64,000 nt of DNA from Sphaerolaimus hirsutus (taxonomy: Eukaryota; Nematoda; Chromadorea; Monhysterida; Sphaerolaimidae), in the NCBI GenBank assembly GCA_964036195.1, contig OZ038452.1:4520704-4584703 (forward strand), read 5' to 3'. Below are positions 1-64,000 of the stretch, piece by piece (the first letter of the stretch is position 1; every line of letters starts with the position of its first letter). A program made the translations under genes and the position numbers. Under the pieces are notes generated by a model that was not told the DNA's origin, ran no database searches, and worked only from the letters and a program-made list of their open reading frames with translations.

Positions 1-3000
1 GCGCGCTCAGACTCAGTCTCTACGACGTGGACGAGCAGACGCGCACCAGGTCGTCCATTCCGCCAGTGGAGAAGTGAAAAAGCAATTTTTAAGTGCGAGA
101 AGTGAAAAGTTCAAATAAAAGCGAGTAAAGGGTGAGAAGGCAAGTGAAAAGTTAAGAGAAAAGTATAGTTATATCAAGTTAAGCGCGAAATGGCAAGTAA
201 AAAGTTCAAATACGTACGAAATGGCAAGTGATAAGAAAAAAGTTTGACTTTTTAGTTGCCATTTCACTCTCACTTCCAACTTTACTTTCCCCTTAACTTT
301 TTACTTCTCACTTCAAAATTGTTTGTTTTTTTAGTCTCCACTTGCGGAATTGAGTCCAGGATTTGTCTAGGCCACACGCTGGTCAAGCTGGGGGAATTGA
401 AGGCGCTCGGCACGCAGCCCCAGTACTTGGCCAGGGAGCTGCGCCAGCTCAGCACCGCCGTCAGTTGCTAGATTTTGTTCATTTTTATACTTTTTTGTCT
501 ATTTTTGGTTATTATAGACACTTTTGCATCACATACAATTCGGATTGAAAAATCTCTGCGAAATTTATTTAAAAAACTTAACTAAAAATTTACATTTTTT
601 TATACTTTTGCTAATATTTTCCAGATTCAAATATTTTTATAGATTTTCTGAGATTTTTTAAAAAATAGCAAAAGATCACATTCATGTTTTCAGGGCTTTT
701 TCTGGAGATTTCATTGTATTTTTTTGAGAAATTTTCTAAGATCAGGTAAGTAAAATTACATATATTCAATTACATTTTCTCAAAATCATCCATCTTAAGT
801 TGCCAATTTGATGAACACACTCAAAAGTCCCCAAATGCACCCAGATGGACCAACCATCACCGGAGATGCAAGTCTCGCTGTGCTACACTCCAGATGAACA
901 AAAACTCAAACTGCAGGTGTACGCCGCCAGAAACATGCCCGACTCGCCGAGTGAGCTCATTCCTTTGTTGGCTGACAGAAATTTAGATGACGTTAAATTG
1001 AAAAGCGTGAAAGACAGCGGCCGATTCCACACATCGAGAAAAATTCAAAAATCATTTTCAAAAATAAGAATTCTCTAAGAATAATGATTTTATCACTGCG
1101 ATCATTTTTGGAAACCTAGAAATAAGGAAAATATGAAAATCCGAAAATATTGCAGAAAATATTTCAAACAAGTATTTGTCATCGTTAGTAACAAATTACT
1201 GTATTTACTCGAATAATTCCCCCCACTTGAATAATTCCCCCCTGCTAGACGAGTGAGGAAAAAATAATTCCCCCACTTGAATACCCCCCCCCCCCCACAA
1301 TGATGGAGAATAAACAATGCACATTTATTAAAAAGACAATCGATCAAATCAAACCAAGCAAAATAGCAGTGCCTCGTTTGATTCATCGAATACAAATGCA
1401 GCACATTCGGTGTGTAAGGATGAAAAGGAGTGTGCACTACGAATGGAAATTGGACGTACATGTGGATGTTGTGTGACGGTAACATACTTGAAAATTTTGA
1501 CGAAATAATAATTCCCCCACTTGAATAATTCCCCCACTTGGATAATTCCCCCCCCCTTGAATAGTTCCCCCCGCAAAAATGTCTGACGATAAAATGATTC
1601 CCCGGGGGAATTATTCGAGTAAATACGGTATTCACTTTCAGCTGGCTTCATGTTCTATCTGAGGACACAAGTGATTTTGGGCAGAAAAACGGTCAAAACC
1701 AAACAGACCACGCCCACCAGATCGCTGCACAGTGCATTCCAATGTTCCTATGCATTTCAGGTGAACGATTTTTAATTTCTTTCAATTGGTCACTTGAAAA
1801 GTGTTTCGTTGGCGGCGCACACACCAGTTGACACAAGTGTGTCAACTGGTCTGTGTCAACTCAGATTTCGGATTCGTGTGTCGCAGAGCTATCTTCCAAT
1901 GTACTTGCCGCAAAATCTATTTGTCAACTTGTCGCATGTGCATATGGTGATCGCTGTGCGACACGTGAAGCCGAAATACGAGTTGACACAGACCAGTTGA
2001 CATACATTTGTCAACTAATGTACTTGCCGCCATTGCAACTTTTACTTTTTTGTATGTTCACAGGTGCCAATGAAACACATGGACATGTGCTGCATAAAAT
2101 TCACGGTGGTCAGAGTTACACCGGACACAGGTGAGTTACGACCATGCGTAGGATTAAGACGATATCATTTTCGATTTATTTTTCCAAATTTCGATATTCG
2201 ATGTGTAAGTCTCGATATCGATATTCACTGCGAAAAAGCTCGATGCTTCGATATGATAAAATGGTCGATATTCGATACGATTTATCCAGTTTTTCACACG
2301 GCGTGCTGTGTGAGTGGGCGGGGTAAAGTTGTCTTAGTGCCCGTTTAAGTTTGTACCATGTGTATTTAGTTGTTTGAACTTAGTAAGTTCAGTCAACTAA
2401 ATTTCCATTTCCATTTACTACACATGGGAGTTTGACTACAGGCGGCTCGTATCAAAGTGTACTTTTTGAAATGAATGGTTCACATGTTATTGCTGTAATA
2501 TCGCATTAGTCCATTGCCAAAAAACGGCGCAGCAGTCATTTTTGGAAGTTTGAAAATGTATGTCAATGGCTGGCAACATTTTTTAAAAATTACACTGCAA
2601 CAAAAAACAACATACCCTATAGAGCGATTGTGATTTCATTTTTTTGGTACACTGCAGTCTAGTCTACAGTTGTGCACGCTTTACAACCAACCGCTGCAAG
2701 TCAGGGACGTAAATACAATAGCATATAAATATCAAATATAAATGAGATAACTTCATGTTTTCTTCTCATAAAATAATTATAATGTATACACATTTTCGAA
2801 AAACCTGCAAAAAATAGACTTTTTACTTTCTCATATTCTAAAACCACAAACCTCCCGTAGTTTTTGAAACCCCCCGTCACCCCCCAACCCCCCCCCCCCA
2901 GGCGCGGAGGACAACTTCGGGCGCCTCATAATCGGCCCCATCCTGTACGCGCACGGCGCGGGGGTGGACCACTGGAAGCAGATGTTGCAGTCGAGCCGGC

Positions 3001-3080
3001 GGCCCGTGGAGATGTGGCACCGCGTGGCGCCCCAGCCCGCTGCCATTCTGCACAGCGGCAAGGCCGCCGCCAGGCACTGA
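1..3080 (+). CDS. Synaptotagmin-family tandem C2 protein, 3' part
   Basis: Exons 1-49, 360-459, 845-950, 1642-1760, 2064-2130 and 2902-3080 join in one frame, with GT/AG at every junction, and end at TGA 3078-3080. The first exon gives the end of C2A (LRLSLYDVDEQTRTR). Exon 2 completes it (LVKLGELKAL). Exons 3-6 form C2B: VSLCYTPDEQKLKLQVYAAR, then FYLRTQVILGRKTVKTK, then CCIKFTVVRV, then the family-typical end GVDHWKQMLQSSRRPVEMWH. Synaptotagmins are membrane-trafficking proteins that bind phospholipid and SNAREs. In C2B the segment between the first two strands is very short and lacks the usual SDPYVK aspartate, so Ca2+ binding is probably lost, as in several divergent synaptotagmins. The N-terminus with its membrane anchor lies left of the window. 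I cannot assign the paralogue. The first intron is a transposon (see 50-359). Confidence 0.88.
50..359 (+). mobile_element. Family-B inverted-repeat element forming a complete intron
   Basis: The whole 310-bp synaptotagmin intron is one inverted-repeat element. The left arm starts gtcgtcc-attccgccagtgg and the right arm ends ccacttgcggaat-tgagt. The 4-mer CCAG stands immediately before the element (46-49) and again at its end (356-359), as expected of a target duplication. The donor GT is the first two bases of the element and the acceptor AG lies in the second CCAG. Related copies lie at 22375-22586, 40192-40382, 54386-54584 and 55765-55970. Seen directly: repeat arms, 4-bp duplication and frame continuity of the exons. 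Inferred: the intron was created by the insertion. Confidence 0.8.
1197..1630. mobile_element. Poly-C MITE with TA ends (family D)
   Basis: The termini are TACTGTATTTACTCGAA and its near-complement TTCGAGTAAATACGGTA, flanked by the dinucleotide TA. The arms are arrays of CCCCCACTTGAATAATT-type words. It lies in the third mapped synaptotagmin intron (951-1641), ending 11 bp before the acceptor. Other copies are at 3713-4126, 22764-23175, 24080-24405 and 58953-59327. The TA duplication would fit a Tc1/mariner-like origin, but no transposase is present. Confidence 0.7.
1819..2018. mobile_element. Inverted repeat with CCAGTTGAC/GTCAACTAGTG ends (family C)
   Basis: Arms built around ACACCAGTTGACAC and GTCAACTAAT enclose a central segment inside the fourth mapped synaptotagmin intron (1761-2063). 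The same end sequences recur at 3104-3375, 8414-8612, 26440-26668, 43727-43928, 55589-55996, 56641-56738 and 58149-58278. No coding capacity. Confidence 0.55.
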
Positions 3081-3103
3081 GGGGGGGGTGATTGGTTGGC
3101 CTC

Positions 3104-3375
3104 GCACACACCAGTTAACAACGACACTAAATGTCAACTGGTGCCCGTCCCAATTCAAAGCTGGCTCACGAGCCGACCGACGACTTCAAGTGCACAACTG
3201 TTGAATCATGCTGCAAATGAAGCTGTAGCGTTGAAAAAAATATTGCAGTTTGTGCAATGTATTATACAATGCCAGCATGAGGTGAGGTGTATAATAATGC
3301 ATAGTGTTACTCGTGCGCAAGCTTTGAATTGGAATGGGCACCAGTTGACATTCGGTGTCGCTGTCAACTAGTGTA
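3104..3375. mobile_element. Family-C inverted repeat
   Basis: The left end reads CACACACCAGTTAACAACG and the right end GTCAACTAGTG; internal arms repeat GTCAACTGGTGCCCGTCCC and its complement GGGCACCAGTTGACAT. It starts just after the synaptotagmin stop codon and probably falls in its 3' UTR. Confidence 0.6.
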
Positions 3376-3712
3376 TATTATGGCAATTGATTCGATGGAA
3401 GTTTAGAACTGGATTAGACGTTTCGAGGTTATTAGATGTGCTTGAACTGGCAACTGCCACTGCGCAGTGCCTGACGGAATTTTTGAGTTCTTTTTTCGTA
3501 TACAAAATTAAAATGATACTTTTACATGTCTGAGACTCTGGTATATGTCATTTGTGGACGGATATAAAGCAAATATGGTGTTTGACCAAAACAATGTACA
3601 TATTGAATAAGTATTGGATCGTGTCCACAACAACACAATCCCTTATTGCTGAAACTCGAGGGATAACTCAAAAATTCAAATTTAGGCAAATGGAAAGAAA
3701 ATGGAAAGTGTA

Positions 3713-4126
3713 TACCGTATTACCTCGAATTATCCCCCCCTTGAATTAAGCCCCCCCCCTCGAAATACCCCCCTAAATTTCGGCTGAGGAAATAATAAAC
3801 CCCCCCCCCTCGAAATACCCCCCCCCTAAAATTGAGTGTAACGTGAACGTACATGACAATACCGCAGTTTGTGATCTGTACTATGCAGAACAAACGTTAA
3901 AACTGATGATTAAGTGACGTTAGGGAAGGGTTTATGTGTATATACAGTTATATATGCCTATAAACACATATACATCTACCTAATTGTTCGATTTTTCTAC
4001 GTCTGCGTATGGGGAATTTCCGAAAATTTCTGGCGAAATAATAGACCCCCCCCTCGAATTATCCCCCCCTCAAATTTTGCTGGCGAAATAATAAACCCCC
4101 TGGGGGTATTTCGAGGTAATACGGTA
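3713..4126. mobile_element. Poly-C MITE with TA ends (family D)
   Basis: The termini TACCGTATTACCTCGAA and TTCGAGGTAATACGGTA are inverted copies flanked by TA. The arms consist of CCCCCCTCGAAATA words, and the core is A/T-rich and non-coding. Confidence 0.75.
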
Positions 4127-4570
4127 AATCATTTTAGTTGCTAGTAACCATTTGAGCTTAAAATAATGATAGCCGATTTCTTTCTCTGCAGAACTGCTGG
4201 ATATGTGGTGCCTTTGTTAAAATATACTGTTACAGAAATTGGAAAGCTGACATAAATAAACTAAACTGTTTTTAGTGATAATATTAATGACCCCTTTGTT
4301 ATCTGTTAGCATTTTTGCCATTTGCGCATGCAAAAGCGTTACTGACATTCTGACATTACTAAAGCGTTCACATAATTAGGCTGCTCGATTTTCCCAACAA
4401 AAACTGAGGTCTTTTTTAAGCTGGGTACTTATGTGCCATAGATGTATTTTCGAAAATCAAGGTAAGAAACATTGATCGCTGAAACACGGCGCTTGGATTG
4501 TGCTCGAGATTATAATACTGAATCAGGATCGAGATAGGAATCGAGAGGCGTCACACAAAAGAGCGCCTGG

Positions 4571-4706
4571 TGACAATCCCAGACCCTGTAAAATGTCAAA
4601 TATCATGCAAATGTCACGCAACGTGCGTTGTCATTTTGCAGTGCATTTTACATGAGTTTTGACACTTTGCATGACATTTGACATTTTACAGGGTCTGGGA
4701 CTGCTC
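4571..4706. mobile_element. Family-A inverted-repeat element
   Basis: The arms ATCCCAGACCCTGTAAAATG and its complement CATTTTACAGGGTCTGGGA enclose a short centre. CCTGG (4566-4570) is repeated at 4707-4711. Read on the minus strand, this gives CCAG before and after the element, the same target as the intron-forming copies. Intergenic, 3' of HEATR1. Confidence 0.75.
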
Positions 4707-4888
4707 CCTGGGTAAAACACTTAGTGGATACTGCAGACAATAAATTGTTTCTTAGATATTTATATGCAAACAATTTATAACAACGAAAGTTTATATACAC
4801 AAACAAAAAATTCAATAAATAAATAAATCAACAACTATGGACAACAAATCAACAAATTCGGACAATAAATCAACAAATGTCCAAATAC

Positions 4889-7800
4889 TCAAAAATACTG
4901 CTCAACGGACTCGCCCAAGGTTTCATTCAAAGTTTTCACAACCGCGTGACATTCCGCCTCCACTTGCGGATTGTCATCTGCAAATGTAAACGGCACTAAT
5001 TGGAACAAATGGATTATTGAAAAATCGCATGAGAAATTTTTTTAAACAATATTATCATTTTTTTTTATTCCGAAGGATTTAAAAATTGTCGTGTATCACC
5101 TCAATAGATTCGCCAGATACATTTAACTGGGCCATCAATGTAGATTTACATTTATGCATTAGCATCAATTATAGTGATGCAAAAGCGCCATGGCGCTGGC
5201 GCCTGGTGCTAGCGCCAAAGCAAAAAGCGCCATGGCGCTTTTGGCGCTTGGCGCCTTTTTGCTGTGGCGCCATTGGCGCTTGGCGCTGTGCTACGGAAAA
5301 GCGCCATGGTGGCGCTTGGCGCTATGATGCATTTTAAATGCGCTATGGCGCTTGGCGCTGGCATTTTAAAAAGCGCCAAAAAAGCGCCAAGGAGTTCAAA
5401 AAATATATCATTATTTTATGTTAAAAGACCTTGTGTGCAAAATTTTCACAAGTAAATGTGTTACTGCACATGTATTCCAGGAAGAACAAACCCTACACTT
5501 GCTTATTTTGCAAGGATATTCAAAAACATTCCCCAAATAATGGGCCTAATGGTTCCCATCCCAATTCAAATCTTGCTCATGAGCCGACGAGTGGCGATCA
5601 AATGCATAGTATTGCATTGTGTTGAAAATTAAGTTTTGTTGTCGTTGAATAAAAAGATAAATACAATGGTAAAATGTCTGAATGCTTCAAACTGTAGAGG
5701 ACCCAAAGTAAATAGATGTCCAAAAGATGTCTGGAAGAATCACATGGTGCACTCCCAAGCACCTCCAGACAGAAAACCCTGTTTCGACCCTTTCGAACAG
5801 ACAGGGGATGATTTTGGGGCGGGTGCCAGGGTCTCATCAGTGCTCAGCATCCTTAGCCTACATAACCTACTTAACCTACTACAAAACCTAACCGACAGGA
5901 CCTAACCAATACCTGCATTAGCATGGCTGCCTTTTAGGCAGCAAAAATTTTTGGCGCTGGCGCTATTGGCGCTTGGCGCCAACATCCTCTGGCGCCATTG
6001 GCGCTTGGCGCCGTGTTCTAGAAAAGCGCCATGGCGCTTTTGGCGCTTGGCGCTATTTCGCTGTGGCGCCATTGGCGCTTGGCGCTCACATGCCAAAAGC
6101 GCCATGGCGCTTTTGGCGCTTGGCGCCAAAAGTCTGGCGCTTTTTACATCACTAATCAATTAGCATTTATGTAAAAACAAGCTGCATAAATAAGAAAACA
6201 TTCCCAACCAGACAGTCATAAAATTTGAAATTACGCTTGATTTTTTGCGCATGCAAGCTATCATGAAAGACACATAAAATCGTCACTTCCCACTTTCCAA
6301 ACGCACCCTCAAACATCTCGGCCAAAAACGGCACCGTCTGCGGCAAGAGCGCGCTGGCAGCATCCCCCAACGTCCCATAAAGCTGTCGCGAGGCTTTGAG
6401 CGCGGCGAGTCGGACGCGCCACTTGGCGTGCCTGGTGCGGCCGAGCAGCTCGTAGTTGAGCTGCTGCAGCTGGTTGTCGCCGCCAGACACGTTGCTCGCC
6501 GACTGCGCGGCCGCGCCCACCGCGGCCACGCACTGCACCAGGTGCTCGTGGGTTCGGGACTCGTAGCCGGTGAGCTTGGTGTTGTCCAGCTGCGGTACAA
6601 AGTTGGGTGGGTTGAGATGGGGGGAATGGTGTGGTGTTGGGCAGTTGCAAAAATCAAGCGAAAATGCCCCGTGTAATAGGAATTTAGAATTTGAAAATTT
6701 ACTTGACACATGAAACGTGGCAGGGGTAGGAAAGAGGATTTGGGGGGGGGTATCTCCATCCCCCCTAGGAGACCCCTGGATGACCCGCACTAGACCCCTG
6801 ATCTTGAACATTCATAAATTGATTGGCCAGAATTTCATCAAAACAAATTTTCAAAATAACCTGATCCAGAAGTGGGCCAATCAATTCTTCCATTCTGTCA
6901 CTACTCGCAAAATTCGCCTCTCCAAATCGTGCGCAAGCGCACAGACAATCGAATACGGTGCAAATAAGTAAGTCGCACTTTTCCGCCGCTGATTTTCCGT
7001 ACAAACGCGTCTGCTTGTAGTCTGAAATGGTTTCGATTTCAAGGGCGACAATGGGCCACTCACATACCCGGTAAAATGACGGGTAAAATTTCCTACAAAC
7101 TGTCAAATGTCTTGGAAAATTCCTCGAAAATGTCTCACTTTTAATTTTTTTTCTCCCGCACTTTTGACATTTCTCATGACATTTTACATAACATCCAGGG
7201 GTCTCCAGGATTTTGGCCCTCGCGGGGGCTGGATAGATAGCAAATCGCTCCTCCGGAGGGATAGATAGCTGAAAAAATTTTCTGGGGGGGGGCTTGGGGG
7301 GGGCTGGCGGGGGCACAATATATGGGCTTTTTCAAGGTTAAGAAGGCAGAAAGGAGAAAAAATCGCTAAGAATCAGTTAAAAGTAGCCAAAAGTAGGTAT
7401 AAAATGGATAAAAATAGGTATATAACCATGTATATAGCCGGAAAGCACGATTTTGAAGGTGAAAAGCTATAAAAAGGTGCGAAAATATGTGATTTTGAGC
7501 GAAAATTGGGGCAAAATTTCTCAAAAACCACTCCAGAGCGATTTGGGGGGGGGGGGGGTCTTTGGGGGTAGTAGCCAAAAATTTTGCCTCGGGATAGATA
7601 GATAGCTGAGCGGCCTCCGGCTAGATAGATAGCTGGCCGATTTGGGGGGGGGCAGCCCCCCCCCCTAGGAGACCCCTGATAACATCTCATGACACTTTGC
7701 ACGACATTTGACATTTTACAGAGTTTCGGAGTAGCACAGGAAAACAAGACTTAACGAAAAAGAAAGCAAAAAATTTACCAGGTAGCGAGGTATTGCAGCG

Positions 7801-10800
7801 GCGCAAAATCTCCGGCGCCATGCGCAGTAGACGGCCGGCAAAAGGCAAATACAGGCCTCGCAGCGTGTTCGCGAGTCTGCAGCGGAACGCAACTAGCATT
7901 GAAAAAATCTCGGGGAAATGTGTATATAAAATATCATAAAATTTCTTTATAGGTAGTTATATTTTTCCTGGATTTCCATAGAGATTTAATCATAATTTTT
8001 GAGAGATTTTCTGACATTTAAAAAAAATATATCAGAAATTATAATAAATATTGCATTCATATTTGTTTGTTTATCTTTTTCACAGACCGATTGAACTACA
8101 GTATTTTTTGAAGATTTTTACACTATATTTTCTCAAAATCAGAAAAAAAGAAAACAAACATACTTGACCGAAAGTCTGAACACGACAATAAGTCGATCTC
8201 TGAGCGCCTCGTCCGACAGCCCCTCCTGCGCCCAGCTGTGCAACCTGTCCATGACGGGCAGCAGCGACTTCTGCGACATTTTCAGCACCATGCATGTGAA
8301 CGCTTCCATGCACGAGTCCTCCATGCGCACGATTTCGGCCGGTTGTAACTGAGCAAGTTTTGAATGAATATTTACAATTTACACAAACCACATTTCAAAA
8401 TTAACTGTAGTGCCTATGCGCACTAGTTGACAACCGAAACTTCCAAAATTGGTAACTATGTTTTGAACACATGTGAGTTTATCACATCGATTAATTTGTG
8501 ATCTAAAACAGCAGTAGTTGGCGGACTCATTATTTTGGTAAACACAATTATTGCGTTAAAAACAAATCAGTTCAGCTTTGGAAGGTTCGTTTATCAACTA
8601 GTGTGCGCAGGGGGCAATCCCAGACCATGTAAAATGCCCTGTAAAATGTCCAATGTCATGCAAAGTGTCAAAAGTCATGTAAAATGCCCGCAAAATGGCG
8701 ACCGAGTTGCCACTTGACACTTTGCATGACATTGGACATTTTACAGGGTCTCGGACTGGTACCAGCGCCATGAATTCTCACCTCCGCACACCTAACTCTA
8801 GTATCAAAAGCGAACAAAAACAGGTCGACCAAGGTGTCGCTCTGCGCGGCTACGTCCGTCGCGCCGCACTTGTCCAGGTGCATGGACAGCACGTCGTACA
8901 CGGTGCTCAACATGGCCGGCCGCTGGGAGAACTCCTTTGCGACCAGTTCCAGGGGACGCGCCAACACGCGGTTGGGCAGCGCGGCCACCCGCCGCTTGCA
9001 CCGACGCACCATGTGACCGATCGCGTCGCGGTGCTCTGGGTGGGGTGTGGATTTGAGTGTGAACGAGGTTGTGACGGGAAAGGGACCAGAGATGTTGGGG
9101 TGCACCGCACCGGACACAGGGTGGCACCTGAGCGTATAACAGAGAAACCGGCAACAGTGCCGGTGCTTTTTAGTGACTATTGTGTAAATAATTGTGCATT
9201 GAAGAGCACATAGTGAAATAATTGAAAATAATTTTTTAAAGTGTTCTTTGAAACTCACTGCACTGCGGGCGAAATGGCAGAAAAGCTGTTTCGCCACACC
9301 TTTTGTCAGCCAAGTTACAGCTCTAATTGCGTTAAACATGTTTTTCAACACCAAAATGAACACCAGTCATGATAGACACATAAAAGGACAAAGGCAACCT
9401 ACTTCAAAACAACAACAATCCACAAACCTCTATTCTCAACCTCCTCCAAACCTCCACCCTCCCTCTCAGCCAAGACGACCAGCAAATCGTGCAGATACGG
9501 ACTGACAAACTGACTCAATCCGACCAGCAGTCTGTGCACGGTGGTCAAACAAGCCACGTGCAGCACGTCGGACTGGGCGAGCAGGTGGGCGGAGCGGAGC
9601 GCGGCCAGCGCCGCCGGCAGCAGCGTGTTCAGGTGCGGCAAAGCGCCCGCGCCCAGGCACGACACCATCTCGCCAGCGCACAGCAGAGTGCTGCCTGGGT
9701 TTGGGAGACGTGATAGATGGGAAAAAAGTCTTTAAACGACCCTGTTAAAAGACGTTAAAAACAACGGCAATGATAGCACTAGCATGAGATAATGGGGACT
9801 GGGGGCAGTCCTAAGCCCTGTAAAGTGTAAAGTAAAGTGTCAAATGTCAAGTCAAATGCAAAGTAAAGTAAAACAAAAAAGAAGAGATTTTATTACTGAA
9901 CATTGCATGACAATTGTAGGGTGTCAAATTTCCGTTTTCCGTTTCCGTTTTCCGGAGGCAAATTTTTTCCGTTTTCCGTTCCGTTTTCCGGCTGCTGAAA
10001 TTTTTTTTCCGTTTTCCGGCAACTTTATTTTCCGTTACCGTTTTTCCGGGTCATTTTCCGTTTTCCGGCTCAATTTTCAGTTTTTCCGCCTATTTTCCGT
10101 TTTCCGCCTCAATATCCAGTTTTTCCACTTTTTTTCCAGTTTCCGCCTCAATTTTCCATTTTTCCGCCTCATTTTACCTTTTTCTGGCTCAACTTTCTGT
10201 TTTCTGATCAGCCAAACTGGTAAAAATTCATGCAGATTGTCAATGATGTGAAAAATTTTCTGTTTCCAGCAAATTTTCAGCAAATTTTACCTGTTTTCCA
10301 GCAAAATTTCAGCAATTTCCGTGCAAATTTGATTTTTCCGTTTCCGTTTTTCCAGCCTCTTTTTCCGTTTTCATGCCGCTGAAAATTTTTTTCCGTTTCC
10401 GTTTTCCGCCAAGTGCAAAATTTTTTCCGTTTTCCGGCCGCTGAAAAAATGTTTCCGTTTCCGTTTTCCGGAAAAAAATTTTTTTGACACCCTATGACAA
10501 TTGACACTTTACTTTGCATTTGACTTTACATTTGACACTTTACTTTACACTTTGCAGGGCTTGGGACTGCCACCTGATAAACGATACTTTTTCACGCAAG
10601 AATTCATCGTTACGGTTCATCATAAAATCACAAATCTTTCAAAAACACACCGAATAGGATCGGCGACATATCGGCCCATTTTTCAATCAACTTGCAAAGA
10701 CGCGTCAATATGTCGCTGAAAGTGTGCGTGTCGTGGGCGGCCAGGGTTCTGCTCAACAATTTCAGTGTGAAGGCAGAATTTTGTGCCAGCACCGAACTCT

Positions 10801-13800
10801 CAGACGTTTTATCCGCCGGTTCCACCCAACGGCTCAACTGCATCGCGATCGCACTCAATCTGGGTGCCTGCGCAGCAAAAAGCTGTTCGCTTGGTGGGTG
10901 GCGGGAGCTCGAAAATTTGACTGTGCCAGGCGTCAGCGACTTTCTGAATCAACTACTTCGGGGCAAGCTTCGAGGAATATATTTATAAATATTTACGAGA
11001 TACCAGAAACTTTGTCATCGAATACACAGCACACCCGACTCGTACCACAACTAGGTAGTGTTCCAGAAATCTCGCGAGAGTTTCATTTTTCAAATATAAA
11101 AAATATAACAAAAATTTATATTTACTCAGGTATATTTCCGCCGGGTGTTGCCGGAAAGATTTTTATTTTGTGGTTAGAAAATATAAAAATATTTTTTTCT
11201 TTTATTTATATTTTTATTATTCATTGATTTATACGAGATTAGAAAATCGAATCCTGAGATCTGACCAAACAGCAAGACAACCCACGTGAACTTTAGTAAA
11301 GGGCGACGGCTGCAGCAGCAGCAGAGCGTTGAGCAGCGCCAAGGCACTGGTCCTGACGTCGAACGAGGGCCGCATGATGAGCTCGGAGATGACGGCCAAG
11401 CCCACGCCCGCCGGCAGCACGCTCTTCATGCTGCGAGCAGAAATAAATGAAAAAGAATTGGATAAAGTGCCGCACCTCATATTAGTTGACGGCTGAAATT
11501 TTCAGTTACAAAGATATTTGAGTTCACCAGTATTAGGATTCCGTCAACTACTTTCGACAGAGATGAAAAATGACTGATAATGGTAAACTCAAACGTGATA
11601 ACAAGATTTATTAGTTTGGGAGGTTGGGTGTCAACTGTGTGCGCGGGGCCAATGAAAAAAGGCCGAAATTCTCGGGGCTCACAGTGACGTTCACAGTGAC
11701 GTTCATAGATGATAAATTAGAAGATTTTTGACGGTTGTGAGCAGGCACGTACAGGTAAAACGAAAGACCGGAATTCAAACGGCTCTCGGTTGAGCAATGG
11801 GAAATCCGAGTCACTAAAATTCCTGTCTGCAGCACCTTCACAAAACATAAACTTCCCAGACACTGTTAAATGGCAAATTCGCGTACAATGCCTAGGAAAA
11901 AAACAAGTCTGTTAAAAAAAAAAAAATTTCCCCATTTCCAGTACATCATATATAACATTTTCAATTTCACAGGGTGCGGGACTGCCCCCAGCCCAAAACG
12001 GACCGATTGAGCGACAATTCGATTTCGCGCCGCACGGCCGCCCAGTACTTTCGATCCGCATCGGCGGCAGTATTCGTGTCGCCGCCGACGACAGAGCGGC
12101 AGGTGAGCAGCGACTCGATCAGGCCGATGCTGGCGGCGGTCACGCTCGCGTCGTCGCAGCTGGCCAACTGGAAGGTGGGGTTGGGGTTGGGGTTGGTTGA
12201 AAATCCTGCATGCTATTTCAACAGATTTTTTTTTAAACGAAAAGTAGATTAATCAATTTAAAATAATTTAACTTAGAGCCTCGGGAAACTATGAAAGTTT
12301 GTAAAACTTGGATGCTGCTGGATTATATAGGATTTTGAAATATCAAAAATTGCTTAAAAAAATCGCTTGCCGACCATTAGTGGAATCATTCTTAAATAAA
12401 CGACAGATTTTTGTCAGGCAATGCGAAATTGCTCGGACGGCAAAATAAAGCAAAGTTCATCCGGCATTTTTTTGCTTATAATTTGAACTGCAAAGCACAG
12501 CATATTTATTCGATAAATCTATACAAGACTAGGGTTCAAACGGGATCCCGATCCCGGATCCCGTGAAATTCCGGGATTTACCAGTCCCGATCCCGATCCC
12601 AAAACCCCAATCCCGATCCCGAAATCTCAAAAAGTGAATCCCGATCCCGATCGCGAAAAGTCAATCCCGTTTGAACCCTATACAAGAGCCATAAAGACGC
12701 ACATCTTTAAGCAGTAGTTCCTTCTCGAGCAAGGTGCGCACCCAGGACAGGCAGGCGAAACGCATGTGCTTCACTTGTTTCGCATCGCGACGCACCTCCA
12801 CGCCCAGAAAATCGATAGCGCACGTTTCTGCAAATAAAATTGCGATTTTAATGACAAAAAACACCGCAAAATATGATGCGTAAAATTTCAATGCGGGGCA
12901 GATGAAGATGTCATTCGAAAATGAAGTTTTCAGATGTCACAGCTGTACAACAATACCCAAGTAACGACGGCAAGATCTGTGAATATTTTGTTTTAGTATT
13001 CGGTTATAATTATCTTGCGCAAACGCATGAAAATTTGCCAGCAAAGTCCAGTGTTTTTAATTTATTTTCACTAGAATATTTTCGGGAACTTTCGGGTATC
13101 TCAGGTGCCGCTTCGGGTATTTTTGTCAGCTTTCGGGTTTACGTTTTAGTGTCGTGTTCGTTTGTGATTGCGGTTCCAAAAATGTGCGGGTATCGGGTTC
13201 GGTTCGGGTTCCCAACCCTATAAACGGCACAAATTCAATCGGAACATAAGGCACACGGCACTGAGTAAGGCTCTGCACCATTTCACGTGCACCTTAGTGT
13301 AGGGCGCCTTACATTCCAGGCAGTCGTTTACCTGCACTAAGTTCCGATCCCCCTTCAGCAATTTCGCCGCCCAGCGTTGCTACGTATTGCAGCAGTCGGT
13401 CGGCCACCGAGAGCTGGACGCGCCCGCCAAATTGACCCGCCAGCCGCACCAGGAACTCGTCAAGGGGTTCGCTCTGATTGGGGGGGTGATTGGGGGGGGT
13501 GATTGGGGGGGGGGTGATTGGGGGAGGGGGGTGATTATTTGTGCGAGGGAGTTCACAGGGGGCAGTCGCACAGTGTAAGATCAAGTTTCAAATGTCATGT
13601 AAAATGTGATGCGAACTTATCGAAATGTCATAGAGTGTCAAAATTTCAGAAATAAAGTAAAGAGTGCAAATGAGCATCAATTTATTAAAGAGGAGTGAAA
13701 TGGCAGGTAACTAATATATTTTCTCTTTTTTACCTTCTCATTTATCAATTTTTATTTTATACCTTTATGAAAGAAATGGACGCAAACTTCACCTTGGAGC

Positions 13801-16800
13801 GCGTTTCTCTGGCGCGGAGACGATTCCAGTTGGTAACCAAATGCGCTAATGTTTGTCCAACCAAAATATGTAACACGTGCGCCTGCTGCATACCAGTGTC
13901 ACCTGAAAGTTTAGAAATGCTGTTGAAATACTGTTCACATCCTTGAAATTCGAATATGCGAGATGTCAAATAATCCGGGGGCAGTCCCAGACCCTGTAAA
14001 ATGTCAAGTGTCATGCCAAGTGTCTAAAGTCATGTAAAATGCCCTGCAAAATAGAAAACGCGTTTTACAGGGTCTGGGAGTGGCACCAATAAAAAAAAAT
14101 AAACTAAAAATGTTACATTTCACATGATTTTAGACACCTAAATGACATTTGCATTTTACAGGGTCTTGTTCTGCCCCACACCCCCCCTCCCCCCAACCTT
14201 TATCTCGCTCATCATGGACATAAACTGCGCAGCGGCGCACCACTGCCGCCAGCAGGGCGTCCCTCCGATGCGCGGGCATTTCATCGGCGCCGGACGCGAA
14301 CGCGCTGCAAGTGTGCGTGATCCGGCTGCGGCGCGTGGGCCAGTCCAGGGTCGACTGCGATTGCGGGTAGGTTTTTGAGGGAATATGAATAAGAGTTCCA
14401 TTGCGGGGAGGTTTATGAGAGGAATTGAAAATCAAAATAATGTTGGAATAAAAATGCTTGGATAGTTTACAGTTTGACACGCTCAGAGGAACTTCAATTC
14501 ATCAAACGAGCCCTGAAAGTTTTCACACAATCTGCGAAATCGCAATATATGGTAATCGTGATTAGCATTGAAAAAATCCCGGGAGATTTTTTATAACACA
14601 AAATATATAAAAATATAGTTGATAGGGTGTGTTGAGTGGGTTATGTCAAACCCGCGAACTTTAGGTTTCAGTGATCAGTGACTATCCTTCACTTTTGTAG
14701 TATGATTAGTTCAGTCTAATAAAGTCCCAGTATACAAACTTGGACCCGGGGTTGAGGGACCCCCTCATAAGTCCCTCCAAACTGGTGCCGCGACTGTGCC
14801 CGACCGTGCCCGACTGGACCCGACTGCCCGACTTGCCCGACTTCATCGACTCGACGTCGACGACACGTCTACATCGGGAATATTCATCATCAATCGACCG
14901 ACATTGCCCGACCTACGACGCTGCCTGACTACCGGCTGTCACTCGATGTCATCGACTGGACGTCAATGACTAAGCTGACTACCAGCTATCGATCTACATC
15001 TTCAACTGGAAGTCAACAACAAAGCCGACTACTTGCCGATTACCGTTACGACAACGCAACTACTCACTGACAGACAACGATGTCAACAATTACGTACGAT
15101 GCGTTTATTGGTTTTGTGGACCAGTCGCTAGCTAACAAGGATCGAACAAAATTCCACCAGCTGCGAAATATTCTAAAGGCGCACAACCCCGACGATTTAT
15201 CAGATGATGAAGAAACGTGACGCAAAATGTCTTTTGAGCGCTATGCTGACAAGCTGAAAACGGTGGCCACTGCGATTCGAGATACCGGTGTCACCAATTT
15301 ACTGGATCCACTACCATCGCGACAATCTGTGGCTGCGACAACTGCATCGTCATCTGCTCCCGCCACTACATCGGAATCCCCAGAACTGATCAAGCAGCTG
15401 TGCACGTTCATGAAATCGATGATGGAACAAACACAAACAGCGCAAGCCACAATGATGCATGAACAAAGAGAATTTTTTATGCTCATGGCTAACAAATTCA
15501 CCGGCACAACGGCAGATGCAGGCAAGGCCGAAACTGGCACTTTGCCACAGGCTGACGTCAATTTGGCTGCATCGCCGAAGTATGCTGTTCATGAGAAGCG
15601 TCTATGGGCTCCATTGTTGGAAGAACGATTTCCAACATTCGATGGTGAAGATATGCTGAAATTCAAGCTGTGGCTCAAGGATTTGAAGGCGCGCATTCGA
15701 CTCACGGAGGCACCCGATGAGTTTGCTGTTCTTCACGTGCGAAAGTGTTTGACTGGTCGAGCCCTGCGACAATTTGAACGTTTACCAGACGAGGACCAGG
15801 AATCATTTGAGCAAGTGTGCGACTTCTTGGAATCACAGTACGGTGACCATTTCTCTGCACAAAATGCGATGAACAAATTGGTCAATTTGCGACAACGCGT
15901 CAAGGAGCCAGTCCGCGATTTTGGACTTCTTGTTGATAGTTTGGTGCGACAAGCGATGCCAGACATTCAACCTACGGCACTGAAAATTCAACTAAAGCAT
16001 TATTTTATGTCTGGATTGGGCAACCAGCTACTGCAAAATTCACTATACGCACTCCCAACCTTCGAGTTGATGTCATTCAAGGAGCTAGTCGACAATGCAG
16101 AACGACTCGAGTTTGCAGACAATAGAGTGAGGACGTTAGGGAAGCCTGGCGATGTGTTCTGTGTCATTCACAACAGCAAGACACATCACACCAATGAATG
16201 TCAACTTGCTCTGGATATGGGAAAAAATGTGGCCAACGACAGGCAGAAAAACCAACGGGGTGGACTATCGACTGGCCGCACCTTCAATCGACAGCAAAGT
16301 AGCCGTGGCCGCTATCCACCAAGAACGCAGTCGACGTTCCGGCAATCTCGACCTAATGTGGATCGTTTTCCTGCCCGGCTGACACCTGACAAGTGGTGCA
16401 GATTTCACAACTCCATTACGCACAATACGGAGGATTGCTACAGTCAACGGCAGTCAAGTGGAAACAAACCATTCAACGCCAACAGACCGCCAATCAAGAC
16501 GGAGTGGCGACAATCGAAAGTCAACCAGATCCAGTTTGGGGCTGAGACTGAGGCAGATTTGGGGCAAAATGCGCAAATCAATCGCATTCAACACGTTCAA
16601 CCAGCGAAGCTGTGACGTGCAAATTCGGCAATTCAAAGGCCAACCGACCTACTGCCTACATCAATGGCATTCCATTTTCAACTTGCCGACTGGACAATGG
16701 CGCTGATGTATCAATTGTGACGCCATTTGTTGTGAAGAAATTGGGTTTACCTGTGAATCCGGTCAAGAAGACGCTGTTTGCTGCTAATGGGACAGCGATG

Positions 16801-19800
16801 GGCACTGATGGCTGTGTCAACATCGAGATTGAATATGCTGGAGGAAAAGCAACACACACCTGCTACGTGTCTGCTGATATCGATTACGACATTTTGCTTG
16901 GTGAAGACGTGCTGCCAAAACTTGGCATCCGCATGACAGCTGCAGATGGGAGTAACCTGCTGCCAGAAGCTGACACAGTGCACGCAACTCCGAGTATTCG
17001 CCAACAGCTGGTGAAGCATTGCAAATTACAGGAGAACGATGAAGCAGCACTTGTCATTTTTGCTGACAAGTATGGACAACCAATACAAGCTGCCCACGTG
17101 CCATTGCAGAATTCTGAACCTGTTACTGAGGCAGTCATTTATGAGGTGCATGACCTGAACAAGGACAAATGGGCGAAAATGTTGAATATCGGCACATGCT
17201 CTGATGCTGATCGACAGAAAGTGGTCGATTCACTTTTTGGATTGCGCCATGCATTCAGTTCCAACTACAAAGCGGGAACATGTCAAAATGTGGACGAAAT
17301 CGGCTGTACTGAAGTTGAACATGAGATCGACACTGGCGACACACTTCCATTCAAGGTTCCGCCACGCCGCATCCCACTGAAGCTTCGCCCAGAAGTGGAG
17401 AAGATGCTAAAGGATTTATTGGATCAAGGCTGTATTGTGCCATCAAACAGCAACTACAGCAGTGCATTCGTGCTCGCAAAGAAGAAGGACGGTTCATGGC
17501 GATTTTGTGTTGATTTTCGCCAGCTAAATTTGAATACAAGGCGCGACAGCTACCCGCTACCTCGCATGGACGACATGCTTGATCTTTGGCCAGGTCGCAA
17601 ATTTTTCTCGACCCTGGACATCAAGTGTGGTTACTACAACATCCGGATCAAAAAGGAGGATCAACACAAGACCGCGTTCACTGCGCTGGACCAGCTCTTC
17701 GAGTGGAAACGTATGCCGTTTGGCCTACACAATGCGCCAGCGACATTCCAACGTGCCATGAATAACATTTTGATGGATCACAAGACATTTTGCCGTGCAT
17801 ACCTGGACGATATCATCATTGCCTCATCAACATTCGATGAGCACATCAAGCACATGAAAGCTGTCATCGATACAGTGTGCAAAGCTGGTATGCGACTCAA
17901 CCCTCGCAAATGTCACTTCCTGAAGGACAAGATTCAGTACCTGGGCCACGTGATTAGCGCTGATGGAATCAGCGTCGACCCAGACAAAGCTGCCGCAATC
18001 CGCGACTACCCCCTGCCCATTACCAAGAAGGATGGAGCATCATTTTTGGGACTCGCTAGCTATATGCGGAGATTTCACCACAACCTGTCACACCAACTCG
18101 CTCCGTTGCGCAAATTCTTTCAAGAAGTGGAGACAAGTGGAACAAAGTTAGAATGGACTGAGGAGTTGAAGGCAAAATTTCATAAAATTTGTGCCGAGAT
18201 GGGTGATCCAATGAGTCTCGCAATGCCTGTGCCAGGCCGGGACTACGTCATTACGACTGATGCCAGTTCAGATGGACTTGGAGCTATGCTGGAACAAGCA
18301 AATGACCATGGCAAACTGAACCCGATAGCATTCGCCAGCCGTGTGACTGCACCTGCAGAAAAGCGCTATTCAGCAACTGAATTGGAGGCTCGTGGTGTGA
18401 TTTATGCACTTGAGACATTCCGACCCTACATCACCGGCAAGAAAGTGACGGTATTCACCGATCACCACCCGTTGACGCAACTGTTCCAGAAGAATAGTCC
18501 GTCTCACCGCCTGTATCGATGGTGCCTGGTGCTTCAACAATTTGATGTTACTTTGCGCTACAAACCAGGGATAAAGAATCAAGTAGCTGACGCTTTGTCA
18601 CGCGCCCCTTCCGGTACCGTTCCTGTTCGCACGGGGGGAGGAAAGACAATCGATGAACCTGACACAACTCTTGATACTGTGTGCAATATTCGCGTATCAC
18701 ACATGTTGGCAAAATTGGCCACAAGGGAACCTGTGGTGTGCAACATAGTATTGGCTGATCAGAAGGAAAGGGAGGAGATGCTACGATGGCATCATGAAGG
18801 TCGATGGGCTGCACACGCCGGTGCGCAGAAAACGTATCAGCGCCTACGACCATTCTACTCACACGAATCGTGGCCGACACTTGCTGCAGATGTACAAGCC
18901 TACTGCAAGCAGTGCAATGTTTGCAAGCAGCGATCAACTCGCTACGAGGTGCTGCCATTGCTGCCAAGGCCGCCTCCAGACCAACCACGCTGCAGATGGC
19001 ATATGGACTATTCCACCTTCATGCCCAACACCTACAAAGGGCCGCGCTACTGTCTTGTTGCTATTGATGCAATGTCTCGCTTCATTGAGGCAAAGCCATG
19101 CCCTACAACTGATGCCAAGAATGCAGTTAAAATGTTCAACGACATCATAGCCAAGCATGGAGTTCCCGAGGAAATCGTCACTGATGCCGGGACACATTTC
19201 AACTGCCACGAGTTTCAGTCGACACTGCTGAAACATCAAACAACTCTTCACACAACCACACCTGGTTCGAAAACGAGCAACGGCATTTGTGAACGCGCCA
19301 TACGCACACTGCAAGACATCCTTGCAAAGAAGCGAGCTGATGATGGACGCACTTGGAATCTGATTTTGCCTGACGCTGTGGCTGCCTACAATGCGACTGA
19401 ACACTCTGCTACTGGCGCCACACCCTTCGAAGTTCACTATGGTTCGAAACGCTCAACAACTGGACATGAATTTGAACCGTCACCACCACTAATCGATTTC
19501 TGGAAGCGCATCAATGAGCGGGTTGAAGCTGCGCAGAAGAAAGCTGCCAGTGCTACATTTTCAACCAGCCCAAGCACTCGCTTCAAAGTTGGCGATACGG
19601 TTTTCATTCGCGACGCTCCAGCCATGGGAAGCCGAAAAGCAAAGCTCGATCTGCCCAACTCCCGAGAAGGCGAAATTGAAACTTTTCCATCGCCAAAAGC
19701 TGCAGTGATAAAATTCAGCAATGGGAAACTTTGCACTGTCCCGATCAATATGCTGCAACCGAGATTTGTCAAGAGTTGATTGTGAATTATTTGAATTATG

Positions 19801-22800
19801 TATTTGTTTTGCGATCATTGTGTATTGTACCCTGTATCATTTTATTCCTTTTGTAAAGATATCCAAATGTGTGTTGTGTGATAGCAGCTGCTTGTGTGAA
19901 ACCCATTTATGTAGGTGATCTTGTGTGATGTGTGTTTTTGTCTTATACCTTTATCTCTTTTTGATTATACGTGGTCGCATAATCTTTGTTTACCCCCGAG
20001 GAGTTGATAGGGTGTGTTGAGTGGGTTATGTCAAACCCGCAAACTTTAGGTTTCAGTGATCAGTGACTATCCTTCACTTTTGTAGTATGATTAGTTCAGT
20101 CTAATAAAGTCCCAGTATACAAACTTGGACCCGGGGTTGAGGGACCCCCTCATAAGTCCCTCCAAACTATATATCATATTTCTTTAAAGCTTCTCCACGG
20201 TTTTTAGAGAGTTAAAATTATGTTATTTCTGAGAAGAAAATACATAAAATATATCTTTTATATTTTTATATATTTTATCTGCAATTTTCTAGAGATTTCA
20301 TAAAATTTATTTATTTTAATTATATATTTTCTGACATTAAATTTTATTTTATTTTCCCAAAACCACCAATATTGTTCAATGCTAATGGGTTACGCAACCC
20401 CGATGCACCCTCAACCCCCCTAACCGAAAGCAGCGCGTCAATGAGCGCGGCGCAGGCGGTGGTGAGCGCGTGCAGCGTGTCGCCGCGGTCCACGCCGGAC
20501 AGCTCGCCGGCGGCGCCCATGAACGTGAACATGGCCATGGCGCGCTCCACCGCCAGCTCCTTGTACACCGGCGCGCCCGCCGCCAGACACCGCACCGCAG
20601 CCCCGTGCACGCGCGCCGATGATTTGCACCTGCGCGGCCAACGTGTCAATGTGAAGTAGCGTTAGAAAAAAATAGGTTTTAGCAGGGTTTTTTAAAATAT
20701 TTTTTTAAAGCCGGTTTGAAAAACTTAAGTACTAGTGAACCAGCAGCTGTGGGCAACTAACACCCCTGGGCAACTGCGCTCAGTGAACCATTGTGCGTGC
20801 AGTAAGCAGTCTAAAAAGTGCGGTTAAAAATGCCCCTGTTGCAGCGGAATGTTGGGAATGCCCGAACGGCAGGTAAGCTACAAATCAGAAACACGTTTGA
20901 TCAGTAATCGAATGATTTCCGCTAAAATGTACATGAATGCCAGAAAACAATAGAAAGACAATAGAAAACATGACATCGGAAAACAATGTCACTTCAGGGG
21001 GCACTCCCAGACCCTGTAAAATGGTACGTGTCAAAAGTAATGTAAACTGTCAAATGCACAAAATGTCAAACTCATTTGAAACTTGACAGGTCATTTTCCA
21101 CGATTTGACATTTGACACTTTACAGGCTCTGGGAGTGTGTTGTTAAAAGACCAGAGTTGTTAAAAGTACCGAACTTTTTTCAAAGTATACGTAAACGTAA
21201 AGTATTTATTTTTTACTCACCCCCTGAGTACAGAAAACGTTAAGTATTTTTTTTATTTTTACTCACAAGTAAACGTACTTTTACCGCGAGAAAACGTAAA
21301 TGAGAGTATTTTAGAAAAATTGCGACCCATTTTTCGGTCGAAATCACTAAGTTTCTAAACTTTTCACCTATATTCAGCACGTATTGGATACAATTGTGCT
21401 TAAACACACATTTTAGATTATTTTTCTTTATTTTTACCATATTTGCTCCCATTTTTCCGTTTTATGCCTTTAAAAGTCTATATAAAAGACTATCTGAAAT
21501 ACGTTTTCTGTACTCGAGTACTTTCAAAAAGTATACGTAAAAGCGAGTACTGGAACTTTTTTCAGAGTAAACGTAAACGTATTTACTCAGTACTCGAGTA
21601 TACGTATTTTGTGAGTAAAAGTAAATACGTTTTAACAACTATGCACCAGACCTGCGGGCGCACTTGACCACCGCGTCCAACAATGCGGGCTGTTTGGCCA
21701 CCGCCTCGCCGCAGCCGGACGAAAACAGACGCCTGAACACATTGGCGGCCGCGTCGACGCTCAGCTCCAGAGCGTACGCGCGCTGCGAATCCAGCTGGTC
21801 CACGGATGATTGTCTGTAAACATGGGGGAGGTGGAGACAACTTTGTAAAGTGCCCGATCAAGTGACAAGTGTCGGACAGAGTCGTATTATTCACTGGTAT
21901 TTATTGTTAAGGGCGTTGCCGTTGCAGCATACAAGTATAATAGAGAATTTAGCCCGGCCGCCACTGTGGTCAAGCGTTCATGTCATGTAAAGTGTTGTGC
22001 AGGTTCGATTTCCGCTCATGGCAGTGAAAATTTTGCACTTTTCTTCATGCATCTTTGTGTAATCTGAATTTTCTCTCTCAAGCTGAATTGACGTTTGAAA
22101 CATTCTACAAAAATAGTAATGGAAGAAACGCAAACGCGCTTCAAGAATCGTCAACTGACTTGTCAATTAAATCAAAAAGAGCGCGGAGAAGCCGATCGCT
22201 CCCATTCAGAGAAAAGCGTTTGTTCACTTTGATCGCCTCAGCCGTAGTCAACGCAAGTGCGTCAGAAGAAAAAACTGGTTCATTTTCCGTTCCGTCCACA
22301 CTGGCATCCAAGGTGTCAGCCATGTCGCCGGCGTCGAATGTAATCTGAAAACAATACACAATATATTTTTGTAGGTGCCAATTCTGCGAGTTGAGAGGTA
22401 AAAAATTAGAAGTGAGAATTTGAATTTTTAGATAAATGACAATTTAAAAAAAGTAAATTTAGAAGTGAGACATAAAAAAGTTATTCTATAAGTCGTTACT
22501 TAGCACTTAGAGTTTACTTTTCTTTTAAATTTTTACTCATCTTTTTTAACTTTCACTTCTCATTTTTTTACTTCTCAAATTGAGCACTAGAAAAAAAACT
22601 GAAATTGATAAATACTTCACCAGTTTCAACCGATTTGAAGCGATGCGGGCACATTGCAACATTTCAGAGTCTTGTCCACTATACGCCGCTAAACGGCACA
22701 TTTTGCCGAGTGTCGCTGCAGGAATCTTGGTGTCAGCTTTGATCTGAAAATTATTATTTAGAATACCGTATTTCCTCGAAATACCCCCCCTCGAAATACC

Positions 22801-25800
22801 CCCCCTCAAAATGGACACTATGAACTTATAAACCCCCCCCCAAATTTAGTGTATAGAGAACGTAAATGACAAAGGCTGCGGTTTGTCATCTGGGTAATGC
22901 AAAACACACGTTAAAAACGATGACTCTGTTATGTGAGAACAGTGATTATACGTCTACACACTTATACAAGTGTTTAGAGTCTTATAACTGGCGATTTTTG
23001 TTGCATTTTCGACGTCTGCGTACGTTTCAGACGACAATTTAGTACTTGGTTTTCAAAAAATTTCTGGCGAAATAATAACCCCCCTCGAAATACCCCCCCC
23101 CCTCGTTTAACCCCCCCTCAAAATTCTCACTCTGAAACAATAAACCCCCCGGGGGTATTTCGAGGAAATACGGTATTAACGGAAAGCGTTGCGACATAAT
23201 AATTTGTTTTAAACGACAGCAAAATAACCGACGCATTTTAAGGCGGCCCGCGCCAACTTCCATTGGCGTTTTTCATAAGCACCTGAGAAAGTTGCGACTG
23301 CATCCCCACGCATCATTTTTTGCTCCTCCACTGTTCCTTCTTCATCATCGGAATTTCCCACAATGACGGTCTGCAAAAATTGACATTGTCAACTGAAGAC
23401 AACAATGAAATTGTCAACTGAAAATGGTATGTTAAAAAGCGCTTTTCATCCACCCCACTAAACATTCCCACGCTGACGTTTTCGTAGTCAATTTAGCAAC
23501 TTTATTTAGATACACATTCAAAACCCACTAAATAAGTGAAAGATTTGCGAAATAAACAGAGAATTGGGGTCAATTCTGGAAGGAAAAACTATTTTTTTTT
23601 AACAATTTACAAGTGAGAAATAACACGTCAAAGAAAAGTACGAAGTGAAATTTCAATTCTCACTTATAAATACACTATTCTTTGAACTTTTTACTTCTCA
23701 TTTATTAATTGATCCTGTACAGTCGGCACCAGTTATTTATAAAATTTTAAAAAACCTTGATTTTCTTCACTGGCGGAGCATCGTCGCACTGATCGACGGG
23801 CGCTGCAACACGAATACGTTCATCTTTCGGTGCTGAATTTTGTACTGCTTCCGGTGCCGATACTACTTCCATCTGATCGAGAAAAATAATTTGATCGTGA
23901 ATTATTGAAAAATTGTCTCAATTTAAAAGATAAAATAAATTTATGAATATGATTCATAAATTGAAAAAATATAAATAAATGTAGATAATGCGTTTTTGAC
24001 ATGTTCTGATACTTTCAAAAATCTCAGAAAATCTATAAAAAAGATATTCTTTTATTTTCTGAGATTTGAAAAATATAAATACCGTATTTGCTTGAAAAAT
24101 CCCCCTGGGGATTATTATTTCGTCGGACTTTTTTGAGGGGGAACTATTCGAGGGGGGGAATTATTATTTCATCAAAATTATCATAATCAACCATGATTCT
24201 ATCAACTCATTCGATGGAAAATCCTGTGTTAACACAATTATGTGCCATTTTTGTTAAAATTGGGCACAACAAATTGATCAAGTCTTTTAAGGGGGGAATT
24301 ATTCAAGGGGGGAATTATTATTTCCCCACTCGTCTTACAGGGGGGGGGGGGATCATTCGAGGGGGGAATTATTCAAGGGGGGGAACTATTCAAGCAAATA
24401 CGGTATATAGAATCTCATTTTTGAAATGTTTTGAAATTTTTGAAACATACCTCCGCTTGTCCCAACTTCAGTAATGCTGCGAATTGCTTGAACAGATCAT
24501 TTTGCCCAGACTCATTACGCACCACATCCAATGAGGATCCATATCTGAAAACACGAACCATTAAAATAAAAAAACATAATTTTTATCACACGCACAATTT
24601 AATCACCTGTGACAAAGCGCCCTGGCAGTGTCAGAAAATTCGCGAGAAAATACTTCAGTCCTTTCAGGGTTCACTTTTGCAAGAGCATCGGACAGGGTGA
24701 TCAGTGCCCTGTAATTTCGGATAAATTTTAAAACGGGAAAAAATTGACTTAAAATATATTTAGTGACATTGTGTTTTCACGTGACTTCGTGTGAAAACTG
24801 AAATTTGTTCAAATGCAAATAAATAAACACGGTTGAATGATTTGATTTTATTAAAATTGGAATTTTAATTAATGAAAGTTAAAATTTGAAAATTTGAAAA
24901 CTAAAACACATAGCATACAAAAAAAGTAGGCTGGATGTCGCCATGTGGCCATTTCAGTTTTCACATCGGTCACGGTAAAAACTAGTGTGTGTATGGCCCA
25001 GGGACGTATCCAGGATTTTTGAGCGGGGGGGGGGGGCTGCTTGTTTACGGGGGCCGGTGAACGGGGGGGGCTCAGCCCCCCCCCCCTAAAATTTTTCACG
25101 CTATAGGTACAAAAAGGCGTTTTGGCGCTAGCGCCATACATAGGCGCTACGCCATGGCGCTGTTGGCGTTGGCGCCAGCGCCGAGAACCGCTTTATATGT
25201 ATGTAATTATGCATACTCATACAGCAAAAAGTCGCAAAAATGTGTTGATCTCCAAGGATATTGGTTTTGAAGGACCGATCCGCTTAAAATACAATGCATG
25301 GGGAGAAAATTGCGCGCTTGCGCGCAAAATTTTTAGAAACATAAAAAATTATCTGGGAAAAGTCGCATTTTCCGTGACTGTTTTGGTCTCACCCCGGGAA
25401 GGGGGGGGCTGCAGCCCCCCCCCCCCGCCCCCCCCCCTGGATACGTCCTTGGTATGGCCAATGGAAAACAACCTGAAAACTTTCTCGGCCGCCGCGTCAT
25501 TCAATGGCAGTCGACATAAATTTCTTATCAATGACACAAAACGTTCAGCACTGCTATCCGTAGCACTGGGTAAGTTTTTTGCCAAAACTTCCACTGCGCA
25601 GGCGACAAAATGTCCCACATCAGTATTTACCGACAACTCGGATAATTTTTTGGTCAGAGAAACAGCCCCTTCCAATTTTGACAATCTTTTAGCCATTCTG
25701 CGTAATGAAACACGATGACAAAATTTAACTTGACAAAGAAACCTGCCACAAACAAACTTGTCACTGAAGGAAAAGTCTCTAGGCGAGCGCTGCACCGCGA

Positions 25801-28800
25801 CCAACATTGAAGCCAACGCCAGTTGACTGTCAGAATTATCTTCCAACATGTGCTGAGCGAAAATGTGAACTGATGTGAGCGACATGAGATTATAAAGTAA
25901 GAAGAACGAACGAACAGATGCGAAACATTGACAAAATCTGGCGATCACATCGGCAGAAATTGTCAGCGAGCAGCACAGATGCGCCACCATGACGCAGCCG
26001 CATTGGAACATTGCCAAAACATCTGATCTGAAGAAGGAAAAAAAATTTCAAATTTAAAAAACATCGATAAAACAGAGAAATCAAAATTTCCCACCTGAGA
26101 GCAACGAAAACGTGCGGAATCAACAATCCAAGCAGTTTATTCGTTCTTTTATCGTCTGTCAACTGCACCCTTGCCTGAACCACGCCAGTAACTAGGGAAG
26201 CCGCGAACGAAAATAAACACGCGTATTTGCGACTGACGTACGCCTGCGGCAGTACCTGCAAACATATAAGTGAAGTTTCGGTTTAAAGCGATATTTGAAA
26301 GAGTACAAAGATGTCGATAGGGTTACTTGAATTGTAATTTTTTAAACTTAGCTTTTTCCAGCGCCAAATGTATTTTCAAAATCACATAAGCACGTTGATA
26401 AAATATTTTGATGAAATGGTTCAGCCGCACCCAACACCCAATTCGCCCAACGCACACTAGTTGACAAGGACATCGGATGTCAACTGGATTGACTGGTTTC
26501 CATTCAGATTTTAGTTGACGGGTCGCCGAACGATGTTCGAATGCACACACCAAAATTTAATTCATTGTGGACATTACCGCTTATACTATCACCCTGGAAA
26601 CTGTCCCACGACCCGTCAACTAAAATCTGAATAGACATAAAAACCAGTTGACACCCAGTGTGCGTTGCGCCATGGGCTACAAGGAATCCTTTCTAACAAC
26701 TCGAGAGAAAAACAACAGATCATCACAAACCTCAACGGCCCTATTCAACCAATCCAAATACGCGGTGACAACATTGGGGTGGTGCTCCACCAGCCGCACC
26801 AAGTTCACCCTGCTGAGCGGCTCGCCCGCCTCCCCGCCGGCTCTAAGCCACGCCCACAGACGGTCGTCGCGCTGCGGGCGACACAAGCGCACGATTCGCG
26901 CGAACAACTGCGCATCGTGCCAGGCGAGCGAGCACAGAAGGAGCGCGCTAGTGTTGTAGGTTTGGATGGAGAATCTGCGAGGAGGGAATTTGTTTTTTTT
27001 TCGGGGAATGTAAAATGATAGTATTGTATTTTTACATCGAAGTGACACATAAAACTAGAGACGGAAAAACCTGTCTCAATGATCGACGAAAAAAATAAGA
27101 ATGAATCAAGAAATTTCTTTCTCTAACAAGCTGTCAATTGAAAATGGGCACCAAATTTTTCAAAAAGTAACTTTCACGCCATCTCCAGGTGGCTCCAATC
27201 AACTCAACCGTCAGAATAGCCTATGAGTATGACAATCAACAACACTACAACAATTTGAAACTCTGCAGAAACGACAGCTCAGAAAAACGTCAGCGTTTGG
27301 TCACCACACTGCTATCAGAAATTCAGAGGCAGCCTAATTAAGCCACAACTAGTGCATTGGCACATTGTTTTCATGTCCCATGTCAAAACTTCCGAGGTAT
27401 ATGTTTACCTCGTAACGCTTGGGTAAAAACCAGCGAGGGCATGGTGATGTGATGAATATGTGTCGACTGAAACAACTTTTATACGGGTTTTCGAAAATGG
27501 AACTTCTTCATTGGGTTTAGCGATACTGAAACCCATTAATTTTTGGATTTAGCGATCCTAATAGCAAAACTTGAACGTTCCCAATACCGAAAACAAAACC
27601 AAGTCCATGTCCCGATCCCGAAAAATATCAAATGCGAAACAGAACGATGAGAAATCAGAATGGAAATCTCGAATTTTATGCCAACTACTATGGCATCCGC
27701 GTGTGTACTTGGACCTACCTGTGAGGAGAAATGCCCCACACACTTTTTGGCTAAAATTGAATTTATGATTTCGAGAACCCAAACCCAGAAAAGTCAATCT
27801 GGAGTCAATCAAACTCAACAGCCACACAAATCACAATTAAATAAAAGCGTTAAAGGTCATAATGTCAGAAATAAAATAAGTGTCAGCCACCTACACAACA
27901 CCATCTAGGGTTGCCACTTGACTTTTTTCCAACCCTAACACCACCGGATTATTCAAGCGAAAGCGACCTAGGGTACCCCCCAGTGGTCAAAGCCAAAAAT
28001 TGTTCACCACTAGGCTAGCTAGGGTATCAGGTATTCACCTTGTAACAATTAGGTAATAACCAGTGGGACATGTTAAGACATCTTATAGATTTGTTGACTG
28101 AAACAGCTATTTTACGGGTTCAATATGTTCAATTGCATTTAACCGTAAACACAAAATCGATGTGCAATTCATTTTTGAAAGGATTTTCAAGAGCACCACC
28201 ATGACTAGGGATGGAAAAAAGCGTCTTTTCAACGGCCCCGGCCCCGCTTTTTTATAAAAAAGCGGCGTTTTTTAAAAAAAGCGCTGGCCATCCCTAACCA
28301 TGACCACAGTTACAAAAATAGCTGAAAGAGCCCTGTCACACGTAGGGTGTCAACTTTCCGTTATCCGAAGGAAAACTATTTACCTTTCCGTTAGAATAAT
28401 TTTCGACACCCTAGTAGCACGCCACCCCTACAACCTGCAAACAAGCCACTCCAAGGCTTTTTGAGCGGCGCGCAGCGTCATAAAAGGCGAGACGAGCAAG
28501 AGGAACTTGTCGATGTGCTCGTTCAGCTCGGAGTTCTCGTCGGGCGTGAGCGTGGCCCTGTGCACGTCGGCCGACTTGGCGCTGAAGAGACGCTCGCGAC
28601 ACACTTCGAATGCTCCGTCGATGGCGCACAGTTCGTCGAAGCCCTGCGATGAAATGAGAGCAGACAGTAGGGTTGGGTTGGCCAGCGATTTTTCATCAGA
28701 CTTTTTTTTAAATAGCAGCGTCGTATCAGAGTGAAAAAAATCGCTGGAAAAAAATGTTTGTGCAAAACACAACACAAACTACAAAATTTTGCTACATATA

Positions 28801-29153
28801 AACGTAACTTCACTTGCCAATATTCTGGAATTTCCTCTAGTTTTTCAAAAAAACGAGAAAATCTCCCAAACGTGCAATTCTTTTGCGCCACTTTTTAGAC
28901 TTAATTTGGGATTTTCTGAGATTATGCAGTTAGCATTTTCCAAAAATCGACAATTTTCCAATCCTAGTCACACCACACAACCACCCACCAAACCCACCTG
29001 CATGCCCAGCGCCAGCACATCGAGTCTGCCCAACTCTGCCGCCTTGCGCTGGTCGAACAGCAGTGAGGGGCGCGCGCGAGACTCCAAGGCGGCGCTCGAA
29101 CTCGCCGCCGGCGCGGCCAACTGCCGCAGCTGCTGCGCCAACTGCGTCGCCAT
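4889..29153 (-). CDS. HEATR1: HEATR1 / UTP10 small-subunit processome HEAT-repeat protein
   Basis: Exons (minus): 29153-28998, 28643-28435, 26974-26731, 26255-26095, 26027-25473, 24708-24607, 24544-24451, 23872-23756, 23370-23233, 22743-22621, 22344-22160, 21813-21652, 20629-20425, 14354-14198, 13902-13793, 13473-13332, 12827-12703, 12167-12004, 11430-11292, 10867-10651, 9694-9458, 9035-8782, 8348-8164, 7876-7779, 7021-6861, 6589-6307, 4977-4889. All phases agree, giving about 1603 aa; human HEATR1 has about 2144. The family supports U3-dependent 18S pre-rRNA processing and Pol I transcription in the nucleolus. The start MATQLAQQLRQLA has a strong Kozak (GCCATGG). Mid-protein AMAMFTFMG and the end LLPQTVPFLAEMFE then LGESVEQYF match the family; the short last exon is easily missed. 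Exon 5 may hide two in-frame introns (25915-25853, 25742-25698). The middle of the protein is short, so exons could be missing there. Confidence 0.93.
5172..6154. mobile_element. hAT-type non-autonomous element, GCGCC-word arms
   Basis: The termini TAGTGATGCAAAAGCGCC and GGCGCTTTTTACATCACTA are inverted. The 8-bp ATCAATTA occurs on both sides (5164-5171, 6155-6162). The arms (about 5180-5390 and 5945-6145) are arrays of GGCGCC/TTGGCGCTT words; the core is non-coding. The 8-bp duplication is the hAT hallmark. It lies in HEATR1 intron 26. Confidence 0.88.
7075..7731. mobile_element. Family-A element split by a hAT insertion
   Basis: Family-A type sequence (CATTTTACATAACATC) on the left resumes on the right (CATGACATTTGACATTTTACAG, an interrupted arm) after the insertion at 7196-7678. 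It lies in HEATR1 intron 24. The outer boundaries are approximate because the ends have diverged. Confidence 0.5.
7196..7678. mobile_element. hAT-type non-autonomous element, CAGGGGTCTCC ends
   Basis: The termini CAGGGGTCTCCAGG and CCTAGGAGACCCCTG are inverted. The exact 8-bp duplication ATAACATC lies at 7188-7195 and 7679-7686. CAGGG ends plus an 8-bp duplication are typical of hAT elements. It is inserted into a family-A element. A second, truncated end of the same kind lies at about 6735-6785. Confidence 0.88.
8414..8612. mobile_element. Family-C inverted repeat
   Basis: The ends TGCGCACTAGTTGACAA and TATCAACTAGTGTGCGCA face each other across an A/T-rich centre in HEATR1 intron 22. It abuts a family-A element directly to its right. 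Confidence 0.7.
8613..8762. mobile_element. Family-A inverted-repeat element
   Basis: The arms GGCAATCCCAGACCATGTAA and TTACAGGGTCTCGGACTGG, with internal tandem TAAAATGCCC/TAAAATGTCC words, form a hairpin. It fills the donor-proximal part of HEATR1 intron 22, ending 19 bp from the exon. Confidence 0.7.
9803..10573. mobile_element. Family-A element hosting a hAT insertion
   Basis: The outer arms GGGCAGTCCTAAGCCCTG and CAGGGCTTGGGACTGCCAC are inverted. The flanks CTGG (9799-9802) and CTGA (10574-10577) read CCAG and TCAG on the minus strand, matching the NCAG target of the intron-forming copies with one mismatch. A hAT element occupies 9917-10494. It lies in HEATR1 intron 20. Confidence 0.7.
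9917..10494. mobile_element. hAT-type non-autonomous element, TTTTCCG-word arms
   Basis: The termini TAGGGTGTCAAA and TTTTGACACCCTA are inverted. TGACAATTG precedes (9908-9916) and follows (10495-10503) the element. Almost the entire interior is a variant array of TTTTCCG/CGGAAAA. Open frames here (FRFP-rich) are repeat artefacts. Confidence 0.85.
12530..12680. mobile_element. hAT-type non-autonomous element, GATCCC-word arms
   Basis: The termini TAGGGTTCAAACGGGAT and ATCCCGTTTGAACCCTA are inverted. The flanks TACAAGAC (12522-12529) and TACAAGAG (12681-12688) match at 7 of 8 positions. The interior consists of CCCGATCCCGATCC words. It lies in HEATR1 intron 17. Confidence 0.82.
13977..14176. 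mobile_element. Two family-A arms in HEATR1 intron 14
   Basis: One hairpin runs from GCAGTCCCAGACCCTGTAA to CAGGGTCTGGGAGTGGCACC (13982-14088). A further family-A end (CATTTTACAGGGTCTTGTTC) closes at about 14171, so two copies or a partial duplication are present. Confidence 0.6.
14618..14783 (+). repeat. 5' LTR
   Basis: A 166-bp direct repeat starting GTTGATAGGGTGTG and ending TCCCTCCAAACT. It contains AATAAA at 14718-14723, a likely polyadenylation signal. Only one substitution separates it from the 3' copy (CCCGCG here, CCCGCA there). Confidence 0.95.
14783..14795 (+). promoter_or_regulatory. Primer-binding site, tRNA-His-like
   Basis: TGGTGCCGCGACT follows the LTR end, overlapping its last T. 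It is complementary to a tRNA 3' end and differs at one position from the complement of the typical animal tRNA-His terminus. The tRNA identity is an inference from memory of the family. Confidence 0.6.
15080..15220 (+). CDS. Short ORF upstream of and in frame with gag
   Basis: A 46-codon frame with its own ATG (MSTITYDAF...) and an acidic end (DDLSDDEET). It stops at TGA 15218-15220, two codons before the gag ATG and in the same frame. It is probably the N-terminal part of gag, separated by one stop codon; the alternative is stop readthrough. No known domain is recognised. Confidence 0.55.
   Translation: MSTITYDAFIGFVDQSLANKDRTKFHQLRNILKAHNPDDLSDDEET
15227..16615 (+). CDS. Retrotransposon Gag
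   Basis: A 462-codon frame. The central part (about residues 125-310) has the Ty3/gypsy Gag core pattern, including a segment beginning FPTFDGEDMLKFKLWLKDL and LVNLRQRVKEPVRDF. Two C-terminal metal-knuckle-like motifs share the exact spacing C-x2-H-x4-H-x4-C (CVIHNSKTHHTNEC and CRFHNSITHNTEDC) instead of the canonical CCHC, with an R/Q/N-rich linker suited to RNA binding. It overlaps pol by four bases in a -1 frame relation. Confidence 0.9.
   Translation: MSFERYADKLKTVATAIRDTGVTNLLDPLPSRQSVAATTASSSAPATTSESPELIKQLCTFMKSMMEQTQTAQATMMHEQREFFMLMANKFTGTTADAGKAETGTLPQADVNLAASPKYAVHEKRLWAPLLEERFPTFDGEDMLKFKLWLKDLKARIRLTEAPDEFAVLHVRKCLTGRALRQFERLPDEDQESFEQVCDFLESQYGDHFSAQNAMNKLVNLRQRVKEPVRDFGLLVDSLVRQAMPDIQPTALKIQLKHYFMSGLGNQLLQNSLYALPTFELMSFKELVDNAERLEFADNRVRTLGKPGDVFCVIHNSKTHHTNECQLALDMGKNVANDRQKNQRGGLSTGRTFNRQQSSRGRYPPRTQSTFRQSRPNVDRFPARLTPDKWCRFHNSITHNTEDCYSQRQSSGNKPFNANRPPIKTEWRQSKVNQIQFGAETEADLGQNAQINRIQHVQPAKL
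16612..19779 (+). CDS. Retrotransposon Pol polyprotein (PR-RT-RH-IN)
   Basis: The frame is open from 16552; no ATG lies near its start, so -1 frameshifting within 16552-16615 or another recoding event from gag is expected. Counting from 16612: protease motif LDNGAD at about residue 28 (Asn where Thr or Ser is usual); RT motifs RFCVDFRQLN, FSTLDIKCGYY, PFGLHNAP and YLDD at about 397; RNase H TTDASSDGLG and FTDHHPL; integrase zinc region with WHHEGRWAAHAG and CKQCNVC, then D799, D858 and E894 with exactly 35 residues between the last two (DD35E). All catalytic landmarks are present and the frame is uninterrupted, so it looks recently active. Confidence 0.95.
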   Translation: MTCKFGNSKANRPTAYINGIPFSTCRLDNGADVSIVTPFVVKKLGLPVNPVKKTLFAANGTAMGTDGCVNIEIEYAGGKATHTCYVSADIDYDILLGEDVLPKLGIRMTAADGSNLLPEADTVHATPSIRQQLVKHCKLQENDEAALVIFADKYGQPIQAAHVPLQNSEPVTEAVIYEVHDLNKDKWAKMLNIGTCSDADRQKVVDSLFGLRHAFSSNYKAGTCQNVDEIGCTEVEHEIDTGDTLPFKVPPRRIPLKLRPEVEKMLKDLLDQGCIVPSNSNYSSAFVLAKKKDGSWRFCVDFRQLNLNTRRDSYPLPRMDDMLDLWPGRKFFSTLDIKCGYYNIRIKKEDQHKTAFTALDQLFEWKRMPFGLHNAPATFQRAMNNILMDHKTFCRAYLDDIIIASSTFDEHIKHMKAVIDTVCKAGMRLNPRKCHFLKDKIQYLGHVISADGISVDPDKAAAIRDYPLPITKKDGASFLGLASYMRRFHHNLSHQLAPLRKFFQEVETSGTKLEWTEELKAKFHKICAEMGDPMSLAMPVPGRDYVITTDASSDGLGAMLEQANDHGKLNPIAFASRVTAPAEKRYSATELEARGVIYALETFRPYITGKKVTVFTDHHPLTQLFQKNSPSHRLYRWCLVLQQFDVTLRYKPGIKNQVADALSRAPSGTVPVRTGGGKTIDEPDTTLDTVCNIRVSHMLAKLATREPVVCNIVLADQKEREEMLRWHHEGRWAAHAGAQKTYQRLRPFYSHESWPTLAADVQAYCKQCNVCKQRSTRYEVLPLLPRPPPDQPRCRWHMDYSTFMPNTYKGPRYCLVAIDAMSRFIEAKPCPTTDAKNAVKMFNDIIAKHGVPEEIVTDAGTHFNCHEFQSTLLKHQTTLHTTTPGSKTSNGICERAIRTLQDILAKKRADDGRTWNLILPDAVAAYNATEHSATGATPFEVHYGSKRSTTGHEFEPSPPLIDFWKRINERVEAAQKKAASATFSTSPSTRFKVGDTVFIRDAPAMGSRKAKLDLPNSREGEIETFPSPKAAVIKFSNGKLCTVPINMLQPRFVKS
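20003..20168 (+). repeat. 3' LTR
   Basis: The second 166-bp copy, preceded by a short C/purine tract (CCCCCGAGGA) that is a weak polypurine-tract candidate. It carries AATAAA at 20103-20108. Confidence 0.95.
21000..21141. mobile_element. Family-A inverted-repeat element
   Basis: The arms GCACTCCCAGACCCTGTAA and TTTACAGGCTCTGGGAGTG enclose TGTCAAATG words in HEATR1 intron 12. It is immediately followed by another inverted-repeat element. Confidence 0.7.
21143..21646. mobile_element. Family-E element, GTAAACGTAAA-word arms
   Basis: The ends GTTGTTAAAAGTAC and TACGTTTTAACAAC are inverted. The interior is full of AGTATACGTAAACG/ACTCGAGTA words. Relatives lie at 57682-58146 and 63221-63710. It lies 6 bp from the donor of HEATR1 exon 12. 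Confidence 0.6.
22375..22586. mobile_element. Family-B inverted-repeat element
   Basis: It begins GTGCCAATTCTGCGAGTTGAG right after GTAG and ends TTCTCAAATTGAGCA before CTAG (3 of 4 flank bases match). The interior is AAGTGAGAAG/CTTCTCACTT words. It lies in HEATR1 intron 10 and shows the same AG-GTGCC left boundary as the intron-forming copies. Confidence 0.65.
22764..23175. mobile_element. Poly-C MITE with TA ends (family D)
   Basis: The termini TACCGTATTTCCTCGAAATA and TATTTCGAGGAAATACGGTA are perfect inverted repeats including the TA. The core from about 22840 to 23070 is almost identical, inverted, to the core of the copy at 58953-59327. It lies in HEATR1 intron 9. Confidence 0.85.
24080..24405. 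mobile_element. Poly-G MITE with TA ends (family D)
   Basis: The termini TACCGTATTTGCTTGAA and TTCAAGCAAATACGGTA are inverted and flanked by TA. The arms are GGGGGGAATTATTC words. It lies in HEATR1 intron 7. Confidence 0.8.
24773..24993. mobile_element. Inverted repeat with ACTAGTTTTCACCGTGAC-type ends (family M)
   Basis: The left arm TTTTCACGTGACTTCG and right arm CGGTCACGGTAAAAACTAGT face each other. A better-preserved copy lies at 30062-30306. It lies in HEATR1 intron 5, next to a hAT element. Confidence 0.5.
24999..25451. mobile_element. hAT-type non-autonomous element, CAGGGACGTATCC ends
   Basis: The termini CAGGGACGTATCCAGG and CCTGGATACGTCCTTG are inverted. The 8-bp GTATGGCC is duplicated exactly (24991-24998, 25452-25459). 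The arms are poly-G/poly-C and the interior carries a GGCGCC-word patch at 25115-25185. It lies in HEATR1 intron 5. Confidence 0.88.
26440..26668. mobile_element. Family-C inverted repeat
   Basis: The ends CGCACACTAGTTGACAAGG and CCAGTTGACACCCAGTGTGCG are inverted. Internal words GTCAACTAAAATCTGAAT recur in the copies at 43727-43928 and 55589-55996. It lies in HEATR1 intron 3. Confidence 0.7.
28206..28296. mobile_element. Miniature hAT-type element, 91 bp
   Basis: The termini TAGGGATGGAAAAAAGCG and GCGCTGGCCATCCCTA are inverted. ACCATGAC is duplicated exactly (28198-28205, 28297-28304). It is a deletion derivative of the kind at 32645-33351. It lies in HEATR1 intron 2. Confidence 0.85.
28343..28413. 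mobile_element. Miniature TTTCCG-family element, 71 bp
   Basis: The termini TAGGGTGTC and GACACCCTA match those of the element at 9917-10494. The flanks GTCACACG and GTAGCACG match at 6 of 8 positions. Confidence 0.6.
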
Positions 29154-29950
29154 GGCCGCCGTGCTGTGCTGCTAGTTGATGAGGGGTGTGTGGGTGGGGT
29201 GATGATTTGACATTTGAGTGGTATTTGAGTATTGGTGTGTAAAGACCCGGTCAAGGTAATTTGGCTTTTAGCCAATTTAAAAAAAAATTTTTCTCAGCTC
29301 CAGAAAGTGTTTGAGCTGAGATTATTTATGGTAGCCCCAACAACCAAATTGTGCGGGTGCACCACATTGTGGCAGTGTGAGAAGCAACAGAGATCCCCCA
29401 GGGGTGCCAACGCCCTAATTATCTCGGCTCAAACTATTTCTGGAGCTGGGAAATAATGTTTCGGCTGGGAAATTTTTTGGAAGGAAGCCAGAATCAATTG
29501 ATCGGGTATTTGATATAGCATGGTAGATTTTGTGGTGCCGTATTTATGAACAATGAAATTGCCATTACAATATCATTATATAAGTACTTTGAAAAATCTT
29601 TTCACATAGTTCAGCAAAAAATTGCAGAAAATGATCGGAGGCATCTCTATGCACGCAAGTTCCCAATCTACGGAATTCACATCAATGAAAACAGTGAAGT
29701 TATACTGGGGATATGTACATGTAATTTATGTTTATATACCCCGTGACAAACAACAGGTAAAAAAATCGAACGCATCAAAGTATACAATTTTAGGTATTTC
29801 ATTTCCGTACAACTAACGAAAGGCGCAAAACGCGAAAAATGGAATCAACAAAATACAACATCATAAAAGTAATATTACGATACACACAATACACGATGTT
29901 TAAGTGCAGCTTGTACTTGGCTAGAATTTTTAAGTTTAAAAACGCCAGTT
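29154..29950. other. Intergenic region upstream of HEATR1, downstream of TRMT1
   Basis: About 800 bp separate the HEATR1 start from the TRMT1 stop, and both genes are on the minus strand, so the HEATR1 promoter should lie here. An inverted repeat (29294-29453; arms around CAGCTCCAGAAAGTGTTTGAG and its complement) is visible. No further gene is seen. Confidence 0.6.
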
Positions 29951-32900
29951 CTACAAAACGTCTGGTGAGGCCTCTTCAGTATCACTTTTTCCATCCGATT
30001 CGTTGTACATCCCCGCTTGTGTGGAGATCACGCTGCAAAAAGACGAACACATTGAGCCTACACGCACTAGTTTTCACTGTGACTTCGGTCAAAACTGAAT
30101 TTTTTTCTAACGCAAATTATTCAAGAATGATTTAAGTTACTTTAAATCTGAATTTAAATTGATGAAGGTTAAAATTTAAAAATTGAAAACTAAAACACAT
30201 ATAAATAGCATATAATAAGAGTAATTATAATAGATAATAAGAGACTGGATGTCGCTATGTCGCCATTTCAGTTTTCACACAAGTCACGGTGAAAACTAGT
30301 GTGTGTCGGGCCATTTAATTAACCCCAAATGCAAAAATATTCCATAAGAAAACACCACACACCTTCCCTTGGTGCGAGTTTTCGGGCCCCAATTTTTGCC
30401 CTTGTTGTCTTGGAAGCGCAGTAATCCAGCGACCACTGACGGAGGGGTAGCGTCGGGGTGATCAGTGAAATCAACTTGCAATCTGTGATCATAAGGGGGT
30501 TGACAATTTGCACTTGGATGGTGTTTCAAAAATTCCAAAATATATTTAGAAATCTCGAAAATATAAAAATCTCTCATTTAATGCCTATATTTTAATATTA
30601 GGTTGAAATTATTAATATAGATTTTCCATAATCTTTTTTTCTTTTTCTGAGATTTTTGCAAATTCATAGAAAATCTCTCAAAAGTATTATTCACATTTAG
30701 CTCAATTCTATCTAGGTCTGGATTTATGTTTTCCAGGTTTCTAGGGAGGTATTTGTGCGAATAAATGAGTGGGGAAAATCTATGTTTCGTGAATGTCAAC
30801 TTGAAAGTGGGAAAAATGTCAAATTAGTTTAAATTGTGTTCAAAAAATGCAATCCTCGGAAATGTCAACTCAACAGGACATAACACCCCGCCCAAACGCA
30901 CTTTGGTGTTTGAGACATAATTCGCCGGCTAATTGGATCACCTTGCGCATCATCGGATGGTTTCAGCTGTTCGCATTTTAACGCCTGCAAAGTATGCATA
31001 TATATATATATATATATAACATTACGGGTTTTTTTTAAATTTGTTATTTTTTTTTGTATTTTTTTACCATTTATTTACAATGATACCGACAACGAAGGAC
31101 AAAAATTCCCGATCGGTAAAATCGAGTGAGGTTCAATTGCTAATGCCATATGCCGGATCAATTTCTAACACAACAGACAGTGCCAAATAAAGCACATTCA
31201 AACAAACCATAGCAACCCACAAAAAAAAACAAATAACACCCAACCCAAAACCCACCCAGGACCTAATCACATCCCACACTACACCCGCAGGGGCGTCAGT
31301 TTTCACGCCCCTGGGTCTGGCGTGGGTGATGCTGCACTTGTAGCCGGCGTTGAGCAGGGCCGACTTGAAGGACAGCACCTTGGGCGCGGGGCACTTAGCC
31401 GACTTGCACATGCCCGACACGTCGTAGTACAAAGGGCTGTCGGGCAGCTCCTGGACAAGAGGGGAATGAGTGAGTGGTTGGAATGGATAATATTTATGGC
31501 AACCACGAGCCTGTAAAATGTCAAATGTCATGTCATTTGCCATTGTAGTATTTGATTGAATTACTACAATATTAAATATTGTAGTAATTCAATCGAATAC
31601 TACACCATGAAGTTAAATTACACGTAAACATAAATTTTGACTGATTTTTTCAGAATAACATGCCTTTTGAAAATTGTATGATATTTGACATTTTACAGGG
31701 TTTGGGAGTGGCACAAGGACCTGGGTTCAGGGTTCAAACGAGATCCCGACCGAGAATCCCGATACTTTCCGCGCTTCAACGGTTCCGGTCCCGAAGCCCC
31801 AATCCCGATCCCGAAATTTGAAAATATCAATCACGAATAATAACCGGTGTAAACTGTAAAACTGCCCAATTTACTTCAGTCACCACTGTGAGCATGCCCA
31901 AGAGGCGGTCGTGCGTGCCCAGCCGCGGCTCGCTTTTCAGCGTTGCCAGCAGCCGATTGACAAATTCGTAGTCGTGCAGTCGATCAGACCAAAATGGCCC
32001 CCCAATCTGCATCAGCAAAAGTGTGCATTATCTGCTACGTTGGGGGGTCATCGTAACCAAGTAACCCTGAAATTAGTTTTCATATTCCTGTGGGCTCTTC
32101 ACAGATAGGCAAGTTTGGGTAGAATTTTCGAGGGGTTGCCAGTCGGCACGCAGATATAACTAGTTGGAGAATTCGGGGGTATGCCCGGCGAGTAACGAGT
32201 TGTAGCTATTTACGTACCGACTGGCAGCCCCCCACCCCCTCAAAAAATGCTACTCCTGATTTTGTCTGTCTTCACAGTGAACTGTGCCGCACGCGTAGAC
32301 AAAATTTGGGGACAAAAAACCCAAACAAAGAATTTTATACAACATTTCCAACAAAAAAAACACAAAAAATCGCACCCTCATTCTCGAATCACAATGTGCG
32401 CATCTGGTAGGAACAGTGGGCCCGTGAGCGGCCGTGAACTTGACTCCGCCCTTGGCGCCCGGCTCCACTTGCGTAGCCAATGGCTGCAGTTCCGTAGTTT
32501 CGCACCCGACGCAGTAGTAGATCATGCAGCGTTTGGTCACGCTGCTTTTCGCTTGCGAAGCGCCGCTTTTCACGCGCACGAATATCCGCAGGTAGAAGTC
32601 TATGCTCAGCGATAGGATCTGCGAGCGGAAGGTCGAGTTACGGTTAGGGATGGCCAGCGCTTTTTTTCAAGCGCTTTTTTTTAAAAAAACGCCGCTTTTT
32701 TTTAACAAAAGCGCAAGGGTCCCAGCGCTTTTTTTAAAAAAAAGCGCTGGCAAAAAATTTTGTACTTGTGCACTAGGTATTTTGCAATTTTTTCGCGCGT
32801 GAGCACGCAATTTCACATGCAAATTGCCATTGGTGGTTGTTTTCATTGGTTTTGTGGCATTTTTGTGCCATTGCTTCTTTTCCTGCATGGTATCATGTTA

Positions 32901-35523
32901 TAATAAGTTGTGATATGTCAGTCTAGTATATAATATCCAGCCAATGTGCTCCCACATACTTCTACAGAGTGTAACATCACTGTCATGCATTAGCCTTCTC
33001 TTACAACGTAATTTAAGCACTTTTCCATGCCTAACTTCACTAGAAGTCATGAAACATACACAAACAGCGATATACATAACGAGTCAACATAACATTGGAT
33101 TTTTGTGGCAGAAATTAGGACTTATAATGCTATATCATGATTACACAGCAATTCTATGGCTATATATCATCACAAGTACTACCACTTGTCTGATATACCT
33201 GTATATATTGACTCAGAACACTATTTGGGAACTTTTTAGGTACCGTCTTGACATTTTTTGAAAAAAAGCGAAAAAAGCGCGTTTTAAAAAAAAAACGCTT
33301 TTTTTTAAAAAAAGCGGGGTCGTTAAAAAAAAGCGCTTTTTTCCATCCCTAGTTACGGTAAAAATCTCATAAACCGCTTCGGAACCGCTGAATCCCGAAT
33401 TTATTGGGATTTGGGATCCGGATCGGGAAATCTTGCCAGAACTTCCGCCAAACCTTTTCATACCTTTTTGCACACATTCACGTTCAAAATCATTAGCTCA
33501 TGTGCCTTATCCCTATTTTCGATCCCACTCATTTCACCAAACTGCCAACGACACATGGTTAGCGTGTAAACTTTCCGTTTTCCGTTTCCGCAGGCAATTT
33601 TTTTTCTGTTTCCGTTTTCTGGCTGCAAAATCTATTTTTAATTTTTTCCATTTACAGCAACATTTCGGCAAATTCTTTCGGTTTCCGGCAGAATTTCAGC
33701 AAATTTTTTCGTTCCCGTTTCCGTTTTCCGGCCTTCCATTTTTCCGTTTTCCGGCAAGTGCAAAAAAAAATTTTAGTTTCTGTAAAAAAAGTTTTTGTTG
33801 ACAACCTACACCTGGCGCAACCACAAAGCCATCGGACGGACGCACCGGCAGAATGTACCTGTCGTAGACGTTCGCCCTGGCGTCGACGCACTGCAGCACG
33901 ATCCTGAGCGCCAGCTCGTGGCACGCGCGCGCCCTGAACGGCATCGCGCCGTACTTCATGAACGCAGCCTCGGGGTGGTTGCCGCACAGCGTCGCCACGT
34001 CCGTGCACGTCACCATGAGGATACCTGCGGGTGGAGTAGGGGTGGAAAAATGTCTTTAAAGGGCCCCGTTTTTTAGACAATGTTTAAAATACGCCGGCCG
34101 TAACCAGGTAGGATTAACTTTTTTTATGCTATATTAACCAAAAAGCTGAAAATATACCTAGAGGTGCGGTAGATAACTTGAATTTCCAATTTAAAATAAA
34201 AACTGGGTGTGCAGAAAATAATGCAACAATTAGTTACATATAAGGGACGAGCCGGCGAAGACATTTTTGGCGTAATTTCACGTTTTTGAAGCTGAGTTAT
34301 GAAAAACATCCCGGGAACATTTTGAGTTACTGGGACGTATGGGATGGGCGCAATCTCTCTGTTATAGGGCCCATGATATCCCTTTACCCCATTATCATTA
34401 TCACGCCCCGCCTAAAAAGCAACCAAAAGGATCTAAACAACGCAGCAACCAATCACCATCATCCTCCACACACTGCACAGCGGCATCGATGAAATGCGCC
34501 GGCGACCCGTACGGATCGATGTCGACCACGTCGAAGCGCGTGTCGAACTTGCGGTGTGTGAACATGATCGCGCTGGCGTCCTGAGGGCACTCCCAGACCC
34601 TGTAAAATGCCATGGAAAATGAAAAATGTCATGCAAAGTCTCTAAGGTTATGTAAAATGCCCTGGACGTACGTTGCCATTGTGCAGGGCATTTTGCATGC
34701 CTTGCGACACTTTCCATGACATTTGACATTTTACAGGACATTTAACAGAGTCTGAGAGTGGCACCTGATAGTTAGCGTGCACGCTTTCCGATACGCCATT
34801 GGCCTCTATGTTCCGCTTGATGCAAGCAACCGCAGAGGCGCTAAAATCGTTGGCGATAATTTTTTCGATGCCTGGGAGCGATAATAAAACGGTATATCCA
34901 ACTATTAAAATAGGTTAGAAAATGTCAGAGCTGTTAAAAAATCCGTGAATAAAAAGTATACAAATTGGCAAACTGCCAAACCTTTAACTTCTTTCGCAAA
35001 TCTAATAGCGCGGAGTCCAGTGGCCGAAAGCGCTTCCAAAACATGCAAACCCCTTCTCTCTTCCAGTCGTCTCAATTTCGCTTTGGGCGCAGTTTCATCA
35101 CGCAGGAAGGTTTGACGTTTCTCGTTCCATTCCGCACTGAATGCTCGCAATACGGTAATCCTGAGAAAAGATGCGAATTTGATTTCTCATCATTGGCAAA
35201 GTTCCAAGTTTATGTATTTACAATGCAGATGGGAAAACGTATGGAAACCCGCAGCACCATGCCTGACACATCACAGGCGTTTGATCGGTTCAGCGTTGCT
35301 ATATGGATTTGATAGATCAAAGGAAAAAAACCGACGTTAAATCCCGATTGAACTCCTGCACGGGATTGTAAAATGCTTTAGAAGGACCGTCGAATGAAAT
35401 TGTCGCCTGGCCTTCCGTGATCGTAGTTCCTCCGTCGGCTGACATGTTAAACGTCGCCAACGTACGTTTGCACGTTGCTAACACCAAACGTAGATAAGGT
35501 CTGCGAGAGGGCAAAAGCACCAT
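29951..35523 (-). CDS. TRMT1: TRMT1, tRNA (guanine26-N2)-dimethyltransferase
   Basis: Exons (minus): 35523-35336, 35160-34982, 34871-34765, 34580-34457, 34024-33846, 32618-32376, 32006-31875, 31450-31256, 30984-30902, 30482-30363, 30032-29951. They total 1632 nt, or 543 aa, with all phases consistent. The enzyme uses SAM to make m2,2G at position 26 of cytosolic and mitochondrial tRNAs. Landmarks in order: FYNPVQEFNRDLT, SAM-binding LHVLEALSATGLRAIRFA, catalytic DIDPYGSPAHFIDAA, KYGAMPFRARACHELALRIV, LSLSIDFYLRIFVRV, a Cys4-like pair (CVGC, CAHC), GGPFWSDRLHD and KTDAPAGVVWDVIRSW. The first 26 residues are basic, without acidic residues, before a second Met (35445), suggesting dual targeting. 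The C-terminal CCCH finger of vertebrate TRMT1 is absent. Intron 3 is a transposon. Confidence 0.96.
30062..30306. mobile_element. Family-M inverted repeat
   Basis: The ends CGCACTAGTTTTCACTGTGAC and GTCACGGTGAAAACTAGTGTG are inverted (arm interruptions aside), with an A/T-rich centre similar to that of 24773-24993. It lies in TRMT1 intron 10. Confidence 0.65.
30997..31018. repeat. (TA)n microsatellite
   Basis: An uninterrupted TA dinucleotide run just upstream of TRMT1 exon 9, in intron 8. Confidence 0.9.
31507..31714. mobile_element. Family-A element with a long central hairpin
   Basis: The outer arms GAGCCTGTAAAATGTCAAA and TTTGACATTTTACAGGGTTT are inverted. A nearly perfect hairpin occupies 31544-31604, with arms around GTAGTATTTGATTGAATTAC. 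It lies in TRMT1 intron 7. Confidence 0.65.
31728..31845. mobile_element. Degenerate GATCCC-word element
   Basis: It starts CAGGGTTCAAACGAGATCCC and continues with CCCGATCCCGAAA words. It resembles the left arm of the hAT elements at 12530-12680 and 46062-46660, but no right end is visible. Confidence 0.5.
32645..33351. mobile_element. hAT-type non-autonomous element, AAAAGCG-word arms
   Basis: The termini TAGGGATGGCCAGCGCTT and AAGCGCTTTTTTCCATCCCTA are inverted (interruptions aside). GTTACGGT is duplicated exactly (32637-32644, 33352-33359). The core resembles, inverted, that of 39139-39802. It ends 27 bp from the acceptor of TRMT1 exon 6. Confidence 0.88.
33565..33806. mobile_element. TTTTCCG-word element, diverged ends
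   Basis: An array of TTTCCGTTTTCCG words starts after TTAGCGTGTAAAC and ends at GTTGACAACCTAC. It belongs to the type of 9917-10494, but its ends are degraded and no duplication is evident. It lies in TRMT1 intron 5. Confidence 0.55.
34581..34764 (-). mobile_element. Family-A element forming complete TRMT1 intron 3
   Basis: On the minus strand the intron starts GTGCCACTCTCAGACTCTG and ends with the inverted arm CAGGGTCTGGGAGTGCCC followed by TCAG. TCAG is also the last four bases of the preceding exon (34768-34765), so TCAG duplicates the target. The GT donor is element sequence and the AG acceptor is the duplicated target. Joining the flanking exons keeps the TRMT1 frame in phase 0. Nothing else is in the intron: the 184 bp are the element. 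Confidence 0.85.
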
Positions 35524-36116
35524 CTTTAGGGATTTTGAAATCTTTCCATTTTTCCTACGAGAAATGTAACACGTTGAGAAGTTATCGACCGGCGTGACGC
35601 TCGATAAACATTTCGATAATTTTGATGATTTTTGCGATTGCGGTCCGTTGAAAACTATTTTCACGCATTGATGTAAAAAAATTCCGCGACGACTTTGCTG
35701 GAAAAGCCAGCAGACTTTGCGATTTGCGATCTTCTCACCGATATAATGCACACGTATCCAAAACTTGATCAGAATTAAGGATCGGGTCATTTATTGCAAG
35801 TTGGCTTACGTCCAGATTATTATTTGCGTATTGTACATGTACAGTTTTTCCAGAATTTTTGCTCAAATTGGCTAAAATTTGCTTCATTTTGCTAATTTTT
35901 ACCTTCATCATCGACATTTTTGTTAAAATACAGGGCTACATACCTATTTTAGTGTGTATTTTCCTACATAGCGATTTCGAAATGTTTGGCCGGCTGCCAA
36001 CTTTCTGTAAGACGATCTTCGAAGAATCAATAAGAAAAGGGGAGAGGGGTCAATCGTTGTTTGGCTGGACGGCGGTCGGGTTTCACTTTTTCTGCCATTT
36101 GGCGCACCGACGAAAA
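35524..36116. promoter_or_regulatory. Putative divergent promoter region, TRMT1 / neurexin-IV
   Basis: 593 bp separate the two oppositely directed start codons, without a recognised transposon. No TATA box or initiator can be assigned confidently; regulation here is inferred from the head-to-head layout only. Confidence 0.45.
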
Positions 36117-39100
36117 ATGTGGATTCGCCGTGAGTATTTCAATTCCATGCACAAACCAGATGTTGATAAGAAATTCATATTTCATGATTTTAAATCTCAG
36201 ATTTGACATGCATTTTGGCTGCGTGCTGCGTCGCGGCCAGCGCTCAAACCTGCGACCAACCCGTCCCAATGCACACGGCATCGATCGTACGAGCCAGTGA
36301 TTCCGCAATTTTGAGGCACCAGTGAGTTTTTCGGGTACGAGTAGATGCATGTTTCACTGCGATGTTCAATGTTTGGCACCCTGCCAGCAATATCAGTAAA
36401 TAATGTTGGGTCCATTTTTCTGTTGCAATAACAATAAGGAAACTGCGGATACTTTGATAAACTGCTGTTTTACGTAGTGTAACTTTCTTTAGTGGTGGTG
36501 TTTTATGGCTCATACTGTACTGATACGTTCTCTCAATTTAATCCATTTTTTTTCTTCTCTTGTATTTATATATAGTCCGTCGAATGCACAGTTTTCATGT
36601 CTGTATACTTGTGTCATTTGCAAAAATGCACCAACGCAATACTTATGTACACACTTTCACAAAAAAATGCAATTAGCAAATGCTCATGCAATGTTTTTTA
36701 TTATCATTTGGAACAATTTTTATTTTATTAATTAGATATTTGCCCGTATTGTTCATATTTATAATTATTTATAAAAAATCTTATTGTGCAGTCGCATAAG
36801 TGTAAAGTGTATCAGAAAAATGTTTGACAAAAAATTTTTTTAGACAAAATATGCCTCCCCCCTCAGTCCCCCATCAGCCAGCTGGACGCCATCAACAGAA
36901 GAAACGCTACAACTGGAACTGGGCGACCGCGACGGCACGGCCACGTTTCGCATCGCCACCATTTGCTTGTGGGCGGAGCCAGCGCACAAAAACTTCGGCC
37001 ATGGCGCCGCCGTAGTCGCATACAGCCACGGCGATCTTGAACGGGGCAGTCGACCTGTGCGCGAGAAAAGTGGACATAGAATGGTGGGCTGGGAGATTTT
37101 TGCGTTTGGGGCTATTCGCGGTTTGAGGCGTTATCGACAACTTCTAGTTGTCGATAACGGAAATTGATGGGGGGTTTTATTGATTGACTGTATTTTCCGT
37201 CCGGCCTAGGCTTGGCTTGGGTTGCACGCGGGACGTTTTTTATAAGAGTCGCGTCTGCTGACCAAATTGAATGTGTGTGGTTGATTTTCTAACGAAAAAC
37301 ACGACCCCTACACTGCATGCGCATTAATTGCGCCGATTGAATCGACACTTTTCACACCAACAATTTTGTGCGGAATGGATCAAAGGCTGTATGCGATCGG
37401 ATTAATACTTTCAATCTGTATTTAAATGTTATGTCAATTGAAAGTATAGATAGGAGAAAATCGTTGGTATTATAGTAGTGAATGTTGCACGGCACACTCA
37501 AATTTTCAGTTGCAGTTCGAACACTTTTTCAAAAGTGGAATTCAAAAGGGCGGAATTAAAAACGGGGGCGGAATACAAAAACGTTCGAACTGCCCTCGAT
37601 TTCAATTCCGCACATGAAATGTTCGAACACTTTGCACGATGGCGGAATTGCCCCGGATTGTGCATGGGCGGAATTATTTCAGACAGGTAGGAAAGTGCAA
37701 AATGTTTGAACCGCCCTTGGAATTCCACCTTGGTGGAACTCAAAAACGTCCGAACCACCCTTGACAATTTTGAGTGTGCAGTGCGCCAACTGTGCAAGAA
37801 AACATTTGGACACTTTCTAGAGGGTGGAATTCAGTTTCGGTTTACATACTTACTTAATATCTTTTAAACAAGTGGAGATTACAAAAACATTTCTCTATTC
37901 ATTTTTGAAGACAAAGTTTAGATCTACCTATAAATTTTTTTTCACAAATATGTTTGGTAAGATAAATAAGATGTGTTTCTCATAACAACCTTCTCTAAAG
38001 GGCGTATCTCTTAAGTCAAGGGCGGAATTGAAAGTGTCCCAATGTTTTTGAAACGTTTTGTTATGATATCCAAATGGACAAAAAACGTGTGAATTCATCC
38101 GGATTGGTGTGAAGCTAACGTTTAGCATTAGAACACCGATTACTTCTTTCAACTTTTTCTTTCAAAATCGCATGCGTAATAAATCGTTGGCAGGCTTCCA
38201 GCGGGAACCACGCGTGCAGGGTGTAAAGTAACTGGAGTATAACTGATGACAATCTCTTGCCTGCAGGCGTGTCTGTTCAACGCCCATCAAAATTCTACCT
38301 GTCATAAGTACATACACGTCTTAAAGGCACCACACCCAACCAATCCCGAGTGAGTGCAAACTTAATCCCATGGCATTCAACCTTTGATCCATTCCACCGC
38401 CGACCCCGACCTGAGTTCATCATCAAGGCGGGGTCAATGCCTAAACAACTCCCAAGCGCAAGCGGGCAGCGTGCCAAACCGGACGGAAAGTAGAATCTAG
38501 CGTTTTATTGATGAAAAGATAAAAAAAATTCTTCATTTATCATGATTTTCCACATTTGTCATGATTTTCAAATTTTTTACACTTGCATGCTTTGACATTT
38601 TGACAATTTTAGAAAAAATTAAGGTCGCCGATTTCTGAAAAGCGGATAACTTGATAAGTGCAAAAAAATTGCTCAGAAGGAAAATTTCAATTCATAGTCA
38701 ACATCAACGAAAAGTGCTACCTTCCCAAAATCGACTGTTTTGCAATTATCGACTTTTACGAAGTAGACTAACAATTTGAATATCCAAAATCAACCTCTAA
38801 AAACCTACAACCTCCCAGGTGGCCCGCGTGGAAGCGTCTCGATCTGAGTGCAACCTGCGCGTGGCGCCAATCGACGGTTTGGTTGCCAGGCGTCTGTTCA
38901 TAACGCCCGTGTTGGCGCCTAACGACGCTCATGGGAACACAAAGTGGCGTGTCACCCTCACTGGCTGTTCTGTGGGTGGGTTAATGGGGCGTGAGAGGGG
39001 GTAGGAAATTGGGGTGTTGGGGGGGCTAACCCCCCATCGCCCAGGTTTCTAGCTACCCTGAGTTTTGAGAAATTTTGTCCAATTTTTGCACAAAAGCCTT

Positions 39101-42100
39101 TTTTTCTTATTTTCATTTTCAAAATCGTTAGTTCGTGTTAGGGTTGGAAAAAAAACGTTTTTTTAACTCGATGTTTTAAAAAAAAAACGTTTTTTAAACG
39201 TTTTTTTTAAAAGCTCCCAGATATGACCTTGTGTCAACATATATCGGTATATCAGACAGTGGCAATACCCTGTGATGTTATATATGACCATATAATGTAT
39301 GTGGAGTCATGGGATAGCATTATAAGTGGTGATTTGTGTCAAAAATATCCATTTTTCGTCGACATATCGTTCGTATATCGCCTTATAGTCGAATGTTCGT
39401 GACTTCAGGTAAAGTTTGGCACAGAATAGTGATCAAACAAGGTTATAAAACGAGGTTGTTACTTTGGGAGTGAAGTTACACACTGTGGAGGTACATGGAA
39501 GCACATTACCTCAATATTATATACTACAGCAACATATGACGGCTTATTAACCCATGGTAGCATATATAAATGGATACTTTGATACTAAAAATGCCACAAA
39601 ACCAATGAAAACAACCACCAATGTCAATTTGTGTGTGAAATTGCGCGCTTGCGCGCAAAAATTTTGCAAAATACCTAGTGCTTAGTACTAAAAATTTCGG
39701 TCGATGTTTTAAAAAAAAAACATTTCGGACGTCATGTTTTTTTTTATAAAAAAACGTTTTTTTTAATAATCAACGTTTTAAAAAAAACATCGGCCAACCC
39801 TAGTTCGTGTGCCTTATTGCCTATTTTGAGCAATGTGCTTGTATTTATACCTATTTTTAGCTTTTAGTCACCATTTTCATGCGATTTTTTCCCTTTTCCA
39901 CTTTCGACACATTGAAAAAGCCTATATACTGAACCCATCTCTAGCCAAAATCACAGGCGACAGCACCTTCTACCTGAGTAACGGGGCTCACGCGGTGGCG
40001 CACACCAAGCCGGACGTGTGGTCGGCGGCCGTGTCGCTGCACCTGTCCATGACCATGCGCTCTGGCGGCCGGGACGCAGTGTTGCTGCATGCGAGGGACA
40101 TGCTGCTCATGCAGATCAGGGATGGGGTACTGCAGGTGTGGGGGTGACGTTTGTGTGGGTCTGTGGGGTATGCGCGTGTGGGGTCGATTGCTTTGTGGAG
40201 AAGTAGAAATTTATAAGTGATAAGTTGAAAGAAAAGTCTATTTATAGGTGATCCATTTCACTTCTCATTTATAAATCAGCTTTTTAAAACTTTTACTCGC
40301 CATTTCTCTTCTCACTTATATTTTCTTTTTAAAATTTTTTACATCTCACTTGAAAATTGTTCTCCACTTGCGGAGCTGGCACCTGGGCCTTTTCATTTTT
40401 TGCGGGGGTATTTACTTTCATGGGCTTTGTTCATGTTCACTTCTTTCCATGTTCAATTCGTTCACTTCACTTCTCTTCTATTCAGGTATTCATCCGCACC
40501 GGATTGGGGCACACCTACGAGATGAGCTCTTATCAAATTATCAACGACAATCGCTGGCACATGCTGGAATTGCGCCGCGACGCCCGTCTGGGCTCCTTCG
40601 TGCTGGCCATCGACGGGCTGGTCGTCAACGGCACCAACGGCCACTCGCCGCCCGGCGTTTTCGCCCGCGGTCTCGCTGGCACCGTGCCAGTTACCGTTGG
40701 CGGCGTGCCAAGCGAGGCTCTGGCTGAGTACGCGCACTTGGGGCCGGTGGTTGTGCGAGGCAATTTCACTGGCTGGTTGATGGATGTCAAGTTGAATCAG
40801 CTGGACTTGTTGATGGGCGATGGTGTGAAGCGGGTGGGCATGGTGCGCAGTCAGGATTTTGATGCGGTAGGTGCGGGCGGCCTGTGGTTAATTGCGCAAT
40901 TTGAGAATAATTTTTAAAAAAATTTAAAGTTAGAAGTAAGCATTTAAAATGGGGTAAAACGAAAAGTAAAAAATTAAAAGAAAAGCAAATTTAGAGCTGA
41001 TGAAAAAAATGAGGGGTAAAATGAGGATAGTTCACTTTTCTTTCAATATTTTACTTCTCACTTCTAAATTTAATTTGATGTTTCCTTCTCTTTTCAATTT
41101 TAAATTAAACATATAAATTAAAGTTAACTTTGCAATAAATATAAATAAGTTTTTGCCTCTGTCTTGGCACCTTACGTGTCCGCTCGTTAATCTATTGTAA
41201 ACGTTTTATACCTGCCTCTAGGATTCCACGGTCTCTAGCGAAGAAGCGACAATAGCTGCAGCTGGTAGTTACATAGAGAAACCAATTCCCACGCTTAGTG
41301 GCGCCAGCTCGGATCAAATGGAAATCAATTTTGAATTTCGCACGTTTGCGCGCGGAAGTGCCCACGTGTTTCACATGCCTTTGGCTAATGGTGCGCACTT
41401 GAAGGTGGGTTCGATTTTGTGCTCTTTGTGTGTATTTTTGTAGACTCTTTTGAATTGAATGTGGTGTGTGAATTTCCAATATCTAATTGACTCTTTTTAA
41501 ACAGACTTTTACAGTAAATATTACATCATGTTTTGATTATCTTCTATTCATACCTAAAAACGGGCTGAATTCCTTATACTCCAAATAGGGTTCAAACGAT
41601 ATGACTTTTCGATTTCGATATTCGATATTCGATATTTTTTCAAAATTTTCGATATCGATATTCGATATTTTTTTCTGAAACTCGATATTCGATATCGATA
41701 CGATATGGAACCTCGATATCGATATTCGATATTGAAAAATGGTCGATATTCGATATTTTCGATATTCGATATTGCGATATGCTTTTGGTATAGCAAGGCA
41801 TATTTCAAGTGGCATATTGTATTTTCATGTGGTTGCACACATGTTTAATCATCTCTTTACTGAAATTTGAATGGTACAAGTGATTTTACAAGCTTTACAT
41901 CACTCAATGGTAGAAAATAGAAGAAAAACATGATGAATAAAAGTGTATCAGACAAATAACAATTGGTATATATTACAGTTCATCCTAACCTAATTGCTTA
42001 AGGTAGGGTTCAAACGATATGACTTTTCGATATCGATATTCGATATTCGATATTTTTTCAAAATTTTCGATATCGATATTCGATATTCGATATTTTTTTC

Positions 42101-45100
42101 TGAAACTCGATATTCGATATCGATACGATATGGGACCTCGATATCGATATTCGATATTCGATATTGAAAAATGGTCGATATTCGATATTTTGATATTTTC
42201 GATATTCGATATTGCGATATGCTTTTGGTATAGCAAGGCATATTTCAAGTGGCATATTGTATTTTCATGTGGTTGCACACATGTTTAATCATCTCTTTAC
42301 TGAAATTTGAATGGTGCAAGTGATTTTAACAAGCTTTACATCACTCAATGGTAGAAAATAGAAGAAAAACATGATGAATCAAAGTGTATCAGACAAATAA
42401 CAATTGGTAGATATTACAGTTCATCCTAACCTAATTGCTTAAGGGCATGTTGCAAAAAAAAAGTATATCAGCGTTTTCTGGCTTTAAATTTAGCACTCCA
42501 ACAACAATGACATTATAAATACTGTACTTTTACTCATCAAATACAATCCTATAAGCACATCAGATCAACCATAAACATCTCAAAATGAAAATGAAAAGTA
42601 AATTTGGGGACACAATACAGGTTCGATATATTGAAAAAATGGTCGATATTTGATATCGATATTCGATATTTTTTCAAAATTTTCGATATCGATATTCGAT
42701 ATTTTTTCAAAATTTTCGATATCGATATTCGATATTCGATATTAAAAAATGGTCGATATCCGATATTCGATATTCGATACGATATATCGTTTGAACCCTA
42801 GCTTAAGGGCATGTTGCAAAAAAAAAGTATATCAGCGTTTTCTGGCTTCAAATTTAGCACTCCAACAACAATGACATTATAAATACTGTACTTTTACTCA
42901 TCAAATACAATACTATAAGCACATCAGATCAACCATAAACATCTCAAAATGAAAATGAAAAGTAAATTTGGGGACACAATACAGGTTCGATATATCGAAA
43001 AAATGGTCGATATTCGATATCGATATTCGATATTTTTTCAAAATTTTCGATATCGATATTCGATATTTTTTCACAATTTTCGATATCGATATTCGATATA
43101 AAAAAATGGTCGATATCCGATATTCGATATTCAATACGATATATCGTTTGAACCCTAACTCCAAACGTCAGATGCTGTAGTCGCTTGTATTGAAAGTTTC
43201 TTCGTTTCAGATATCATCAGAGTCGGGCACGGCTACATTGGATATATCGGGATTGGGCGTGGCCGCCAGCCTGCTGCACGCCACCGCTGAAGGTTGTTAT
43301 AAAAATTTAATGTTGTGTGGGTGATCGTGTTCTTAACATAAATAATTGGCGGACCGCATGCTATGCAGTTTTCTGAAGGAAACACCATGACGTCATCGTT
43401 CATAAAATACCTATTGTTTTTTGAACCGAAAAATGATGTCAGGCCGCAGATGTGTTGGCTCCGCCTTTTTCTGTACTCTACCCCAATTATTTATTTATAA
43501 TTTTTTTTGTTAACGCGTTTTTTTCAACCGCAGACATTTTCGTAGCCGACAGTCGCTGGCGCTCCGTACGCATTCTGCTAGCGCGCAAGAGTCTTTTCGT
43601 ATTTATAAACGACCAACTGTGGCGTCAACTGCATTCCGAACTGCTTGAGCCAATCCTCGAAAAAGTTGGTTTTTCTTTTTTACTTGAATGACATTTTCCA
43701 ACAAACTAAAAAAATTCAATGGCGCTTCGCACTAGTTGACAATGACATCGGGTGTGACCGGGCCGATACAGTTTTTGGTTGATTGGAAGCTGATCGACGT
43801 TCAAATGCACATACCATCGACATTAAGTCCTTTTTCGACATTGTCGCATGTTCACCTGAAAATTGTCCAGAGTCCCGTCAACTTAATTCAGAATTGACAC
43901 GGAAATCAGTTGACACCCAGTGTGCGTAACGCCAATATTTCAATTGACAGGAGAAATTCAACGGCTACATGCGTCTGGGCGGGGGCACGTTCATCGGCTG
44001 CGTTCGCTGGCTCTCCGTGGACGGCTATATGCTGCATTTCTCGCCCTCAGATTTGCACGCCGGCCAGATCGAGTGGGGCCACTGCGCCGTCACGCAAAGG
44101 TGCGATGATTTTATCATTTAATTGAGGCGTCTAATTCTAAAAGTCGACAAGTCCACAAAATACGATTTTGGGAAATCGCATTTTATGCTTCAGACCCAAT
44201 TCCAGGCCCGTGCTGCCTGTCCAATGAGGCTTTCTCATGCTTTCCATCAAGTTCCATATGTTGGTAAAGCGTCAAATTTTCAGCCCCTTCTCTCAACCTA
44301 TATGTGAAAAATGGTTTGTCCATAAAATTCCATTCGGTCAGAGCAAAACTTTCGGGGGGGGGGGGCAAATTGACATGTCGACTTCTTGCAATCGAGAACA
44401 TTTTTGTTCCCGGTGACGATGAAGCCGTCTTATGGGAAAATTATGGACTTGTCGACTTTTAGAAATCGGTGTCCACAGTGGGCTTATCACGTTTCTTGCT
44501 TTTTTTCCAAACAAGAAAGAAGACGAAGATAGACGTCGACATTTAACCCAAAACGAAGTGGACTTGTCGACTTCTTGCCCATTTTTTGCATTTTTCTCAA
44601 ACAATGTAAAATTTTGCACTATCGTATATAGGCCTGTGAGGTCGAAAAAATTTTTTGGAGAATGTGCGGAAGTAACTCCAGATGATGTTTCCGGGTTTAA
44701 CTCGAAATTTTCATATTTTCGACTTTTAGAATTGAACGCCTATATAATTTTAGGATTCTGCACATCCGAGTATGATGTTATAGTGTTATATTTATTTATA
44801 TTTCTCCGGGTATTTCCTGAGAAATTAGATTATATTTTTGAGACATAATGATATTCCATTATATTTGGAATTTGAAATTTTGGAACGCAAAGGGCGACTA
44901 TGTATTTTTTGGTGGGAGTTCGATTATCGACGTTTGATTATGCAGGTGCTCTGTGTCGGCTTGTTCTGGGGTGGGCGATTGCACGCAGACTGGCGTCGAT
45001 TCTCATCGTTGTCGCTGCAAACATGGATTTCAGGGAACATCGTGCAGCATTGGTCAGTGCGCGTGGAGATGATCATATTTTTAAAAACTTTTAAAACCCG

Positions 45101-48100
45101 TTTTTAAATGAAATTTCATTTTTTAAACAACGTTTTTTTTCATCCAACTCGTTCATTCACTGACTTTTTTGCGTTTGAAATTGCAACCATTTGGTGCACG
45201 AGAGAAAACATCGATCTACTCGTGTTCAATTAACCCAACAGAATCGCAACACGCAGCCGCCTGGCCGTCGTCTTGCGCGCAGCACTTGTCGCTCGGCGGC
45301 GAGCTCGGCGCCGCCACGATCGACATCGACGGCGACGGGCCCTTGCAGCCGATCAGCGTCATTTGCACTCGCGAACACAGCCACGGTGAGCATTCTCGTG
45401 GCACTCTTGATTGGTTCGATTTTTGGGATGGTTTATATGATTGTGTCATAAAAATAATATAGAAACAAATGAAAAATGGTTTTAAAAATTAGATAATGCT
45501 GTCCTCACATCCGCCAATGTTGTATGGCTTCCAATAAAACTTGGCACGCAGCCAACTTGGACGAGGAACAAAGTCCCGATGTGAACACGGTGGTGCGCGT
45601 CGCCTCTACAACGGCTACAAGCAACGGTGCCGTGGCTCAGCTGCACGGCGCTGCCGGCGCCGCGCGACGCACATTGACGCCCGACTATGGCGACGCTGGC
45701 GACATCAGCGGCATTTTGTCTTTGATCGCCGCCAGCGGCAAGTGCGCCCAGCCGGTCAACTACGCCTGCGGCAGAAATGCGCCTATTATGAATGTGAACG
45801 GCGCTAGTGGTCGGTTTATTGCGAGAATGAATAAAACGGATTCGTTTTATCCCATTTTGTTGCTATGAACATGCAATCAAAGTGTCCATTGATAGGTATT
45901 TATCCAGGTTGATAAGTCCAAAATTTCAAAAATTGGGTTTGCCCTGGAAACATGGCCTAGGGTTGGTTTCGCCAATTCAGACTGTTTCCAAAAAAAAGGT
46001 CACCCGCTCCTTTATAAGTGTCACATTTTCACGTTTTTTAATGAATTTGCCGGGCATGAAGTAGGGTTCAAACGGGATTGACTTTTCGGGATCAGGATCG
46101 GGATTCACTTTTTGAGATTTCGGGATCGGGATTGACTTTTCGGGATCAGGATCGGGATTCACTTTTTGAGATTTCGGGATCGGGATTGGGGTTTCGGGAT
46201 CGGGATTGGTATTTTGAGATTTCGGGATCGGGATTGGGGTCACGGGATCGGGATCGGGATTGGCATTTTTTCGGGATCGGGATTGGGGTCTAGGAATAAA
46301 GATTTTTGTCACTGTTCTGGCATTCACAGTTGTTCATAAAGGTCTCAAAACACTGTTGGATGCCAGAAAAGTGACATAAAATGGACGCTGGGGGTTTGCG
46401 TTCACATTTTTGCATGCAAAAATGTAATTTTTTCACTTTTTTATAATTTCCACTATTTTTTCCGGGATCGGGATCCCGGACTTGGGAGATTCTCGGGATC
46501 GGGATCGGGATTTGAAAGTTTTCGGGATCGGGATCGGGATTGGTGTTTTTGGATTTCGGGATCGGGATCGAGATTGGGGTTTCGGGATCGGGATCGGGAC
46601 TGCTAAATCCCGGAATTTCACGGGATCCGGGATCGGGATCGGGATCCCGTTTGAACCCTAGCATGAAGTCGATAAGTCTACTCTTGTCTCAGTTTTTCAA
46701 TTGCAAGAAAGTTGATAAGTCAATTGTGGGCACTGACTTTTAGCTGTCGATTAGTCCATAAATAAATCATTTTTCCAGGTTTATCGGCAGTTTTATCCGT
46801 CCCGCTCCACTAAGGAAACTGAAATCTGAAACTCGCTCAAAATCCAGTTTTTCGCACTTTTACACTTTTTCTCTCAACTTTAAACTACACCCCTGATAAT
46901 CATCACGCATCCCCCCCCCCACACGCCAGGGGTCAACGGGAGCGTGTCTGCGCGTCTGTGGTGGCTGGGCCCGTCGGCGGTGCCGGTGTTCGCGTGGGGC
47001 GACGCGATGCCGGACAGCCGCATGTGCGCCTGCGGCGTGCGCGCCACGTGTGAACACCCCGATGCGTGGGTTACGGTTTGGTTTGGTTGAACTTGATTTT
47101 AGGGTCGGGAGTAGGGTTGGGATATGACTTTTTGATGTCGATATTTGACATTCGATATTTTTACTGAACTCGGTATTTATTCGATATGGAGCCGATAGTC
47201 GGCAATGGATATTTTACAAAACTTTCGATATTCATATGAAAAAAGTTAATGTCCCATATTAAATACGATATATTGTGCCAACCCATATACAGTTTAGTAG
47301 GTTTGAGAGGTGATCACAGTGCATTCATACAGAAGTGTTTTTTCCTTTTAAATATTATATAAACCTATGCTCACCTTGCTTGCAACCTTTCAAATATTTT
47401 CAAGAGAAACTTAAAAACTCGTGAGTGGGGCAACTTTCGTGGCTAAGTTGGGCATACACTTGTAGGGAAAATCATGCCTGACAAGTGTATATAGTTCACA
47501 TTTGTCAACTACTTCTTGGGTGCATGCTGTGTGCCAGAGAATTTTTTTTGTGCATTTATGGTTGCTCATCATTGTTACAACCCTGGCTTGTTTTTGCTAA
47601 AATACCTGATTTGCAAGGTCGAATTTTGTGCCAATGGTCTTGAACGTGACCCCTGGTTCATTGTCGGTGCACACATTCAATCAAATTGCCACATGAGCGA
47701 TTTCAGGTGTTTTAGGTGGCGTGTTTTTGGCACTCATTGTTGTTCTCATTACTTTTCATGCCATTGTGATGCCATTTTCATGCCATTGTGATGCCAAAAA
47801 TGTCATTTCCATTCATCATCATGGCTAACCTGCTGAGCTTGGATCTGTGCAAGCAGATTTTTGCCCTGCAGCAGGATGGTAAATGTTTTAAACATGGTCA
47901 ATGACCTTTGCTGCTGAAATTGATGGCCCTTCCAGCAAGCTGCAGCCAATCAGGATTTAGAAAATGGTTCACACGATATCTGGCACTGTAGAAGAATGTT
48001 CAAGCTTCACAGTGGGTGCTTGCACAAGTGTAAATATGTTCACATAAAAATGAGTAAATTGAGTTTTAAAATACTTTACTCCCAAAAATTGCAAAATTAG

Positions 48101-51100
48101 TAGTAAATTGGCATGGTAAAAGATTTTTGAACTTATTTTACTCATTTTTATGTGAACATATTTNNNNNNNNNNNNNNNNNNNNNNNNNNNNNNNNNNNNN
48201 NNNNNNNNNNNNNNNNNNNNNNNNNNNNNNNNNNNNNNNNNNNNNNNNNNNNNNNNNNNNNNNNNNNNNNNNNNNNNNNNNNNNNNNNNNNNNNNNNNNN
48301 NNNNNNNNNNNNNNNNNNNNNNNNNNNNNNNNNNNNNNNNNNNNNNNNNNNNNNNNNNNNNNNGAGTAAATTGAGTTTGAAAATACTTTACTCCAAAAAA
48401 TTGCAAAATTAGTAGTAAATTGGCATGGTAAAAGATTTTTGAACTTATTTTACTCATTTTTATGTGAACATATTTACACTTGTGCAAGCACCCACTGTGA
48501 AGCTTGAACATTCTTCTACAGTGCCAGATATCGTATGAAGCTATTTCTACATCCTGACTGGCTGCAGCTTGCTGGAAAGGCCATCAATATCAGCAGCAAA
48601 GGTCATTGGCCTTAAATATGTTTAAAACCTTTACCATCCTGCTGCAGGGCAAAAATCTTCTAGCACAGATCCAAGGTCAGCAGGTTAGCCATGATGGTGA
48701 CTGGAAATTACATTTTTGGCATCACAATGTCATGAACATTCTTCTACAGTGCCAGATATCGTGTGAACCATTTTCTAAATCCTGATTGGCTGCAGCTTGC
48801 TGGAAAGGCCATCAATTTCAGCAGCAAAGGTCATTGACCATGTTTAAAACATTTACCATCCTGCTGCAGGGCAAAAATCTGCTTGCACAGATCCAAGCTC
48901 AGCAGGTTAGCCATGATGATGAATGGAAATGACATTTTTGGCATCACAATGGCATGAAAATGGCATCACAATGGCATGAAAAGTAATGAAAACAACAATG
49001 AGTGCCAAAAACACGCCAGCTAAAACACCTGAAATCACTCATGTGGCAATTCAATTGAATGTGTGCACTGACAATGAACCAGGGGACACATTCAAGACCA
49101 CTGGCAAAAAATTCGACCTTGCAAATCAGGTATTTTAACAAAAACAAGCCAGGGTTGTAACCGTGGTGAGCAACCATAAATGCACAAAAAAAATTGTATG
49201 CCCAACTTAGCCATGAAAGTTGCCCCATTCACAAGTTTTGTAGTTTCTCTTGAAAATATTCGAAGGGTTGCAAGAGAGGTGAGCATAGGTTTAGATACGT
49301 ATGTCATTTTACACGTCGACTGTCGCTATCGAAAATTTTGAATTGATGTCGACCGAACTGCATTTTGTGGTTTTACGAACAGCTAGATAAAATACAATCC
49401 AAATTTCTGCCTAAACTTTAAAAAAAAATCAAATTACAAATTTGCAGTGTGTGCAACTGCGACGCCATAAACACGCAAGGCGGCACTGAAGATGGCGGTC
49501 ACATTTTGGACAAATCGCATCTACCTGTAACTAAAGTGTTTGTCGACGGCCTCACTACGCCGGCTTCCCAGGCCACTGTCACAGTGGGCCACTTGACTTG
49601 CAGCCACAGTCGTGAGTGGGTGGATTTTTGAATTTAAATTTGAAAAGAATTGTGCACTGTAGTTTGATATCACCTCTTAGATTTCTTTATTTTTAATTTG
49701 GTATTTATGCGGAAAATTTACGTACGTTTTTTTCACGGGCCCGCATAGCACCTGTAGAATGAATTTAATTTGACCACCTGTTAAGATTTTATTTTATTTT
49801 TGTTCAAATTGGTCATAACTAATTGATCATAAATATGTCGCAAGGGGAGAATTATTCAAAGGGGGAATTTAATTTTTCCTCACTCGCCTTCCAGGAGGAA
49901 TTATTCAAGTGAAGGGGGGATTATTCAAGTCAACAACATATTCACCCACAAAATCTCAATCAATCCCAGTGTTCATCACGCCGGTCACGCTGCTGTCGCG
50001 CTGGGCGCACCTGGACGTGTCGCTGCCCAGTTCCGAGCGCGGCGCCGGCTCGCCCACCCCGTCCAGCATGGTGTCGCTGCAGCTCGACTTCCGTACGGCG
50101 CACGGCAGCGGCGTGATCGTGTCCAACGCAGCCGGCGGCGGCCACGAGTGGTTCAAGATCTTTTTGGAAGGTTTGCCTGGGAGCTTGAATGGGGTGGGAA
50201 AACCGTTGGAAAAAAAAACCGTTTTTTTAACTCGATGTGTTTTTTAAAAAGCTCCCAGATATGACCTAGTGTCAACATATATAGGTATATCAGACAGTGG
50301 CAATACTCTGTGATGTTAAATATGACCATATAATGGCTGTGGAGCCATGGGATAGCATAATAAGTGGTGATTTGTGTCAAAAATATCCATTTTTTGTCGA
50401 CATGTTCGTATATCGGCTTATACTCGAATGTTCGTGACTTCAAGTGAAGTTTGGCACGGCATAGTGATCAAACAAGGTTATCAAATGAGGTTGTTACTTT
50501 GGGAGTGAAGTTACACACTGTGGAGGTACATCGGAAGCACATTACCTCAATATTATATACTACATCAACATATGACGGCTTAATCACCCATGGTAGCACA
50601 TAGAAATGCATGATTTGATACTAAAAATGCTACAAAACCAATGAAAACTACCACTAATGTCAATTTGTGTGTGAAATTGCGCGCTTGCGCGCAAAAAAAA
50701 AACGTTTAAAAAAATATCGGCCAACCCTAGGTGGGACGCTAATTTCTTGTTTACTATCCCCTGAACCCCCTCCCTATCTTCCAGCTTTCAACCTTCAACC
50801 CCTTTCAATCTGGAGCGATATTTGAGAAATTTGGTCCTAATTGTTGCTCGAAATCACTTATTTTCATACCTTTGTTAAGATTTTCATCTTCAAAATCACG
50901 ATTTCATGTTTTATTGCCTATTTTTAGCTAATATATATGTGCTTGTATCGCTATTTTAGCTATATTTCCCCTATTTTTAAACTATTTTCCTATTTTCATC
51001 CTTTCTCACCTCGAATAACCTATACCATTAAACCCCTGAGAACCCCCCCCCCCCAGCCCCCGAACAATTTTCAACTAAAATTCTCATATCCATAAATCGC

Positions 51101-54100
51101 ATGTAACCACCTCACAAGTCCGCCCATTTCAGACGATGGCCACAACGTGACGGCGCAGTGGTCGGCGGCGGGCGGCGTGCACCGGATGACCGCGCACGTG
51201 CGCACCCCCCTCAACGACGACCGGTGGCACCGGCTGCACTTCGTCGCCGCGCGGGGTGCCGCCGCCGCGCTCGCAGTCGACGCCGGACACAAGCGGCGCG
51301 CCCTGCTCGTGCAGTCGGGCCCCCGAGCCCTGGCTGTTACACCGGCCAGGATGGATTGGGTGTGGAGATTGGGTCGGTTGTGGTTCTGATTTTGTAAAGT
51401 GTTTTGAACACATGAGTTTACCAGAATGAAGAGTTTGTCGACTACAGTTGGCGGTGACTAAAAATAATTCATTGTTGTGAATAGAGATGGCCTGGGGTGG
51501 GTTTCAAAAAAAATTGAATAAGAAAACGTTTTATGTAAAAAACCGACCATCGAAACCGGTTTTTAAAACCTTGTCATTGAAAAAAAAACCTTTTTCGGCC
51601 ATCCCTAGTTGTGAACTATAATTTGTTCAAAACAGATTTACTTGTGTCCCAAATACCAAAAAACACAGGCAACCCGGTGGGCGAGCGCGCGGCGGGCATG
51701 GCCGGCGCCATCCGCTCCCTCATCATCGACCAGCAGCCCATTTTGAACCTGGCCAACTTAGCTGGCAGCGCGCCAAAAGACGACCGGGTAGCGGCGGGCT
51801 TGTCGCGCCGCTGCGACTCCGAGTTGGGCCACAAGCTGTGCCTCAACGGCGGCGTGTGCATCGAGAGGTATGACGACGCCCTGTGCGACTGTTCGGGCAC
51901 CCCGTTCGGTGGTCAGAGGTGTGATAGAGGTGAGGTGTTTTGGGTGTTGGCTTGATTTTTTGTTTGAAATTTTGGTTTTTGGAGAAAATTTAGCTTTGCG
52001 GGTTTTTCTGGTTATAAATTTTTTTGCACTATTGTAAGACTGTTTTAAAAAAGTTTTTCGACAAGAGGGGCGTTTGCCGTGCCCCGTATACAATCCGTTC
52101 ACGCTCCAAAATCCTGAGTACGTCGCTGACTAGGGGTTTGTTATTGTTATCTCTTCACCAAACACCCACAATCACTCAATCAGTCACACACTAAGTAATT
52201 CCCATCTCAGAGGCGGCGTACACGCTGCCGCCGGGCGTCCAGCTGCGCTACACGCCCCAGTCCGGCGCCGTCGGCACGGCCGCGTCCGACGCGAACGTGT
52301 ACCGCTTCGCGTTCGCCACCCGCTCGGACGACTGCGAGATCGTGCAGGCGGGCGCGTTTTTTGCCGATGCCAATTTGAACGTGTCTTTGACTGAGAAGGG
52401 TGAGTTTTTCGTTGGGTTGTTTTGTTTGTTTGTTTTTGGAAGGAAGTGGCTGGATGTGCGTGGTAAAATCCTAGGAAAATTTGAGGGATCATATTTTTAT
52501 GACGCTGCACACGGTAGTTTATTGCCAGAAACAGAAAATTCAGTAAACTCATAAATGTGTTTTGAGTTTACTGGAATCAGATGGTCGTCAACTACAGTGG
52601 ACGAAGAGAAAAAATCCTATTCCAATAAACTCGAATGTGTTCACGGCTGATTTATGACTTGACCAAATTTTTTTAATTTGATTAGAAAGCTAGTGTGTGA
52701 ACCGACATCATGGCAAAGATTTTCGCATTTTCGCTACTGATCGACCATAACCTCTACACAATGAAAAATATTTACTGAATTCTCAAACTGCACGCAGGGT
52801 TGGCCGGGGTTATTTAAAAAAGATTTTTTTTAATGAGGTCGTTTAAAAAACACTTTCCATGCCCGATTACAGGCCACTTGCTGTACACACTGGGCGTGGG
52901 CGCGCGCGGCCGCACGCACACCTTGCTGGACACGCGGCGGCGCTACAACGACGGCGCCTTGTATGAAATATCGCTGACGCCGAGAAAAAATAATATCGCA
53001 ATTAAGCTGAATAATTATGAGGAACAGACCGTGGAGACTAGCATGCCGTTTGACATTAAACAGCTCGATCGCTGGGCTTTTGGAGGGAAGGGTTTGTTTT
53101 GTTTTTGTTATGTTTTTTTTGTTGTTTTTATTTTTTGCTGTTGTGGGCGCATGAAAATTGGTTATAAATATTTTTCAAAAGAAATTTTGTGAATGAACGT
53201 CACGACTAAGGTTGTCATGAGAAAGGACTATATCGGGAGAACATAAACTTAAATTCGCTTGAAGCCATAAATTTGTGTACAGTTTTAACCTTTAACTCCA
53301 ATTTTCCCTAGCTGTCACCCTAATTACACAAATAATCACCCAAACCAGGTTTCATGGGCTGCGTGGCGCGCGTGCAAATCGGCCCGGGGGGCTTGGGCCT
53401 GAAACTGTCGCTGGGCGACACCGGCGGCAACGGGCACCGGCTCACGCTGCAGCCGGCGGGCGGGCGGGCGCTGCCGACCGACACGTGCGGCAGGGTGGAC
53501 GTGGCGCAGCGGATGCAGCTGGCCGCCGACGCCCAGGTGCGGTTCGAACTGGGTTACGATTTCGAGGCCCCGATCCGAAATTTGAAAATCGCAATTCTGA
53601 TAGCAAACTTGATGAATACTAAAAGCGAAAATGTGACAAATGACTTGTTTTTGTGGAGAAATATTTTTAATAGTCTCCATTGTGCATTTTATGCCACTTC
53701 TCTCCGCGTTTTAGACGTTTTTGTGAAAGATCAAGAAAAAAAAACCAAATCCCGAGCTTTTTTGCCAAAATGCCAATCCCGATGCCGTGGAAATTCTACA
53801 CGCCATCCCGATTCCGACACTCTAATCCCGATTCCGACAAATCAATACCCGGTTTAACCCTGCGCGCAGGCGCTCCTACAGCAGCGCGACCGGCTGCACG
53901 TGGACGCCGAGCCGCAGGACGCGCCCGACGGCGTCGGCTTGGTCAGGATTGTCGCCGTCACCAGGGCCAGAAGGGGCGACGCCTTGTATGGTTGGTTGCC
54001 GTTGGGCACGTGGTCAAATTTGAGGATGCATTTTTGGGTGTCGGGTGCCGGCTCCCGAGCGCGTGCATTTAACTTGGGGGTATGCGGAGGGGGGCGCCCT

Positions 54101-54891
54101 TAAGGTACCCTACACGGTCGTAGTACGATATATTGAGATATAAATATTTTAGACGTTGGTGCCATGGCTCCATTCCTTTACTATAGGGCCAAATTTCAAG
54201 GTTGGGGCGTTGTCGTATACAATCCTCCCTCTTAAAAATCCTTCGTATATCTCTGGAACCGCCTGATAAAAATTGTTGCTATATATAAAAATAATACGGT
54301 TTCATGTCGGGCTAACATGAAAGTCGAAGGCTTCAGAGAAAAAGTACACTGATGGAAAAATTTAGGGGGTCGCCCGGGGACCAGTTTCGCAAATTGAGAA
54401 GTGAGAAGTAAAATGGCAATAGTGAAATGATCTGAAAAGTGAGACGTGAATTGAGAAGGAAAGTGGCAAAAGCGAAGGGAATTTACTTTCTTTTTTACTT
54501 CGCTTTAGCCAATTTTCTTGCCATTTCACCTCGCATTTGCCATTTTACTTCTCACTTCTCAATTTGCGGAACTGGCACCTGCACAATATTCGCGCCTCAA
54601 CAACCTTGCCATTTCGCAGCTGCACTCGCCAGCGTCATAGTCCTGGTCGCGCTGGTGGCGTCGTGCTCGCTGTGGCTGTGCTGGCGGCGGGCGCGCGCCC
54701 AGCGCGGCGAGTACAAGACGCACGAGGACGACCCCATGTACCTGACGCCCGACAACTCGCGCTCGTTCCTCGTGCAGCACCACGTGCCCGCCGACGCCCG
54801 GCAGACCGAAATTGAGGGCAATGGCACCTTGTATGTTATTGGGGAGACGCAGATCTCCCCGCAGGTGGTTAGGAGGGAGATTTATATTTAG
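36117..54891 (+). CDS. Nrx-IV: Neurexin-IV / contactin-associated protein (CNTNAP)
   Basis: Exons: 36117-36129, 36201-36321, 36867-37056, 38819-38975, 39957-40135, 40486-40866, 41222-41404, 43211-43292, 43534-43664, 43951-44099, 44946-45052, 45242-45385, 45552-45809, 46930-47065, 49448-49611, 49970-50170, 51133-51372, 51669-51929, 52211-52399, 52873-53091, 53349-53536, 53870-53990, 54620-54891. Total 4086 nt (1361 aa), every phase consistent. Septate-junction/axo-glial adhesion protein. Domains: signal peptide 1-19; F5/8C 22-158 (SASWTPSTEETLQLELG, ARRLFITP); LamG1 165-335; LamG2 365-525; EGF 530-564; fibrinogen-like 565-795 (TIDIDGDGPLQPISVIC, CNCDAIN, HLPVTKVFV); LamG3 800-980; EGF 990-1030; LamG4 1035-1230; TM about 1272-1292. 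The tail has RGEYKTHED, like the protein-4.1 site, and ends EIYI, a class II PDZ ligand. Start exon: a 13-nt ATG exon, the least certain part. Confidence 0.95.
37493..37780. mobile_element. Inverted-repeat element with CACACTCAAAATTGTC-type ends
   Basis: The left end CACACTCAAATTTTCAGTTG and right end CAATTTTGAGTGTGCAG are inverted. The interior repeats GTTCGAAC/TGGCGGAATT words. It lies in neurexin-IV intron 3. Confidence 0.6.
39139..39802. mobile_element. hAT-type non-autonomous element, AAAAACG-word arms
   Basis: The termini TAGGGTTGGAAAAAAAACG and AACATCGGCCAACCCTA are inverted. GTTCGTGT is duplicated exactly (39131-39138, 39803-39810). The core is shared with 50201-50729 at high identity. 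It lies in neurexin-IV intron 4. Confidence 0.88.
40192..40382. mobile_element. Family-B inverted-repeat element
   Basis: The right end CCACTTGCGGAGCTGGCA-C is followed by CTGG, i.e. CCAG then GTGCCAGCTCCGC on the minus strand, the same boundary as the intron-forming copy. The left end (TGTGGAGAAGT) is shortened. It lies in neurexin-IV intron 5. Confidence 0.65.
41586..43157. mobile_element. hAT-type element, CGATAT-word arms, outer copy
   Basis: The termini TAGGGTTCAAACGATAT and ATATATCGTTTGAACCCTA are inverted. ACTCCAAA is duplicated exactly (41578-41585, 43158-43165). The arms are GATATTCGATATCGATA arrays. A second copy of the same family sits inside it at 42004-42800. It lies in neurexin-IV intron 7. 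Confidence 0.88.
42004..42800. mobile_element. hAT-type element, CGATAT-word arms, inner copy
   Basis: Same termini as the outer copy, with its own 8-bp duplication GCTTAAGG (41996-42003, 42801-42808). Its halves are almost identical to the flanking halves of the host element. Confidence 0.88.
43727..43928. mobile_element. Family-C inverted repeat
   Basis: The ends CGCACTAGTTGACAATGAC and CAGTTGACACCCAGTGTGCG are inverted. It lies in neurexin-IV intron 9, close to the acceptor. Confidence 0.7.
46062..46660. mobile_element. hAT-type non-autonomous element, GGGATC-word arms
   Basis: The termini TAGGGTTCAAACGGGATTG and GATCCCGTTTGAACCCTA are inverted. GCATGAAG is duplicated exactly (46054-46061, 46661-46668). 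Both arms are CGGGATCGGGATT arrays around an A/T core at about 46290-46455. It lies in neurexin-IV intron 13. Confidence 0.9.
47361..49293. repeat. Large inverted repeat around an assembly gap
   Basis: The left arm from AAACCTATGCTCACCTTGC (47361) is matched in reverse complement by the right arm ending GAGGTGAGCATAGGTTT (49293). The arms run 47361-48163 and 48364-49293. The right arm holds a partly duplicated segment of about 230 bp (from about 48505 and again from about 48733). It lies in neurexin-IV intron 14. It could be a foldback transposon or an assembly artefact. Confidence 0.75.
48164..48363. other. Assembly gap (200 N)
   Basis: Exactly 200 undetermined bases, probably a fixed-size placeholder. 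It is bordered on both sides by the same roughly 110-bp unit in direct orientation, itself an imperfect hairpin (ATGTTCACATAAAAATGAG and its complement). Open frames reported across it are meaningless. Confidence 0.98.
49842..49940. mobile_element. Fragment of a poly-G family-D element
   Basis: GGGGGAATTTAATTTTTCCTC-type words and GGAATTATTCAAGTGAAGG resemble the right half of 24080-24405. No termini are present. It lies just upstream of neurexin-IV exon 16. Confidence 0.5.
50201..50729. mobile_element. hAT-type non-autonomous element, AAAAACG-word arms
   Basis: The right end CGGCCAACCCTA matches 39139-39802; the left end is mutated (AACCGTTGGAAAA). GGTGGGAA (50193-50200) and GGTGGGAC (50730-50737) flank it. 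It lies in neurexin-IV intron 16. Confidence 0.8.
51482..51607. mobile_element. Miniature hAT-type element, 126 bp
   Basis: The termini TAGAGATGGCC and GGCCATCCCTA are inverted. GTTGTGAA is duplicated exactly (51474-51481, 51608-51615). It lies in neurexin-IV intron 17. Confidence 0.82.
54386..54584. mobile_element. Family-B inverted-repeat element
   Basis: The arms CCAGTTTCGCAAATTGAGAAG and CTTCTCAATTTGCGGAACTGG are inverted (with interruptions), with AAGTGAGAAG-type words inside. It is a mid-intron copy in the last neurexin-IV intron. Confidence 0.65.
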
Positions 54892-55470
54892 TTGGGGGTT
54901 GGAATGAGCCGATTTCCACTTTTTTCCAGTTTCTTCCACTTTTTTAATTACTTTTTTACGATTTGAATCTCTCGCCATTTTTCGCGTTTACATCTTTTTT
55001 CGAGGTTGCCATTTTGTCTCGTTCCGAGGGCATTTGCAGCTCCTTTTATAAGCCATAACAGTCATTTTTATGACAAAATCGTTGTCATCTCATTTTTAAC
55101 ATTGTTGCCATAGTTTTAATTTTAATCGTTTTAATTTTAACTTTCGAGTGTCATCGTTTTAACACTTGCATCACAAACGCAAAATTGGTTCAACTGGTAC
55201 AATTTTAGCTTTTTTTGCGCAAAAACTCTGATCACTGTCACTTTGATCTCATTTTACTCCAGCTTAATTTATGTATGCAATCGACTCGTTATTGAACTTG
55301 TTCTAGCACTTAGGATTTATTATTCAACCAAAAAACATGGTGCCACGGAAGATGCCACATTTGATAGTGCCACAATTTTTACAGACTTGTCAATTTATTC
55401 CCAATATTGTTTGGGAATCATTCTTTCAGGTGTCCTTTTTATGTAGATATTTGATGTTTGAGTGTTGAAA

Positions 55471-55476
55471 AATAAA
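55471..55476 (+). terminator. Candidate neurexin-IV polyadenylation signal
   Basis: AATAAA 580 bp after the stop codon, followed by a G/T-rich stretch (GTTTGTCTTGTG). It is the first canonical signal in repeat-free sequence after the gene. Confidence 0.55.
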
Positions 55477-55588
55477 CGTTTGTCTTGTGCCCAGTTGACT
55501 ACTTTTCAGACTCAAAAATGTCAGTTTACGTAAAATCAGTAGCATTGCCACAGCGATGTTGTTTTCAGCCAGTCTGCGATCTGTACAC

Positions 55589-55996
55589 CGCTAGTTGACA
55601 GTGACATTTGGCCTACTGGTTTCCAATCAGATTTCAGTTGATAGGTTGTGTAATGACGTCCAAATGCACATAAATATCAATGTTAACTCCTTCTCGACAA
55701 CGATGTGCACTTGAAAATTGTCTTGCGACCCGTCAACTAAAATCTGAATTGATATGGAAACCAGGTGCCGGTTCCGCAAGTGGAAAAGTTAAGAGTTAAA
55801 ACTTTAGAGTTGAGTAAAATGATAAATGATAAGTTAAGAGTAAAGTTAAAAGTTAAGAGTTGAGTAAAATGATTTGTCGTTTTACTCAACTCTTAACTCT
55901 CAACTTTACTCATAACTTGTCATTTGTCATTTTACTCAACTCTTAACTTTTCCACTTGCGGAACTGGCCCCTAGCTGTTGGCACCCAGTGTATAGC
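55589..55996. mobile_element. Family-C inverted repeat carrying a family-B insertion
   Basis: The left end CGCTAGTTGACAGTGACAT and right part TTGGCACCCAGTGTATAGCG are inverted. The right arm is interrupted at AAACCAG by a family-B element at 55765-55970. Confidence 0.65.
55765..55970. mobile_element. Family-B inverted-repeat element
   Basis: It begins GTGCCGGTTCCGCAAGTGG after CCAG (55761-55764) and ends CCACTTGCGGAACTGGCCC before CTAG (55971-55974). The arms are near perfect. Its boundary is the same as in the intron-forming copy, here in intergenic DNA. Confidence 0.8.
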
Positions 55997-56640
55997 GGTT
56001 GTCAGCTGCTGCATTTTAACAGCTCTTGTCCCACGTTAAACCATTAGCCAGTAATCAAGTTTCATTTCACCATTATCTTGTAAGCAATTTCACATCTCCC
56101 AACACAGCCACAAATTGCGGCCGTGTTTACATTCAGTTTTAGATCACAATCAATTTTCACATGATCTCACATGCGGTGCAGCAGCCGGGCTTTTTCCGTT
56201 TTGGACACTTGCCTGTTTTTTCGTATTTTTCATGTTTAGTTGACAGGTCAGGGGTCAATTCCGCGGGTGGAGAGGAAAAGTGAAAACAACAAATTTTGAA
56301 TTGTGAAGTAAAAAAGTCATGTCATTGGGATGTTGTGCCTTTTTCTTTGGCGCATTAGTAAGTATGTTTTCACGTCACTTTGCACTACGTTTTTATTAGT
56401 CTAAAACTGGTTCGATTAGGAGCGAAAACTGGAGTTCGCAGTTCAGTTGACAGAAATCTCCCCTTTTGCCGTTGATTATCGGCATTTAAATTAGGTTCGC
56501 GGTTCTCCGCTCAACTGTACCTGCCGGAGTGGCCTCTCGAGTCTTGTAGCACGTTTCGAAATCGACCGCTGAAATTTTGAGTTGACAAATTTAACCCTGT
56601 TTTGTAAAGCAATCGATAAGATTTGTCGCTCCCCGTTGAT

Positions 56641-56738
56641 CTACACTAGTTGACAATGACACCAAATGTATGCTGGTTCGGGATGATATGGGAACCAGTT
56701 GACATTTGGTGTCCTCGTCAACTGGTGTGTGTCAACTC
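56641..56738. mobile_element. Short family-C inverted repeat
   Basis: CACTAGTTGACAATGACACC and the facing CGTCAACTGGTGTG, with internal GGGAACCAGTTGACATTTGG. No coding content. Confidence 0.55.
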
Positions 56739-57681
56739 GTCAACTCGCTCACCCATTTTACTGCTGCTCGTCTCAGTCGCAGGCAACTCCCGTTTCGTCG
56801 CGAAGGGACGCGGTATCGACGCCAGCTTCGCTGAGAGAACGGCTGTCAGCGATGGCTGCATTTGTGTCCATTTATGACGTGTGGGGTGGTGGAATTAAAG
56901 GGGGGTAATTTGAGGGGGGTATTTTTCCTCACTCTGCTAGCAGTGTTGAGTTATTCGATTGGGTAGTTGTTTGAGGAACTTATTTTAGGTTTGTGGTTTG
57001 TTGGTTTGTGAAATTTCTCCTGCCGACTGGTGTGCGTCATAGGGTTGACACATGAGTTGACTGATAAAATTTTCAAAATTTAGTAAATACTCCGATTAGT
57101 CTTGAATCAGCAGTTGAGTCTTCTGGAATGAGTCACCATTCCTGTCAGGCAACACCTAAATACTTCCAGTGAACTCAAATTCCATTCCATGTTTATTTAT
57201 GAGTTTACCAAAAAAATTAGTTTACTGCAGTGCCAACAACTCAAACATATCAAACTCAACCACCAGCATACATTTGAGCCCATTTTGTGCGCCGACTTTT
57301 TGACGATCATCTTGCTCGATTGTTTCTCCACCGGAGCCACGTCCATTTGGTATTCCGACTGCAGATTTTGTCCAATTAATTTCGGTCAATTAAAAACGAA
57401 ATTGAAATGACGTCAAGTAGAAAGCAATCAAAAATCATTCGACATCTATATATGGCGATGCGCACTATCTAGTACACCACCAAAATTTGGGGAACTCATT
57501 AATCTCGTTTGAACACACTTGAGTTTACCACAATGAGGAGTCTGTCAATTACTGTGGACGGAATCAAAAATCATTCATTGTGCTCAAAACATTTTTAGGA
57601 GTTTCCCTATTTCGCTGGCGTACTAAATAGTGTGCGTGGCCACTGTGGGCCCACACACGCTAGTTCACATCGACATCAGAG

Positions 57682-58146
57682 TTGGTAAAAGTACTGAACT
57701 TTTTTCAAAGTAAACGTAAACGTGAAGTATTTTATTTTTACCCAACCCTGAGTACAGAAAACGTAAAGTATTTTTAAACTACTTTTACACTGTGTAAAAC
57801 GTGAGTAAAATACTTTTTTTCAGAGAAAACGTAAAACTGAGTATTTTTTCTCACAGAAAACGTAAAAATCAGATATTTTGTCAATTTTTACTCTAGAATA
57901 CATAAAAAAATTTTTCTCCCGATAACTAAATATTTCTTAGGAAAACGTCATATTTTTGTCACATTCTGTCTGTCAAAATGTCACCTTCTATGTACCGCTT
58001 AAATACGTTTTCGGTACTCGCGTACTTCCAAAAAGTACACGAGTAAGTGCGTACCGGTATTTTTTCGGGAGGAAACGTAAACGTATTTACGCAAAACTCG
58101 AGTATCAGTATTTATCGAGTAAACGTAAATACGTTTTAACAACTAC
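57682..58146. mobile_element. Family-E element, GTAAACG-word arms
   Basis: The ends GTTGGTAAAAGTACTGAAC and ACGTTTTAACAAC are inverted. The interior is rich in GAAAACGTAAA and AGTACACGAGTA words. Confidence 0.55.
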
Positions 58147-58148
58147 GC

Positions 58149-58278
58149 ACTAAATGTCAACTGGTGCCGATCCCGATTCAAAGCTTGCTGACGAGCCGAC
58201 GATCGACGTTCAAACGCAAGCTTTGATTGGGATGGGAACCAGTTGACATTTGATGTCGATGTCAACTAGCGTGTGTGG
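58149..58278. mobile_element. Short family-C inverted repeat
   Basis: CACTAAATGTCAACTGGTGCC on the left faces CCAGTTGACATTTGATG and TCAACTAGCGTGTG on the right (interrupted arms). It ends just after the PI4K2 stop codon. Confidence 0.55.
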
Positions 58279-58281
58279 GGC

Positions 58282-61200
58282 CTATAGGCTAACCCCCTGT
58301 CCATCGACGGCGCCAACTGTGTGGGATGTGTCGTTTGTCTCTTCGTCGCTGACCTGCGTCGCCTCCTCCGGCAGTGCGGGCAGTCGCTTGATTTTGGCCG
58401 CCCTGTGTTCACAGTTATTTTCAAGGTATTGAAAGGTGTTCGGATCGGCCCAGTTTCCCAACCCTAGTGAACAGGGTCAATGGGGAAGAGAAACAGCAGC
58501 CCACCTAGCGGCGAGGAGGCTGGGCGGCGCGCCGGGCATGACGGGCACCTCGCCGAACACGTGGAGCGCGTGCGCCACCGCCGCCGCCTCCATCTTGGCC
58601 ATGGCCACGCGGTCGCGACGCACCCGCTTCCCCGCTGCGGTTTCCATCGCTGCGCAGGGGGTGGGGTTGGGATTGTGTCTGTGGGCAGTCCCGCACCCTG
58701 GAAAATGCCTGGTAGAATGTAAAATGGCATGCCAAGTGTCAAGTAATGGAAAATGGCAACAAAGTTTACCGATTGTTTTACATTTTCCATTACTTTACAC
58801 ACTTCATTACATTTGACACTTTACAGGGTTTTGAAGTGGCCTGGTGTGTGGGTTGTTGCGCTTGGGTTTTGTGACCGACAGTACTCAATAATTGAGTCCC
58901 TGAAAAGTTGTGACCACTGACCAAGACAGGTTGGAATTCGCACGTAGGTAAATACCGTATTTCCTCGAAATACCCCCGGGGGGTTTATTTTTTCAGAGTA
59001 AGAATTTTGAGGGGGGGTTAAACGAGGGGGGGTATTTCGAGGGGGGTTTATCATTTCGCCAGAAATTTTTTGAAAACCAAGTACTAAATTGTCGTCTGAA
59101 ACGTACGCAGACGTCGAAAATGCAACAAAAATCGCCATTTATAAGACTCTAAAGACTTGTATAAGTGTGTAGACGTATAATCACTGTTCTCACATAACAG
59201 AGTCATCGTTTTTAACGTGTGTTTTGCATTACCCGGGTGACAAACCGCAGCCTTTGTCATTTACGTTCTCTATACACTAAATATGCGGGGGTTTATTTCG
59301 AGGTGGGTATTTCGAGGAAATACGGTATGCTGTTTATTTGTCACTCGAAATAAGAACTAGGTAGTTATTGTGAAAAGGTGTAAGTGTAACGAACCAATTT
59401 GTGCAGGTATTTTGGCCAACTCGGCCGGCGACATTTTCTGCTTGAGGGCCACGCGCAAATTTGCAATTTGGCCCTTGACGACGGACATTTGCGCCCGAAA
59501 GTGCATCATGTTGAAATCAGTGTCCTGAGTGATCAAATTGGGAATTGATCAGTTTTTATAAATAATTTTCTTTCAACAATTTTTCTTGTATTTTTTCAGA
59601 TTCAAAGAAGTTCCCACATTCCTTCAGTTTTCCTAGAGTAAATCCAACGTATACTCCGGTTACCTTACACCTTGCACGAGTAGTGATGTTAAAGGCACCG
59701 GGAAAAATGGCACCGCACCGCACCGGCACCTTTGCCAACGCATGAAAAGGGCACCTGACACCCTGGGGCACCGGCCAGAAAATGGCACCGCACCGCACCG
59801 GCACCGGTGCCATTCGGAAAAAATGGCACCGGCACCGAAGGGCACCGGCGGGTTGCCGGTGCTAGCACCGAAAGGCACCGCACCGGGCTGGGATTTCCGA
59901 AGTAAATATAGGGCAGTTTCTCAGTGGCGACACCTTCGGAAGTGCATATTTCCATGAATTTTCCACCGATTTTGATGGTTAAGCACTTAAAATGATCAGA
60001 ATGATGTGGCGATCACTTTTATGAAGCAATTACAGTGATTACAAATGAAAGATACAAATATTCAATACACTACAATGCCCATAGCCACTATTGTCTACTG
60101 ATCGGAGTCGTTGCTGTACAGAGAATAGAACTATCTCTGTCACAAACTGACAAAAAATTTTAAACAAAAAAATAAAACAAATATAAAATATAAAAATGAT
60201 TTAAAATTCAACAAAATTTTAGATTTGCTCATCAGATCACGTATCAGGTATAATGGATTTCACAGTAGGTATATTTATTTGATGGGATGTTTACAAAATA
60301 AGCCAAAAAACGGTTGGGTAAATATATTGCGTTTTTTGAAATATGAATAAGCACATATTTACAAAATTGCACAGCACATGAAGCGTTCGCTGGTGCCTTT
60401 CCCGGTGCCTTTTACTTTGGCCTGGTGCTAGCACCTTTGGCACCGGCAAAAAAATGGCACCGCACCGCACCGGCACCGGTGCTATTCTGAAAAAATGGCA
60501 CCGGCACCGGCAGGGCACCCCTGAAGATTGCAATGGCACCGCACCAGCACCGGTGCTGGTGCCCTTCGGTGCCCAGCACCGGGGCACCGGTGCCCCGGTG
60601 CCTTTACATCACTATGCACGAGTGGTTCCCGCTGGATGTGTGCCAACGATGGTTAACGCGTGCGAGTTTCATAAAAAGATAATAAAATTGATTGTTGTTA
60701 TAATGTTATTCATTAACATATTCACATCGATGAATTTTATAAATCTTTTTATGGAAATCGCACGATTTAGTAATCATTGGCACGTTTCCAACACGAGACA
60801 TAAATCAGTGCGAGGGCAGAGTATCATGTACGCCGAGTATAAAACTATTGATTTTACCTAAATAAGTATTTACAGTGAAAGGAGTTGCCCAAAAAATCGG
60901 GAAGCCCAGGGGGAACACCCAGACCGTGTAAAAGACCCTGTAAAGTGTAAAAGACCCTGTAAACTGTCAAATGTCAGGTAAAAGACCCTGTAAAGTGTCA
61001 TGTGTATTCAAATCTTATTTTATCGTATCCAAATCTTATGTTTTTGTATCCAAATCTTACCTTTGACATAAGATACATAAAATTTACAAAAACATAAAAT
61101 TTGGATACGATAACATAATAGTTGGATACACTTGACACTTTACAGGGTATTTTACATGAAATTTAACACATTACAGGGTCTTTTACATGACACATGAGAT

Positions 61201-62657
61201 TTGACAGGGTCTTTCACATGACACATGACATTTTACAGGGTCTGGGAGAGTGCCAACTACGCAGCAACCGATACCCCAGGCACCCCCAATAACAACCTGC
61301 TTGAAGACAGCCTGCATGGCGGCGCACATGTCCTCCACGAAGCGGGCGTCGTCGAGCAGCGGCAGCAGGGCGGTGGTCAGCTGCGCGTCGAAGGGCACGT
61401 CGGCGTAGGGCTGCAGGCTCGCCCAGTAGAAGGGGAACGGCCGCCAGTAGGACACCTCGAACGGGTGCTTGATGGGGAAGGCGAGCCCGTTGTCGATGGC
61501 CGCGATCCGCAGCCACGTGACCTTGCTCGATGGTGCGGCCGCTGGGGGTATTTTTGTTGAGGATTGAAAAAAGTGGGGTGTGAGGGTGGGCGGGGGCCAG
61601 TCCCAAACCCGTAAAGTTTATAGTAAAGTGTCAAATGTCATGTAAATAGTCATGAAAAGTGTCAATTGTCATGAGAAATGTAATGTAAAGTATCAATTGT
61701 CTTGCAATGTTCAGTAATAAAATTTATTCTTTGTTTTGATAAACATTTTATGACATTTAACACTTTACTTTACACTTTACGTGACTTGGGACTGCCACCA
61801 GCTGCGCACGCACCGAAATAAAATAACTAGTGAACTTTATTATAGTGTGATCTGGTGCCAACCTCAGACCCTGTAAAACATCGAATGTCATGCAAGTGTC
61901 AAAAGTCATTTAATATTTTAATTTTTCATGACATTAAAAATGCACGATGTCAAACGTCCAGTAAACATTTTGCAGGGCATTTTACATTACTGTTGACACT
62001 TAAATCTGAAATGGTGCATCTGACTGACCTTGTGCCGCCTTCTCATCGTAAGCAACTAGCCAATTCGCATGAGATCTATCCGTGTTCCTTATCACATAGT
62101 CCAGCACAACCTGTTTTTTAAAGAAAAAGGGACTGCGGGTCCACACAATTCTATCATATTTTTTTTTATTCGACAAGATTGTGTGTAATTAGGATTTAAA
62201 AACAGGGTGATTTTGAGAAAATATAATTAAATATAATCTCAGCAAACTTCTGAAAATAAAATATAATTGAACCTTTAAGAAAGCTGGAAAAATATATACC
62301 AAATATTTTTGATAATTTCTGATATTTTAAAAAAATTGAAAATAATATCTCAACAAGAAAATATTATTTAATCTCTCTGAAAAATCCTGTAAAATATATA
62401 AACATAAATAATCTTATATTTTTTGATATGTTCTGATGTTTTTAAAATATAAATCTGCCATGGATTGTTAATGCTATTTGCGATTGCATTCAGACATTGT
62501 ACACCAACCATTTTCTGGAAGAGCACGACAAAGTGGTCAAATTCTTTCTTTGTCAACGCTGGGTCGTTTGCAGCGAAACGCTTGAGCCAATGGCCGGCCG
62601 GCTGGTAGTTCGTGACGAACATTTGCATGCTGCCGATTTTTGCTGGCCACTGTTTTC
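58282..62657 (-). CDS. PI4K2: Type II phosphatidylinositol 4-kinase, 3' part
   Basis: Exons (minus): 62657-62509, 62110-62029, 61541-61297, 59524-59395, 58649-58505, 58402-58282, all in phase, ending at TAG 58284-58282. The enzyme phosphorylates phosphatidylinositol to PI4P on Golgi and endosomal membranes. Landmarks: KIGSMQMFVTNYQPAGHWLK, catalytic loop VVLDYVIRNTDRSHANWL, DFG-equivalent IAAIDNGLAFPIKHP, FPFYWASLQPYADVPF and the C-terminal helix HFRAQMSVVKGQIANLRVAL. Against vertebrate PI4K2, the loop has Ser where Gly follows TDR. After the conserved end there is an A-rich then acidic tail (EEATQVSDEETNDTS). The N-lobe, including the palmitoylated Cys cluster, lies right of the window. The last exon could instead splice at 58293 (GTTAGC), which would change only the final residues. 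Confidence 0.92.
58683..58840. mobile_element. Family-A inverted-repeat element
   Basis: The arms GGGCAGTCCCGCACCCTGG and ACAGGGTTTTGAAGTGGC are inverted. The flanks CTGT (58679-58682) and CTGG (58841-58844) read ACAG and CCAG on the minus strand. It lies in PI4K2, 33 bp from an acceptor. Confidence 0.65.
58953..59327. mobile_element. Poly-C MITE with TA ends (family D)
   Basis: The termini TACCGTATTTCCTCGAAATA and TATTTCGAGGAAATACGGTA are perfect inverted repeats. Its core is almost identical, inverted, to that of 22764-23175. It lies in a PI4K2 intron. Confidence 0.85.
59681..60614. mobile_element. hAT-type non-autonomous element, GCACC-word arms
   Basis: The termini TAGTGATGTTAAAGGCACC and GGTGCCTTTACATCACTA are inverted. 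TGCACGAG is duplicated exactly (59673-59680, 60615-60622). The arms are GGCACCGCACCGGCACC arrays and the core is A/T-rich and non-coding. The same TAGTGATG ends are found at 5172-6154. Confidence 0.9.
60912..61252. mobile_element. Family-A element, extended
   Basis: The arms ACACCCAGACCGTGTAAAAG and ATTTTACAGGGTCTGGGAGA are inverted, with tandem GTAAAAGACCCT words. The centre repeats ATCCAAATCTTA-type words. It lies in PI4K2, ending 44 bp from a donor. Confidence 0.65.
61604..61796. mobile_element. Family-A inverted-repeat element
   Basis: The arms CAGTCCCAAACCCGTAAAGT and ACTTTACGTGACTTGGGACTG are inverted (interruptions aside), with GTCAATTGTCATG words inside. It lies in a PI4K2 intron. 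Confidence 0.65.
61858..62010. mobile_element. Family-A element, right arm diverged
   Basis: The left end GTGCCAACCTCAGACCCTG resembles the intron-forming copies. The right arm (GCAGGGCATTTTACATTAC, TGTTGACACTTAAATCTG) is degraded. It lies in a PI4K2 intron near the donor of exon 62110-62029. Confidence 0.5.
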
Positions 62658-64000
62658 CTGGAAATTTTAGACATGTGCAACCCAACTCGAAATTTGCCAA
62701 AATTTCGATTCGAGTCACGCAAAAACCTCGAGTCTCGGGTCGGGGACCATATTTTTCCGGTCGAGGCAGTCGAGTCGAGTGGGCACCCAATTTTACCTTC
62801 GAGTCACGAGTAGCGATGGAATGGCGCCATTGGCGCTTGGCGCCCTTTTTCTGTGGCGCCCCTGGCGCCTGGCGCCCACTTTCTGAAAGGCGCCATGGCG
62901 CCCTGCCCTTGGCTCCTGGCGCCCTGCCCTAAAACGGCGCCAAAATGGCGCCAGCAGGGTTTCAAGGTGAGTGCTGCGTAAATGAAACAAAGTAGCAAAA
63001 AATAAAAAAGCACGTCAATGGATAATCGAAATTTACTGGAAAAATGGTCGAGATGATGTAAGCTGATGAAATTTTTTCGTTCACCGGTTCATCAGATACG
63101 TCTGACAGATAAGATGGGTGAGAATGACGGACCGTCAAACTTGTTAACCCGTAAATTCCTGTAAACTCGTTAACGGATTCAAATCATGACAATTCATTCG
63201 GCATTCGTCCACCACAGTTGTTAAAATGTACGTACATTTACTCTAAGAATACGCGTACGCGAGTACGCGGTAAATACATTTGCATATACTTTTTGACTAA
63301 GTAATGTACTCACTTTTACGCGTACATTTTAAAAGTACACGCGTACAGAGAAAATGTACTTTTGTTGTTAAAATCCCCATTTTCTGTTGCTAAAATAAGA
63401 AAATTTTGAAGAAATCATATAATTTTTCTAAAAAATACTAAATAATCATTTAAAACGACATCTATTATGTCTTCCAGTGTAAACCTCACTTTCTAGTGTA
63501 AAACTCACTGTAAAAAGTAGTAGCTTTTACGTTTTCCGGGGAAAAGTACTCGTTTTCAGATTTCCCTGGAAAAAAAAGTATTTTACTCACATTTACGCAT
63601 GAGTACGAGTAAAAAAAAGTATTTTATATTTTATATACTTTTTGGTGTGTAAAAAATAAATACTTACATTTACATATACTTTTGAAAAAAGTTCAGTGAG
63701 TCTAACAACTCTGTCGTCCACTTTAAGAAATCATTTGCAGGCAGAAAACATGAAAACATACCTAATTGAAATGAATGCATTTTTTTGGAATGACGATTTT
63801 AATTGTGTTTGAATTGAATGTCACGTGTGGGTATGATTTTATGCAAAAAATTTTTGTTGTTAGTCTCGTTTTTATCCTAGAGAACGTGGATAAAGACATG
63901 AATGTGTGGGCTGCAGTGCTGGAGCAATAGTTTTAGCACTCGAGGGCATTGTACACACTTATCCTTAGCCTGACGCCATTGGCGCCTGGCGCCCTATTTT
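62658..64000. other. PI4K2 intron or upstream region, repeat-filled
   Basis: No further kinase exon can be found up to the window edge. It contains a GGCGCC-word segment (62813-62956), a family-E element (63221-63710, arms GTTGTTAAAATGTACG and TCTAACAAC) and the start of another GGCGCC array at 63970. Confidence 0.55.

Follow-up and report, generated by a model that had tools for sequence, protein, structure and literature searches.

How an intron can begin and end, to the base, where a transposon begins and ends is the question raised by the third intron of TRMT1 in the window, by which we mean the whole stretch of 64,000 nucleotides of DNA that was analysed. On the minus strand, exon 3 (34765..34871; limits set by hand, as for exon 4) closes in phase 0 with ...ESVHANYQ, its last letters being ...AACTATCAG at 34765, and exon 4 (34457..34580) opens at 34580 with GACGCCAGC, encoding DASAIMFTH... 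Between them lie the 184 bp of intron 3 (34581..34764), which runs GTGCCACTCTCAG...GGGAGTGCCCTCAG from 34764 to 34581 and whose 3' end can also be written GAGTGCCCTCAG. An earlier note on this DNA had taken the entire intron for an inverted-repeat element of 184 bp. The length of the intron and the coincidence of its ends with those of the element stand, but the hairpin MITE proper comprises only 181 bp (34764-34584, minus strand), to which a 3' CAG (34581..34583), one copy of the target duplication, has to be added. The other copy of this 3-bp duplication, the 5' CAG at 34765..34767, is the final codon of exon 3. The 5' arm (34681..34760) and the 3' arm (34588..34667) of the inverted repeat are 79% complementary over 80 nt, and the DNA strand from 34770 to 34577 folds with -51.5 kcal/mol, compared to -21.4 +/- 3.1 for shuffled sequences (z -9.85). 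The intron carries GT at its 5' end and AG at its 3' end, as expected of the U2-type GT-AG class. The presumed donor GT (34763..34764) is formed by the first two bases of the element, whose GTGCCA end makes a weak donor, and the AG of the 3' CAG would be the acceptor, an assignment of splice sites that the earlier note had already made and that we share. Reading through the element leads to stop codons in the frame of TRMT1, and the intron length of 184 is no multiple of 3.

When the intron is taken out, the exons join in phase within a conserved enzyme domain, as had been proposed: the alignments of the joined protein (ANDFSASAV...ESVHANYQ|DASAIMFTH...DIDPYGSP) with two solved Trm1 sequences continue across the junction. 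In the alignment with 2dul the junction is gap-free, with insertions upstream and a three-residue gap farther downstream, while the alignment with 3axs contains a one-residue gap two residues before the junction. TRMT1 intron 3 is thus bounded by element ends and restores the frame on removal. In our view it is very probably a transposon-made intron, an introner, of a family found in an animal, with a GT contributed by the element and an acceptor contributed by the duplicated target; that these sites are spliced and that the intron was gained here by insertion, we infer from the letters. An older, ordinary intron might instead have stood here and later been replaced or overwritten by the transposon, and TRMT1 intron 7 (31874-31451), an ordinary intron, does hold a decayed copy of the family (31510..31714, minus strand) in its interior, away from the intron ends. 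At intron 3, however, both element ends agree to the base with the presumed splice sites, the CWG on either side is what an insertion would leave, and unrelated genes show this anatomy as well, which renders such a replacement very improbable. The other six TRMT1 introns, read by hand, are all GT-AG, with varied donors.

A TRMT1 query of 155 aa matched one place in the genome, and we therefore found no second copy of the gene there that lacks the element. Among the 120 protein matches listed, the best homologue is that of the nematode Steinernema (52% identity), several further nematodes stand near the top, and no transcript-derived match of this TRMT1 to itself occurs. In a midpoint-rooted tree of this one gene, with 42 rows of which 41 were chosen by hand from the 120 matches, the TRMT1 of the window joins ten rows that are nematode or placed among nematodes, with a support of 97/94; together with four rows comprising Trichuris, Trichinella and Romanomermis, they form a set supported at 100/100. 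By its sequence, and in this one-gene tree, the host TRMT1 groups with nematodes.

The element belongs to a large family. Throughout the genome (348 Mb in 762 contigs), a 29-base element end was found at 13,556 places with up to 3 mismatches, and a 26-base end was found exactly at 1,525 places, compared to 0 for a reversed-pattern control. Since the opposite end of the element differs by only about two bases, one copy may count twice; were this so for each copy, the 13,556 matches would correspond to about 6,800 copies. The family consensus, GTGCCANTCCCAGACCCTGTAAAATG...GGGTCTGGGANTGCCCC, is an almost perfect palindrome of 190 bp, the ends of which can be told apart as GTGCCA on one side and TGCCCC on the other. 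With its inverted-repeat ends and a CWG on both sides, a 3-bp duplication, it bears the hallmarks of a transposon. Many copies lie within 4-8% of the consensus, in line with the suggestion of the earlier note that the family has recently been active; the TRMT1 copy itself, at 14.5%, is among the more diverged ones, and the suggestion does not extend to it.

Upstream of the 1,525 exact ends stands CAG in 705 cases and CTG in 554, together 1,259 (83%). The earlier note had described the duplicated target as the 4-mer TCAG, and TCAG is indeed present on both sides of the TRMT1 element. We nevertheless reject a 4-bp duplication for the family: among 70 copies flanked by C.G at either end, there are 30 in which the 5' CWG is preceded by a base other than C, and in 29 of these the element ends in C. 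The duplication therefore amounts to 3 bp, CWG, and TRMT1 owes its extra matching base to a T in this element where the consensus has C. In GC-rich copies the target extends to CCWGG (C at -4 in 23/35, G at +1 in 29/35), while in 14 AT-rich copies this preference is not marked (C at -4 in 4/14, G at +1 in 6/14). PIF/Harbinger (Tourist-like) MITEs duplicate 3 bp, classically TWA, in contrast to the CWG of the present family. Among the literature matches listed, none describes CWG as a target duplication; the string occurs there in one paper, solely as author initials. The W often differs between the 5' and the 3' copy. In the sample unselected on flanks, the 5'/3' pairs were A/A in 10 cases, T/A in 7, T/T in 6 and A/T in 1, with two others, such that T at the 5' side with A at the 3' side is commoner than the reverse by 7 to 1. 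The element may, for example, carry an outer CTG...CAG of its own during transposition; alternatively, selection for AG might have produced the mismatch. Such selection is not visible in exons, 14 of 29 sense-coding copies being CTG/CTG compared to 21 of 36 others (p 0.46).

Is TRMT1 an isolated case, or do other copies interrupt genes in the same way? We collected 109 copies, 39 through their resemblance to the TRMT1 element (L009-L047) and 70 by an exact end with CTG upstream (L048-L117, taken as 30+20+20 from the first contigs listed and hence selected for a 5' CTG), deleted from each the element and one CWG, and translated the joined flanks. Of these, 40 joined proteins were picked by eye from ORF lists and scanned against Pfam (E <= 1e-3), and in 16 of them a domain runs through the junction (L011, L013, L015, L017, L021, L025, L028, L034, L037, L038, L052 (twice), L062, L069, L086 and L087; the 3' boundary of L013 is shifted by one base, and the scores of L017 and L038 are under the curated cut-off). 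The domains are ribosomal L40, innexin, AMP-binding (two cases, one antisense), Na/H exchanger, ligand-gated channel, TIL, bromodomain, M24 (read as SPT16-like), sushi, ASC, trypsin, permease and cullin, and one chondroitin N-acetylgalactosaminyltransferase gene has two element junctions about 1 kb apart. The glutamate receptor (L021) aligns gap-free with 7ysv over 101 aa. In the remaining 24 proteins the Pfam match is absent, weak, or stops at or beside the junction; they include L059, which has no match and whose query carried residues of another frame in front, and L109, an IFT70 that aligns gap-free with 4uzy over 92 aa and supplies a 17th junction. All 17 hand-picked junctions thus lie inside known domains, with one of them antisense, namely an acyl-CoA synthetase copy (L015) that is in frame in its conserved domain. 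For all 37 hand-listed copies we rejected the idea that the element serves as read-through coding sequence, as 36 of them bring in a stop and one a frame shift (L037, though in this list, is outside the usable set described below).

For a count independent of our eye, we built a codon-usage model from 1,216 codons of TRMT1 and L009-L047, for which reason L048-L117 constitute an independent set. Usable copies numbered 86 of the 109, with 23 left out (22, plus L053 as a repeat of L052). At threshold 5, 26 of the 86 are inserted in sense orientation and in phase, 6 sense but off phase and 1 antisense in phase, while 53 are not coding on both sides, which means that the family also occurs outside exons. 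The 26 of 32 sense copies that are in phase compare to an expectation of one third (p 4e-8), and in the independent set the corresponding figure is 16 of 20 (p 3e-5). Other thresholds gave similar distributions, with 29 sense in phase, 7 sense off phase, 2 antisense in phase and 1 antisense off phase at threshold 4, and with 21, 3 and 2 (sense in, sense off, antisense in) at threshold 6 and 17, 2 and 2 at threshold 8. Among the sense calls, L063 (17/17) and L075 (8/8) are nearly tied with the other strand and L062 (35/32) with the off-phase reading. In 40 of the 86 copies both flanks have a GC content of at least 0.5, compared to 4.4% of window sites.

Orientation is equally skewed. With the joint score set at 10, sense copies outnumber antisense ones by 29:2 (p 2e-7; 65 copies in the three main flank classes, leaving out 21 with rarer flanks), and by 29:4 at a joint score of 8. 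By class, the ratios at score 10 are 14:2 for CTG/CTG (35 copies; 14:4 at score 8), 9:0 for CTG/CAG (20 copies) and 6:0 for CAG/CAG (10 copies). We rejected an asymmetric target as the cause of this bias, because CCWGG is palindromic and because 2,412 nt of coding sequence contain as many CWGG as CCWG (23 each). By gene structure, then, like sequences stand as introns in unrelated conserved genes, at 17 hand-picked junctions and in 26 of 86 usable copies by the automatic count, and nearly always with the GT end placed 5'. The introner reading of the earlier note is supported at this level, and a hairpin transposon has probably been giving rise to new introns in the genome of an animal.

The mechanism that we envisage begins with a non-autonomous hairpin DNA transposon that would insert at CWG, in GC-rich DNA mostly at CCWGG, and duplicate the CWG. 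Were it to land in an exon such that the GTGCCA end lies upstream, the element's first two bases would serve as splice donor and the AG of a duplicated CAG as acceptor, and removal of GT...CAG would restore the original exon. Yet removal seems to be no less exact where the 3' target copy reads CTG. The 26 sense in-phase copies divide into 11 with CAG at the 3' junction and 15 without AG there, 13 of the latter showing CTG and the rest CCG or CGG; plain GT-AG splicing thus does not explain them. The share of 15/26 is raised by the selection of 70 of the 109 copies for a 5' CTG, but in the sample unselected on flanks, 4 of 10 sense in-phase copies likewise end without AG.

Could the copies ending without AG simply be unspliced, as harmful recent insertions or residents of dying genes, with only the CAG-ended ones being introns? 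Of 18 non-AG copies, 9 lack a nearby in-frame GT-AG pair with a net change under 30 nt (the options of L023, whose 3' boundary lay one base off in this test, are unreliable), and canonical splicing could therefore hardly rescue those copies; in some others, an in-frame pair would add three codons via GGGAG|TGCCCCCTG. Several observations nonetheless make it doubtful that CTG-ended copies stay in the message. They are not younger by median divergence, which for copies in exons or elsewhere is 7.8% in CTG/CTG, 9.0% in CTG/CAG and 7.9% in CAG/CAG; CTG/CTG copies share the sense bias; and copies of this kind occupy reading frames that are conserved and intact (IFT70, glutamate receptor, permease, trypsin). 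Moreover, the paralogues L082 and L083, one of five pairs compared that were chosen for element presence in both members, each retain a CTG-ended copy. Their adjoining 109 codons encode an identical peptide with 4 nt changes, while their elements differ at 14 of 190 positions. Taken together, the lack of a nearby AG option, the age of the copies and their retention in L082/L083 make removal without AG at the junction likely, albeit unproven. The route may be either GT-TG splicing or excision of the hairpin.

The main rival for the non-AG copies is SOS splicing, a pathway that works in C. elegans, where paired inverted repeats trigger it. Here, the hairpin would be cut from the mRNA without the spliceosome and the pieces re-ligated by RTCB, exonic copies being no more than tolerated insertions. 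The elements do carry paired inverted repeats in near-perfect hairpins, with median RNA MFE values of -100 to -135 kcal/mol depending on flank class, copies without a junction AG are common in exons, and the pathway is present in metazoans according to the accessible part of PMC13247085. A hairpin has no direction, though, so that SOS splicing should, by our reasoning, be indifferent to orientation; the observed ratio of 29:2 (29:4), which persists within CTG/CTG, points instead to a need for an upstream GT end, and we regard SOS splicing as unlikely. The same bias weighs against somatic excision at the DNA level, akin to that of ciliate IESs, in which the element would be precisely removed from DNA and one CWG restored. 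Such exact restoration would suit any pair of flanks, including CTG/CTG, but the assembled genome, whatever its source tissue, contains the elements, we know of no IES-like somatic excision system in nematodes, and we consider this scenario hardly credible. Returning to introners, we think it about evenly balanced whether one hairpin family has given a nematode-like animal a hundred introns or more, with a large share of them lacking a 3' AG (GT...CTG, where the junction is formed by the target copy) and still being removed to the base, the figure being an extrapolation from the 16 of 70 fetched CTG-flanked copies that are sense in phase to the 554 CTG-flanked exact ends genome-wide. For those without AG, the hairpin and an AG 9-19 nt farther upstream might let the spliceosome finish at the CWG, or a hairpin-triggered excision pathway might have turned into a routine splicing route.

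Elements of this kind have counterparts elsewhere. Huff et al. are said to have described, in 2016, DNA-transposon-like introners of Micromonas and Aureococcus whose element ends are the intron ends. In Chrysochromulina, as presented in the part of PMC9860276 around its Fig. 2C, an introner carries the 5' splice site, co-opts the 3' site and duplicates its target. All three features are common to the present family, but no TIRs were seen there and the target has 4 bp, as opposed to a near-perfect hairpin and a 3-bp CWG. From these three cases our family differs in its animal host and in its many exonic copies without AG. In Amoebophrya, a dinoflagellate, the available text of PMC7789003 reports introner elements with inverted repeats at the intron ends, 3-5 nt direct repeats at the junctions and non-canonical borders, again shared traits; those inverted repeats, however, measure 8-20 nt and the borders are highly varied, while here a single family has a fixed GT and a CWG.

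Among animals, a survey of 3,325 genomes found introners in many protists, fungi and two animal groups, copepods being one, according to the available part of PMC9860276, in the main text of which the strings 'nematod' and 'tunicate' are absent. Like the animal introners of that survey, the present family appears to be transposon-made, with the distinction that the present TRMT1 groups with nematodes. A paper on intron gain in nematodes names introners, in its accessible text, only as found elsewhere (PMC9169325), and among the literature matches listed, which leave most subscription papers and preprints outside their coverage, there is no report of introners in nematodes. With respect to unusual splice sites, fewer than 10% of the introns of Fritillaria borealis, also an animal, are GT/AG, as stated in the portion of PMC13326754 at hand, in contrast to the host of our family with its six other TRMT1 introns of GT-AG type. 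Human GT...TG introns have an AG nearby, within 28 nt, and TG is never the sole 3' site in the excerpt of PMC2374985. In 34 of 36 CTG-ended copies, counted inside and outside exons, an AG lies 9-19 nt before the junction and hence inside this limit; unlike in the human case, splicing to the upstream AG at 19 nt would disrupt the frame, and to that at 9 nt would add three codons.

The origin of introns is a long-standing question, and transposon-made introns are reported from only two animal groups in the text available of PMC9860276. A family with many copies, in a lineage grouping with nematodes, would place this process near C. elegans, with its genetically tractable splicing. The CTG-ended copies of the family, finally, would test how far the AG rule reaches in animals, and would also test where the line runs between splicing and the excision of transposons from RNA.

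Besides the element that forms TRMT1 intron 3, the window holds further copies of the hairpin family at 4567-4710, 8608-8762, 13975-14089, 20998-21144, 31510-31714 (inside TRMT1 intron 7), 58679-58827, 60917-61248 and 61855. These additional copies are for the most part degenerate, and none of the four that were scored lies at an exact coding junction. An apparent donor, GTGAGA, is found about 18 nt ahead of the start of the copy at 8608-8762. The window also contains a large inverted repeat distinct from the hairpin family (47896-48611), with 184-nt arms of 92% complementarity spaced 348 nt apart, and recurring AT-rich stretches with AAAAAAGCGCTTTTTT-like cores (28210-28290, 32640-32760 and 33250-33350), apparently another dispersed repeat.

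Among the copies fetched from the same genome by similarity to the TRMT1 element (L009-L047), the W bases of the 5' and 3' CWG target copies pair as A/A in 10 cases, T/A in 7, T/T in 6 and A/T in just one. Given the rarity of A/T, it looks as if CTG...CAG travels with the element at transposition, a possibility suggested by analogy with piggyBac-like elements. Two of these loci, L014 on the unplaced contig C108 and L027 on the large contig C2, are near-identical, with 98% identity between their 5' flanks and one CTG/CTG insertion common to both, and are possibly alleles or products of a duplication. A chondroitin N-acetylgalactosaminyltransferase gene (L052; contig C1, ~5.42 Mb) has been entered twice by the introner, at points separated by about 1 kb; the 3' end is CAG in one copy and CTG in the other.

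The ordinary introns of TRMT1 (minus strand), their donor positions assigned by hand, begin with GTCGGT, GTTTGG, GTGATT, GTGCGT, GTGCGA and GTAAAT; given this diversity, weak donors such as GTGCCA, the element's own GT end, may be usable.
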